Part shown: positions 1 through 34,846 of the stretch, one piece after another
Layout of the letters: the number at the start of each line of letters is the position of its first letter
Position numbering within the stretch: the first letter of the stretch is position 1
IMG/VR virus record: IMGVR_UViG_3300032284_000952
Span: 1-34,846 of that record
Strand: one strand, 5' to 3'
Length of the DNA stretch: 34,846 nucleotides
Source: a virus
Notes under the pieces: model-generated
Databases searched by the model: none
Seen by the model: only the letters and a program-made list of their open reading frames with translations
What the model was told of the DNA's origin: nothing
Program-made: the position numbers and the translations under genes

Positions 1-1463
1 TCTAAATGTTGAACAGAACCATCATTTGCAATAATAGAAGACCAAACATCATCATACCAACCTTCTGGTTTTTCATTTGATACTTTAATAATTAATTCAT
101 CCAACCAACGATTCTTATTTAGGTGAGAACCAGATAGAGTATCCTGGCGGTAAGCATTTGCCCGATAAGGTTCAACACTAGGGCTAGTGTTACCCATGAT
201 AATGGAAGAACTAGCATTAGGAGCAACGGCCATAACGTGACTGAACCTATTACCAGTACCGACAGCATCAGGAGCCTCACCTCGTTCGGCACCAAGAGTT
301 TTGTTTGCTTCATCTAAACCCTTCCTGATATGTTTGAAGATTTGGTTATTCGCAACTTTGGCCATGACACCTTCCCAAGCAATTCCATTACGCTGTAAGT
401 AAGCATGAAAGCCAAGTGCGCCCACACCGATACTACGCTCACGAGATGCAGAATACTTTGCTCTGGCGATTTCGTCAGGTGCATTATCAATAAAGAACTG
501 CAATACGTTATCAAGCATCTCCGCCACATCCTTGAGGAATAACTTGTTCTTCTTCCATTCATCATAATTCTCCAAATTCAATGATGATAAACAACAAACT
601 GCTGTGCGTTTTTCATCTGTTGGTAAAATAATTTCACTACACAAATTAGATTGATGTACTTTCAATCCTTTATCTTTTAGCCATTTGGGTAACATTCTGT
701 TGCTTGTATCAATGAAGTGAATATATGGTTCACCAGTATGCATACGCAATTCTAAAATTTCTTGCCACAATGCTCTTGCTGATACAACTTCACGCACTTC
801 TTTTGATTTTGGATCAATCAACTGCCAATCATCATTCGCTTCTGGATCCAACATACACTTTTCAATGATGGACATGAACTCATCTGTGATATTGATTCCA
901 TGATGCATATTCAGGCAACGCACATTAGGGTCACCTGTTGGTTTACGCATCTCTAAGAAAGGAATAACATCGGGATGGCTAATATCAAGATAAGCGGCAT
1001 AAGAACCACGGCGAGTACGACCTTGGCGGTAAGCCAAAGAACTTGCATCATAAATTTTAAGATGAGGCATAACGCCAGTAGACTTATCATCAGCAGACCG
1101 AATACCAAAGCCAATGCCCACTCCGCCCCCAAGCATAGAGAGCCAATTAGTTTCTGATAGGTTATCAACTAGACCCTCCGCTGTGTCTTCAATGTAGTTA
1201 AGGAAACAAGAAATTGGCATACCACGTTTACTACGCCCGAAAGAAAGAATAGGAGTAGAATAAGAAAGCCAATGTTTACTTGCGTAGTCGTATAATCGCT
1301 GTGCATGTTCCGGATTCGAACTAAATGCCTTCGATACAAATGCGAAACGGTGTTGCGGCGATTCTTCATCATCTTTCATGTAACTTTCTTTTAGTCTTTT
1401 AATACCCAATTCATCAAACAATTCATCTCTTTTTAAATCTATCTTAATACCTAGATATTCCAT
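1..1463 (-). CDS. nrdA: Ribonucleotide reductase class I large subunit (partial, runs off left edge)
   Basis: It reduces ribonucleoside diphosphates to deoxy forms for phage DNA synthesis, together with a radical-generating NrdB partner that is not in the window. 487 residues are readable without a stop to base 1. The redox and catalytic cysteines are visible: ISCFLNY (C86, equivalent to E. coli C225), SNLCSE (the N-x-C-x-E catalytic loop) and AVCCLSS (equivalent to C462). The conserved NASSSIIMGNTSPSVEPY stretch is also present. The start is ATG 1463 with AAAGG about seven bases upstream. The first active-site Cys is at residue 86 instead of about 225, so the N-terminal ATP-cone (allosteric overall-activity domain) is absent and the enzyme is probably not shut off by dATP. 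It lies 12 bases downstream of thyX, in the same nucleotide-metabolism operon. Confidence 0.95.
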   Translation of the reverse strand, partial: MEYLGIKIDLKRDELFDELGIKRLKESYMKDDEESPQHRFAFVSKAFSSNPEHAQRLYDYASKHWLSYSTPILSFGRSKRGMPISCFLNYIEDTAEGLVDNLSETNWLSMLGGGVGIGFGIRSADDKSTGVMPHLKIYDASSLAYRQGRTRRGSYAAYLDISHPDVIPFLEMRKPTGDPNVRCLNMHHGINITDEFMSIIEKCMLDPEANDDWQLIDPKSKEVREVVSARALWQEILELRMHTGEPYIHFIDTSNRMLPKWLKDKGLKVHQSNLCSEIILPTDEKRTAVCCLSSLNLENYDEWKKNKLFLKDVAEMLDNVLQFFIDNAPDEIARAKYSASRERSIGVGALGFHAYLQRNGIAWEGVMAKVANNQIFKHIRKGLDEANKTLGAERGEAPDAVGTGNRFSHVMAVAPNASSSIIMGNTSPSVEPYRANAYRQDTLSGSHLNKNRWLDELIIKVSNEKPEGWYDDVWSSIIANDGSVQHL

Positions 1464-1475
1464 GCTTTACCTTTA

Positions 1476-2123
1476 TTATTGTGTTATAAATTCTTCAATC
1501 ATTGGAAAGATTGGTTTAATTGCATCTGCACATGCCAATGCTACTTCTCTATGTTCTTTTTGTGTTCCGTTTCCTGCTCTGAGTTGTATATAGTGAACCC
1601 ATGAACGTAGTGTTCCATTCATATACATTCTACTCTTAGTCATACCTTCTGGTAATACTGCTCTCGCTTGTTCTTTAGCAATGCCACGCTGTAACGCAAT
1701 AGAATATATCTCTTGTATGTTTGCTGTTAACCATTGTTGTCTGTCCTTCCACCATTCTTCTAAAATTGTATCATCAGTTTCAATGCTATTCTGGCGATTC
1801 TTTGTATCTTGTAAACGGGCTTCTCTTGTTTCAAAACCAAGTTGTGATGCATCTGCATATCGTTGGCTAAATTCTTGGAATGAAAATGAACGGTGACGTA
1901 GGATTTGTCTTGCAATATCTCTAGTCGTATTGATTTCTAAACACACACTCACCATCTCTAGTGGTGACCAATGTTGATTGTTAATCAAGTAACGAACCAA
2001 CTTTTCTGCTGTGTCTGAATTGTTTTGATTTGCGGGATTTGATACTCTTGCGGCGTATGCAACTTGTTCTAATAAGTTTTTGCCGTCTGGTGATTGAGAA
2101 TAATTAACCAATTCAACTTTCAT
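1476..2123 (-). CDS. thyX: Flavin-dependent thymidylate synthase ThyX
   Basis: It converts dUMP to dTMP using methylene-tetrahydrofolate, FAD and NADPH, and so supplies dTTP alongside NrdA. The ThyX signature RHR-x7-S is intact as RHRSFSFQEFSQRY near residues 75-88. The C-terminal part has the conserved RSWVHYIQLR block. The length of 215 aa is normal for phage ThyX. An in-frame ATG 33 bases further upstream exists, but I chose ATG 2123 because GGAG lies eight bases before it and the longer form would cut further into the upstream gene. It overlaps the upstream gene by 11 bases, which suggests translational coupling. The gene ends in two consecutive TAA stops. Confidence 0.95.
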   Translation of the reverse strand: MKVELVNYSQSPDGKNLLEQVAYAARVSNPANQNNSDTAEKLVRYLINNQHWSPLEMVSVCLEINTTRDIARQILRHRSFSFQEFSQRYADASQLGFETREARLQDTKNRQNSIETDDTILEEWWKDRQQWLTANIQEIYSIALQRGIAKEQARAVLPEGMTKSRMYMNGTLRSWVHYIQLRAGNGTQKEHREVALACADAIKPIFPMIEEFITQ

Positions 2124-2583
2124 TTCCATAACTCCATATTTCATTTTTATATTCATCTGACCAACTATCGTAATATTTGGTACGCTTTAATTTTTCTCGT
2201 GCCTCATTTAGTTTATCTCTTGGCTGTGCGAGAATCAATGGGTACTGTCCATTTCCAGTATATACACCATTAATATAACCAGGTTCATCTGGATGGTCTT
2301 TCAAAAAAACAACATCAGGCATTTTAGCCTGACATTCTTTAATAACATTCAATAAATCATCATTAGTCATTGTTCTATCTAAGTTGTAAAACGCAACTAA
2401 TTCATATTCTGGTGTAAGTGCAAGGTAACTTAGTATTTGTGTTACTGGTTGTACTCCAATATAACCCCAAAATATTTTTCTGTCATCTAATGCTTTTTTT
2501 GCAAAAGGACATATACTAAATCCACCTAACTCATCTTTCTTTTCCGATATTCGCTTCACCCAATCAACTATGTTTTCTTCCAT
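2113..2583 (-). CDS. Conserved hypothetical protein, DUF1415-like N-terminus
   Basis: A 156-aa soluble protein with no signal peptide or membrane segment. The stretch GGFSICPFAKKAL near residues 20-32 resembles the CPFA motif seen in DUF1415-type proteins; this is recalled from memory and is a weak link. The middle reads like an alpha/beta domain (VVFLKDHPDEPG, then GNGQYPLILAQPR). It starts at ATG 2583 with GGAG eight bases upstream, inside the end of the primase gene (16-base overlap), and overlaps thyX downstream, so it belongs to the primase-thyX-nrdA operon. The sequence shows no catalytic function; its position suggests a role in DNA precursor or replication metabolism. Confidence 0.75.
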   Translation of the reverse strand: MEENIVDWVKRISEKKDELGGFSICPFAKKALDDRKIFWGYIGVQPVTQILSYLALTPEYELVAFYNLDRTMTNDDLLNVIKECQAKMPDVVFLKDHPDEPGYINGVYTGNGQYPLILAQPRDKLNEAREKLKRTKYYDSWSDEYKNEIWSYGNES

Positions 2584-3569
2584 TTTGTAAACTCCAAATT
2601 TGCTCTAAGTCCAGAGAATGTATGAGTATCTATGATATTTTTAATTTCATCTGGTGAAACACCATTCATCACCATTTCATTTACATCTTTATATTCCATC
2701 GATTCTGGCCACAAACAAACTGCAAAATTATTTTTAATTGCTTTGTCGATATTTTTGACAATCTCTTTGTTTCTAGGTTCGTTATCATATACAAGAACCA
2801 CATCATCATTGACACCTACTGCTGTTAGGTTTGAATCTGCTGTAGCGATAGAATTATTTATGAACATACTGTCTATAGGACCCTCTAGGACATAAACTTT
2901 CTTTGTCCAGTCAACAGTATCAAGTCCGTAAAATTTGTCTGTATCCTCTTGTAATTTGATTGTGATGTACTTTACTTTAGATTCACCTAATGCACGACCT
3001 TGAAATGCAACAAGTTCATTTTTCGCATTATGAAATGGTATAATGATTCGTTGGTCATCATCTTTTAGTTCCTTATCAACACCCATCTTATGAACGAATG
3101 CTTTAAAGTCATCAGTAAAATATAATTTACGTTGGTACTCTACAGGAATCTTTCTTGATAGTATGTATGCCTTAGCATGATGTTCATCGGGTAAAGATTC
3201 GATAGTTGGTAAGTCAATATCTTTTGGTACGAATACAGGTTTTGCTTTGAATTCATCCAACGATGGTTTAGGATAATTGTTATTACCTGTTTCACCATTT
3301 TTGTATCGCTCAAGTGCATATTCTTTTACAAGACCAGGGTCAATGAACTTAATAAAATTGTACATTGTATGACCTGTACCACAATTTTGACATTTGTAGA
3401 AATAGTCATTCTTACGCTTGTAAACGTAACCTCTTGCTTTGAATTTGTTCTTTTGAGAATCGCCACAGAATGGGCAACGGAAATTAAACAGGTCCGTTTG
3501 CTTTTGAACGAACCTGTCTAATCGAGGTGAAAGTAATTGAAGATATTTGCGGTCAATGTATATGCTCAT
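2568..3569 (-). CDS. 61: DNA primase, T4 gp61-like
   Basis: It makes RNA primers for lagging-strand synthesis and would pair with the gp41-like helicase encoded at 22736-24127. An N-terminal zinc ribbon has Cys 32, 35, 60 and 63 (RCPFCGD ... KCQNCGTG), as in CHC2-type primases. A TOPRIM domain follows, with the Glu motif VLEGPIDS near 225 and the acidic VLVYDNEPRNKE near 258. At 333 aa it is close to T4 gp61 (about 342 aa). ATG 3569 is the only plausible start upstream of the zinc ribbon. No Shine-Dalgarno is visible, and a sigma70-like promoter ends seven bases before the ATG, so the message may be leaderless. It is the first gene of its operon. Confidence 0.93.
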   Translation of the reverse strand: MSIYIDRKYLQLLSPRLDRFVQKQTDLFNFRCPFCGDSQKNKFKARGYVYKRKNDYFYKCQNCGTGHTMYNFIKFIDPGLVKEYALERYKNGETGNNNYPKPSLDEFKAKPVFVPKDIDLPTIESLPDEHHAKAYILSRKIPVEYQRKLYFTDDFKAFVHKMGVDKELKDDDQRIIIPFHNAKNELVAFQGRALGESKVKYITIKLQEDTDKFYGLDTVDWTKKVYVLEGPIDSMFINNSIATADSNLTAVGVNDDVVLVYDNEPRNKEIVKNIDKAIKNNFAVCLWPESMEYKDVNEMVMNGVSPDEIKNIIDTHTFSGLRANLEFTKWKKT

Positions 3570-3575
3570 TCATAC

Positions 3576-3604
3576 AGTATACAACAAGCACTACTGTAAG
3601 TCAA
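3576..3604 (-). promoter_or_regulatory. Sigma70-like promoter for the primase-thyX-nrdA operon
   Basis: On the minus strand TTGACT (3599-3604) is followed after exactly 17 bases by TATACT (3576-3581). Each hexamer matches the host sigma70 consensus at five of six positions. The predicted start site falls at or within a few bases of the primase ATG at 3569. The site occupies the short gap between the lysis genes and the primase. It looks like an early promoter recognised by unmodified host polymerase. Confidence 0.65.
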
Positions 3605-4017
3605 TGCACAATTTTCATTAATTCCGTACCGTGACTAATCAACCAAGAAACAACTATCATGCCGCCGGCAATCATCCATTTCCATTGCAGAATGGATTCC
3701 AATTGTTTCTTTTCTTCCGAATTATGATTGGACATATCAGAACGAAGACCTTTAATCTCAGTCATGATACGCAATTCAGTATCTTGCATCTTAGTGAGAA
3801 CAGTATCAATTCTATCGTGGATTTCTTTGATATCCGCTTCTGTTTCGAGCCTACGGGAATCCATGGTATCATATACCTTTACTATATGTTTATCGTGCTG
3901 GTCTATCAACTTATCGATAACTGTGTCCATTTTTCTACACAAATCAGTCAAAGTTGATACTTGAGATTTTAATACCCCAACGTCTACCATCAGTTTTGTT
4001 TCTGTAGGTTCAGCCAT
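3601..4017 (-). CDS. Coiled-coil protein with C-terminal membrane anchor, lysis cassette
   Basis: A 138-aa protein whose first ~105 residues are a charged helix with heptad-like spacing (many L/I/M every three to four residues, e.g. VGVLKSQVSTLTDLCRKMDTVIDKL). One membrane segment (WMIAGGMIVVSWLISHG, about 112-130) ends three residues after the anchoring WKW. This layout, an extramembrane coiled coil and a single terminal transmembrane helix, is like XhlA-type proteins that accompany holins. It is the last gene of the lysis cassette, just after the holin-like and small secreted proteins. I infer an accessory role in lysis or membrane tethering. The upstream ribosome site is weak (GGAAA very close to the ATG). 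Confidence 0.75.
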   Translation of the reverse strand: MAEPTETKLMVDVGVLKSQVSTLTDLCRKMDTVIDKLIDQHDKHIVKVYDTMDSRRLETEADIKEIHDRIDTVLTKMQDTELRIMTEIKGLRSDMSNHNSEEKKQLESILQWKWMIAGGMIVVSWLISHGTELMKIVH

Positions 4018-4023
4018 TTTCCA

Positions 4024-4209
4024 TTATTTCTTTTTTGTTGGTTTAGCCGGTTTCGCTGGAACTTCAGTACCCTCTAACTTCTTGTGTACTTTGACCATCT
4101 TACAAACTTGTTTGCCATTTTTTTCATGACATACTTTTTGTGATACACCTTCTGCATGTGCAACAGAGAAGAATGCAAATAATGATAATGTTAGTAATAG
4201 TTTTTTCAT
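4024..4209 (-). CDS. Small secreted (periplasmic) protein
   Basis: A 61-aa protein with a clear Sec signal peptide: MKK, then the hydrophobic LLLTLSLFAFFSVA, with probable cleavage after AHA (near residue 19). The mature part is about 42 residues, basic, with two cysteines (QKVCHEK and KQVCKMV) that could form a disulphide. It ends in a Lys/Pro-rich PAKPAKPTKKK tail that could bind anionic envelope material. AGGA lies seven bases before the ATG. It sits between the holin-like gene and the coiled-coil membrane protein. I do not recognise the family; an envelope-acting helper of lysis is an inference from location only. Confidence 0.75.
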   Translation of the reverse strand: MKKLLLTLSLFAFFSVAHAEGVSQKVCHEKNGKQVCKMVKVHKKLEGTEVPAKPAKPTKKK

Positions 4210-4217
4210 TTTAGTTC

Positions 4218-4631
4218 CTATAACGCAGGTTGAGATGATGGTGCCGGACCAGGACCAGCAGGTCTTGCCAATGGTGCAGATGCAATAGGCATAGGTGATG
4301 ATACTGGTGTTGTTGGTGAAGTCATCGGGGAAGGTGTGATGCTTGAAGGCACAGTTGTTGATGCTGTTGTTGCATTACTTAATTTCTCTTGTGTACGACC
4401 CCATGCGGCAATACCTAAAACTGCACCCATTGCAAGGTGAAATAAACCAGCGCCTTGTAGTGTCAATGGATTCCATTGTGTCACTGGTTGTTTAAGTACT
4501 GCTTGTAGAATTGACCAAGCAACAGGAAAGATGACCATGTCGCAAAAACAAACGACCATGTACATCCATCCCATCATAGGACGCCATTTCTTTTGCATCC
4601 AATCTTCGTCTTTTTTGACTTCTTCAGCCAT
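4218..4631 (-). CDS. Holin-like membrane protein
   Basis: A 137-aa protein probably responsible for permeabilising the inner membrane so that the endolysin can escape. Two hydrophobic segments are visible (about 19-46, GWMYMVVCFCDMVIFPVAW, and about 58-79, AGLFHLAMGAVLGIAAWG); the first is long enough for interpretation as a hairpin. The KKWRPMMGW lead-in resembles the 3TM holins of gene-transfer-agent and marine phage type (PF11351, by memory). The C-terminus from residue 90 is a low-complexity Pro/Ser/Thr/Ala tail, probably cytoplasmic or periplasmic and unstructured. The gene directly follows the endolysin gene, the classic context. Holin assignment is by topology plus position. Confidence 0.75.
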   Translation of the reverse strand: MAEEVKKDEDWMQKKWRPMMGWMYMVVCFCDMVIFPVAWSILQAVLKQPVTQWNPLTLQGAGLFHLAMGAVLGIAAWGRTQEKLSNATTASTTVPSSITPSPMTSPTTPVSSPMPIASAPLARPAGPGPAPSSQPAL

Positions 4632-4633
4632 GA

Positions 4634-5257
4634 TTATCCAATATGTGCATGAATAATCGCTAACTCATTATCATAGTTTTGGTGACGTTCTTTTAATCCC
4701 AACTTACCACCGTTAGTGATTTGAGAGATTTTATCGATGTTACCTTGGTCTGCTAATGCGTTTAGATTATTGTTTTCCCAGAACCAACATGCAGATTGAC
4801 ATGCACCTTCAAATGTTTGTAGGTACTCAGGAATCTGTTCAATTGGTGTTGCGATAGAATCAGCAAATGCTTGATAGTTGTCTTTACCTGTCAATTGAAT
4901 TAGTCCACGACCACAATGTGCCCAACCATCACCAGATTCTTCTGGTCCATTACCCATACGATTTGCATATGCACGATTAGCAATCATCTCTGGATGATGA
5001 CCATATTGTTGTGCAATTTCTTCTGTTTGGAAATAATGTGGGAATACTTTTAACAATGTTTCTGGTTTGTAGTTCAAGTTTTCTGCAAGTGCAGTAAAGC
5101 CAGCAGATTCATGAATACATTCTGCCATGAAAGCCGCAATACGTTGTGGTGTATTGATTTCATAGTCAGGTAATAGTTTTGATAATGCATCGTACCAGTG
5201 GTCGATGTAAGGGTTGCCAGGAATAAACTTGGCTAATAGTTCTTTTGTCAGTTCCAT
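4634..5257 (-). CDS. Endolysin, glycoside hydrolase family 19
   Basis: It degrades peptidoglycan at the end of infection, hydrolysing the glycan backbone (GH19 chitinase/lysozyme fold). The 207-aa protein is a single GH19 catalytic domain: CIHESAGF places the first catalytic Glu at 50, AENLNY supplies a second acidic residue at 59, and the family block GRGLIQLTGKDNY spans 117-129. No signal peptide or cell-wall-binding domain is present, so release depends on the holin-like protein encoded next. AAGG lies seven bases before ATG 5257. The length is typical for Gram-negative phage GH19 endolysins. Confidence 0.92.
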   Translation of the reverse strand: MELTKELLAKFIPGNPYIDHWYDALSKLLPDYEINTPQRIAAFMAECIHESAGFTALAENLNYKPETLLKVFPHYFQTEEIAQQYGHHPEMIANRAYANRMGNGPEESGDGWAHCGRGLIQLTGKDNYQAFADSIATPIEQIPEYLQTFEGACQSACWFWENNNLNALADQGNIDKISQITNGGKLGLKERHQNYDNELAIIHAHIG

Positions 5258-5266
5258 AAAATTCCT

Positions 5267-5476
5267 TTAATATAATGATTCTGCTATCTGTAAAGCGCCT
5301 AGCAATATTGCACGAGCCTCTTGGTCTTCTGCAAAATCACTTGCAGTAGATTCGATGTGTTGTGCAATATTCAAATCATTAATCAATTCTTTATAATCTT
5401 GTGGTGATAACGAACCATTCTCATACGCTTGTCTATATGATTGTGCTTGTGTTGCTACATCAGTTAAAATACTCAT
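5267..5476 (-). CDS. Small conserved protein of the lysis cassette
   Basis: A 69-aa acidic, mostly helical protein (SLSPQDYKELINDLNIAQH, then EARAILLGALQIAESLY) without signal peptide or membrane segment. Its ATG overlaps the TGA of the upstream lipoprotein gene (ATGA, four bases), so it is translationally coupled. It is ten bases upstream of the endolysin gene. No family is recognised. Its short length and lysis context resemble the small cytoplasmic ORFs that sit between structural tail and lysis genes in marine T4-like phages; the function is unknown. Confidence 0.7.
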   Translation of the reverse strand: MSILTDVATQAQSYRQAYENGSLSPQDYKELINDLNIAQHIESTASDFAEDQEARAILLGALQIAESLY

Positions 5477-5832
5477 CTTGGTTTTGTTCCTGTAACTTGT
5501 TGAATACGTTCTGCCGACTTAGCAACGATATTTAGTTTAGCCTCACAGTAGACAGGGCTTGGATTTTGTTTATTATGTAATTCATCAACAATGGTAAACA
5601 AGTCACTATTTAATTTATTCTGTGCATCATTATGTGGTATGTATTGAGAATAATTTTTCAACTCTCTTGCTTCGTTATACAATGCATTGATAGTATCTGC
5701 ATCGCATTTTTTAGATTCTGCTAATGTTCTAACATGCACAACATATTGGTATTCTGTGCTATCAAAGTTTGCCATAATCAACGCACAACCATTTAGTGCA
5801 AGAATTGCACATACTGCCAATATTCTTTTCAT
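5473..5832 (-). CDS. Outer-membrane-type lipoprotein
   Basis: A 119-aa predicted lipoprotein. The N-terminus MKRILAVCAILALNGC is a lipoprotein signal with lipobox LNGC; Cys 16 would be acylated. The mature part is helical with several cysteines (KKCDADT, PVYCEAK). A longer in-frame start 30 bases upstream would put a polar extension before the signal, so I chose ATG 5832, which overlaps the o-spanin TGA (ATGA) and has GAGG seven bases upstream. Directly following the o-spanin, it is a second lipoprotein in the cassette. It could be an additional spanin partner or an envelope protein that excludes other phages; I cannot tell which. Confidence 0.75.
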   Translation of the reverse strand: MKRILAVCAILALNGCALIMANFDSTEYQYVVHVRTLAESKKCDADTINALYNEARELKNYSQYIPHNDAQNKLNSDLFTIVDELHNKQNPSPVYCEAKLNIVAKSAERIQQVTGTKPR

Positions 5833-6128
5833 TTGTTTGCCTCTTGTTGGTCTTTGATCCATTTTTGTAGTGCTTCTAGTCTATTCGATATCTTGTAATA
5901 CATTTCATAATTCTCTGTAATCGTTTCTTCAATCGTTGAGAATTTGACTTCACCTTCCGGTAGTGTTTTTAGTTTCGGTGGTGGTACCATTGTTTCCGGT
6001 GCTGGTGTCGGGAACGGTACCTTGACTAAAGCCGGCGGTTGCTGAAAGGTTGTGCAGGCTGATAAAAGACTTAGGAATAACGCAAGTGTCATCATCCTTA
6101 GTGCTGATTTGTTTTTGAATCTCCACAT
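5829..6128 (-). CDS. o-spanin (Rz1-like lipoprotein), nested in the i-spanin gene
   Basis: A 99-aa predicted outer-membrane lipoprotein that would link with the i-spanin to disrupt the outer membrane. The signal is MWRFKNKSALRMM, then TLALFLSLLSAC with lipobox LSAC (Cys 25). A proline-rich mature segment follows (PPALVKVPFPTPAPETMVPPP), the hallmark of Rz1 proteins, and a helical C-terminus ends QEANK. ATG 6128 has GGAG seven bases upstream; the alternative start 21 bases earlier has no better site. About 179 bases lie inside the i-spanin gene in another frame, the arrangement of lambda Rz/Rz1. The spanin role is inferred from features and position; no homology search was run. Confidence 0.8.
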   Translation of the reverse strand: MWRFKNKSALRMMTLALFLSLLSACTTFQQPPALVKVPFPTPAPETMVPPPKLKTLPEGEVKFSTIEETITENYEMYYKISNRLEALQKWIKDQQEANK

Positions 6129-6465
6129 AATTATTCTCCACGTTTGCATCTTTTGCTTCTAAAAATTTAACAACATTTTTTGTTACTGTTACTTGTTTGG
6201 TTACAATCTTTTCTACAATCTTTTCTGCTTCTGCTTTACCATTAATCAATGCATCTTGTCTTCCATCAATATAACAACCTGCACCGAACAAAATAAACGC
6301 AATGATTTGTATTGGTATTCTATAGAAAATAGGAATAAAAAACGATAGTAATTTTTCTGCAACGTAAAGTGCAACACCTGCACCAATTACAAACAAAGGT
6401 ACCCATGTAGGTAACTCTGTTAGTATCCAATCAATTGTAAAAAAATGCAATATGTAATCAAACAT
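5950..6465 (-). CDS. i-spanin (Rz-like inner-membrane protein)
   Basis: A 171-aa predicted inner-membrane component of the spanin complex. Two hydrophobic segments are visible near residues 20-48 (WVPLFVIGAGVALYVAEKLL) and 52-68 (QIIAFILFGAGCYI). A charged helical periplasmic part follows (GKAEAEKIVEKIVTKQVTV...), and the C-terminus is a low-complexity Thr/Asn/Gly tail. Classic Rz has one N-terminal segment, so the double segment is unusual and one stretch may be peripheral. The o-spanin gene begins inside it in a different frame, and the low-complexity C-terminus falls in the doubly coded part. No clear ribosome site precedes ATG 6465; coupling to the preceding gene, two bases away, is likely. 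Confidence 0.75.
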   Translation of the reverse strand: MFDYILHFFTIDWILTELPTWVPLFVIGAGVALYVAEKLLSFFIPIFYRIPIQIIAFILFGAGCYIDGRQDALINGKAEAEKIVEKIVTKQVTVTKNVVKFLEAKDANVENNYVEIQKQISTKDDDTCVIPKSFISLHNLSATAGFSQGTVPDTSTGNNGTTTETKNTTGR

Positions 6466-6466
6466 T

Positions 6467-6709
6467 TTATACTAATACTAGTCTAGTATCACCTTCCGTT
6501 TTTTCTACTTTAACCCAACCATCATTGTTAAATTTATATCCTTCTCTTTGTTTAACTGAAACGATAACATGGTCAATTTTTTCTGCTATCCATCTTGCTA
6601 AACTATAATTATCTAATCCTGAAACTCTGAAGAAACCTACATTAGCGGCTACTTCCATTTCGACTTTCAATTGAAAGTCATTTTCAATTAAATCTTTAAC
6701 TTCTCTCAA
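6467..6709 (-). CDS. Hypothetical protein, TTG start
   Basis: An 80-aa soluble protein of unknown function. The N-terminus is a helix rich in acidic and hydrophobic residues (VKDLIENDFQLKVEMEV); the C-terminus is mixed (KFNNDGWVKVEKTEGDTRLVLV), suggesting a small alpha/beta fold. The start is TTG 6709, whose last two bases overlap the upstream stop (TTGA). AGGAAA lies about eleven bases before it. The preceding gene ends exactly there, so it depends on re-initiating ribosomes. It separates the capsid-protein region from the lysis cassette. Confidence 0.65.
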   Translation of the reverse strand: MREVKDLIENDFQLKVEMEVAANVGFFRVSGLDNYSLARWIAEKIDHVIVSVKQREGYKFNNDGWVKVEKTEGDTRLVLV

Positions 6710-7071
6710 TTTGGTGATTTCCTTGCAGTCATAAAATATTTTTTCTTTTTCTTTTTCATATCTACTGCTGTAGCACTTTGAGCATCAGTACCACTTTGTG
6801 GACCAGTTACATTAGTTGGTCCGGCAACAGAGGCTGCCCCACCACCTCCGCCTCCAGCCATTTCTCTAAACTGTTTGAATGTCTTTTTAACTTCTTCTTT
6901 TGTTAATCTATCTAATGCACGTTCAACACCTTTCTGGCGTTTTGGTTCTAATGTTTGATACATGTTCATAGGTTTATTGCCATGTTTTTTTCTATGGTCA
7001 TCACCTACTTTAGATAGATACCTTTCGGCTTTATCTTTGCTTATTTCATCAATCATTTTAATAGTTTTCAT
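6706..7071 (-). CDS. Single-module Lys/Glu-rich protein related to the giant repeat proteins
   Basis: A 121-aa basic protein. I chose ATG 7071 because it overlaps the upstream TGA as ATGA; three codons of alternative start lie before it. It opens MKTIKMIDEISKDKAERYLSKV, and a second block is KGVERALDRLTKEEVKK. Both blocks recur in the large neighbours (e.g. IDEISKELAGKYL and KGINKAVDKLSKEDVE in the gene at 10841-12427), so this is one free-standing copy of a shared module. A poly-Gly run and low-complexity Thr/Ala segment follow, then poly-Lys. The N-terminal M-K-T-x5-D-E also resembles the capsid-targeting pattern discussed for its neighbours. The function is unknown; a DNA-associated head protein is an inference. 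Confidence 0.7.
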   Translation of the reverse strand: MKTIKMIDEISKDKAERYLSKVGDDHRKKHGNKPMNMYQTLEPKRQKGVERALDRLTKEEVKKTFKQFREMAGGGGGGAASVAGPTNVTGPQSGTDAQSATAVDMKKKKKKYFMTARKSPN

Positions 7072-7607
7072 CTGCATTTCCATTTTCTAAGTGCAAGTGC
7101 TTTTCTTGTTGGTTCACCATTTGGTTTCTTCATGGCACCTTTCATACCACCCATTCTAGCACAGAATGATTTTCTGCGTTTAGCCGCTTTGCTACCAGGT
7201 TTGACTTTGCCTGTAACTGCCTTCTTCAACTTAGAACCAGGATTCTCTCTACGATATGATGCAATACCTTTTGCATTTAGACCACCTGTTTCACTCTTAC
7301 CTTCTTTTCTACGCCATGCGGCAGTTTCAAATAATTCTTCGTCTGAAACATCTTCAAGATTTTCCCAAAGAACATCTGGATCAATGTTGCTTTCTTCTGC
7401 AATATCATCAACTACTTCTTCGAGAATATCAAACAATTCTTCTGCATCATATTGCTCATAGAATTCAACTTCTTCGGGTACACAATTAGGAACTTTTCTA
7501 CCGTTTTTCATTTTCATACCAACGGCGGTATATCCTGTCCAACAAGCATTTTTAAGACTTCCTGTTGATTGTTTTACTTCGGTTGTAAATTGTCTGAATG
7601 ATTTCAT
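7068..7607 (-). CDS. DUF6321-type phage protein with possible capsid-targeting N-terminus
   Basis: A 179-aa protein of three parts. The N-terminus MKSFRQFTTE matches the ten-residue T4 capsid-targeting pattern with Glu 10. The segment with ACWTGYTAVGMK and VPNCVPEE (about 20-47) is one I associate from memory with T4-like cyanophage proteins. An acidic helix (FDILEEVVDDIAEES) links to a strongly basic C-terminal domain (GSKAAKRRKSFCARMGGMKG ... ALRKWKC), which resembles DUF6321. The basic Cys-containing domain could bind DNA. GAGGG lies just upstream of ATG 7607. I infer a head-packaged DNA-binding protein; the domain has no established activity that I know of. Confidence 0.8.
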   Translation of the reverse strand: MKSFRQFTTEVKQSTGSLKNACWTGYTAVGMKMKNGRKVPNCVPEEVEFYEQYDAEELFDILEEVVDDIAEESNIDPDVLWENLEDVSDEELFETAAWRRKEGKSETGGLNAKGIASYRRENPGSKLKKAVTGKVKPGSKAAKRRKSFCARMGGMKGAMKKPNGEPTRKALALRKWKCR

Positions 7608-7614
7608 ACGTCCC

Positions 7615-8001
7615 TCATATGTTCCTTAAAATTTCGGCTACTTTCATATCTATAGGAATTTCATCAGTCTTGATTACTTTTCCATTAATCGATATTGGTG
7701 TATTTGGCATCGAACTCAGGAATACTAAGAATGTCTTTAGAATATCATAATCTCTTTCATCAATTCTAAAGAACAAAATTTTTGCTGAGGCTTCTGCGCC
7801 AAACACATTATTTAAACAAACCAAATGATTGAAAATCAATCGTTCTTTCAATACCTTTGTTGCTTTGTATCGTCTAAACAATCTCTTTAAATACTTAGTA
7901 CGTTTCAAATCACCTTCGAACTCACTCATAATACAATGTGGTGATTCATAGGCTTTCATAGCGTAGATAATGAAGTTGTCATCATTCAAATCATCAATCA
8001 T
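7615..8001 (-). CDS. Conserved T4-like phage protein of unknown function
   Basis: A 128-aa soluble protein. The block SPHCIMSEFEGDLKRTKYLKRLFRRY (read in two parts: SPHCIMSEFEGDL and KRTKYLKRLFRRY) near residues 20-45, followed by KERLIFNHLVCLNNVFG, is a pattern I recall from hypothetical proteins in T4-like cyanophages. It is mostly helical and basic in the first half, so nucleic-acid contact is possible. No signal or membrane segment is present. The leader is A-rich without a Shine-Dalgarno, and the preceding gene ends nine bases upstream, so translation is probably coupled. Function not established. Confidence 0.8.
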   Translation of the reverse strand: MIDDLNDDNFIIYAMKAYESPHCIMSEFEGDLKRTKYLKRLFRRYKATKVLKERLIFNHLVCLNNVFGAEASAKILFFRIDERDYDILKTFLVFLSSMPNTPISINGKVIKTDEIPIDMKVAEILRNI

Positions 8002-8009
8002 ATTTTTTA

Positions 8010-8471
8010 TTATTCTTCTATATCGTCATCGTCCATATCATCATCATCTAATACATCACCTAATTGGTCTTCATCTAAAATAGATGCTGTACAATCGTAC
8101 AAACCTTTTTCATTTTGGTCATATATGAAATAAAAATAATATTCGTGTTCAACACCATCAGTATATGAAGTCACAACACCATCTAATGTAGCGCCATGTT
8201 TATCACCATATTGACTGATGGCTATAACAAGTTCACCTTCTAGTTCGTTCGTTATTCTAGTTTTAGGTAATGTGACGCCATAATGTTCCAAGGTCTTTCT
8301 GGCTTCATCAAACCCTTCCATTGGACTATACCATGTATGACTAGCAACCATCAATGCAAGATTTCTATTAATCTCATTTCTGGTTCTAACTTCATCAATG
8401 TTGTTCCAATACTTATTGACGGAGACCACAGGTACTCCGTCTTCAGCAACGAATTCACGAAATGTTAACAT
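8010..8471 (-). CDS. Small acidic-tailed protein with capsid-targeting-like N-terminus
   Basis: A 153-aa protein. Start ATG 8471 shares one base with the upstream stop (TAATG); an in-frame ATG 27 bases earlier would add residues that spoil a clean motif. From this start it reads MLTFREFVAE, which closely matches the T4 internal-protein targeting peptide MKTYQEFIAE (Glu 10, Phe 7, Ala 9 identical in place). The middle contains a beta-rich stretch (GVEHEYYFYFIYDQNEKG). The C-terminus is a very acidic run (DVLDDDDMDDDDIEE), like a DNA mimic or a scaffold tail. Function unknown; a packaged head protein is an inference. Confidence 0.75.
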   Translation of the reverse strand: MLTFREFVAEDGVPVVSVNKYWNNIDEVRTRNEINRNLALMVASHTWYSPMEGFDEARKTLEHYGVTLPKTRITNELEGELVIAISQYGDKHGATLDGVVTSYTDGVEHEYYFYFIYDQNEKGLYDCTASILDEDQLGDVLDDDDMDDDDIEE

Positions 8472-9094
8472 TATACGCCCGTGAATGCAGTACCCCAAGA
8501 GGTATTGCCAGAGAATGTATTAGATGCAACTGGATTTGCAAGTGCAACTAATGTTTCACGAATATAGCGTACTGTACCATCGCTGTTAGTTTTCTTTTGA
8601 ACGTGAGCCCAACCTTGTGATACACCACCAGCACCAATTTGAGTATTCGCTAAACGAGTTGCTGTAACTAAAACAGTATCCTTGTTGTATGTTGTTTCAA
8701 CTGGTTTGTTTGCATTATAAGCAATTGCTTTATCAAACTCAACACCATATCCAGCAGACACAGTATTAAACAAATTTTGTGCTAATGTTACTGTATTGCC
8801 GCTAATTGAAGCAACGGTTGTGTTTGAAAAGAACATACCTGGATAACCATTACCTGCTGTACCTTGAGCAACAGGTGACGAATTTCCTTGTGATAGGAAA
8901 TACACATATTGACCAGTAGCAACACCAACGTTGGCAACATTATTACCTGCACCGTCATTGTATGCAACTTGAATAATGTTGTTACCTGATGTATTACCAG
9001 TTAGAACTGTAAATTGTAAAACTTCTCTTGTTTGACGTTCAGCATCCCATTTTGGTTTTAGGTTTGGTGCGTCAGTATTTGACCATGTTGGCAT
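8471..9094 (-). CDS. Probable virion structural protein
   Basis: A 207-aa Gly/Asn/Thr/Val-rich beta-type protein. It starts MPTWSNTDAPNLKPKWDAER and ends with the block GWAHVQKKTNSDGTVRYIRE plus ASNTFSGNTSWGTAFTGV. I recall proteins of this general design in structural sections of T4-like marine phages, but no name is secure. It has no signal peptide, no cysteine and no membrane segment, and is rich in short repeats such as G-N-T-x-x-A and GNNVANVGVATGQ, typical of secreted or assembled beta proteins. GGAG is nine bases before the ATG. A late-promoter-like AATAAATA lies 33 bases upstream, consistent with late expression. Confidence 0.75.
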   Translation of the reverse strand: MPTWSNTDAPNLKPKWDAERQTREVLQFTVLTGNTSGNNIIQVAYNDGAGNNVANVGVATGQYVYFLSQGNSSPVAQGTAGNGYPGMFFSNTTVASISGNTVTLAQNLFNTVSAGYGVEFDKAIAYNANKPVETTYNKDTVLVTATRLANTQIGAGGVSQGWAHVQKKTNSDGTVRYIRETLVALANPVASNTFSGNTSWGTAFTGV

Positions 9095-9126
9095 TTTTTA
9101 TCTCCTTGAAAGCCTTGGTTATTAAC

Positions 9127-9134
9127 TATTTATT
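9127..9134 (-). promoter_or_regulatory. Putative late promoter box AATAAATA
   Basis: On the minus strand AATAAATA differs from the T4 late consensus TATAAATA at one base. It is in the short gap between two genes, about 33 bases upstream of the start of the probable virion protein. No -35 element is needed for T4-type late promoters. Similar boxes occur before other genes in this window. Confidence 0.4.
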
Positions 9135-9136
9135 GT

Positions 9137-10840
9137 TTATTTTTCTTGTCCTTTGATACCATCTTTTTTGTCATCCTTCTTCTTATCTTTGTCATCTTTC
9201 TTAGTGATATCAGGTTGACCGGGACGATTTCTCATCATTGGATCAATTTCTATCGTATCACGAGGAGTACCTGTTTCAGTTTTACCACCAGATAAGATTG
9301 AACGAGCGGATGGTTTCTTTTCACCAGCATTTTCTTCTTTGCCATCATTCTTTTCTAACTTAGGTTGTTTACCAGTTGGTTTTCCACCTTTGTCATCTTT
9401 TTCATGGTCATAGGTTTCTTCACTCATTTTTTTTTTATGTTTATTGAAGATTCCTTTAACCATCATAGCCGCATTAGATACATGTTCATTGAACTGTTCT
9501 TCTGTCATTTCTTCTTTTACATTATGTGATGTATGTCTTTTATCCTTAACTGTACCTAATAGATTATGTTTTTTACGATAGTGTAATACAGTAGCGGCAT
9601 CATTAACTTGGTCAAGATATTTACTTTCAGAACTTGGACTATGGTTCTTCATTGCTTTTGCGGCTTCACCAGCATCTTTCATGATGTAGCGTAATGCTTC
9701 ATCTGACTTGCTATGATATTCATGACCTTTCAAAGGCATTTGTGAACGATTATAATTTTCAATCAAATCACCATCAGGTTCATATGAATTAGCCAATTTA
9801 CCCATCATAGTTTCATTTTTCTTATTAGATGCATATTCAGGATAGTTCTTTTCAAATTCTTCACGATCCTTTTTTTGCTTTGCCAACATATCTTCTAATC
9901 GTTTTGCGCCTGCATCCATATCGTAGCCTGCTTTTTTCATACTACGTTTGAATTTTTCATGTGCAGATAGTTTTTGATATGCTTCATTATTAATCTCAAT
10001 TTTGTGAGATTTGAAGTCACCTTCTTTACCTAGAGGCTCATCTATTTGATGTTTAACACGACCTCTTAGCATATCTTTAGTTTGTTTTTTGTCATCAACT
10101 TTTTCGTTAACTACGTCTTCTTTCATGCGGTTCATTTTCCAAGTTTTGAACTTGCTTGACTGTGCATGTTTTTGTAAGTCGCTCTTGCCAACGTATTTTG
10201 GTTCCATACCTAATGATGATAGATAGTCACCTAATGATGATTCATCAATGTCCTTTTCTTCTTTATTCATAGCAGTCCTAATATCTTTAGTTGTATTTGC
10301 AATCTGTTTACCGGTAGCCTTTGTAATATTCATCCAACGGTCAGTTGATTGTTTATATTTACCTTTAGCACTCAAGTCATCAGCAGACTTTCTAGCCTTC
10401 TCTTTATAACGACCTAATAACTCATTACTCACTTCATCAATTACTTCTTCTGTCTTAGCAGAAGCCATTCTTGCATATGGATCCATCGGATTGTTGATAT
10501 CTTTTTTAGTCTTCATCTTACCTTTTGGATCAAGTGCATTGTCATCAATTTTAAAGCCACCATCATCCATAGCAGTATCAGGTTGATTCTTATACTCAAC
10601 CAGTTCTTCTTTTCTGATAATTTCTTCTACCATTTTTGATGATGTGGCTTGCATCACTTTCATCCAGTTTTCACCATACTTTGCTCTGAACTCCTTCTCT
10701 CTTTCTTTAAGGTCGTCCATCACTTCTTCACGCTTTTTCTTTTGCTTAGGCGTAAAGTCTTTGGTGTCAACTCGCAACAATTCTTCATCATCCTCTTTTT
10801 TGGATTCAAGCACTTGTTGAAGTTTTGCTTTAAAATTCAT
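9137..10840 (-). CDS. Giant Lys/Glu-rich repeat protein A (possible internal head protein)
   Basis: A 567-aa very hydrophilic protein with almost no cysteine, low in aromatics. It is a string of helical modules: EEVIDEVSNELLGRYKEKARK (about 131-151) followed by the basic KQSTDRWMNITKATGKQ, then EEKDIDESSLGDYLSS (about 194-209), and later VKEEMTEEQFNEHVSNAAM. These share the K/E-E-x-I/L-D-E linker and Leu-x-x-Tyr helix of the next gene. The C-terminal 100 residues are a poly-Lys/Asp/Gly low-complexity tail ending in GQEK. ATG 10840 directly abuts the upstream stop, with AAAGGTGAG just before. It is not a known enzyme. I infer a scaffold or ejected internal head protein from composition and neighbours. 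Confidence 0.8.
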   Translation of the reverse strand: MNFKAKLQQVLESKKEDDEELLRVDTKDFTPKQKKKREEVMDDLKEREKEFRAKYGENWMKVMQATSSKMVEEIIRKEELVEYKNQPDTAMDDGGFKIDDNALDPKGKMKTKKDINNPMDPYARMASAKTEEVIDEVSNELLGRYKEKARKSADDLSAKGKYKQSTDRWMNITKATGKQIANTTKDIRTAMNKEEKDIDESSLGDYLSSLGMEPKYVGKSDLQKHAQSSKFKTWKMNRMKEDVVNEKVDDKKQTKDMLRGRVKHQIDEPLGKEGDFKSHKIEINNEAYQKLSAHEKFKRSMKKAGYDMDAGAKRLEDMLAKQKKDREEFEKNYPEYASNKKNETMMGKLANSYEPDGDLIENYNRSQMPLKGHEYHSKSDEALRYIMKDAGEAAKAMKNHSPSSESKYLDQVNDAATVLHYRKKHNLLGTVKDKRHTSHNVKEEMTEEQFNEHVSNAAMMVKGIFNKHKKKMSEETYDHEKDDKGGKPTGKQPKLEKNDGKEENAGEKKPSARSILSGGKTETGTPRDTIEIDPMMRNRPGQPDITKKDDKDKKKDDKKDGIKGQEK

Positions 10841-12427
10841 TTACTCACCTTTTGCTTGTTTAGTTGCAACGGCATACATTACTGATTTGCCTTTCTTTTC
10901 ACCATAACGTTTTTTGAAGTCTTTCAATTTTGGTTTCATTGCCATTACGTTATGTTCTTTTTTCTTTGTTTCTGCGGAAGACAATGAACGCTCATCGAGT
11001 TCTTCAATTTCTTCTTTTCTGATTCCAAGTTTATCTACACCACCACGATGTCCAAACATACTATCTACTGCTCTTGCGGCTTTTAATTCTGATTGTGTTG
11101 CACCCGCTTTTCTTGCGGCTTCTGCATGTTTAGGATCACCAGACTTAGCATACTTTGCTAATAGTTCTTTTCTTGTGCCACCTTGGTTTTTTGGATTATA
11201 ATCTGTAACACCAGTAGTTTCATCTAACTCAACTTCTTCTTTCATTTTGATGTTTTTTACAGGCTCATGTTTTTCAACAGCAGATAGTTTGTAATTCTTA
11301 TATGCATCTGTTCTTAACAAATCATGTGCTTGAGAAACTGCATCTTCGTCATTCTTAGCAGTTAACAAAGCCATGCTTGCCCATTTGTTTGTAGTTGGAT
11401 CATCAAAGTGAGCCGCATGAGTAATGTTTGCTTCATCTAATTCAAATTCTTCTTTTTTCATCATAGCATTCTGTTTCACTTTTCTAAGTGCAGAATTCAC
11501 ACCTGGGATTCTGGATTTCCCATCCTTACCTTGAAAATTTTGGTGCCCTGCTTTCTTCACATATGAACTCAATGCTTTTGTTGATAATTCTACTAGTGTA
11601 TTTTGTTCTTGTTCAACTTCTTCTTTCATATCTACACCAGCCGCTTTCATAAACTTCATATGGTCAAAACGTGGGTTTTGTTGTTTGAAGATTCCAGCAT
11701 GATGTAATGCTAGTTCGTGTCTTTTCTTCGCATCAGGATGTGCTTTGATAATATCTGCAACTTGTTGGAAATGTTTGCGTGATACTGCTTCATCCAATTC
11801 AACATCTTCAATATCTTCTTTATAGTAATCTGGTTTCTTATATAAAGAACTGCTTTTGCTTCTAGCCAATGCTCTATGTACAGAGGTTGCATGTTTTCCC
11901 ATTGTTTCAATGTCAGGATACTTTGATTTACCTTCACCTGTTTTATATTTGTTTGCACCTTTACCGTGTGGTGCAGTCAAATATTTACCGGCAAGTTCTT
12001 TAGAGATTTCATCAATTTGCTCAACATCTTCTTTTGATAGTTTATCAACTGCTTTATTGATACCTTTCTCACGCTTTGCACTAGTCTTTGCAAGAGCCAT
12101 TTTATCTTTGCTATCACCACGCTTGTCATATTTCATGCCGTGTTTGAAGTCAGCCATGCCACCAGCATAGTGTGCTTTCTTAATATAGTTACCAAGAGTT
12201 TTCTTCGACAACTCATCTAACTCTTCCGCTTCTTCTTTCTTAACAGTTACTGGCATTGTTTTGCCACCTAACTTGAAAGTTTTTTTGCCATCTTTTGCGG
12301 CGGCATGTGCGGCGGCATGTAAGCCTGTTTCTTTTACATCATCTTCTGCAAAAGATTTTTCTTTCATAACTTTTTTAACTGCTTCAACCAATGACTGGTC
12401 TACGTTGTGTCCGAATTTGGAAAACAT
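10841..12427 (-). CDS. Giant Lys/Glu-rich repeat protein B (possible internal head protein)
   Basis: A 528-aa charged protein built from mini-modules separated by acidic linkers of the type K-E-E-[VIF]-x-x-[LI]-D-E. Copies include EEAEELDELSKKTLGNYIKKA (two parts, EEAEELDELS and KKTLGNYIKKA), DVEQIDEISKELAGKYL, DIEDVELDEAVSRKHF, KKEEFELDEANITHAAHF, KEEVELDETTGVTD and KEEIEELDERSLS. Between linkers lie small basic helical pieces with no recognised enzyme motif. The C-terminus FKKRYGEKKGKSVMYAVATKQAKGE is strongly basic. Most linkers contain L-D-E or I-D-E, which fit the I/L-x-E cleavage rule of T4 prohead protease. GGAG precedes ATG 12427, which overlaps the upstream stop by one base (TAATG). 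Confidence 0.8.
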   Translation of the reverse strand: MFSKFGHNVDQSLVEAVKKVMKEKSFAEDDVKETGLHAAAHAAAKDGKKTFKLGGKTMPVTVKKEEAEELDELSKKTLGNYIKKAHYAGGMADFKHGMKYDKRGDSKDKMALAKTSAKREKGINKAVDKLSKEDVEQIDEISKELAGKYLTAPHGKGANKYKTGEGKSKYPDIETMGKHATSVHRALARSKSSSLYKKPDYYKEDIEDVELDEAVSRKHFQQVADIIKAHPDAKKRHELALHHAGIFKQQNPRFDHMKFMKAAGVDMKEEVEQEQNTLVELSTKALSSYVKKAGHQNFQGKDGKSRIPGVNSALRKVKQNAMMKKEEFELDEANITHAAHFDDPTTNKWASMALLTAKNDEDAVSQAHDLLRTDAYKNYKLSAVEKHEPVKNIKMKEEVELDETTGVTDYNPKNQGGTRKELLAKYAKSGDPKHAEAARKAGATQSELKAARAVDSMFGHRGGVDKLGIRKEEIEELDERSLSSAETKKKEHNVMAMKPKLKDFKKRYGEKKGKSVMYAVATKQAKGE

Positions 12428-14364
12428 TATTTTGCTCCTTTATTGTTTTTCTTCTTTTTAATTTCGATTCCGATATTTCTATCTTTATCTTTGTATGATT
12501 GCATTGGTTCACTATTAGTAGCACCATGATATCCACCAGACACACCCATATCAGATGCAGGACTATCTATTGCTTCTCTGAATGATTTGAATGATTTTGG
12601 TTTTGTTTCTTCACCATATGTAGTATTACCAAGACCACTCATTGGATATACAGTACCAGAACCTCTTGTAGCAAACTCAGGACCTAGACCAGTAACTTTT
12701 ATTCTCTTAGTTGGTTCATTTGGTACAGAAGCCGCCTTCTTCTTTACTTTTTCGTTGTCTTTTTGGAAGTTGGGCTCTTTTGGCTCTGGGATTTTGGTGA
12801 GGGTTGGACCGTCTTCTTTGATGCTCTCGGTTTCTTCGTAGGTGCGGAAGGTGTAACTTCCTGGGTTACCTGGGACGTCACCGTACTTGATTTCGTCTTT
12901 TTTACCGGCGATTCTACCGAGTTGACAGGTTGGGCAGTTGTTGTCTGCGATGAGTTTTCCGTGTCCACAGGTGTCTTTGGCTTTAGTTTTAGTAGGTATG
13001 CTATCTTCTTCAACATTTGTTTCCTCTCCTCTAAGGGATTGTTTTAGTTTATCAATTGATTTTTTATGAATCTCTGAATCTTGTCGCATCTTATCTCTAC
13101 GAGATTTGATTAGATTCTTCAACGTATCTTTTTGATTTGTTGAATGAGGTCCAATTTCGAATAGTTTTGCAAATTCATTGTTAAAGTTTTCAACAACAAC
13201 TTTTGCTTTTTGACCATAAAACAATTTAGTAGTCATTAGCAGTTGGCTGATTTCTTCTTCAATTCTTGCAATATCAAATACATCTGCTTTATCAAAATCG
13301 ATTGTATTATCAAAACGAATGAACAAATCAAATGCTTCGTTATATACTTTTGCATTTTCTTGTGATTTAATCCACTTGTCTTGACGAACATCTTCGACCA
13401 TCATTCTGGTCAACTTTTGATTTCTACTTGAACTAGTTTCATTAGTTGTATCTACGAAAATCATCATTGTTTCGTAACCAAGTTCTTCTAGTTCTTCTTT
13501 AACATATTTGATACGGTCAATATCGTTTGCAGAACCATTGATAATTAAAGGCTTGTGTTGTTTGATAGCATTACGTCTTTCGTCTTTAGTGCTTTCTGAT
13601 AATTTGTGTTTATCTGCTAAAAATTCAAATGCTTGTATTGTGTTAATTTCTACTGCTCTGCCTTCTGCAATAGCATCACGAATAACAGTATCTTTTCCAC
13701 TACCAGGACCACCTGTAATGAATACTGCTTTATATAATCCATGCTGTACATCTTCATTGATACCCATGCCTTTGCGTAAATCACGGAATAATTCTTTGCT
13801 ATGTTTCTCTGGAACGTGGTGAGGTATACCTTGCTTAAATGAATTGAAGTCATTATTCTTTGCATGTTCACGCATCTTGGATGCAGACATACCTTCTACA
13901 CCTTCTGCATCTGGATCACGTTGACCAGCAGACTTGACTTCAATCTTTTTGAAGTTGTATAGTTTGCCTTCACCTTCACCATTATATTGTTCTAGTTTCT
14001 TTTTGAATTCGTCTACTCTATCCGAACCAGCAACCATGATTAGATGGTCGTGTCCCATCTTATGCAATCTTGCGGCATGTTGCAAAAATGTTGGTTCTTC
14101 TTTACTTGAATTTTCAATATTCGTATTTGGAAATAAACGTTTTGCATGTTTCACTTTAGTTGCTACATCAAGTGGATCTTTCTTTGCATTTTGTGAATGT
14201 GAAAGAATAACATGATGTGGTGCATTATGGTCTGCGGCAATTTGTTTTACTTTATTGACCAACTTCTCGTGACCAATGGTAGGAGGATTCATACGACCGA
14301 ACGCCATCACCACCGGATGGTGCGTTTTTGTATCCTCATGCAGTTTTTCTAAAAATGTTTTCAT
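12427..14364 (-). CDS. Fusion: NMNAT/cytidylyltransferase-like + P-loop kinase + zinc ribbon
   Basis: A 645-aa multi-domain protein. MKTFLEKLHE (1-10) fits the capsid-targeting pattern. Residues 17-200 form a HIGH-superfamily nucleotidyltransferase: AFGRMNPPTIGHEKL (21-35) and the late motif MSASKMREH (159-167). Residues 210-380 hold a kinase-like P-loop domain with Walker A GGPGSGKDT (218-226), similar to zeta-toxin/AAA_33 kinases. Then comes a charged linker, a CGH...CPTC zinc-ribbon-like piece (Cys 466, His 468, Cys 477, Cys 480), and a Gly/Pro-rich tail with KSFKSFREAI near 590-599. NMNAT plus kinase recalls NadR of NAD salvage; an RNA-end kinase role is an alternative. Substrates are unproven. 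Residues about 461-538 use unusual codons (see findings). Confidence 0.82.
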   Translation of the reverse strand: MKTFLEKLHEDTKTHHPVVMAFGRMNPPTIGHEKLVNKVKQIAADHNAPHHVILSHSQNAKKDPLDVATKVKHAKRLFPNTNIENSSKEEPTFLQHAARLHKMGHDHLIMVAGSDRVDEFKKKLEQYNGEGEGKLYNFKKIEVKSAGQRDPDAEGVEGMSASKMREHAKNNDFNSFKQGIPHHVPEKHSKELFRDLRKGMGINEDVQHGLYKAVFITGGPGSGKDTVIRDAIAEGRAVEINTIQAFEFLADKHKLSESTKDERRNAIKQHKPLIINGSANDIDRIKYVKEELEELGYETMMIFVDTTNETSSSRNQKLTRMMVEDVRQDKWIKSQENAKVYNEAFDLFIRFDNTIDFDKADVFDIARIEEEISQLLMTTKLFYGQKAKVVVENFNNEFAKLFEIGPHSTNQKDTLKNLIKSRRDKMRQDSEIHKKSIDKLKQSLRGEETNVEEDSIPTKTKAKDTCGHGKLIADNNCPTCQLGRIAGKKDEIKYGDVPGNPGSYTFRTYEETESIKEDGPTLTKIPEPKEPNFQKDNEKVKKKAASVPNEPTKRIKVTGLGPEFATRGSGTVYPMSGLGNTTYGEETKPKSFKSFREAIDSPASDMGVSGGYHGATNSEPMQSYKDKDRNIGIEIKKKKNNKGAK

Positions 14365-15552
14365 TTAAAAGTTTCTCATTCCTGCAAAGTTTCTTCTACT
14401 GAACTTTGCTCTATCTACTAGTTTATCGATTTGTCCTTTATGATGGAATACATATCCTTCACCTTCTGCTTTTTCGCCATGGTGAGTATGTTCAAAATCT
14501 TCATGCTGATTCATTGTATCTAACAATACACCTTTTGCTTTTTGTAGATGACCATGCATTTTAAGCAAATTATTATAATGTTTCTTATTTGCTTCAATCG
14601 CATTCAAATGAGTTTTTAATTCTTCTTTCTTGGCGTTTTTACCTTTTTCACTTTTTAATTTTTCAATCATCTTCTCATACTTAGTTTCTAAGTGTTTCTT
14701 GAAGTTTTCGTGATTTGGTGTTTCACCAGTTCTGACTGTATGGTTTATATATGTTTCCAAATGACCACCCACACCTTGATGCATGTCTGTACCTGCGTAC
14801 ATCTCACCATGTTCATCGTGGATTTTCTTTGCGGCTTTCATATGTTTTTCAAACTCTTTTTGTGCTTCGTTTGAAAAATGAACTTTTGATGTATCTTTTC
14901 TTGGGTCAACAGTAAATACATCTGGATGCTCTTTGAAGTTTTCACGGTCAACATTATGGTCAGCCTTCATGCTGGATGAATCCTCACCATTATATTTTAG
15001 ATGAGTTACAACACCAATCTTAGCGGCTTTTGCTTTCTTTGCTAAGTTGCCATGTGCATGATATGTAAGACCTGAAGGATTAGGATGAAATGATGCAACA
15101 CCATTTTTGTGTTCAATATCATCATCTGAGAACATCATATCGCCTTGATAGACACCTTGCTTAGGTGCAGTCTTCTTCAAGTGCTTTAATGCTTGTTTTA
15201 GTTTGTTTGCTAAACCTGGTGCATGACCATGGTTCTTATCTACATCTGCTTCGTTATAGTTGATTTTTGGTTCTTTGTTGAATGCAGATTTTGATGCAAC
15301 AAAGAATTTACCAGTTTTAGGATGATGTCCATATACTAATGCAGGTGAGCCATCATACTTAGTAGTTAATTCTGATGTATTTTTGCCAGACTTAATATGG
15401 TCTGCGATAGCATTTAAAGAAGACATAGCATGTTCGGTTCCTTTGGAACCAGTCTGCAAGGCACGATCCTCAATATGGGTTAAATGCTTAACCTGATGAG
15501 ATTCACCCTCACCTTCTTTTTGCTCTCGTAGATATGTTTTGAATGATTGCAT
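14365..15552 (-). CDS. RNA-ligase-like nucleotidyltransferase (DUF6267-type) with capsid-targeting-like N-terminus
   Basis: A 395-aa protein with signatures of the covalent nucleotidyltransferase/ligase superfamily: motif I K-Y-D-G-S-P (K65, candidate AMP-accepting lysine), a motif-III-like VYQGDMMF (134-141), motif IV EGYVFH (365-370) and a motif V lysine in DKLVDRAKF (377). Between III and IV lies a helical Lys/His-rich insertion (about 225-350). The longer ORF begins with TTG at 15579; I prefer ATG 15552 because it gives MQSFKTYLRE, matching the ten-residue capsid-targeting pattern, although no clear Shine-Dalgarno is seen. It directly precedes the kinase/nucleotidyltransferase gene (TAA then ATG), so the pair are probably partners. 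Ligase activity is an inference from motifs. Confidence 0.78.
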   Translation of the reverse strand: MQSFKTYLREQKEGEGESHQVKHLTHIEDRALQTGSKGTEHAMSSLNAIADHIKSGKNTSELTTKYDGSPALVYGHHPKTGKFFVASKSAFNKEPKINYNEADVDKNHGHAPGLANKLKQALKHLKKTAPKQGVYQGDMMFSDDDIEHKNGVASFHPNPSGLTYHAHGNLAKKAKAAKIGVVTHLKYNGEDSSSMKADHNVDRENFKEHPDVFTVDPRKDTSKVHFSNEAQKEFEKHMKAAKKIHDEHGEMYAGTDMHQGVGGHLETYINHTVRTGETPNHENFKKHLETKYEKMIEKLKSEKGKNAKKEELKTHLNAIEANKKHYNNLLKMHGHLQKAKGVLLDTMNQHEDFEHTHHGEKAEGEGYVFHHKGQIDKLVDRAKFSRRNFAGMRNF

Positions 15553-15600
15553 TTTTTTATTATTTTTATTTGAAAACAACGCTCTGTGGTTGCCATAACA

Positions 15601-16053
15601 CTATTTAGCATTTTTTTTAAGTTGCATTACATATTTGCTACAAACGCCCATGCATTTTTCATCCCAAGTCGATATGTCACTATTCCATTCTGGCTGTACG
15701 CATATACTATTTTCAGTCAAAGGCTTACCTGGATATGTCCAAATAAACCCATTTGATGTTACTGTATAGTCATCATTTTGATGCCAAAAAAACTCAATGA
15801 ATGGTATGATGTGACGAACTCGGTTCAATGCTTCTAAATTCTTACAATGAAGCCATAGATTAGTTCTGCTTAAAAACTCTCTGTCCACACGATATTGTGG
15901 CTCATTGTGTCCTAGGAACCATTTGTCATCTTTAAACCATACATCAACTTCAGCATTAAACCCTTCATTAAGGGCTTCCATAATAGTGTCTGGTCGATTC
16001 TCTCTTGATTCATCAGGACCGTCTATAAGCCCTCTATGTGCAATATATATCAT
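15601..16053 (-). CDS. GDPD / phosphodiesterase-like protein
   Basis: A 150-aa short member of the glycerophosphodiester phosphodiesterase-like TIM-barrel group. The N-terminus IAHRGLIDG carries the H-R-G motif (6-8), ENRPDTIMEAL matches the E-N-x-x-x-x the family uses after it, and FNAEVDVWFKDDKWFLGHN supplies the E-x-D metal pair (E35, D37) and the second His (H49). Full GDPDs are about 250 aa, so this is a reduced barrel. It may remodel glycerol-phosphate-type lipids or surface polymers. Its ATG overlaps the upstream glycosyltransferase stop (ATGA), with GGAG before it. It is the last gene of the carbohydrate island. The substrate is unknown. Confidence 0.75.
   Translation of the reverse strand: MIYIAHRGLIDGPDESRENRPDTIMEALNEGFNAEVDVWFKDDKWFLGHNEPQYRVDREFLSRTNLWLHCKNLEALNRVRHIIPFIEFFWHQNDDYTVTSNGFIWTYPGKPLTENSICVQPEWNSDISTWDEKCMGVCSKYVMQLKKNAK
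15602..15609 (-). promoter_or_regulatory. Possible late promoter box GCTAAATA
   Basis: GCTAAATA on the minus strand retains TAAATA of the T4 late consensus TATAAATA. It lies about 50 bases upstream of the ligase-like gene start at 15552 and overlaps the end of the GDPD-like gene. It would separate expression of the putative head proteins from the carbohydrate island. The match is weak. Confidence 0.25.
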
Positions 16054-16763
16054 TGATATTGCTCCTTAGGAACATACTCTCCTTTCGGTGTATGCATAAT
16101 CGTCTTAGAGATATTGAATTCTTCCCAAGGCAAACCTAGTTTTTTAATCCAGTGCGTTGATACCACATGAGGACAAAGCAGATTTGTTTCTTGGTAAATA
16201 TAAGGAAGATAATTTAATACCTTACAAAAATTGGTAACAAAATATGAATTACCAATCTGCATCATATCACCAGTACCTTGACCTAAATGGTTTCTGTGAC
16301 TTAATGTGTAGAATTTGCTAGGATGAAAATCTGGTAAATCTTCGTTATAAATCATATCTGGTCGCAAACGCAATACCAAGTCATATGTTCTACCTGTTCT
16401 CAGCATAAAGTCTTCCATCATCAACATACCTTGTCCCATTTTGTACATCATCGAAATGATATTTTTTGGTACATGATGGAAATTTGTATAGACTGATGCT
16501 CTATCTTCAAAATTTTCTTTGTGGTCTTCAAAATTCTCAACTCGCATTTCAGTTGCTTTAAATGCATCTGCTACTGCTTGAAAATCAATCTCTGGTGTAC
16601 CTTCAACAAAGCCAGCCTTGCTATGTGGATCCCAATATGCTTGGTCACGCCATGTATGAATGAATACATCTGGCTTGTAACGTTCTAAAATTCTCTCATT
16701 GAAGTTAGGTGCTACTTGGTCCCAACACCTCATGTGTCCTGTTAATACAACTGCAACTCTCAT
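16050..16763 (-). CDS. Glycosyltransferase-like protein
   Basis: A 237-aa protein. The N-terminus MRVAVVLTGHMRCWDQVAPNF and FIHTWRDQ are typical of a phage/virus glycosyltransferase-like family in which LVLRLRPDMIYN (near 131-142) supplies an R-x-D metal-binding element. I recall this as an uncharacterised, GT-A-like family; no sugar is assignable. There is no signal peptide or membrane helix, so it acts in the cytoplasm. AGAGG precedes ATG 16763. It overlaps the downstream GDPD-like gene by four bases (ATGA) and lies two bases after the FkbM methyltransferase gene, in a coupled operon. Probably it helps decorate phage or host surface glycans. Confidence 0.78.
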   Translation of the reverse strand: MRVAVVLTGHMRCWDQVAPNFNERILERYKPDVFIHTWRDQAYWDPHSKAGFVEGTPEIDFQAVADAFKATEMRVENFEDHKENFEDRASVYTNFHHVPKNIISMMYKMGQGMLMMEDFMLRTGRTYDLVLRLRPDMIYNEDLPDFHPSKFYTLSHRNHLGQGTGDMMQIGNSYFVTNFCKVLNYLPYIYQETNLLCPHVVSTHWIKKLGLPWEEFNISKTIMHTPKGEYVPKEQYQ

Positions 16764-16765
16764 AA

Positions 16766-17359
16766 TTAAATCCTCTTAAAATGTATGTCTGCTTCTTTAC
16801 CAACAGCATCGGGAACTAGTGTACATGAAAATCCTTTGCTTTCTAACCAAGGCGTAATTACACCAACATGATTATCTGTATTCTTATATAAATCTACTGT
16901 ATATGCACCTTCACACTTACCTTCTTTGATATCTGCAATTCTATCACCTAATGATTTCAATACATTGAAGTCGTTTCCTTGTGCATCAATCCAAAGATAA
17001 TCAACTTGACCTATGTTGTAGTCATTCATAAAAGTATCCAATCTAGTTGTTGGTACTTTATATGATGTTGCAACATTAAAATGACCTTCTCTACCTTCCC
17101 ATTGTTGATAGATATCATCACTAAAGTTATATAGAGATGAGCACCCTACATCTGTTGCGACATTAAACATTTTAAATGTTATCTCAATATCGATTGCCAT
17201 AGGCATCAAATGAAACCTATCAATACCTCTAAACTTATTATACAAGTGATTTACCAACTCAGGTACAGGTTCAAATGCATAAACAATTGTATTTGGATCA
17301 CTTAAAAAGTTTTCTGTATCTGTGCCTGTGTTTGCACCAACTTCAATTACTGTTGTCAC
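16766..17359 (-). CDS. FkbM-family methyltransferase
   Basis: A 197-aa SAM-dependent methyltransferase of the FkbM type, which O-methylates sugars or polyketides. VIEVGANTGTD (about 4-14) is the glycine-rich SAM loop, VYAFEPVPELV is motif II with the acidic Glu, and WIDAQGNDFNVLKSL fits the FkbM IDVQG-E-x-x-VLKG block. An in-frame GTG at 17410 would lengthen the protein by 17 aa, but I chose GTG 17359 because it overlaps the upstream TGA as GTGA and has GGAG eight bases before it. The protein then begins directly before the SAM loop, slightly short for the family. Confidence 0.85.
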   Translation of the reverse strand: MTTVIEVGANTGTDTENFLSDPNTIVYAFEPVPELVNHLYNKFRGIDRFHLMPMAIDIEITFKMFNVATDVGCSSLYNFSDDIYQQWEGREGHFNVATSYKVPTTRLDTFMNDYNIGQVDYLWIDAQGNDFNVLKSLGDRIADIKEGKCEGAYTVDLYKNTDNHVGVITPWLESKGFSCTLVPDAVGKEADIHFKRI

Positions 17360-18723
17360 TTGTGATGCTCCAAAAAGTAGTTCAAATCTTCGGGTGTTCC
17401 AATACCCCACATCTTTTCAATATTCTTTGTACGAATTTTCTTGCCGTCTGCAATTGCTTCATTGAACACAGGACAAACATAGAATTCATTGTTAACACGA
17501 ATATTCTTGTTAATCATTTGTTCAGCATACTTTACATAATCTGAACCATGTTTCCAATAGTATATACCAACAGTAGCAACATTAGAGATTGGATTCTTTT
17601 CTGCAACTTCCGATACAAATCCATCTGAATTAAGTTTTGCGAAAGACCATTTTGGATGAGTTGATTCAAATGTGACAATCCCACCATCAATAGTGTCAGC
17701 AGTAAAAGCATATAAACATTCATTAGAGTTCCATTCTACAAATTGGTCAGAATTAGCCATCAACAATGGTTCATCATTATTAATGAGTTCTTTTGCAAGT
17801 AGTGTAGTACATGCGGCACCTTCTGTCAATCCATCTACTTGAATGATATCGCATCCTGGTGCGATTAAGTTCAATAGTTGTTTTAGATTATACTTCTCAT
17901 AGTGTTCTTTCTGAACAATATAAATGAAATGTGCATCTACGTTTAAGTTTTCAGTCACAACTTGAATCATTGGTTTACCATCAACTTCAATCAATGGCTT
18001 AGGAAATGTATAGCCTGCTTGTGCAAATCTGCTACCAGCACCAGCCATTGGAATTAAAACGTTCATCTTTTTATTTCTCCATGGTATATTTTTCTTTAAT
18101 GCGCCATCTGCAAATTCATTACAGTAGTCTATGAATGATGGGTTTAGGTCGTATGCATCTTTAACTGGATACAAATTAGCACCAGAGTTAGTTGCACCTT
18201 CTCTACCAATATGACTGTCTTCTACAATGATGGTATCTTTAGGTAATGCATTCAATGCAACCATACATTTCCAGTACATCTCAGGAAATGGTTTTGCTTG
18301 AAACACATCTTCATTACTAACATAGTAATCTACCATACCAAGAATGCTCATTGATTCAAGTGAGATACGAACTGTTTCACGAATGCTATTTGATGCTACT
18401 GCAATTTTCCATCCTTTTGCTTTCAACTGCTTGATGATGTTAAATGCATGTTGATTCTTTGGTGCATTAGGAATCAACTTAAATGTTGCATCTTGTTTTG
18501 CTCTCCAAATTGCATTGTAGTGTTCTCTAGCCAGACCTTTATCTGTACTGAGCATTTCGAGTTTCTTTGTTGTGTTTAGACCATCATATTTCGATAGGTG
18601 TTCTTCACGAGAAATTACATATTGCTCATTAATTTTGCGTAGTGCATCATTCAATGCATCATAATGTAATTCTCTCGAATCAATCAATACACCATCAAGG
18701 TCAAAAATAACTAACTTGTTCAT
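17356..18723 (-). CDS. Fusion of HAD phosphatase and sugar nucleotidyltransferase
   Basis: A 455-aa bifunctional protein. Residues 1-215 are a HAD phosphatase of beta-phosphoglucomutase type: DLDGVLIDS (D8, D10), VASNS (109-113), K144 in QAKPFPEMY, and VEDSHIG (168-174). Residues 220-455 are a nucleotidyltransferase: NVLIPMAGAGSRF (221-233), then FPKPLIEV with the catalytic-type Lys, and a Rossmann-like middle. It ends EKMWGIGTPEDLNYFL, typical of the family. The pair would remove a phosphate from a sugar precursor and make the NDP-sugar for the glycosyltransferases encoded beside it. ATG 18723 overlaps the upstream stop (ATGA). An internal ATG at residue 220 (18066) has GGAG ten bases upstream, so the second domain may also be made alone. 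Confidence 0.87.
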   Translation of the reverse strand: MNKLVIFDLDGVLIDSRELHYDALNDALRKINEQYVISREEHLSKYDGLNTTKKLEMLSTDKGLAREHYNAIWRAKQDATFKLIPNAPKNQHAFNIIKQLKAKGWKIAVASNSIRETVRISLESMSILGMVDYYVSNEDVFQAKPFPEMYWKCMVALNALPKDTIIVEDSHIGREGATNSGANLYPVKDAYDLNPSFIDYCNEFADGALKKNIPWRNKKMNVLIPMAGAGSRFAQAGYTFPKPLIEVDGKPMIQVVTENLNVDAHFIYIVQKEHYEKYNLKQLLNLIAPGCDIIQVDGLTEGAACTTLLAKELINNDEPLLMANSDQFVEWNSNECLYAFTADTIDGGIVTFESTHPKWSFAKLNSDGFVSEVAEKNPISNVATVGIYYWKHGSDYVKYAEQMINKNIRVNNEFYVCPVFNEAIADGKKIRTKNIEKMWGIGTPEDLNYFLEHHK

Positions 18724-19586
18724 GTGATTTTAATAGTAACTATATCGTCTGAAATGACTTGTGTTGTTTTAGGAACTGTATCGTTAAAATTATTAAACAA
18801 TACAAACGGGTCGTATCCTTTTTGATGGTCAGGAATTGTGTGCAATTCAAATGCATTAATATTGTTTATGTATGATAGTAACCACAAGCCTTGGTCATCA
18901 TCAACAAGATTCATCTTTTGTAGAGCATTGAAACTTTCCCACATCATACGTTCCATATCTGCCCATTTATTTTTGTGTGCTACTACTTTTGCACCAAGAA
19001 TGTATACATCATTTTCAAGTACAACATCTTCAATTGGTTTACCATCGTATGGTTTGTAGTTGAACATATGAATTTTTTCTTCATCAAATTCATATTCCCA
19101 CTTTGCACTCTTTGGTATCTTTGTTGCATCTCTGCAATACCCAAAGTCAATCCAAGCAACCATATCATTTGTTGCTAGACCTTGTTTAATTGCTGTGTTA
19201 ACAAAATATGCTTTCAAGTCAGTCACAAGAACATAATCAGGATTCCAGTATTCAGGATTCTTAACTTGTTGTGGATGAACTCTGCTTTGAAAGTCAGGAT
19301 CCTTTTGTATTTTTTCAATCTTCATACGAATATCTTGCATTCGTACTTTGGGATCAAAAATAATCCATTTAGTTTTGTTTTGTTTTGTTAGCCGATGTTG
19401 TTTCAAACGCTCAATCATGTCTTCTGTAGTGACTATGATTAATTCATTATCTAATTTGGCTAGATGTGAGAATCGTTCGATGTAGATGTCTACTGAACGT
19501 TCTAGGTAATGAGGCAATCCTTTGTCTGGTGTCCAACCACCTCGACCTATATCAAAGAATGCTGTAACAATTGTAATATCTTTCAA
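18720..19586 (-). CDS. HtrL/YibB-like glycosyltransferase
   Basis: A 288-aa protein opening with ITIVTAFFDIGRGGW, the N-terminal block of the HtrL_YibB family (PF09612 from memory), proteins found in LPS and capsule loci. DYVLVTDLKAYFV (about 118-130) and VAWIDFGYCRD are consistent with a GT-A-like core with D-x-D-type acidic residues. No membrane segment is visible. The start is TTG 19586 with a good GAGGTG six bases before it, and it is the first gene of the coupled block that ends in the GDPD-like gene. A late-promoter-like CATAAATA lies 44 bases upstream. Its C-terminal tail SDDIVTIKIT resembles that of the neighbouring gene. Confidence 0.8.
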   Translation of the reverse strand: MKDITIVTAFFDIGRGGWTPDKGLPHYLERSVDIYIERFSHLAKLDNELIIVTTEDMIERLKQHRLTKQNKTKWIIFDPKVRMQDIRMKIEKIQKDPDFQSRVHPQQVKNPEYWNPDYVLVTDLKAYFVNTAIKQGLATNDMVAWIDFGYCRDATKIPKSAKWEYEFDEEKIHMFNYKPYDGKPIEDVVLENDVYILGAKVVAHKNKWADMERMMWESFNALQKMNLVDDDQGLWLLSYINNINAFELHTIPDHQKGYDPFVLFNNFNDTVPKTTQVISDDIVTIKIT

Positions 19587-19629
19587 ATCACACCTCGCAT
19601 ATTTAGTTTTTTACTTACTGTTGATTATG

Positions 19630-19637
19630 TATTTATG
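19630..19637 (-). promoter_or_regulatory. Putative late promoter box CATAAATA
   Basis: CATAAATA on the minus strand differs from T4 late TATAAATA at the first base only. It lies in the 57-base gap before the TTG start at 19586, the largest gap inside the carbohydrate island, so it probably drives the downstream block from HtrL-like to GDPD-like. Confidence 0.4.
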
Positions 19638-19643
19638 TCACTA

Positions 19644-20528
19644 TCAAATCTTGATAGTAATCATGTCATCGTTGTTGGTAATTTCATATTTTTCATTGAA
19701 GAAAGCCAACATTTCGGGTACTCTGTCGTATTGATGTACGATAGCAAACGGTTCTTTATTCTTTCCATCTTTAACTAAACCATCTTCAAAGATTGGTCGT
19801 TCTTCCAATAAATATGGACCAAATTCTTGAAGTTGGTCAGGCTTATTTGTCACATGCAAATTACATGCCCATGCATCACGCAAACGTACAATATCAGTAC
19901 AACTCTTGTATGGTTCCCAATTCATTAAAATGTTGTATGCGGCTTGGTCTGCAACCCAATCTGGTCGATTCATAGACAACTGAAAAATCATACCACACAA
20001 ATCTTTTACTGCTTCTGCTTTACCTGCAATAGTACCAACATTCAATACTTCTTTATCTTCTACATCAACTGCAAAATGTGGTCCGAATGTTTTAAAAATA
20101 TTATCTTTATTCCATGCTTCATCTTTAATCTTAATTCCTTCAGATACGGCAAGCAAACTTACAGGATTGATTCTTGCTGAATTCTCATTCATAACCTGTT
20201 CAATAAATGGAATTGGATCACGTTGGAAAATAACATCACGAACATCAGTCGTAATTACATAACGATAGTCATCTAACCGGTCTTTTAGAAAACTGTAGAT
20301 ATGAACAAATCGTTCCATATGAACCTGTACTCTACTATCAGATGAATCTACACTCAATACACCAAAACCAGAATCAGTTAATTTTTGATTAGTCTGAACG
20401 GTTGAGTTGATTGATATAACAACCTTATCACCTTTAAATCCACATGTGTTGATTGAATCAACCCAAGGTTTGACTTTGTTAAAGTCGTAGTTCTTAAATG
20501 CACCGATAATTAAATCTTTTTTTGCCAT
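19644..20528 (-). CDS. Glycosyltransferase-like protein (GT-A type)
   Basis: A 294-aa protein with a GT-A-like layout: N-terminal Rossmann start (DLIIGAFKNYDFNKV), then YRYVITTDVRDVIFQRDP near residues 88-105, where D-x-R-D is the likely metal/nucleotide-sugar site, and later NVGTIAGKAEAVKDL and WVADQAAYN. I recall similar sequences annotated as glycosyltransferases in marine phages. Sugar and acceptor are unknown. GGAG lies seven to eight bases before ATG 20528, which overlaps the end of the upstream GT2 gene by 19 bases. The C-terminus NNDDMITIKI closely resembles the end of the HtrL-like protein although the bodies differ. Confidence 0.78.
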   Translation of the reverse strand: MAKKDLIIGAFKNYDFNKVKPWVDSINTCGFKGDKVVISINSTVQTNQKLTDSGFGVLSVDSSDSRVQVHMERFVHIYSFLKDRLDDYRYVITTDVRDVIFQRDPIPFIEQVMNENSARINPVSLLAVSEGIKIKDEAWNKDNIFKTFGPHFAVDVEDKEVLNVGTIAGKAEAVKDLCGMIFQLSMNRPDWVADQAAYNILMNWEPYKSCTDIVRLRDAWACNLHVTNKPDQLQEFGPYLLEERPIFEDGLVKDGKNKEPFAIVHQYDRVPEMLAFFNEKYEITNNDDMITIKI

Positions 20529-21232
20529 GGCAATTCTCCATTATATTTGTTCAACATTTGTTCATTACCGTGTAGGAAGAATTCTTTCTGTACGGACAGT
20601 TGCGTATTTCCTGTACGATAGTTCAGAGTATACTCTTTATTAGTGTTGCATGTCAACTTGTTTTCTCTCAATACATGTGTTAATATGCGGTCGACTTCAG
20701 GTACACCAGGTTCTCTTGCTTTACGATACCACAATGGACTTAATTGTAATGCAATATTCTTAGGCAAGAAATAACAACCCACATCAACAAAATAATCACC
20801 AATGCATGATTCCCATTTACCTAATGATTCACAGTCATCATTACAAACATAATTACCATCTTTGTCTACAATTTTGCGTAGAGAAAATGCCCATGCATTA
20901 TTTTGTTTAATTACTTCCATCAATGATTCAATATGATTAGGTTCAAACCAATTGTCTTCATCTAAGAAACAAACATAGTCACCTTTTGCAAGATAGATTG
21001 ATGCACCATAGATTCGATGACCATTGTATCTATCTGTACCTGTTGCGTAGGGTAATTTGATAATATCTGTTCCAGGATAATCTTGTAGGATGATTCCAGC
21101 AGTAGCATGTGGACCATCAACGACAACTAAGTGTTGCACATTATCGTATGTTTGTGATTTAACAGATTCAATTGCTTGCCGTAGATAGGGCGCACCTGTC
21201 GTAGGTGTGATAACTGTCACCAATGGATTCAT
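20510..21232 (-). CDS. Glycosyltransferase family 2
   Basis: A 240-aa GT2 enzyme that transfers a sugar from a nucleotide sugar in the cytoplasm. PLVTVITPTTGAPYLRQAIES is the family N-terminus (nucleotide-binding strand and helix), VQHLVVVDGPH gives the first Asp, and KGDYVCFLDEDNWFEPNHIE carries the D-x-D-type metal site. RTGNTQL and the aromatic C-terminal part could hold the acceptor. The protein has no membrane helix. GAGG is seven bases before ATG 21232. It is the first gene of the island, two bases downstream of the conserved 93-aa gene. Confidence 0.9.
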   Translation of the reverse strand: MNPLVTVITPTTGAPYLRQAIESVKSQTYDNVQHLVVVDGPHATAGIILQDYPGTDIIKLPYATGTDRYNGHRIYGASIYLAKGDYVCFLDEDNWFEPNHIESLMEVIKQNNAWAFSLRKIVDKDGNYVCNDDCESLGKWESCIGDYFVDVGCYFLPKNIALQLSPLWYRKAREPGVPEVDRILTHVLRENKLTCNTNKEYTLNYRTGNTQLSVQKEFFLHGNEQMLNKYNGELPWQKKI

Positions 21233-21234
21233 AA

Positions 21235-21516
21235 TTAACCTCTTGTCAGTAATAAGATTTTTTTGATTTGTTGTTCAATGATTGGTTTACGATTAGGCCA
21301 GTAGATATACTCTTTATCTGCGCTATCGTATAATTTTTGTAGGAATGGAAGAATACTGCGTTCAACTTCAACTAATCTATTCTTTACTTCTTCTGCTGTT
21401 TGCACAGAACCCTCAATCTTTGAATTGTATTCTTCTTCACTTACGCCAGAGAATCCAAAATCATGATTGTTTTTAGAATAGTGTTTAAGCACTTCATCAA
21501 AATCATAATTAGGCAT
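21235..21516 (-). CDS. Conserved small protein, unknown function
   Basis: A 93-aa helical protein: DFGFSGVSEEEYNSKI, then AEEVKNRLVEVERSILPFL, and the C-terminal block KEYIYWPNRKPIIEQQIKKI. The last block (IYWPNR-K) is one I associate from memory with small hypothetical genes of T4-like cyanophages, so it is probably a core T4-like gene and not part of the carbohydrate island. AGGA lies eight bases upstream of ATG 21516, which overlaps the upstream gene by eight bases. No activity can be inferred. Confidence 0.78.
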   Translation of the reverse strand: MPNYDFDEVLKHYSKNNHDFGFSGVSEEEYNSKIEGSVQTAEEVKNRLVEVERSILPFLQKLYDSADKEYIYWPNRKPIIEQQIKKILLLTRG

Positions 21517-21976
21517 TTATTGCATCCTTTATATCCAATAATTTGTTATGTAATGTATATAGTTGTACTAGAGAACTATAATTTGATGTTATGTAATCTA
21601 GCAACCACTTCTTTTCTTTTTCTTTATTCAATTTTGTATGTGGTTCTTTTGCATGAATAATTTCTCTATTTGCTTCATTCTCGAAATATGTATGAAGACC
21701 TCTAACATGCATTGTTGGATCTATTCTTTGATTTTTTGGAGAAAAGCCATCATATTTTTTTATCAAATCACCAATTTTGCCTGACATAGCCAATCTATTT
21801 AAAAAACCTGAAGGCATAGTTTTGTAAATTGATTCTGCTTGAACATTCAAAGATTTCACAATAGCAATATTTTGTTTTGCTTGATTTTTATTAACATACT
21901 CAGACACCTTTTCAATTGCATGTTCAATGCCTTTAGTGCCTTGATGGATGGATGTTTGTATATCGTCTAGTGTCAT
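21509..21976 (-). CDS. Truncated paralogue of the ligase-like (DUF6267-type) protein
   Basis: A 155-aa helical protein. By eye it matches two separated parts of the 395-aa ligase-like protein encoded at 14365-15552: HQGTKGIEHAIEKVSEYVN against QTGSKGTEHAMSSLNAIAD, and, near the C-terminus, RGLHTYFENEANREI and YTLHNKLLDIKDAIN against GHLETYINHTVRTGE and MHGHLQKAKGVLLDT. The nucleotidyltransferase core (motifs III to V) is missing; a KYDG (74-77) occurs in a context that does not match motif I. It may be a helical partner or regulator rather than an enzyme. No clear ribosome site; translation is probably coupled to the gene ending two bases upstream. Confidence 0.65.
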   Translation of the reverse strand: MTLDDIQTSIHQGTKGIEHAIEKVSEYVNKNQAKQNIAIVKSLNVQAESIYKTMPSGFLNRLAMSGKIGDLIKKYDGFSPKNQRIDPTMHVRGLHTYFENEANREIIHAKEPHTKLNKEKEKKWLLDYITSNYSSLVQLYTLHNKLLDIKDAINA

Positions 21977-21977
21977 A

Positions 21978-22712
21978 TTAGAAAGGTATAATTAATGCGT
22001 TATTGGGTACACTATCTGTTATAACGATACGACCAGCAGAATCACCTTTTGATGGTGACTTGCCATACACTTTAGGTGTACCCGTTGTATCTTTTGCATC
22101 GGGATCGAATCGTTGGTCTTCTCGTCTTGCTCTTAATCTAAAATACAAGTCATGTGTTGATGCGAATGTTACTGAATCGGTTAATGTGCCATTAAAATTG
22201 ACTTGATTTGTTTTTGCATCATATGGTGCTTTTACATCCATAGGACCAATATACATGTAGTCAATAGGTCCACCCATAGCCGCATTGCCAATAACTATTT
22301 TTTTCTTTTTTGCTGGAGTAATTTTACCATATACATCAGGAACTTTATCACCCGCATTTAATCCTGTTGTGTTAGTTAAATAATCATAAACTGCTTCCAT
22401 ATATTTTTTACCAATACCAGGAACAACTAATTCAAGACCTCTCAAACCACCACCTGCAAGAGTTGGTGCAGATTCACCTTTTAATGATAAATTAAGTGTA
22501 TCTGTTTTGTTTCCTTTTTTTATTGTCAATACAACATCAGTATAGGGTTCTGAACCAGTCGCTTGTCTACCTGTATATTTTGAGGCTTTAATAACACCAG
22601 TGATGGTATCACCCGCAACAAGAGTTACAGGATTACCTTTATTCTTTTTCACCGCATCATTAACAGATTTAATGAATCCTCTTTCTTGTCGCTCTTGGTC
22701 TACTCCAGCCAT
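21978..22712 (-). CDS. Conserved T4-like phage protein, unknown function
   Basis: A 244-aa mixed alpha/beta protein. MAGVDQERQERGFIKSVNDAV is the start; GESAPTLAGGGLRGLELVVPG (two parts, GESAPTLAGGG and LRGLELVVPG) follows near 78-98, AAMGGPIDYMYIGPMDV near 145, and the end carries RLRARREDQRFDPDAKD and SPSKGDSAGRIVITDSVP. I recall this family as an uncharacterised marine T4-like protein found beside DUF6267-type genes. The basic, Arg-rich C-terminal half fits nucleic-acid binding. AGGA is seven bases before ATG 22712, and a late-promoter-like box precedes it. No function is assigned. Confidence 0.75.
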   Translation of the reverse strand: MAGVDQERQERGFIKSVNDAVKKNKGNPVTLVAGDTITGVIKASKYTGRQATGSEPYTDVVLTIKKGNKTDTLNLSLKGESAPTLAGGGLRGLELVVPGIGKKYMEAVYDYLTNTTGLNAGDKVPDVYGKITPAKKKKIVIGNAAMGGPIDYMYIGPMDVKAPYDAKTNQVNFNGTLTDSVTFASTHDLYFRLRARREDQRFDPDAKDTTGTPKVYGKSPSKGDSAGRIVITDSVPNNALIIPF

Positions 22713-22732
22713 GATATTCCTTTAAATGAAAG

Positions 22733-22740
22733 TATTTATT
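22733..22740 (-). promoter_or_regulatory. Putative late promoter box AATAAATA
   Basis: AATAAATA on the minus strand overlaps the TAA stop of the helicase gene and lies about 20 bases before the start at 22712. It is one base off T4 late TATAAATA. A short leader of roughly ten bases would carry the AGGA ribosome site. Confidence 0.35.
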
Positions 22741-24127
22741 CAACTTTCAATCCTTCAAAAGAACGTTTACGCTGTTCAAACTTCTCTTTCTTAACAGGGT
22801 CAACAACATTACCAGAATCAGCAATTCCATTTTGTGCAGATTGTTCTACATCATATAATCGCATTTTAGAACGGTCAACACCAAGAACAAATCGTTTATA
22901 TGTTGATGGATCAGAATAACGATTCTTCAATTGCTTAACCATAATTTGACCAAGTGCATCCAGTTCTTCACTAGAGATAAGTGCAAACATCAAATCGGCA
23001 GTTGCTGGAAGACCAAATGATTCGCTTGTATCTTCTAATCCTGGGTCTGAACTTGTGAATCCACTTCTCGTAGTCTGAGTTGCAGATACAATAGGAACAG
23101 AGAATTCAACAGCCAATCCTCGTAACTCCTCAGCGATTGCTTTAACATAGGTATAGGAATTAACATTTGCACCAGCCTTGATGCGAGAACTACAACAAAT
23201 GTTAAGATAGTCAATGAATATAATATCAGGTACAAAATTGCGTTTAAGATGTAGTTCATTTAATAGTGTTCTAAAGTGTAATGATGATGCAGATGCAGTT
23301 GGATATTCTTTGATAATCAATTTGCCTGTAGTCATACTACGAATCTTTTCAACTTTCTTATCGTACATATCCTTTGGTAACTCAGTAAGTTGGTCGATAG
23401 GAGTGTTCAATAGGTTTGCATCGATTCGTTCTGCAATTCGTTCTTCAGCCATTTCTAGTGTAATATATAACACATTTTTACCTTGTGTCATAGCACCAGC
23501 CGCAACGTGACACATGAACAATGATTTACCAACACCGGTACCTGCTAGTGCAATGTTTAATGTCTTTTGTGGTAGACCACCTTTAGTAATTTTATTGAAA
23601 TAATCTAAATCAAATGGAAGTTTTTCTTCTTTCCTATGATAGAACTCATACCGCTCATCAGAGTTTTCTAGATAATCATGTCCAATGTTTGTATCGAAAC
23701 CTACTGCAAGGGCATCCGATAATATCTTGGGTATCGCACCTTTGTCGTTTGATTTGTCTTTTCCGTCCAGAATAGAAATAGACCCCAATACTGCATTGTA
23801 AATGGCCTTCTCTTGGCAGAACTTTTCTGACTTGTCAATAAGCCATTGAATCTGGGATTTTTCTTCCTTAGTTGCTCTAATTTCTTCAAGATACTCGGAA
23901 CACTTCTGAACTTCATCATTCGAGAGATTACGCCTCTCTTTGACGGCCAATTCAATCGCTTCAATCGTTGGTGAGTTATTGTAAGTTTGTGTGAATGATG
24001 CAATCTCATCAAAAAGTGTTCTTTCGATTCTATCTGAAAAATACTCTGACTTTAAGAATGGTATAACTTTACGCAAATACTCATCATCAAATACTAGGGT
24101 TCGTAATATCGTCTGTTCTAGTTTCAT
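22736..24127 (-). CDS. 41: Replicative DNA helicase, T4 gp41-like (DnaB family)
   Basis: A hexameric 5'-3' helicase that unwinds the fork and recruits the primase encoded at 2568-3569. The N-terminal domain (about 1-150) is a DnaB-type helical region. The RecA-like core has Walker A ALAGTGVGKSLFM (GTGVGKS about 196-202) and Walker B PDIIFIDYLNIC, and RSGFTSSDPGLEDTSESFGLPATADL (in two parts, RSGFTSSDPG and LEDTSESFGLPATADL) follows. An ATG codon at 24127 with AGGA eight bases before it is preferred over the TTG codon just upstream. The length of 463 aa agrees with T4 gp41 (about 475). It overlaps the upstream gene by 41 bases. Confidence 0.93.
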   Translation of the reverse strand: MKLEQTILRTLVFDDEYLRKVIPFLKSEYFSDRIERTLFDEIASFTQTYNNSPTIEAIELAVKERRNLSNDEVQKCSEYLEEIRATKEEKSQIQWLIDKSEKFCQEKAIYNAVLGSISILDGKDKSNDKGAIPKILSDALAVGFDTNIGHDYLENSDERYEFYHRKEEKLPFDLDYFNKITKGGLPQKTLNIALAGTGVGKSLFMCHVAAGAMTQGKNVLYITLEMAEERIAERIDANLLNTPIDQLTELPKDMYDKKVEKIRSMTTGKLIIKEYPTASASSLHFRTLLNELHLKRNFVPDIIFIDYLNICCSSRIKAGANVNSYTYVKAIAEELRGLAVEFSVPIVSATQTTRSGFTSSDPGLEDTSESFGLPATADLMFALISSEELDALGQIMVKQLKNRYSDPSTYKRFVLGVDRSKMRLYDVEQSAQNGIADSGNVVDPVKKEKFEQRKRSFEGLKVE

Positions 24128-24407
24128 CAATAATTTCCTGTTCTAAGTTTCCAGCCATCAATTCAACCAATAAGTCACCGATGTAATTTTTAAAGTCGGC
24201 ATCTTTTTCCAAATTCTTTGGCTTGTCCGTCTTAGATTCTAACACATCATACCCAAATAGTAAATACATCTGTTGGTCTTTTTCTTCAAACTTTACCTTA
24301 CCATATTTGAATACGGTATCTTTGTATTTACCTTCAAGTAATTTAACATGAACATGTTGTGCATCTTCTTTAGGAAAGATGAAACAGTAATCTGTACCTT
24401 CTATCAT
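24087..24407 (-). CDS. Conserved hypothetical protein in the replication operon
   Basis: A 106-aa soluble protein. DYCFIFPKEDAQHVHVKLLEGKYKDTV (in parts) begins as a beta-rich domain, then QMYLLFGYDVLES, and a C-terminal helix FKNYIGDLLVELMAG. I recall similar small genes next to uvsX and gp41 in T4-like cyanophages. GGAG precedes ATG 24407, which overlaps the SGNH hydrolase stop (ATGA), and its 3' end overlaps the helicase gene. The placement suggests a small replication or recombination accessory factor; nothing in the sequence proves it. Confidence 0.8.
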   Translation of the reverse strand: MIEGTDYCFIFPKEDAQHVHVKLLEGKYKDTVFKYGKVKFEEKDQQMYLLFGYDVLESKTDKPKNLEKDADFKNYIGDLLVELMAGNLEQEIIDETRTDDITNPSI

Positions 24408-24799
24408 TTTATTTTCTCCACAATTTCTTTATAACCTGCCGCACTAGGATGTACACCATCTGGTTGTAATTTAGTTATAGGAAGAACTGCATCACCATGT
24501 TCTTCTGCAATTTGTTTTACAATTTCTTGTATCTCTGGTTTGATTGCAGGTAGAATCCAATATACTCTACTACCTTTAACTTTGTTACGAATGATTTCTA
24601 GTTCTTGTCTTGTTTTAACACCTTTATGGTCATTAGAACCTAGACTGATAATAACTGTATTGGCAGTCAAATCATGTTGAAGGTAATCTTTTTTCCATTG
24701 CCAAGAATTCCAACCACCTTTTGCATGAACTTCACAACCATGTTTGAACATGGCTGTGCCTACTGCAATACTATCACCTAGAATCATACAGTCAATCAT
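24404..24799 (-). CDS. Small SGNH-fold hydrolase
   Basis: A 131-aa predicted serine esterase/lipase of the SGNH fold. Block I is GDSIAVG (Ser 10 nucleophile), a Gly is in HAKGGWNSW, block III is ISLGSND (Asn oxyanion), and block V is DGVHPS (catalytic Asp and His). It is unusually short, and no signal peptide is present, so it acts in the cytoplasm or after lysis. It is coupled on both sides (ATGA overlaps) to uvsX and the 106-aa gene, an unexpected place for a hydrolase. The substrate (acyl or acetyl ester, perhaps on a glycan) is unknown. Confidence 0.87.
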   Translation of the reverse strand: MIDCMILGDSIAVGTAMFKHGCEVHAKGGWNSWQWKKDYLQHDLTANTVIISLGSNDHKGVKTRQELEIIRNKVKGSRVYWILPAIKPEIQEIVKQIAEEHGDAVLPITKLQPDGVHPSAAGYKEIVEKIK

Positions 24800-25869
24800 T
24801 CTACACCATTAGTTGTTTCAATTTCAAATGTAGAATCGATATCATCTTGCATGATGTTACCTGTTGCAATACGATATTGACTTTCAACATAATCTTGGAA
24901 AGATTTTTGTTTTAGAATAGGTAACCAAAACTCTTTTGTATCTGTTTCTTTCAAACGATACTTTTTATCTTCCACTTCACCTGTATCTGCATCTACCCGT
25001 GAATACCAACCATTGGATGGTTTGACCACATGTTTGGATTCAAGTGCAATATCAAGTAGACCAGACCACTTACTGATACCACCATCAAAAGATACAGTAA
25101 TTGGTATTTTAGATTTCTCACGAACATAGCGAGATTTTTCAACGTTGATAACAAAGTTATATCCGACAATTTCTGTACCCTCTTTCTCTTGTTGACGACC
25201 AATAATAAAAATATTATCAGCACTATAATATGAACCAGTACCACCACCAACAATATCTTTTGGGAACATACCGATTTCTTTGTATGTGTGATTGACAACA
25301 ATCATTGGAATATCTTTTAATGATAGGTGTGGTGTTACCATACGAAATAAACTTTTAACTTGTTTTGCACGGCTCATATCTGCAACAGATTTTTCTGCTA
25401 GTGCATCTTCAACTTCTTTCTTAGAAGCCAAGTTACCAATTGAATCAATAATGATGATGAGTTTTTCACCACGTTCTAATTGTGTCAATTGTGCCATTAC
25501 ATCGAACTTTAATTGTTCAATATCAGTAAGGGGAGTATGCAAAACACGATTAGTATCAATACCAAAACTATCAAAGTAGGATTGTGGAGTACCAAACTCA
25601 CTATCATAGAATAAAAGCGCCGCATCGGGATATTTGTCCAAATAAGATTTTGCCATCAATAAAGAAAATGCTGTCTTAAAATGCTTGGATGGACCTGCCC
25701 ACATTGTAAGACCTGGTGTAAGACCACCATCTAGTTTACCTGATAATGCAATATTGATTGCAGGTACGGCTGTTGGAATAAAGTCTTTCTGATTGAAGAA
25801 CTTTGATTTAGATAGAATAGCAGAATCTTTGATACTACTATTCTTTTTGATTTTCTCAAGTATGCTCAT
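24796..25869 (-). CDS. uvsX: RecA-like recombinase, UvsX-type
   Basis: It catalyses strand exchange for recombination-dependent replication and repair. The 357-aa protein has a RecA core with Walker A GPSKHFKT (59-66, a variant of G-x-x-x-x-G-K-T seen in UvsX), LLFYDSEFG with the catalytic Glu (near 87-94), and IIIIDSIGNLA as Walker B. The ordered substrate loops include MIVVNHTYKEIG and DIVGGGTGSYYSADN. The C-terminal part FIIGRQQEKEG is typical. AAAGG lies before ATG 25869, which abuts the upstream stop (TAAATG). Length and motifs agree with T4 UvsX (about 390 aa), slightly shorter. Confidence 0.93.
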   Translation of the reverse strand: MSILEKIKKNSSIKDSAILSKSKFFNQKDFIPTAVPAINIALSGKLDGGLTPGLTMWAGPSKHFKTAFSLLMAKSYLDKYPDAALLFYDSEFGTPQSYFDSFGIDTNRVLHTPLTDIEQLKFDVMAQLTQLERGEKLIIIIDSIGNLASKKEVEDALAEKSVADMSRAKQVKSLFRMVTPHLSLKDIPMIVVNHTYKEIGMFPKDIVGGGTGSYYSADNIFIIGRQQEKEGTEIVGYNFVINVEKSRYVREKSKIPITVSFDGGISKWSGLLDIALESKHVVKPSNGWYSRVDADTGEVEDKKYRLKETDTKEFWLPILKQKSFQDYVESQYRIATGNIMQDDIDSTFEIETTNGVE

Positions 25870-26919
25870 TTATTTTCCTTTTTCACGAAATGAATATGGG
25901 TCAGCGTAATCATATTTAGGCTCAAGTGTTGGTGTGATACCAGGAATAGTTTCACCAGTTGCATCATCAATCACTATGAGATTTTCTTTCGAAACATGTA
26001 CCATCTTTTGATTGCTCGGAGTAGGTCTTGTTTCTGGTGCGAGTTCATCTTCAACAATCTTATCTTCCTCAACAATTGTTGGTGTGTCTGTTTGATTGGT
26101 TTCTTCTTCAACAACTTCTTCTGTTGGAGTTGGAATAACTTCTCTTTCCTCGACAATGGGATTCTTCGGTTCTTCATCTTGTTTCAATGATATGTTTGCA
26201 GATATTAATAATAACACAGCCAGTGGGTCAAATACAATCATAATTAACATTATCACCAAACGAACTGCTTTGTCTATAATTTCTCTATCACCAGAACTAT
26301 AAATTAATTCTGCAACATACTTTATCGGACCAAAGTCTGATTCCGCTTTGCGTAATTCATTCGCCAGAGGTGCCCGTGTTTCAGATAATTTACTAATAGT
26401 TTCCTGTTCGGACGAAATCTCAGTATTAAGTCTATTGCGTTCTTTGGCTTGGGACCTGCGTATGGTATTCGCTTTATCCGCACCTTTTTCATCTGAGGAT
26501 CGTACCATGATTTGGTCCACAGCCTCATCCATCTGTTTAAGTGCTTTGCGGTTTGCATCAATATTTTCTTTTGCGGTTTTAATTTTCTCATCATAAATTG
26601 CAACTTTATCTGATAAAGGACCAACATCAGCGGAATGCTCTAAGTGTGCTTTTGACAAATAACCAAAAATGCCCATTGAAGTAATGAGCATTAAAATGGC
26701 TACAGCAGAAGTCAAATAGAGTTTTAATGCAATAGGTGCTGTTTTCCAATTTCGATATAACCATGATGCCGTTACAAGTTTCGAACATTCAAGTACGGAA
26801 CCCATAATGACAATTGGCCAATATGAACCAGGAAAGATAGATGCTAAACCGATTACTGAATAGTAAGCGGCAACACCTGATAATAGGAATGCGTTAAGTA
26901 GTGTGAAATAGGCTATCAT
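25870..26919 (-). CDS. Multi-pass membrane protein with central coiled coil
   Basis: A 349-aa protein. Hydrophobic segments lie near 2-30 (AYFTLLNAFLLSGVAAYYSVIG...), 35-52, 66-88 (LYLTSAVAILMLITSMGIFGYL) and 218-240 (LVIMLIMIVFDPLAVLLLISA). Between the third and fourth, residues 100-200 form a long charged coiled coil (DKVAIYDEKIKTAKENIDANRKALK...). The tail from about 245 is acidic and Pro/Thr/Glu-rich, and the end ADPYSFREKGK is basic. Large membrane coiled-coil proteins of this kind lie beside DNA polymerase in marine T4-like phages, by memory. Overlaps with the upstream polymerase (ATGA) and abutting uvsX show co-translation. A role in anchoring replication to membrane is a guess. Confidence 0.75.
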   Translation of the reverse strand: MIAYFTLLNAFLLSGVAAYYSVIGLASIFPGSYWPIVIMGSVLECSKLVTASWLYRNWKTAPIALKLYLTSAVAILMLITSMGIFGYLSKAHLEHSADVGPLSDKVAIYDEKIKTAKENIDANRKALKQMDEAVDQIMVRSSDEKGADKANTIRRSQAKERNRLNTEISSEQETISKLSETRAPLANELRKAESDFGPIKYVAELIYSSGDREIIDKAVRLVIMLIMIVFDPLAVLLLISANISLKQDEEPKNPIVEEREVIPTPTEEVVEEETNQTDTPTIVEEDKIVEDELAPETRPTPSNQKMVHVSKENLIVIDDATGETIPGITPTLEPKYDYADPYSFREKGK

Positions 26920-29450
26920 AGGTCAAATAAGGATGTAGATTTCTCTACTGTCCAATCCATACATGTTAAAATTACTTTTAAGGGTTCAACAAAAGATTTC
27001 TCAAACTGTGTGTCATAATCAATGTACTTCTCAAGTCCCAACTCTTTTGGTAAACGTACAGGATAAGAAATGACTGATTCTGATTTCAAAGGATTTGGTT
27101 TCTTCAAATAAACGAATTTAATCTTCTCGCCTTCGTTGATAAGAGGATACTTCTTCGTCAAACCTTTCTCTTTCAGATAATAATTATATAGTATGGCACC
27201 TTTGACATGTATTGGTGTACCTTTACGATAAAGTGTTACTTTGTCACTATATTCACCAATACCATTCACACCACGAGGGAATGAAATATCTTCAGGCGTC
27301 AACTTATTGAAATTCATTCTAAAGTCGGCAATAAAGTCATGCATCTGTTCTTCCGTACCATTCATCATGATATCAATTGCTTGGCTCATCTTCTCACGAA
27401 TTGGTGCTGGTGTAGATGACTTGACCATCTCAAGACCCATAACCTTCTTCTGAGGGGTTGCATACTGAACACCTTCATTGTTATAGACATTCAAAATATA
27501 TCGCTTCTTAGCAGTCCATATGCCCTTATCCGCTAAGGCTTCACGTTTCATCTGCATCTTCTGTGCATATGCATGTAGATACGTTGCTAGTTCTTCATAG
27601 GACTTGTCGATATATGGTTGAATCTTGTCTTCACAAACTCTATCCATAAATTCAATGACTTTTGAACCATTCAATTTATCACCATAGACTTTATCAACAA
27701 GAGGACCAAGTTTCAGATAAATCGAATCTGTATCTGATGCAATAACATAGTCATCGTTTGTCTTCAACAACTTGTTCATATAGTCGTTCAACTTAGCCTC
27801 AATCCAACGAATGGATAATTGACCAGCAAGAGTAATTGCGGATGCTTGTCGTACATCAAAGAATCGGAAGAACTGATTACCAAGAGCACCATAAGCAGAG
27901 TTCAAACAGACTTTTTTAGCCAGTTGGAGATTATTGTATCTTGCAATTCGTTTTTCGATTTCATATCTTTTTGTTGAATCATTCTCCAGTTCAAGGTCTT
28001 TTTTGGCTTGAATTGCTTTCTTTTTGTATACTTTACGGTCTTCATACATCTTCTCCATCATCTCAGGCAAGAAGCCTTGTTTGTCGGTACGGAAGAATTG
28101 TCCGTTTGGTGTTAGAGTAACATCATGCAAGTTATCTGTGTTGATATCTTTGTTCAATAACCTATCAACAGTTACACCATTATCAATGATGTCAAACATC
28201 TCTTGATTGTAATCGTGTCGTTCAATCAAAGTTTCAGGACTGATGTTGTACTGCATAATCAAGTGAGGGTACAGACTGTTCAAGTCAAACGATGCAACCC
28301 ACTTGTGCATTCCAATTTGTGGATCCTTAACATACGCACCTTCATACGCTTCATCTTTGCTGTTAGTCGTAGATGGTGGAATGATGATGTTGCTTTCTCT
28401 CAAGTGATTGAAGATTAGAATGTCCCACATGCGAACTTGTGCAAATACATCATCAAAGTTTGTTTTGCTGTCGTATGCCAAAGTCATAGCCAATTCAAAC
28501 AACTTCAACTTCTCATCCAACTTGACAATCAACTCAACGTCTTTGATATTGTATTCAATAAACTTTTGATAGTTCAAACGATACAATGCATGTAGATTAT
28601 CGTATTCATCATATGATAGTTTGTTTTCACCAATCTCAACTGATGCAATATTATCCAGTTTGTATGATTCTTGTGATGCACCACCAGGAGCATACTTGCG
28701 ATACAACTCAATATAGTCAAGCATAGCAACACCATTCATTTCATAAACAGTATGCTCTTTACCCATTAGAACTGCTTTGCGAGTACCAATATAATTCCAT
28801 GGTGAAAGTTTTTTCACATCGTCTTCGCCTAGCAGTCTACGAATACGATTGATGATATATGGGAAGTCAAAGAACTTAATGTTCCACCCACTAATGATAT
28901 CAGGATAATCATCTGACCATGTTTTTAGAAAACGCTTGATTAGTGAAACTTCATCACGGCATTGAATATAGATTTCGTTGCCTTGTGTTTTATATTCACC
29001 ACAACCAAAAACATAAGTTTGACCACCAACATACTTCAAACAAATTGCTGTGATTTCTTCTGATGCTTCTTCAGGATGTGGAAAACCATTCTCTGAACCA
29101 ACTTCAATATCGATGATACCGATTAGAATATTTGATGCATCCCAATCGACTTCAGTTGGATGTTGTTCTGCAATATAAGAATACTCATGGCGAGTATTGC
29201 CATAGATGTCAAAGTTATCTACTGTTTCGTATTGCTTAATAAAATCTCTAGTTTCACGAATGCCACCAGGTTTGATTTCATCAAGCGGTGTGCCATTCAA
29301 TGCTTTGAATTTGGTTGTTGATTTGGTCTTTGCTGGAACATATAGGGTGGGAAAGTACTCAATTCTTTGGCGTACTCTTTTACCGCCAAGTACGCCACGA
29401 TAAAGAATGTAATTACCTGATGTTTGAACATTTGTATAAAAGTTTGTCAT
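26916..29450 (-). CDS. 43: DNA polymerase family B, T4 gp43-like
   Basis: The replicative polymerase with 3'-5' proofreading, 844 aa (T4 gp43 is about 898). Exonuclease motifs: DIE (D114, E116), NIKFFD (D195) and YNIKD (Y300, D304). Polymerase motifs: DLNSLYP (A, D389 to P395), KKVCLNSAYGALGN (B, K513 region) and ASDTDSIYL (C, D573/D575). ATG 29450 overlaps the upstream stop by one base (TAATG). The gene heads the run polymerase, membrane protein, UvsX, SGNH hydrolase, 106-aa protein, helicase. All catalytic residues appear intact. Confidence 0.96.
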   Translation of the reverse strand: MTNFYTNVQTSGNYILYRGVLGGKRVRQRIEYFPTLYVPAKTKSTTKFKALNGTPLDEIKPGGIRETRDFIKQYETVDNFDIYGNTRHEYSYIAEQHPTEVDWDASNILIGIIDIEVGSENGFPHPEEASEEITAICLKYVGGQTYVFGCGEYKTQGNEIYIQCRDEVSLIKRFLKTWSDDYPDIISGWNIKFFDFPYIINRIRRLLGEDDVKKLSPWNYIGTRKAVLMGKEHTVYEMNGVAMLDYIELYRKYAPGGASQESYKLDNIASVEIGENKLSYDEYDNLHALYRLNYQKFIEYNIKDVELIVKLDEKLKLFELAMTLAYDSKTNFDDVFAQVRMWDILIFNHLRESNIIIPPSTTNSKDEAYEGAYVKDPQIGMHKWVASFDLNSLYPHLIMQYNISPETLIERHDYNQEMFDIIDNGVTVDRLLNKDINTDNLHDVTLTPNGQFFRTDKQGFLPEMMEKMYEDRKVYKKKAIQAKKDLELENDSTKRYEIEKRIARYNNLQLAKKVCLNSAYGALGNQFFRFFDVRQASAITLAGQLSIRWIEAKLNDYMNKLLKTNDDYVIASDTDSIYLKLGPLVDKVYGDKLNGSKVIEFMDRVCEDKIQPYIDKSYEELATYLHAYAQKMQMKREALADKGIWTAKKRYILNVYNNEGVQYATPQKKVMGLEMVKSSTPAPIREKMSQAIDIMMNGTEEQMHDFIADFRMNFNKLTPEDISFPRGVNGIGEYSDKVTLYRKGTPIHVKGAILYNYYLKEKGLTKKYPLINEGEKIKFVYLKKPNPLKSESVISYPVRLPKELGLEKYIDYDTQFEKSFVEPLKVILTCMDWTVEKSTSLFDL

Positions 29451-29770
29451 TAGCCTGTGATAATTTGCTTGTTAGGTAGAACAATACCTGAGCCAAAAAT
29501 TTGATTATAGTTATCAATAAAATCTTGTGCAGGTTCATATGAGTATACTATAACTTCAGGCTTAAAGTCAATAGTTGCATCTTTCTTTTGCGGTGCATGT
29601 AATGGAAATGGTGCAAATCCGACATTAGGTGAACCATCTTTACCTCGAACAACTGCTACACCTACAGGATTCTTAATTCGAATAACATTATTGTTGTATG
29701 CGTGTTGTTCATCAAATTCACCTAGAATTTCTTCACCAGTAATCAACTTATAAATCTTAATGTCTGCCAT
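29450..29770 (-). CDS. Conserved small protein, possible Sm-like fold
   Basis: A 106-aa protein. The first 60 residues alternate short strands (DIKIYKLITGEEILGEFDEQ, then NNVIRIKNPVGVAVV), a pattern that resembles small Sm/LSm-like beta barrels in T4-like phages, by memory only. Three residues of a longer start are possible; I chose ATG 29770 with AGGA eight bases before it. It is directly upstream of the DNA polymerase and shares one base with it. Between its start and the tRNA-Gly lie only 20 bases, so it may be transcribed from the promoter that overlaps the tRNA. An RNA-binding regulator of polymerase synthesis is a possible role but is not shown. Confidence 0.7.
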   Translation of the reverse strand: MADIKIYKLITGEEILGEFDEQHAYNNNVIRIKNPVGVAVVRGKDGSPNVGFAPFPLHAPQKKDATIDFKPEVIVYSYEPAQDFIDNYNQIFGSGIVLPNKQIITG

Positions 29771-29790
29771 AATTATCATCCTATAAAGAG

Positions 29791-29866
29791 TGGAGCGAGC
29801 AGGGAGATTCGAACTCCTCTATTCAGGTTTGGAAGACCGGCGTGTAACCGTAAACACTTTGCCCGC
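29791..29866 (-). tRNA. tRNA-Gly(TCC)
   Basis: Acceptor GCGGGCA pairs with TGCTCGC (one G-U), and CCA is encoded. The anticodon loop CTTCCAA gives TCC. The T-loop TTCGAAT is standard. The anticodon stem has one mismatch. It is separated from the main tRNA array by the plus-strand island and stands directly behind its own sigma70-like promoter. Confidence 0.9.
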
Positions 29867-29873
29867 ATAAATA
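29866..29873 (+). promoter_or_regulatory. Putative late promoter box CATAAATA (plus strand)
   Basis: CATAAATA on the plus strand is one base off T4 late TATAAATA and lies 82 bases before the first plus-strand gene. It begins at the 5' nucleotide of the minus-strand tRNA-Gly. It would give the island late expression. Confidence 0.3.
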
Positions 29874-29877
29874 ATAT

Positions 29878-29906
29878 ATCATACTTGATTTCGTCTGAAC
29901 ATGCAA
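29878..29906 (-). promoter_or_regulatory. Sigma70-like promoter for tRNA-Gly and downstream polymerase block
   Basis: On the minus strand TTGCAT (29901-29906) is followed after 17 bases by TATGAT (29878-29883; five of six match TATAAT). The predicted start site lies about four bases before the tRNA-Gly 5' end, so tRNA transcription would begin almost at the mature end. It overlaps the opposite-strand candidate for the plus-strand genes. Confidence 0.45.
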
Positions 29907-29912
29907 TATGTT
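29885..29912 (+). promoter_or_regulatory. Possible sigma70-like promoter for the plus-strand island
   Basis: TTGATT (29885-29890) and TATGTT (29907-29912) are 16 bases apart, each with four of six consensus matches, about 40 bases upstream of ATG 29955. It overlaps the minus-strand promoter, so the two may compete. A late-type box CATAAATA at 29866-29873 on the plus strand is an alternative. Confidence 0.3.
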
Positions 29913-29954
29913 CCTGTTATCTTTGCCATGTTTTAATAACAAAGAGAGGTAAAA

Positions 29955-30494
29955 ATGGCGGAACAAGAAACAAAACCACTATCACGTTCAGAACGTGAAG
30001 CATTAATTAAAGACAAAGCCGGATTGGTTATTGTCATCATGGCTTTATTTATGGCCATTACAACATATTTTTCAAATAATTTTAGTGGCGCAGTATTAAA
30101 AAATACATTGAAGGCTACTGATACTTATGCGTTTTACCAATCTAAGTCTATCAAACAAGCCATTGCAGAAGGTCAACGTGACCAATATATTTCACATGGT
30201 GAAAAAGCAAAGGCTGATATTTTAGAAAAGAAAATTCAAAAATATGAATCCGATCCTGAAAAAGGTGAAGGCAAAAAAGAACTACTTGCTAAAGCACAAG
30301 GCTATGAAAAGGCTCGTGATGAAGCAAGTAAACATAGTCCATGGTTGACTTTTGCTAGTATGATTTTCCAATTGGCTATTGTTTTGTTATCTGCAAGTAT
30401 ATTATCAGTTAATAACAAAATGTATCAGGCTAGCCTTGGCGTTGCTGTTGTAGGCATCGTATTATTGTCACAAGGTATCTGGCTCTGGTTCTAA
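29955..30494 (+). CDS. DUF4337-like membrane protein
   Basis: A 179-aa inner-membrane protein. The first hydrophobic segment is about 23-42 (GLVIVIMALFMAITTYFSNN), and a pair lies at the end: 130-150 (WLTFASMIFQLAIVLLSASIL) and 158-178 (SLGVAVVGIVLLSQGIWLWF). The block TYAFYQSKSIKQ (about 56-67) resembles DUF4337 proteins, which have the same three-segment topology and a helical middle. GAGAGG lies seven bases before the ATG. It is the first gene of the only plus-strand block in the window. The family function is unknown. Confidence 0.8.
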   Translation: MAEQETKPLSRSEREALIKDKAGLVIVIMALFMAITTYFSNNFSGAVLKNTLKATDTYAFYQSKSIKQAIAEGQRDQYISHGEKAKADILEKKIQKYESDPEKGEGKKELLAKAQGYEKARDEASKHSPWLTFASMIFQLAIVLLSASILSVNNKMYQASLGVAVVGIVLLSQGIWLWF

Positions 30495-30511
30495 AATAAT
30501 AAGGATGGGTC

Positions 30512-31285
30512 ATGGATCCAATTACGCTGTTTGCATTAGCAAATGGCGCCGTATCTGCTGTCAAAGCAGGATGTAAACTATACAAAGATATTAAAGGCGC
30601 CGCCGGTGACATCAAGGATGTATTAAAAGACCTTGATGAGCAGTTCCACGCCGCCCACAAAGATAAGCCTGCAACAGTAGCACAAAAAAATCAATACATC
30701 GAAGAAAAAAATCGTGTTATTGAATTGAATAAGAAAGGTGGAGAAACTACTAGCATTTACCAAGAATTAGGTAACCATCTTGGTACTTATTATGACAACT
30801 ATTATAAATGTATCGCTATCTTTGCTGAAGAAGAAAAACGTGCAAAGACTGAAATCTATACAGGCGATGCTAGTATAGGTAAACGTGCATTACAGCGTGT
30901 TCTAATGAAAAAACAATTAGAACAAATGGGCGCTGAATTGCGTGAGATAATGGTATATCAAAGCCCACCAGAATTAGGTGCATTGTATACTGAAGTTGAA
31001 GAATTGATGAAGGAGATGGGTAAAGAACAAAAAATTCTTGTTGCTAAACAGATGGCAAGAGAAGCCCGTGATGCAAAAATTAGAGCCGCAAGAAGAAGAA
31101 AACTTAACATTCAATGCATGTGGGGTGTAGGTGTATTGGTTGTAATTTTTTCCGTTGCTGGAATGTTTATGTGGGTGGTACACAGCCGTCAACAGATGTA
31201 TCCTCAATATGGAGATGGAATATTTCCAACAACTGAGGAAGAACGCCGACTGGATGCTTTACCTAAAGTATATATTGGTCGATAA
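30512..31285 (+). CDS. Long helical protein with C-terminal membrane anchor
   Basis: A 257-aa protein. MDPITLFALANGAVSAVKAGCKLYKDIKGAAGDIK (start in parts) is an amphipathic/hydrophobic N-terminal helix, the centre is charged coiled coil (AEEEKRAKTEIY..., KEMGKEQKILVAKQMAREARD), the basic stretch AARRRKLN precedes one membrane segment (CMWGVGVLVVIFSVAGMFMWVV, about 203-222), and a short tail follows. Its opening MDPIT is shared with the next gene, and both pair an N-terminal Ala/Gly helix with a C-terminal anchor, so they look like paralogues. AAGGATG precedes the ATG. It may be a virion or envelope protein; no family is recognised with confidence. Confidence 0.8.
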   Translation: MDPITLFALANGAVSAVKAGCKLYKDIKGAAGDIKDVLKDLDEQFHAAHKDKPATVAQKNQYIEEKNRVIELNKKGGETTSIYQELGNHLGTYYDNYYKCIAIFAEEEKRAKTEIYTGDASIGKRALQRVLMKKQLEQMGAELREIMVYQSPPELGALYTEVEELMKEMGKEQKILVAKQMAREARDAKIRAARRRKLNIQCMWGVGVLVVIFSVAGMFMWVVHSRQQMYPQYGDGIFPTTEEERRLDALPKVYIGR

Positions 31286-31310
31286 AAAAATATTAGTGTA
31301 GAGAGAGGAA

Positions 31311-31748
31311 ATGGATCCAATTACAGCAGGCACCAAAAGTGCTATTAGCACATTGAAAGGTGCTCAAACCTTAGGTAATGATTTGGGTAAGATTGTTGGT
31401 GACCAACAGGCTAATATAGAAGCCACAGTTAATGAACAACATCGTAAACGACTAGAAGCAAAAGCAAGAGAAGATGCGTTAAGAAAAGCCGCAGAATTTA
31501 AAGCATTTGAAGAATATGAAAAAGAAAAATCATATCAAAAAGAAGTGCAACTTCTTAAAGCAAGAGCAATTGCAAAGTATGGTCAAAATGCCTGGAATGA
31601 AATTGAAAATATAAAAAATAAATTAGAGAAAGACCGCACCGAAGAAGAAAAATTGATGGACAACGATAGAGAAAAAATCAATCAAGTATTTTGGTGGTGT
31701 ATGACTATTGCCACAATAATAACATTTTTTTTAAAGTTATACAAATGA
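31311..31748 (+). CDS. Coiled-coil protein with C-terminal membrane anchor (MDPIT paralogue)
   Basis: A 145-aa protein starting MDPITAGTKSAISTLKGAQTL, the same opening as its larger neighbour. A long Lys/Glu-rich helix covers about 45-120, and one membrane segment (VFWWCMTIATIITFFLKL, about 125-143) closes it. AGAGAGG lies four to ten bases before the ATG. Its TGA overlaps the ATG of the 27-residue gene (ATGA). Its role is unknown; it may assemble with the 257-aa protein. Confidence 0.8.
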   Translation: MDPITAGTKSAISTLKGAQTLGNDLGKIVGDQQANIEATVNEQHRKRLEAKAREDALRKAAEFKAFEEYEKEKSYQKEVQLLKARAIAKYGQNAWNEIENIKNKLEKDRTEEEKLMDNDREKINQVFWWCMTIATIITFFLKLYK

Positions 31749-31828
31749 AATTACAACCAATAACATTCATTGTAGTTTTTTGCGTGTGCATATTGCTTAT
31801 TGCATTAGATTCTGGCATATTAAAATAA
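31745..31828 (+). CDS. 27-residue single-pass membrane micro-protein
   Basis: The sequence reads MKLQPITFIVVFCVC followed by ILLIALDSGILK: 27 residues, of which about 18 (7-23) form one hydrophobic transmembrane helix with a short lysine end. Its ATG overlaps the upstream TGA in the ATGA form used throughout this phage, which supports real translational coupling. It ends one base before the minus-strand tRNA-Leu. Such short helices in phages often tune a membrane complex or exclude superinfection; the job here is unknown. Confidence 0.5.
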   Translation: MKLQPITFIVVFCVCILLIALDSGILK

Positions 31829-31829
31829 A

Positions 31830-31912
31830 TGGTGCGAGTAGAGAGATTCGAACCCTCATGCCGAAGCGGCAGATTTTAAGTCTGCTGTGTATACCATTCC
31901 ACCATACTCGCA
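31830..31912 (-). tRNA. tRNA-Leu(TAA)
   Basis: Acceptor TGCGAGT/ACTCGCA with encoded CCA. The anticodon loop CTTAAAA gives TAA. A long class II variable arm (CGCTTCGGC) is present, as expected for Leu. It ends where the plus-strand micro-protein ends, so the two transcripts converge without a visible terminator. Confidence 0.93.
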
Positions 31913-31922
31913 CAAACCTCAA

Positions 31923-32501
31923 TTACATTGTAGGTCCGTTTCCATTTCGGAAACCAACTTCACCACCTTCTTCTTTGATTCGTTTAATAACATCTTCAAA
32001 AAGAATTGGTCTAAAATCTGTTTGCTCAACACAAACACAATGATATCTAGTATCAATTTCACGTTCACTTCTCATACCCCATTTCATAACACGGTTAGCA
32101 TGTAAGTGACCATGAATGTTAACACCAAATCGACCAAGACTTTCTTCATGAATTGGAATGTGTGAAAGAATCATTCCGTTCATTACATGATATGCACGAA
32201 GTTCACGGAAGTGTTGTCTATATTCCTCATCTTTGAAGATATCATGGTTACCACGAATCAGAACTTTATCACCGTTAAGTCTATGCATAATGCTAAGTGC
32301 TTTGCGGTTGATAACAACATCACCAAGATGATATACTTTGTCATTCGGTCGAACTGTTTCGTTCCAACGCTTAACCATTTCTTCATCCATCTCATCTGCA
32401 TTGTCCCATGGGCGCAACTTAGTAACGCCATCATTTCTTGTGAACCTGCAAACGCCAGTATGACCAAAATGGGTGTCACTAACTAAAAAAACTGCCGGCA
32501 T
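31923..32501 (-). CDS. Calcineurin-like metallophosphoesterase
   Basis: A 192-aa metal-dependent phosphoesterase. The metallophosphatase blocks are complete: D-x-H in SDTHFGH (D9, H11), LGDVVINR (D61), RGNHDIF (N85, H86), HIPIH (about 114-118) and IHGHLH (130-134). The reading frame runs 14 codons further upstream, but that extension is read out of the neighbouring tRNA (it yields the WVRIPPRAP string typical of tRNA read-through). ATG 32501 with AAAGGAG seven bases before it is the real start. Such phage enzymes often cleave nucleotides or RNA ends. Its place among tRNA genes leaves an RNA 2',3'-phosphate substrate open. Confidence 0.88.
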   Translation of the reverse strand: MPAVFLVSDTHFGHTGVCRFTRNDGVTKLRPWDNADEMDEEMVKRWNETVRPNDKVYHLGDVVINRKALSIMHRLNGDKVLIRGNHDIFKDEEYRQHFRELRAYHVMNGMILSHIPIHEESLGRFGVNIHGHLHANRVMKWGMRSEREIDTRYHCVCVEQTDFRPILFEDVIKRIKEEGGEVGFRNGNGPTM

Positions 32502-32513
32502 GATTAACTCCTT

Positions 32514-32590
32514 TGGTGCCCTAGGTGGGATTCGAACCCACAAGACCTGGTTTCTAAGACCAGTATGTATACCAATTCCATCACCAGGGC
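32514..32590 (-). tRNA. tRNA-Leu(TAG), lacking the long variable arm
   Basis: Acceptor GCCCTGG/CTAGGGC (one G-U-like pair allowed), stem CTGGT/ACCAG around loop CTTAGAA, anticodon TAG, T-stem GTGGG/CCCAC, CCA encoded. The D-arm ATGGAATTGG is Leu-like, but the variable region is only about five bases (GTCTT) where Leu normally has a long arm. Confidence 0.85.
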
Positions 32591-32596
32591 ATTAAC

Positions 32597-32672
32597 TGGT
32601 GCCAACTCCAAGAATCGAACTTGGTTCAACGGACCTTCAAACCGCCGCAATGACCACATTTGCTAAGTTGGC
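32597..32672 (-). tRNA. tRNA-Phe(GAA)
   Basis: Acceptor GCCAACT/AGTTGGC is perfect, D-stem GCAA/TTGC, T-stem CCAAG/CTTGG, CCA encoded. The anticodon loop reads TTGAAGG, giving GAA. The anticodon stem is weak (three good pairs plus G-U, and a T-T opposite position 31-39), so the anticodon is slightly less sure than for neighbours. Confidence 0.8.
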
Positions 32673-32677
32673 ATTGT

Positions 32678-32751
32678 TGGTAGGTCGTAACAGAATCGAA
32701 CTGCTGTATCCCACTTGTAAGGAGGGTGTTCTACCATTAAACTAACGACCC
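32678..32751 (-). tRNA. tRNA-Val(TAC)
   Basis: Acceptor GGGTCGT/ACGACCT (terminal G-T), anticodon loop CTTACAA gives TAC, T-loop TTCGATT, CCA encoded. The anticodon stem has one T-T mismatch. It lies five bases from tRNA-Phe. Confidence 0.88.
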
Positions 32752-32753
32752 AT

Positions 32754-33002
32754 TTAATCTTCAAAAACTGCAATTACATCATCAACATTGACTTTGTAAA
32801 TTTCTTTATCCAATTTGTATGCTTTATTCCAATTGATTAAAACACTATCACCTACTGCTACTTCTTCAACATCAGGTCCAATTGCAGTAATCAATGCTTT
32901 GTCTGCTTCATCATTTGTTTTTAAAACAATACCTGATGCAGTAGTCAAATCTTTTTCTACTCGTTGAACGATGATGTTATTTCTAAGTGGCTGGATATCC
33001 AT
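32754..33002 (-). CDS. GroES-like co-chaperonin
   Basis: An 82-aa Cpn10-type protein (bacterial GroES has about 97 aa; T4 gp31 has 111). Start ATG 33002 has AAGGAA seven bases before it; the frame extends upstream but reads tRNA sequence. The fold signature is clear: N-terminal DIQPLRNNIIVQRVE, the mobile-loop end SGIVL that would contact GroEL, VGDSVLINW, and the C-terminal strand VDDVIAVFED. The roof loop and some central residues are shortened. It would work with host GroEL to fold phage proteins such as the capsid protein, as T4 gp31 does. Confidence 0.88.
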   Translation of the reverse strand: MDIQPLRNNIIVQRVEKDLTTASGIVLKTNDEADKALITAIGPDVEEVAVGDSVLINWNKAYKLDKEIYKVNVDDVIAVFED

Positions 33003-33021
33003 AATATTCCTTATAAAAAAA

Positions 33022-33095
33022 TGGAGCGGAATACGAGAATCGAACTCGTGTCCGAACCTTGGCAAGGTCCCGTTCTACCATTAAACTAATCCCGC
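33022..33095 (-). tRNA. tRNA-Gly(GCC)
   Basis: Acceptor GCGGGAT/ATTCCGC with two wobble-type positions, anticodon loop TTGCCAA gives GCC, T-loop TTCGATT, CCA encoded. It is the second glycine tRNA of the set, and with TCC covers all four Gly codons. Confidence 0.93.
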
Positions 33096-33102
33096 AACTA
33101 TG

Positions 33103-33591
33103 TTATGCAACTTTTTTTGCTTGACCATCTAAAACATGTTTTAAACGGTCTGCCGCATACGAAGCCGCAAACGCATTTGGTTTAATCAAAGGCACCACAT
33201 TACATGTTCCTCTGATATAACCTATTGCTTGTTGAACTACACATGAACTACCATGCATTTCACTAGGATTAATATCTAAGTGAACTTCAACAAGTCTATC
33301 TTCTAAAACATCTGCTAACTGTTGAAACAATTCAGATACTTTGTAAACTTCATTCATCAAACGCATTGCTGGTTTGCTTTTCTTTTGGTCATAGTCACGT
33401 TCACGTTGGACTTCTCCAAAGATTTTACAACCATGACGACCATCAATATGAACAACAATCGCTAGAGTATAGTCTGCATACCATTCACCATTTAATCTAA
33501 ATCTTTCTGAATCTGCACCAAGATAAATTTTTGTTTCAGGTGTTTGTGCATCAATGTATGCTTTAACTTCTTCTAGGTCTAATTGTTTCAT
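33103..33591 (-). CDS. YkuK-like (RNase H-fold) protein
   Basis: A 162-aa protein that resembles the YkuK/DUF458 family, which has an RNase H-like fold. KIYLGADSERF (Asp 27 in the first strand, near 21-31) and the beta hairpin YTLAIVVHIDGRHGCKIFGEVQRERDY match the family start, and DRLVEVHLDINPSEMHGSS supplies a second Asp and His. The C-terminal AASYAADRLKH is helical. GGAG lies before ATG 33591. It may be a nuclease that handles RNA, which fits its position among tRNA genes, but activity is unproven in the family. It is flanked by tRNA-Gly(GCC) and tRNA-Trp. Confidence 0.8.
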   Translation of the reverse strand: MKQLDLEEVKAYIDAQTPETKIYLGADSERFRLNGEWYADYTLAIVVHIDGRHGCKIFGEVQRERDYDQKKSKPAMRLMNEVYKVSELFQQLADVLEDRLVEVHLDINPSEMHGSSCVVQQAIGYIRGTCNVVPLIKPNAFAASYAADRLKHVLDGQAKKVA

Positions 33592-33605
33592 ATCAACTCC
33601 TTTAT

Positions 33606-33680
33606 TGGCATCCCGCTAGGGATTCGAACCCCAACCAACGGTTTTGGAGACCGTCATGCTACCGTTAACACCAGCGAGAT
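33606..33680 (-). tRNA. tRNA-Trp(CCA)
   Basis: The anticodon loop CTCCAAA in stem ACGGT/ACCGT gives CCA. Acceptor ATCTCGC/GCGGGAT, discriminator G (normal for Trp), CCA encoded, T-loop TTCGAAT. It lies 14 bases after the YkuK-like gene start. Confidence 0.92.
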
Positions 33681-33686
33681 AAAAAA

Positions 33687-33760
33687 TGGTACCCACGACA
33701 AGAATCGAACTTGTGTCTTCCGGTTATCAGCCGGATGCTCTACCATTGTGCTACATGGGT
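33687..33760 (-). tRNA. tRNA-Ile(GAT)
   Basis: Acceptor ACCCATG/CGTGGGT, anticodon loop CTGATAA in a perfect five-pair stem CCGG-type, anticodon GAT, T-stem ACAAG/CTTGT, CCA encoded. Confidence 0.94.
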
Positions 33761-33767
33761 ATATATG

Positions 33768-33842
33768 TGGCCGGTCCTGAGAGAATCGAACTCCCACTTC
33801 AAGGGTCGTAACCTTGTGTAATATCCATTTTACTAAAGACCG
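33768..33842 (-). tRNA. tRNA-Arg(ACG)
   Basis: Acceptor CGGTCTT/AGGACCG, stem CAAGG/CCTTG around loop TTACGAC, anticodon ACG (A34 normally edited to inosine by host TadA), discriminator G, CCA encoded. Confidence 0.93.
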
Positions 33843-33847
33843 ATTCA

Positions 33848-33923
33848 TGGTCGTGATGGAAGGATTCGAGCCTTCAACCTATTCCGTATGAAGGAGTTGC
33901 ACTACCAATTGTGCTACATCACG
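33848..33923 (-). tRNA. tRNA-Met/Ile2(CAT)
   Basis: Acceptor CGTGATG/CATCACG, loop TTCATAC gives anticodon CAT, CCA encoded. C1-G72 is a normal pair, so it is not an initiator. It may be elongator Met or the Ile(CAT) that is lysidine-modified by host TilS; the sequence alone does not decide. Confidence 0.85.
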
Positions 33924-33927
33924 ATAA

Positions 33928-34001
33928 TGGTGGACCGTGGGAGAATCGAACTCCCAATTTCTGGTTGCAAACCAGAAGTTATCCCATTTAACTAACAGCC
34001 C
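33928..34001 (-). tRNA. tRNA-Ala(TGC)
   Basis: The anticodon loop TTTGCAA gives TGC. Acceptor GGGCTGT pairs with ACGGTCC and includes the G3-T70 pair that is the main identity element of alanine tRNA. CCA is encoded. A long palindromic spacer begins at its 5' end. Confidence 0.94.
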
Positions 34002-34066
34002 ATATAGAAACACATTCGGCTAAATTTACTTTCGTACCGGATGCCTTAATGAATGTGTTTTTATAT
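34002..34066. repeat. Long palindromic tRNA spacer, copy 1
   Basis: Left arm ATATAGAAACACATTC (34002-34017) and right arm GAATGTGTTTTTATAT (34051-34066) are inverted repeats of 16 bases with one G-T position. The pairing continues into the flanking CC/GG bases that belong to the neighbouring tRNA genes. The loop (34018-34050) has its own short GGC/GCC stem. The same arms recur at 34702-34772. It could be an RNA processing hairpin or a mobile palindrome. Confidence 0.85.
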
Positions 34067-34151
34067 GGTGGAGATGGATGGATTCGAACCACCGTGCTTT
34101 TTAGGGGCCAGATTTACAGTCTGGTGCAATCAACCGCTCTGCCACATCTCC
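34066..34151 (-). tRNA. tRNA-Tyr(GTA)
   Basis: Stem CCAGA/TCTGG around loop CTGTAAA, anticodon GTA, a long class II variable arm (CCCCTAAAAAGCACGG), acceptor GGAGATG/CATCTCC, CCA encoded. The CCA bases begin the copy-1 palindrome. Confidence 0.94.
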
Positions 34152-34161
34152 ATATACTAAT

Positions 34162-34239
34162 TGGTCTCGGTAGCAAGATTCGAACTTGCGATATCCTGCT
34201 CCCAAAGCAGGTGACTTGACCGGGCTAGCCTATACCGAG
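34162..34239 (-). tRNA. tRNA-Pro(TGG)
   Basis: Acceptor CTCGGTA/TACCGAG, anticodon loop TTTGGGA in stem CCTGC/GCAGG, anticodon TGG, CCA encoded. The D-arm is longer than usual (CTAGCCCGGTCAAGT). Confidence 0.93.
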
Positions 34240-34247
34240 TAAAAAAA

Positions 34248-34321
34248 TGGTGCCCTCAAGAAGAATCGAACTCCTGTAAACGGGTTACAAATCCGTTGTA
34301 ATACCACTATACTATAAGGGC
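34248..34321 (-). tRNA. tRNA-Thr(TGT)
   Basis: Acceptor GCCCTTA/TGAGGGC, anticodon loop TTTGTAA gives TGT, T-loop TTCGATT, CCA encoded. The anticodon stem has one A-C mismatch at its lower pair. Confidence 0.92.
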
Positions 34322-34326
34322 AAAAT

Positions 34327-34404
34327 TGGTAGCGGGTGTAGGAATCGAACCTACCTCTTTTTGGCATATGAAACCAATGTGTTCAGCCAGAACACTAACC
34401 CGCA
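34327..34404 (-). tRNA. tRNA-Met(CAT) with position 1-72 mismatch
   Basis: Loop TTCATAT gives CAT, D-stem GTGT/ACAC, T-stem GTAGG/CCTAC, CCA encoded. Counting back from the D-arm, position 1 is T opposite T72, so the first acceptor pair is unpaired. The anticodon stem TTGGT/GCCAA lacks the three G-C pairs of initiators. Confidence 0.85.
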
Positions 34405-34411
34405 ATAAAAT

Positions 34412-34486
34412 TGGCTCCAGAGGCAGGGATCGAACCTACGACCAATTGATTAACAGTCAACTGCACTACCGCTGTGCTACTCTGGA
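34412..34486 (-). tRNA. tRNA-Asn(GTT)
   Basis: Acceptor TCCAGAG/CTCTGGA, loop CTGTTAA gives GTT, discriminator G (normal for Asn), T-loop TTCGATC, CCA encoded. Confidence 0.93.
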
Positions 34487-34493
34487 ATAAACT

Positions 34494-34568
34494 TGGGGAG
34501 ATATAAGAGAATTGAACTCTTGATGACGGAATCACAACCCGTAGTTTTACCACTAAACTAATATCTCC
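34494..34568 (-). tRNA. tRNA-His(GTG) with encoded G-1
   Basis: Loop TTGTGAT gives GTG. Aligning from the D-stem GTTT/AAAC leaves an extra 5' G (G-1, base 34568) that pairs with C73, the histidine identity element, and CCA follows. The acceptor is GAGATAT/ATATCTC. The T-loop TTCAATT has A57. Confidence 0.93.
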
Positions 34569-34624
34569 ATATTAGATTGGACTTACAATGCACTATCTTG
34601 GTGACTGTGCAAATGCCAGATGTT
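34569..34624. other. tRNA spacer with small inverted repeats
   Basis: This 56-base spacer between tRNA-His and tRNA-Asp has two small inverted repeats: TGCAC...GTGCA and GCCA...TGGC. It does not share the arms of the long palindromes, and no ORF or promoter is visible in it. Confidence 0.4.
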
Positions 34625-34701
34625 TGGCGGTCCCAAGGGGATTCGAACCCCTGTTGACGGCGTGACAAGCCGCTGTAATCACCAGGCTATACTATGGGAC
34701 C
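34625..34701 (-). tRNA. tRNA-Asp(GTC)
   Basis: Acceptor GGTCCCA/TGGGACC, stem GCGGC/GCCGT around loop TTGTCAC, anticodon GTC, discriminator G (normal for Asp), CCA encoded. Its 5' end abuts palindrome copy 2. Confidence 0.93.
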
Positions 34702-34772
34702 ATATAGAAACACACTAGACGAGGCGACCTCGTGGCCACAAGTTCCTGCTTATCTCTAATGTGTTTTTATAT
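34702..34772. repeat. Long palindromic tRNA spacer, copy 2
   Basis: Left arm ATATAGAAACACACTAG (34702-34718) and right arm CTAATGTGTTTTTATAT (34756-34772) pair over 17 bases with G-T positions. The first 13 bases of the left arm and the matching end of the right arm are identical to copy 1, while the loops differ. The loop has a perfect CGAGG/CCTCG hairpin (34720-34732). Confidence 0.85.
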
Positions 34773-34845
34773 GGTAGGGGCACAGAGAATTGAACTCTGG
34801 TTTACCGGTTAAAAGCCGGTTACTTTACCACTAAGTTATACCCCC
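34772..34845 (-). tRNA. tRNA-Lys(TTT)
   Basis: Stem ACCGG/CCGGT around loop CTTTTAA, anticodon TTT, acceptor GGGGGTA/TGCCCCT with terminal G-T, T-loop TTCAATT, CCA encoded. It is complete, ending one base before the window edge; the array probably continues. Confidence 0.92.
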
Positions 34846-34846
34846 A

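Follow-up and report, generated by a model that had tools for sequence, protein, structure and literature searches.

Genes with a shared ten-residue start

The window (the whole stretch of DNA analysed here, 34,846 nucleotides) is a 34.8-kb fragment from a T4-like phage. It carries UvsX-, gp41-, gp43-, and primase-like genes, most of which lie on the minus strand. It is without head genes, and gp21, gp22, and gp23 are absent from it. Four of its genes begin with a similar ten-residue leader (Table 1). The minus-strand starts at 7607, 8471, 14364, and 15552 translate exactly as an earlier note on this DNA had quoted them, with Phe at position 4 and Glu at position 10 in 4/4. This combination is limited to these four among the forty-four likely window genes, against 0.14 expected from composition (binomial P ~ 1e-5), and we rejected a chance origin on these numbers. 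Over all position pairs in the first twenty residues of the same genes, Phe 4 with Glu 10 is also the commonest residue pair.

Position 7 is Phe in the leaders at 7607 and 8471, Lys at 14364, and Tyr at 15552. Position 8 is Val at 8471, Leu at 14364 and 15552, and Thr at 7607, in the DUF6321 protein; since Thr is not hydrophobic, that leader has the weakest putative cleavage site of all. For the genes at 8471 and 15552 the reading frame stays open upstream to TTG codons, and their homologues begin at the quoted ATG.

Table 1. Leaders, leader-bearing genes, and their neighbours in the window.
Position	Strand	Feature	Basis
6706..7083	-	Small protein with IDE-ISK module, internal KKTFKQFRE, and Gly-rich tail	
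7068..7607	-	Small basic protein with C-terminal DUF6321 domain	DUF6321 2.3e-22
7578..7607	-	Leader MKSFRQFTTE, atypical Thr at 8	Sequence and homologues
8010..8471	-	Acidic protein of unknown function with leader MLTFREFVAE	Leader kept in homologues
8442..8471	-	Leader MLTFREFVAE	Sequence and homologues
9137..10840	-	Another Lys-rich protein, candidate of the type given for 10841..12427, start MNFKAKLQQVLE-SKK, three [IL]DE sites	
10841..12427	-	Lys-rich protein that may be cut by gp21 at several sites or be an internal protein of the head	[IL]DE sites
12427..14364	-	Putative nucleotidyltransferase/P-loop kinase fusion	CTP_transf_like, phrog_3041, fold
14335..14364	-	Leader MKTFLEKLHE of the adenylyltransferase/kinase fusion	Sequence and homologues
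14365..15552	-	DUF6267 protein, RNA/DNA-ligase-like nucleotidyltransferase (predicted)	Pfam, predicted fold, motifs
15523..15552	-	Leader MQSFKTYLRE of the DUF6267 protein	Sequence and homologue alignment

Between the DUF6267 gene and the helicase gene, positions 15601–21232 hold a gene cassette whose products resemble glycosyltransferases, methyltransferases, and HAD/nucleotidyltransferases; HTVC008M and Melnitz have a single gene in this place. A second, short DUF6267-like ORF at 21509–21976 has no leader and matches the C-terminal helical part only (E = 4e-4).

The leader across relatives

The DUF6267 protein has homologues in 465 isolated phages and the nucleotidyltransferase in 531, mostly T4-like marine cyanophages, with HTVC008M and Melnitz in addition. 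We also fetched 160 IMG/VR loci with homologues of either protein. Across the window, these loci, and the relative genomes, 228 of 4,174 distinct ORFs begin with ATG and have Phe or Tyr at position 4, Leu, Ile, Val, Met, or Phe at position 8, and Glu at position 10. Over the same ORFs, other residues at position 10 gave counts of only 8–25, moving Phe/Tyr to positions 2, 3, 5, or 6 gave 13–22, and moving Glu to 11, 12, or 13 gave 23–39. Glu at position 9 is also elevated (seventy-three ORFs), which fits a form of the leader one residue shorter (e.g. MRFRQFIIE).

Family clustering at an E value of 1e-3 chained unrelated families and was replaced by a comparison of profile matches at N-termini and at internal methionines. 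The leader profile, trained on the DUF6267 and nucleotidyltransferase families only and used with a score cut-off of at least 8, matched 3.1 per cent of other N-termini versus 0.05 per cent of 14,055 internal methionines. The 111 matches group into about thirty-two clusters, a number that is only approximate because some clusters merge or split families. The comparison of N-termini across homologues that the earlier note had proposed shows a leader that is conserved and common to many unrelated families, an outcome in the note's favour.

In an alignment of thirty-two DUF6267 proteins, Phe 4 is kept in 28/32, Tyr or Phe at 7 in 30/32, Leu at 8 in 24/32, and Glu 10 in 27/32; residues 11–20, behind this conserved leader, are variable and often gapped. 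Met 1 and Phe 4 are invariant in thirty homologues of the fusion protein, whose leaders include MKSFLELVEE and MKSFLQIIEE. The Lys at position 7 of the window's fusion protein recurs in many of them, and others have Leu or Ile. Homologues of the acidic protein, for which a Pfam search gave no match, start with MLGFREFILE (locus L130), MIKFHDFVVE (L155), and MIGFRHFISE (L133), and those of the DUF6321 protein with MKTFKSFITE, MKTFKHFLEE, or MKTFKEYLNE, the DUF6321 homologues having Leu or Ile at position 8.

The tagged proteins of relatives include DUF6321 proteins, small Gly-rich proteins, a HAD phosphatase (L035, L243) that matches the PHROG ‘polynucleotide kinase’, and, in L072, a protein with a weak likeness to PF05618. 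In L243 (positions 14951–19145; genome G003) leader genes lie within the head cluster: a 93-aa gene is just upstream of gp21, and the leader-bearing HAD phosphatase gene is just downstream of a putative gp23. Some Kyanoviridae, namely S-SM1 (L267), S-SZBM1 (L269), and P-HM2 (L006), have a DUF6267 protein without the leader (e.g. MAKNTHLEHLED), so packaging of DUF6267 would not be universal. In S-SM1 and S-SZBM1 the leaderless DUF6267 gene adjoins a cytidylyltransferase gene that does have the leader, and the two form a natural pair for testing the tag.

Agreement with the T4 capsid targeting sequence

Mutagenesis of the T4 IPIII leader showed that residues 4 and 7 direct targeting and that residues 8 and 10 control cleavage by gp21 (PMC9026906). 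The earlier note had called the window's leaders T4-type, and they do agree with the T4 capsid targeting sequence (CTS) at these functional positions. As a control, the same scan over 75 kb of T4 matched IPII and IPIII only. The search for a gp21-like protease that the note had also proposed was positive in relatives: PF03420 was found in 12/12 full-length relatives (G001–G005, W01–W07) and in three partial relative records. The gp23 sites of relatives (LLTE-A, FLAE-A, ILTE-A, VLTE-A, and IFE-A) match the x-E type of the leader.

Sites of this type are not confined to N-termini. In nine long ORFs DUF6267 is fused behind another protein, and in 9/9 the junction is [IL]xE, with the domain anchor five residues further on, although these fusions are probably related and do not count as nine independent events. 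Judged from these sequences, a putative gp21-type site is kept at DUF6267 junctions even far from the start codon.

A shared start might instead reflect the common ancestry of duplicated genes, or selection on translation initiation or on the nucleotides themselves. MKSFKQF-like starts occur in several families and could spread by recombination at gene starts, and the Lys codons of the leader are mostly AAA. However, the tagged bodies have unrelated folds (ligase-like, adenylyltransferase, HAD phosphatase, and DUF6321), and E-terminated sites in the fusions lie far from any start codon. Ser 3 is encoded now by TCN, now by AGT, which places selection at the level of the protein; on this ground, and because Leu, Ile, and Val interchange at position 8, we rejected a nucleotide-level signal at the gene start. 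We regard ancestry or initiation as a very improbable source of the shared start. The leader is far better explained as a T4-type CTS than in any other way, and this explanation is very probably right.

Predicted enzymes behind the leaders

The product of 14365..15552 matches Pfam DUF6267 at 1.5e-93. Its AlphaFold model has a pLDDT of 88.5, with the leader disordered (pLDDT <50 for residues 1–21), and the best fifty VIA-align rows for the model are all RNA or DNA ligases, led by one with Z 8.0 and an rmsd of 3.9 over 184 residues. Foldseek E values were above 0.1, and as Foldseek alone is weak, we take the model to indicate a likely but distant member of the covalent nucleotidyltransferase (RNA/DNA ligase) superfamily. 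Ligase motifs can be placed at K65-Y-D-G68 (I), E365-G366-x-V (IV), and K377 (V), with a III-like motif that we read as Q136-G-D138 in place of DGE. K65, D67, G68, E365, and G366 are invariant in the thirty-two homologues, and V368 and K377 are each kept in 31/32.

In the fusion protein, an adenylyltransferase domain (about residues 15–204) is followed by a P-loop domain (about 208–355) and a disordered tail. Profile matches are to CTP_transf_like (6.7e-5, above the cut-off) and phrog_3041 (4e-69). Residues 15–204 have a predicted CoaD/NadD fold (Z 12.8–14.8) with a conserved NPPTxGH motif. The P-loop itself, GGPGSGKD, is nearly invariant in the thirty homologues, 23/30 of which give a weak Zeta_toxin match over this domain; polynucleotide kinase and adenylate kinase folds head the structure matches. 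On the predicted fold, residues 208–355 are a putative P-loop phosphotransferase. The motif NRDDYR, which we take to be T4-PNK-like, is not evident in the domain. NadR is a fusion of an NMNAT and a kinase, and it is not among the fold matches listed for the fusion protein. No relative emerged when PDB sequences were searched with the alignments of DUF6267 and of the fusion protein. The earlier note had spoken of two enzymes, which holds at the level of domains (a ligase-like DUF6267, and an adenylyltransferase with a P-loop domain), the activities being predicted only.

The leader could be a true CTS and the cargo still be mainly basic, DNA-condensing filler, with any enzyme activity incidental or late. 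Some tagged proteins are indeed small and basic (the DUF6321 type), and the T4 internal proteins Ip1–3 are binding inhibitors and not enzymes (PMC12373910). The invariant ligase residues and the strictly conserved adenylyltransferase and P-loop motifs count against this reading, as filler has no need of conserved catalytic motifs, and we consider it unlikely.

Lys-rich and small neighbouring proteins

The protein at 10841..12427 contains six [IL]DE sites against 0.3 expected, and some of these open a repeated LSKxTLxxYxKKA module. Repeats of this type recur in relatives, with Glu at P1 in 13/14. Its only homologues in named phages are in Caulobacter phage Cr30. Both Lys/Glu-rich proteins of the window (9137–12427) have repeats that open with [IL]DE-[LIV]SKxTLxxYxKKA. 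In S-SCSM1, gp280 is likewise Lys-rich, has ELDE at the corresponding position, and is annotated as a virion protein. T4 gp22 and gp67 are cut at several sites in the head, and the same is plausible, though tentative, for the Lys-rich proteins. Only [IL]DE is enriched in them, and not [ILV]xE sites in general, so that the idea of a polyprotein at 9137–12427 stays tentative as well.

The Gly-rich tail of the small protein at 6706–7083 corresponds to a free-standing leader protein in L134 (16140–16328), L130 (17559–17738), and L110 (16038), which starts MKSFKEYIQE-MGAG. The window's version keeps a degenerate internal leader (KKTFKQFRE) at the fusion junction behind its IDE-ISK module.

Leader proteins in published virions

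The earlier note had staked its claim on virion proteomes. We found none for this phage or for a close freshwater relative, and the evidence comes from more distant relatives, in whose published virions leader proteins, including homologues of the nucleotidyltransferase, are present. In the parts of four published virion proteomes that were scanned, seven of ten leader proteins were detected versus 1.9 expected (P ~ 5e-4); the count takes in every leader ORF in those parts, and for two records it uses approximate gene totals. As far as these relatives go, this outcome too is in the note's favour.

The S-CREM2 virion list (PMC10665884) comprises 52 of 219 proteins and includes 4/4 annotated leader ORFs (P = 0.003; P = 3.5e-4 among non-structural proteins). 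These are a SAM hydrolase (MKDFDSFLEE), an APH-like kinase (VKRFDAFLTE), gp136 (MQTFSMFFSE), and a cytidylyltransferase (MKNFSSFLTE). The virion-detected gp13 of this phage has MKDLHSFLTE. Another virion-detected protein, gp12 (L264, 7704–10313), annotated as Cas9, has RFASFMAE-A near residues 18–25, a stretch whose sequence suggests a misplaced start or an extended tag.

In S-SCSM1 (PMC9602691) the virion-detected NMNAT starts with MKSFLQFLKE, and its neighbours gp089, gp282, gp280, and gp279 in the corresponding block are annotated as virion proteins; the DUF6321 protein of this phage carries the same annotation. Within the portions of the other two proteomes that were covered, the detected T4-GC190 of S-SM1 (PMC3037559) starts with MKKFSAFLNE and the detected cytidylyltransferase S-SZBM1_140 (PMC9146016) with MRFRQFIIE. 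The leaderless DUF6267 protein encoded next to S-SZBM1_140 is absent from those portions of the S-SZBM1 virion list. The leader proteins undetected in the parts scanned are S-SCSM1 gp030, S-SZBM1_191, and S-SZBM1_192, of 105–165 aa.

Cytidylyltransferase- and kinase-like proteins were reported from cyanophage virions before, with no mechanism of entry, and authors of the proteomes allowed for co-purification. The leader might accordingly be a signal for a chaperone, a membrane, or a replication site, with presence in virions due to co-purification, and the three undetected proteins would sit well with that. Against it, the S-CREM2 list has all of the annotated leader ORFs while abundant replication proteins are not listed, and in L243 leader genes are neighbours of gp21 and the putative gp23. 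The pattern of leader positions also equals that of the T4 CTS, and the hydrophobic residue at 8 with Glu 10 makes a protease site that recurs internally at fusion junctions. We therefore think co-purification improbable and retain the CTS.

Proposed packaging and its meaning

We propose that the CTS sends the four window proteins to the prohead core and that they are internal proteins of the head in this T4-like aquatic phage. Positions 4 and 7, with their aromatic or hydrophobic side chains, would dock on the core scaffold; on closure of the shell, the gp21-family protease would cut after Glu 10 (hydrophobic P3, Glu at P1), and the cargo, freed within the head, would be ejected along with the DNA. 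The tag would be a portable module that lineages gain or lose on many unrelated genes, and lineages may also fuse cargo domains, leaving gp21-type sites at the joins. The earlier note's idea that this phage packs enzymes in its capsid and injects them is largely supported, and for the window's own proteins we infer packaging, cleavage, injection, and an enzymatic role. It is probable that aquatic T4-like phages come with a set of ready-made enzymes in the head and inject it, a kit that would act in the first minutes, before phage gene expression.

What such a kit would do is less certain. With a tagged, 3'-phosphatase-like HAD protein near DUF6267 in L035, the ligase-like and P-loop proteins make a set that resembles healing-and-sealing enzymes, and we tentatively suggest that the cargo processes nucleic-acid ends or nucleotide cofactors on entry. 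An NAD-related role, as the authors of cyanophage studies proposed, is equally open. Perhaps a packaged repair and cofactor kit, partly made as polyproteins cut at gp21 sites, counters host nucleases or NAD-depleting defences before expression begins, a suggestion that we hold with the same reserve.

The earlier note had thought an enzyme payload of this kind new, which goes too far: packaged enzymes as such are known from T4 Alt, and some of these very enzymes from cyanophage virions. Within the open-access literature searched, what appears to be new is the link between tag and cargo in these phages, the breadth of that link, and cargo of ligase-like and kinase type. The leader would explain the ‘non-structural’ enzymes of cyanophage virions, and the first ten residues could predict which uncharacterised phage genes encode packaged effectors. 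Some 460–530 sequenced isolates have homologues of the tagged enzymes, and the T4 CTS/gp21 system, discussed in the open-access literature for other phages, would extend to widespread phages of lakes and oceans.

Comparison with known systems

The ejection proteins of giant phages of the phiKZ/SPN3US type are also large internal cargo, cut on the C-terminal side of Glu by a protease related to gp21; for these we know of no described ten-residue leader with Phe 4 and Glu 10. In its predicted ligase-like fold and in motifs I, IV, and V, DUF6267 is similar to the T4 RNA ligases Rnl1 and Rnl2, the fungal tRNA ligase Trl1, and the Pnkp/Rnl/Hen1 repair systems, and its P-loop and HAD partners resemble healing enzymes. 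Unlike these enzymes, DUF6267 is known from sequence and model, with an identity to them of about 10–14 per cent and a fold Z of about 8. The repair enzymes of T4 are made after infection.

The cytidylyltransferase/NMNAT-like virion proteins of the cyanophages S-SM1, S-SCSM1, S-CREM2, and S-SZBM1 share a homologous domain and the same leader with the window's fusion protein, which differs in adding a putative P-loop kinase domain. The ADP-ribosyltransferase Alt of T4 is likewise a packaged and injected enzyme, and its N-terminus, MELITELFDE, has Glu at position 10. Alt is nevertheless unrelated to the window's cargo, has Ile at position 4 and a seven-residue propeptide, and is also cut at its C-terminus.

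The closest likeness in the leader itself is to IPI, IPII, and IPIII of T4 (MKTYQEFIAE; IPI starts MKTFKEF). Both have a length of ten, an aromatic residue at 4, an aromatic or hydrophobic one at 7, a hydrophobic one at 8, and Glu at 10, and in both unrelated bodies stand behind a common leader, with a gp21-family protease in the relatives. The aquatic phages differ in having mostly Phe at position 4 and Ser, Thr, or Lys at position 3, and in that their cargo includes conserved enzymes and multi-domain fusions and is not limited to small host-specific inhibitors.

Follow-up and report, generated by a model that had tools for sequence, protein, structure and literature searches.

Two adjacent genes of a T4-like phage, here called A and B, appear to encode polyproteins of T4-type internal head proteins, whose modules would be freed by a protease and injected with the DNA. 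We give this reading a probability of roughly 75%. The genes lie in the viral IMG/VR record IMGVR_UViG_3300032284_000952, of which positions 1 to 34,846 were analysed (34,846 nt, hereafter the window). At the level of sequence, the reading is supported by a strict linker rule, by shuffling of modules, by avoidance of cut sites within modules, by T4-like leaders, and by the protease and gp23 of relatives; what we infer is that the chains are cut and the products retained and injected, with any consequence for the host. The features of the two genes and their neighbours are listed below, the Greek module names having been coined in this analysis.

10841-12427, minus strand: ORF A, 528 aa; a leader, then about eight modules in the order eps-like, alpha, alpha-like, delta, alpha-like, gamma, theta, beta
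12383-12427, minus strand: A leader, residues 1-15 (MFSKFG...QSLVE), with an LxE site at its end
12212-12328, minus strand: A eps-like module, residues 34-72, after VKE; by sequence
12008-12211, minus strand: A alpha module 1, residues 73-140, after LDE; HMM match over 73-130
11789-12007, minus strand: A alpha-like module 2, residues 141-213, after IDE; by sequence, absent from the alpha HMM matches
11621-11788, minus strand: A delta module, residues 214-269, after LDE
11432-11587, minus strand: A alpha-like module 3, residues 281-332, after LVE; by sequence
11237-11431, minus strand: A gamma module, residues 333-397, after LDE
10991-11218, minus strand: A theta module, residues 404-479, after LDE
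10841-10990, minus strand: A beta module, residues 480-528, after LDE; HMM match over 480-525
9137-10840, minus strand: ORF B, 567 aa; modular, its C-terminal part (YDHEK...GGKT) conserved
10805-10840, minus strand: putative B leader, residues 1-12, ending VLE; by sequence
10625-10804, minus strand: B beta-like module, residues 13-72; HMM match over 28-70, 60.7 bits
10241-10432, minus strand: B alpha-like module, residues 137-200, after IDE; by sequence
10103-10240, minus strand: B iota-like module, residues 201-246, after IDE; by sequence
6706-7083, minus strand: free-standing alpha ORF; one module between a 13-residue leader with terminal IDE and a Gly-rich tail
7068-7607, minus strand: ORF with T4-type leader MKSFRQFTTE, a CWxGY module and DUF6321
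8010-8471, minus strand: ORF with T4-type leader MLTFREFVAE; start taken at a Met inside the listed ORF 8010-8498
12427-14364, minus strand: cytidylyltransferase/NMNAT-like protein that has a P-loop domain and a leader-like N-terminus, MKTFLEKLHE
14365-15552, minus strand: DUF6267 protein, leader-like start MQSFKTYLRE; start taken at a Met inside the listed ORF 14365-15579

The initial annotation described A and B as giant proteins made of repeats. At 528 and 567 aa they are hardly giant, and they consist mostly of dissimilar modules rather than of one repeat, A matching B only weakly (E 0.001). Its count of about ten linkers ending in L-D-E or I-D-E was right: A holds six [IL]DE and B three, nine together, and the free-standing ORF adds one. 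Residue shuffling of A gives 0.30 [IL]DE, none of 2000 shuffles reaching six, and 0.003 KEE...[ILV]DE against four observed; for B the expectation is 0.48 (p ~0.01). LDE alone is nevertheless too narrow a definition, as the motif is the broader [ILVM]xE. All 13 such tripeptides of A, among them LVE15, VKE33, MKE269, LVE280, MKE397 and IEE476, fall in the leader region or at module edges, and none within a module core, the core borders having been drawn by us. ORF B contains several without a clear tie to module edges. Both recurring parts named initially are real: profile searches recover the alpha module start, [IL]DE[LI]S-x-x-x-L-x-x-Y, and the alpha end reads K-G-[IV]-x-x-A-x-[DK]-[KR]-L. 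Over this second part the free-standing ORF matches A (13/30 identities, E 4e-6); its module does exist where it had been placed, at 6706-7071, but the ORF extends to 7083. The alpha-like module of B matches the freshwater Synechococcus phage BUCT-ZZ01.

The linkers are kept at module edges in relatives. Across eight unrelated module families from related loci, [ILVM]xE precedes the module in 336 of 365 distinct contexts, [ILVM]xD in none and neither in 29, counts that overstate independence because the contexts stem from related phages. The families were delimited with regular expressions of our own, based on sequences already observed, and the offsets were likewise taken from the data, each family being scored at its own site distance; a fixed 9-residue window gives 0/18 for eta and 14/94 for beta, because their site lies exactly at distance 9. 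The eps set comprises 80 of 94 stretches and the beta set the best 80 of 555 confirmed, from more than 600 matched in the scan. Alpha contexts carry the site without exception (33/33), with D, N, V, E, A, I or K at P2, and 22 of 94 beta contexts lack it. Judged by sequence, this [ILVM]-x-E rule with its strict Glu matches the cut rule of T4 gp21, L/I-x-E in the available text of PMC9026906, which agrees with the I/L-x-E specificity named in the initial annotation. It is very unlikely that the linker is instead a docking motif to the prohead core or shell, a lookalike of a gp21 site that stays uncut while the chains work whole. The residues at P1′ do vary widely (R, L, T, A, G, S), and KEEVE flanking the linkers is also common; yet the middle residue varies while Asp never takes the place of Glu, and docking leaves unexplained why module cores avoid the tripeptide. 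These cores contain 12 [ILVM]xE against 85.5 expected from shuffling, whereas [ILVM]xD is not depleted (96 against 96.8). For [ILV]DE, the count of 366 against 60.8 expected is biased, the ORFs having been picked by their linkers; unbiased by that choice, the same ORFs hold 75 [ILV]NE against 30.2 and 33 [ILV]DD against 47.2. A delta-like stretch of mycobacteriophage ScoobyDoobyDoo has no [ILV]xE directly before it; this single case, not evidence alone, is perhaps a natural control with another protease.

Shuffling of modules at the linkers, proposed at the outset, was found among the relatives, where the modules occur in 64 architectures with permuted order; some stand alone, directly behind T4-type capsid-targeting leaders. 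An AlphaFold2 (AF2) model of A (pTM 0.33) shows confident islands at delta, theta and beta between low-confidence stretches, with pLDDT of ~96-98 over most of delta and ~94 over residues 421-450 in theta. Some linker sites (70-72, 138-140, 330-332) lie within predicted helices. The input was a 41-row alignment, with few rows supporting beta and eps; a 78-row alignment was rejected as input, its beta and eps fragments being misplaced, with low identities. Foldseek searches with the model gave nothing below E 2 in PDB and nothing below E 0.001 in BFVD, in which a 51-residue free-standing phage protein superposes on a 50-residue stretch of A (TM by target 0.97, E 0.06). Sequence searches of PDB with A and with the delta and beta profiles returned nothing below E 0.07. 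Neither A nor B has a Pfam or PHROGs match at E 1e-3 or a Pfam domain above the cut-off, and down to E 1 Pfam gave only weak matches below the cut-off; of ten proteins of relatives, eight had none, one had DUF3008 below the cut-off and one had it above.

These searches bear on the view that A and B are ordinary polyvalent injected proteins, effectors of several domains delivered whole, with charged flexible spacers that have no particular function. PMC5512222, in the part available, describes phage proteins of this class with 2 to 15 domains and takes them to be carried in virions. However, their hallmarks, enzyme domains and ParB, MuF or MPTase, were absent by Pfam from A, B and the ten relatives' proteins, and strict [ILVM]xE at module edges is unexpected for plain spacers, making this account extremely improbable.

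It is unlikely, too, that A and B serve as intricate scaffold or core proteins, cut so that the pieces exit the prohead and leave space for the DNA, like T4 gp22, gp67 and gp68, with modules idle after assembly. In the accounts available to us gp21 cleaves T4 core proteins into numerous fragments, cyanophages lack gp67 and gp68 according to the available text of PMC2984593, and the model of A is partly disordered. T4 gp22, however, a scaffold that T4 degrades, is enriched in [ILVM]xE (21 against 11.2 expected), as are the gp22-like proteins of two relatives, with 22 (13.9 expected) and 21 (13.0 expected), the opposite of the avoidance in our module cores, where dense sites were not found. Moreover, a separate gp22-like protein adjoins gp23 in two relatives, and the modules are conserved, partly well folded, permuted in order and also found singly behind leaders.

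T4-type leaders start 161 of 2033 ORFs near modular loci (0.4 expected from shuffled sequences) and none of 97 control ORFs near gp21/gp23. By class they start 68 of 437 module-bearing ORFs and 93 of 1693 others, a poor test of leaders because the others hold the DUF6267 and cytidylyltransferase neighbours. Within 318 modular proteins there are 11 internal leader-like motifs against 0.4 expected. For comparison, T4 ipII and ipIII share the N-terminus MKTYQEFIAEA. A T4-type leader ending x-E is present in the neighbours at 7068-7607, 8010-8471 and 14365-15552. The leaders of A and B are of other kinds, ending in LVE15 and VLE12, and thus resemble the T4 type only loosely; residues 1-15 of A may be a targeting leader, and similar N-termini occur in four relatives. 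Asp stands at position 10 in 14 of 214 M-x-[ST]-[FY] starts. In T4 this residue inhibits processing and leaves targeting unaffected (PMC9026906, in the text available), so those 14 starts should stay unprocessed.

Neither gp21 nor gp23 lies in the 34,846-nt window, and the protease is therefore predicted from relatives. Among 32 related contigs gp23 occurs in 17 and an S77 protease in exactly those 17, including a near relative (G001) whose NrdA is 87% identical over 487 aa. Of 18 large contigs, three (G022, G024, G028) carry linkers but neither gp23 nor S77, nor a Phage_Mu_F domain, and may be incomplete. In the major capsid protein (MCP) of relatives, [LM]xE lies close to the T4 site in all 14 parsed cases, a count that leaves out the gp23 loci L295, L298 and L299 (frame not found); this putative cut site is a few columns off T4 Glu65 in a gappy alignment.

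Related proteins occur in cyanophage virions. S-CREM2 gp160 was identified there by mass spectrometry with 7 unique peptides, and gp154 was also reported (available text of PMC10665884). A closer inspection of gp160 reveals two modules, CWxGY and PSAYA, behind LEE and ISE, and homology to a 1006-aa modular protein of P-TIM68 (80% over 45 aa). Homologues of the cytidylyltransferase/NMNAT are likewise found in virions (PMC9602691, PMC10665884, PMC9146016, PMC3037559, as far as their available parts go); they start with MKSFLQFLKE in S-SCSM1 and MKNFSSFLTE in S-CREM2, the gene lying upstream of modular genes. S-SCSM1 gp91-gp93 are reported from virions, and the published cyanophage virion data, in the portions available, are tryptic identifications. 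Among the S-SCSM1 virion proteins compared, the NMNAT alone is clearly homologous. A 520-aa protein in the corresponding place has one KEEVELDE linker in common with A and no module. A 444-aa protein considered as a DUF6267 homologue was not supported on comparison, and a 69-aa protein considered as a zeta-like module is DUF3008.

Taken together, A and B are best read as polyproteins, which partly supports the inference of the initial annotation that they may be cut in the head into many small injected peptides. They would enter the prohead core through their N-termini, where the S77 prohead protease, a gp21 homologue, would cut after the Glu of each [ILVM]-x-E linker and free about eight modules from A and about five from B, each of some 40-90 residues. 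The freed modules would remain among the packaged DNA and pass with it into the host. The ORFs at 6706-7083, 7068-7607 and 8010-8471, each a leader ending xE plus a short protein, appear to be one-module versions in the same genome, and the polyproteins probably arose by fusion of one-module genes, leader and cut site included.

We see an even chance that injected proteins are made as polyproteins throughout a large group of T4-like phages from lakes and seas, in which the prohead protease would produce dozens of different small head-borne effectors from few genes and recombination at cut sites would shuffle the cocktail. If so, the cocktail could change without new genes, leaders or promoters, and the shuffled, unannotated look of such proteins would be accounted for. 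T4 IPI is a counter-defence factor; should the modules likewise serve in anti-defence or takeover, each locus would be a library of such factors yet to be described. Eukaryotic RNA viruses and retroviruses are known for their polyproteins, and a phage freeing concatenated internal proteins inside the prohead would parallel them. We found no description of a phage head polyprotein, of linker cleavage or of cyanophage targeting leaders in the open-access PMC literature. As a reading key, [ILVM]xE before a conserved block would mark the start of a likely packaged protein in such phages and would let dozens of 'hypothetical' genes be split into units open to testing, with counter-defence factors perhaps among them.

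Lastly, we compared this arrangement with known systems. As in T4 IPI, IPII and IPIII, the leaders have an aromatic residue at 4, often another at 7, an aliphatic at 8 and Glu at 10, and T4 internal proteins share the L/I-x-E cut rule and are likewise short and diverse. T4, however, has one internal protein per gene, whereas here about eight modules share a chain with a site before each. T4 gp22, gp67 and gp68 also combine many prohead-protease sites in one chain in the descriptions available, although in gp22 they are enriched along it while here the module cores avoid them. The ejection proteins of phiKZ and SPN3US, in the sources as far as available, enter the host from the head and are matured by a gp21-type protease (S/A-x-E in phiKZ), as is predicted here, but lose one long propeptide rather than yielding a string of predicted products. 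Polyvalent proteins are likewise mosaics of many domains per chain, thought to be packed in virions; in the accessible part of PMC5512222 they have a large fraction of enzyme domains and proposed built-in zincin-like peptidases, in contrast to the small modules without known enzyme domains and the putative head-protease sites seen here. The cyanophage cytidylyltransferase/NMNAT locus has a homologous gene with a T4-like leader, which lies upstream of modular genes and whose product is in virions. In their available text the cyanophage papers contain no module or cut-site analysis, and treat this protein and its neighbours as single proteins for which NAD supply is proposed.

By gene content, the 34,846-base window belongs to a T4-like phage, carrying DNA polymerase, UvsX, DnaB-type helicase, primase, thymidylate synthase, NrdA, holin and endolysin genes. 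Two adjacent modular proteins, A and B, lie within the following gene block, given in transcription order from 15579 down to 6706:

14365-15579, minus strand: DUF6267 protein, first in the block
12427-14364, minus strand: cytidylyltransferase/NMNAT-like protein with a P-loop domain
10841-12427, minus strand: A, 528 aa
9137-10840, minus strand: B, 567 aa
8471-9094, minus strand: ORF
8010-8498, minus strand: ORF with a T4-type leader
7615-8001, minus strand: ORF
7068-7607, minus strand: DUF6321 ORF
6706-7083, minus strand: free-standing alpha-module ORF, last in the block

The NMNAT-like protein matches Zeta_toxin/AAA weakly at its P-loop and contains a Cys-rich stretch; it may be a fusion with a second enzyme. 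Elsewhere, glycosyltransferase-like, FkbM methyltransferase, HAD and nucleotidyltransferase genes lie between the helicase and the head-protein block (16050-21232). Overlapping minus-strand frames beside endolysin and holin (5829-6149, 5950-6465), one with a lipoprotein-like start (LLSACTTF) nested in a membrane-anchored other, resemble an Rz/Rz1-type spanin pair (5829-6465). ARAGORN found 19 tRNA genes (29791-34845), 17 crowded into 32514-34845, and the block possibly extends past the window end.

Neither A nor B matched Pfam or PHROG at E 1e-3. The repeated linkers noted in the initial annotation are real and above chance: [IL]DE occurs six times in A (0.30 by shuffling) and three times in B (0.48), and KEE...[ILV]DE four times in A (0.003 expected). 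All 13 [ILVM]xE tripeptides of A fall at module edges or in the leader, and cutting at each is predicted to give main pieces of 39, 68, 73, 56, 52, 65, 73 and 49 residues. In an AlphaFold2 model of A, built on 41 alignment rows, delta, theta and beta (module families carry our own Greek labels) form helical islands of high confidence (block means of about 89-98), with other modules weaker, inter-module stretches mostly <60 and a pTM of 0.33: a beads-on-a-string picture. Predicted helices enclose some LDE sites, and a cutting protease would have to open these helices. The model matched no PDB fold.

Relatives were viral contigs fetched with A (3 loci) and B (42 loci), and further ones via linker-free module cores of eps (80 of 94 kept), delta (70) and beta (best 80 of 555). 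Cutting 117 non-redundant ORFs with at least two linkers at [ILV]DE gave 483 segments with a median length of 105 aa; by their heads, the segments formed 50 clusters of at least two, plus 119 singletons. Shuffling at linkers among relatives, raised in the initial annotation, was borne out: counting a small module set, 656 frames held 64 architectures, with permuted orders (eps-beta-theta-gamma and eps-theta-beta-gamma; eps-zeta and zeta-eps; delta-beta and beta-delta), and the same modules also occur alone.

An EF-hand-like loop, DKNxNxKxDxxDF, recurs in modular proteins of relatives (L009:6565-6615, L026:6422-6472, L027:6422-6472, L039:6884-6934, L044:2612-2662); a calcium-binding injected piece, if true, would be unusual and open to testing. 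In Mycobacterium phage ScoobyDoobyDoo (L302), gene 81, which lies upstream of the portal gene, encodes a 1168-aa protein with a delta-like domain, without [ILV]xE immediately ahead of this domain. A modular protein of locus L012 has a weak Pfam match to DUF3008, and that module stands alone in S-SCSM1 as a 69-aa DUF3008 protein (L055:8010-8219) that is labelled a virion protein.

Across eight families, [ILVM]xE preceded module cores in 336 of 365 distinct contexts (alpha 33/33, eta 18/18, delta 48/50, eps 31/32, gamma 22/23, iota 68/70, DUF6321 44/45, beta 72/94), [ILVM]xD in none, and neither in 29. In a first pass, whose fixed window missed the eta and beta sites lying outside it, the seven families excluding beta averaged 6.7 to 14.1 with shuffled upstream stretches. 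Because the phages are related and offsets were read from the same data, these counts are not independent trials; even so, eight unrelated families follow one rule. Since the middle residue varies (alpha D, N, V, E, A, I, K; eps D, K, L, E; gamma T, S, E and others), the constraint, as read from these contexts, is aliphatic-any-Glu and not acidic LDE.

Inside distinct module cores, [ILVM]xE was counted 12 times where shuffled cores gave 85.5, and [ILVM]xD 96 times where they gave 96.8; for the remaining third residues, the ratio of observed to expected ran from 0.53 to 1.82. T4 gp22, which is degraded by the prohead protease gp21, is by contrast enriched in [ILVM]xE (21 vs 11.2), and gp22-like proteins adjoining gp23 in two relatives had 22 vs 13.9 and 21 vs 13.0. 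Because the module cores avoid the sites and gp22 does the opposite, the sequences speak for a polyprotein over a scaffold made to be degraded.

T4 ipII and ipIII start MKTYQEFIAEA (NC_000866); in T4 leaders, residues 4 and 7 chiefly govern targeting, and 8 and 10 processing (PMC9026906). The pattern [ST][FY]xx[FHLY][ILVMFT]xE was found near the start of 161 of 2033 ORFs of the fetched loci (0.4 expected) and in 0 of 97 ORFs around gp21/gp23. Among 214 starts picked solely by M-x-[ST]-[FY], position 8 was I/L/V/M/F in 166, and position 10 Glu in 163 and Asp in 14. Window ORFs 7068-7607, 8010-8498 and 14365-15579 have T4-type leader starts, and 6706-7083 reads leader-IDE-module. A module placed behind an [IL]xE linker in one polyprotein can elsewhere stand directly behind such a leader (short eta and DUF6321 frames); a Cr30 protein starts MRSKILAE, then an alpha module. 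Moreover, 318 modular proteins contained 11 internal leader-like motifs (0.4 expected), which whole-gene fusion would leave. Gly-rich tails recur in short leader-bearing proteins in the vicinity of the modular genes (6706-7083, C-terminal half; L013:10098-10316; L208:6882-7114); the 6706-7083 protein matches phrog_3286, of unknown function.

In the first 14 contigs, most of the remainder being short, gp23 was found in 2 and a protease of S77, the gp21 homologue family, in the same 2; among 18 larger contigs, both were found in the same 15. One contig with both (G001) has an NrdA 87% identical to that of the window. Three large contigs with linkers had neither gene, perhaps because they are fragmentary. 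Near T4 Glu65, all 14 parsed gp23 proteins had [LM]xE (LNE, LME, LHE, LYE, MFE, MGE) followed by varied residues; three further gp23, unparsed, were left out.

Related proteins occur in cyanophage virions. The S-CREM2 virion proteome includes cytidylyltransferase gp154 (3 unique peptides) and gp155, gp156 and gp160 (5, 6 and 7 peptides; PMC10665884 Table 3). The latter three form one gene block with the cytidylyltransferase, between it and primase, and gp154 has the N-terminus MKNFSSFLTEADE. Within gp160, LEE precedes a CWxGY module and ISE a PSAYA module; it shares 80% over 45 aa and 66% over 44 aa with a 1006-aa P-TIM68 protein that also has an IDE-alpha module. The same S-CREM2 table lists gp12, annotated as a CRISPR-Cas9 nuclease, with 28 unique peptides. 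For S-SCSM1, mass spectrometry is reported to have identified 45 virion proteins, with the NMNAT mentioned by name (PMC9602691); this NMNAT is 42% identical to the window NMNAT over 185 aa, and the labelled virion proteins include it, the next, 520-aa protein (one KEEVELDE) and the 69-aa DUF3008 protein. Cytidylyltransferase is also reported in S-SZBM1 and S-SM1 virions (PMC9146016, PMC3037559).

Taken together, these comparisons show a putative prohead-protease motif under selection where shuffled modules meet; the phages concerned have T4-type leaders and the protease, and related proteins occur in virions. The proposal of the initial annotation, that A and B are cut in the head into small injected peptides, looks a good one, cutting and injection being predicted. 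No description of T4-type internal proteins made as polyproteins was found in the open-access literature searched. By analogy, A and B would work like polyproteins of T4-type internal proteins: putative protease sites are present, and leaders are found on their neighbours. The linker rule here is that of T4 gp21, which cuts at L/I-x-E; Asp at position 10 of the T4 leader inhibits processing while still permitting targeting (PMC9026906), and in the linkers Asp never stands in for the Glu.
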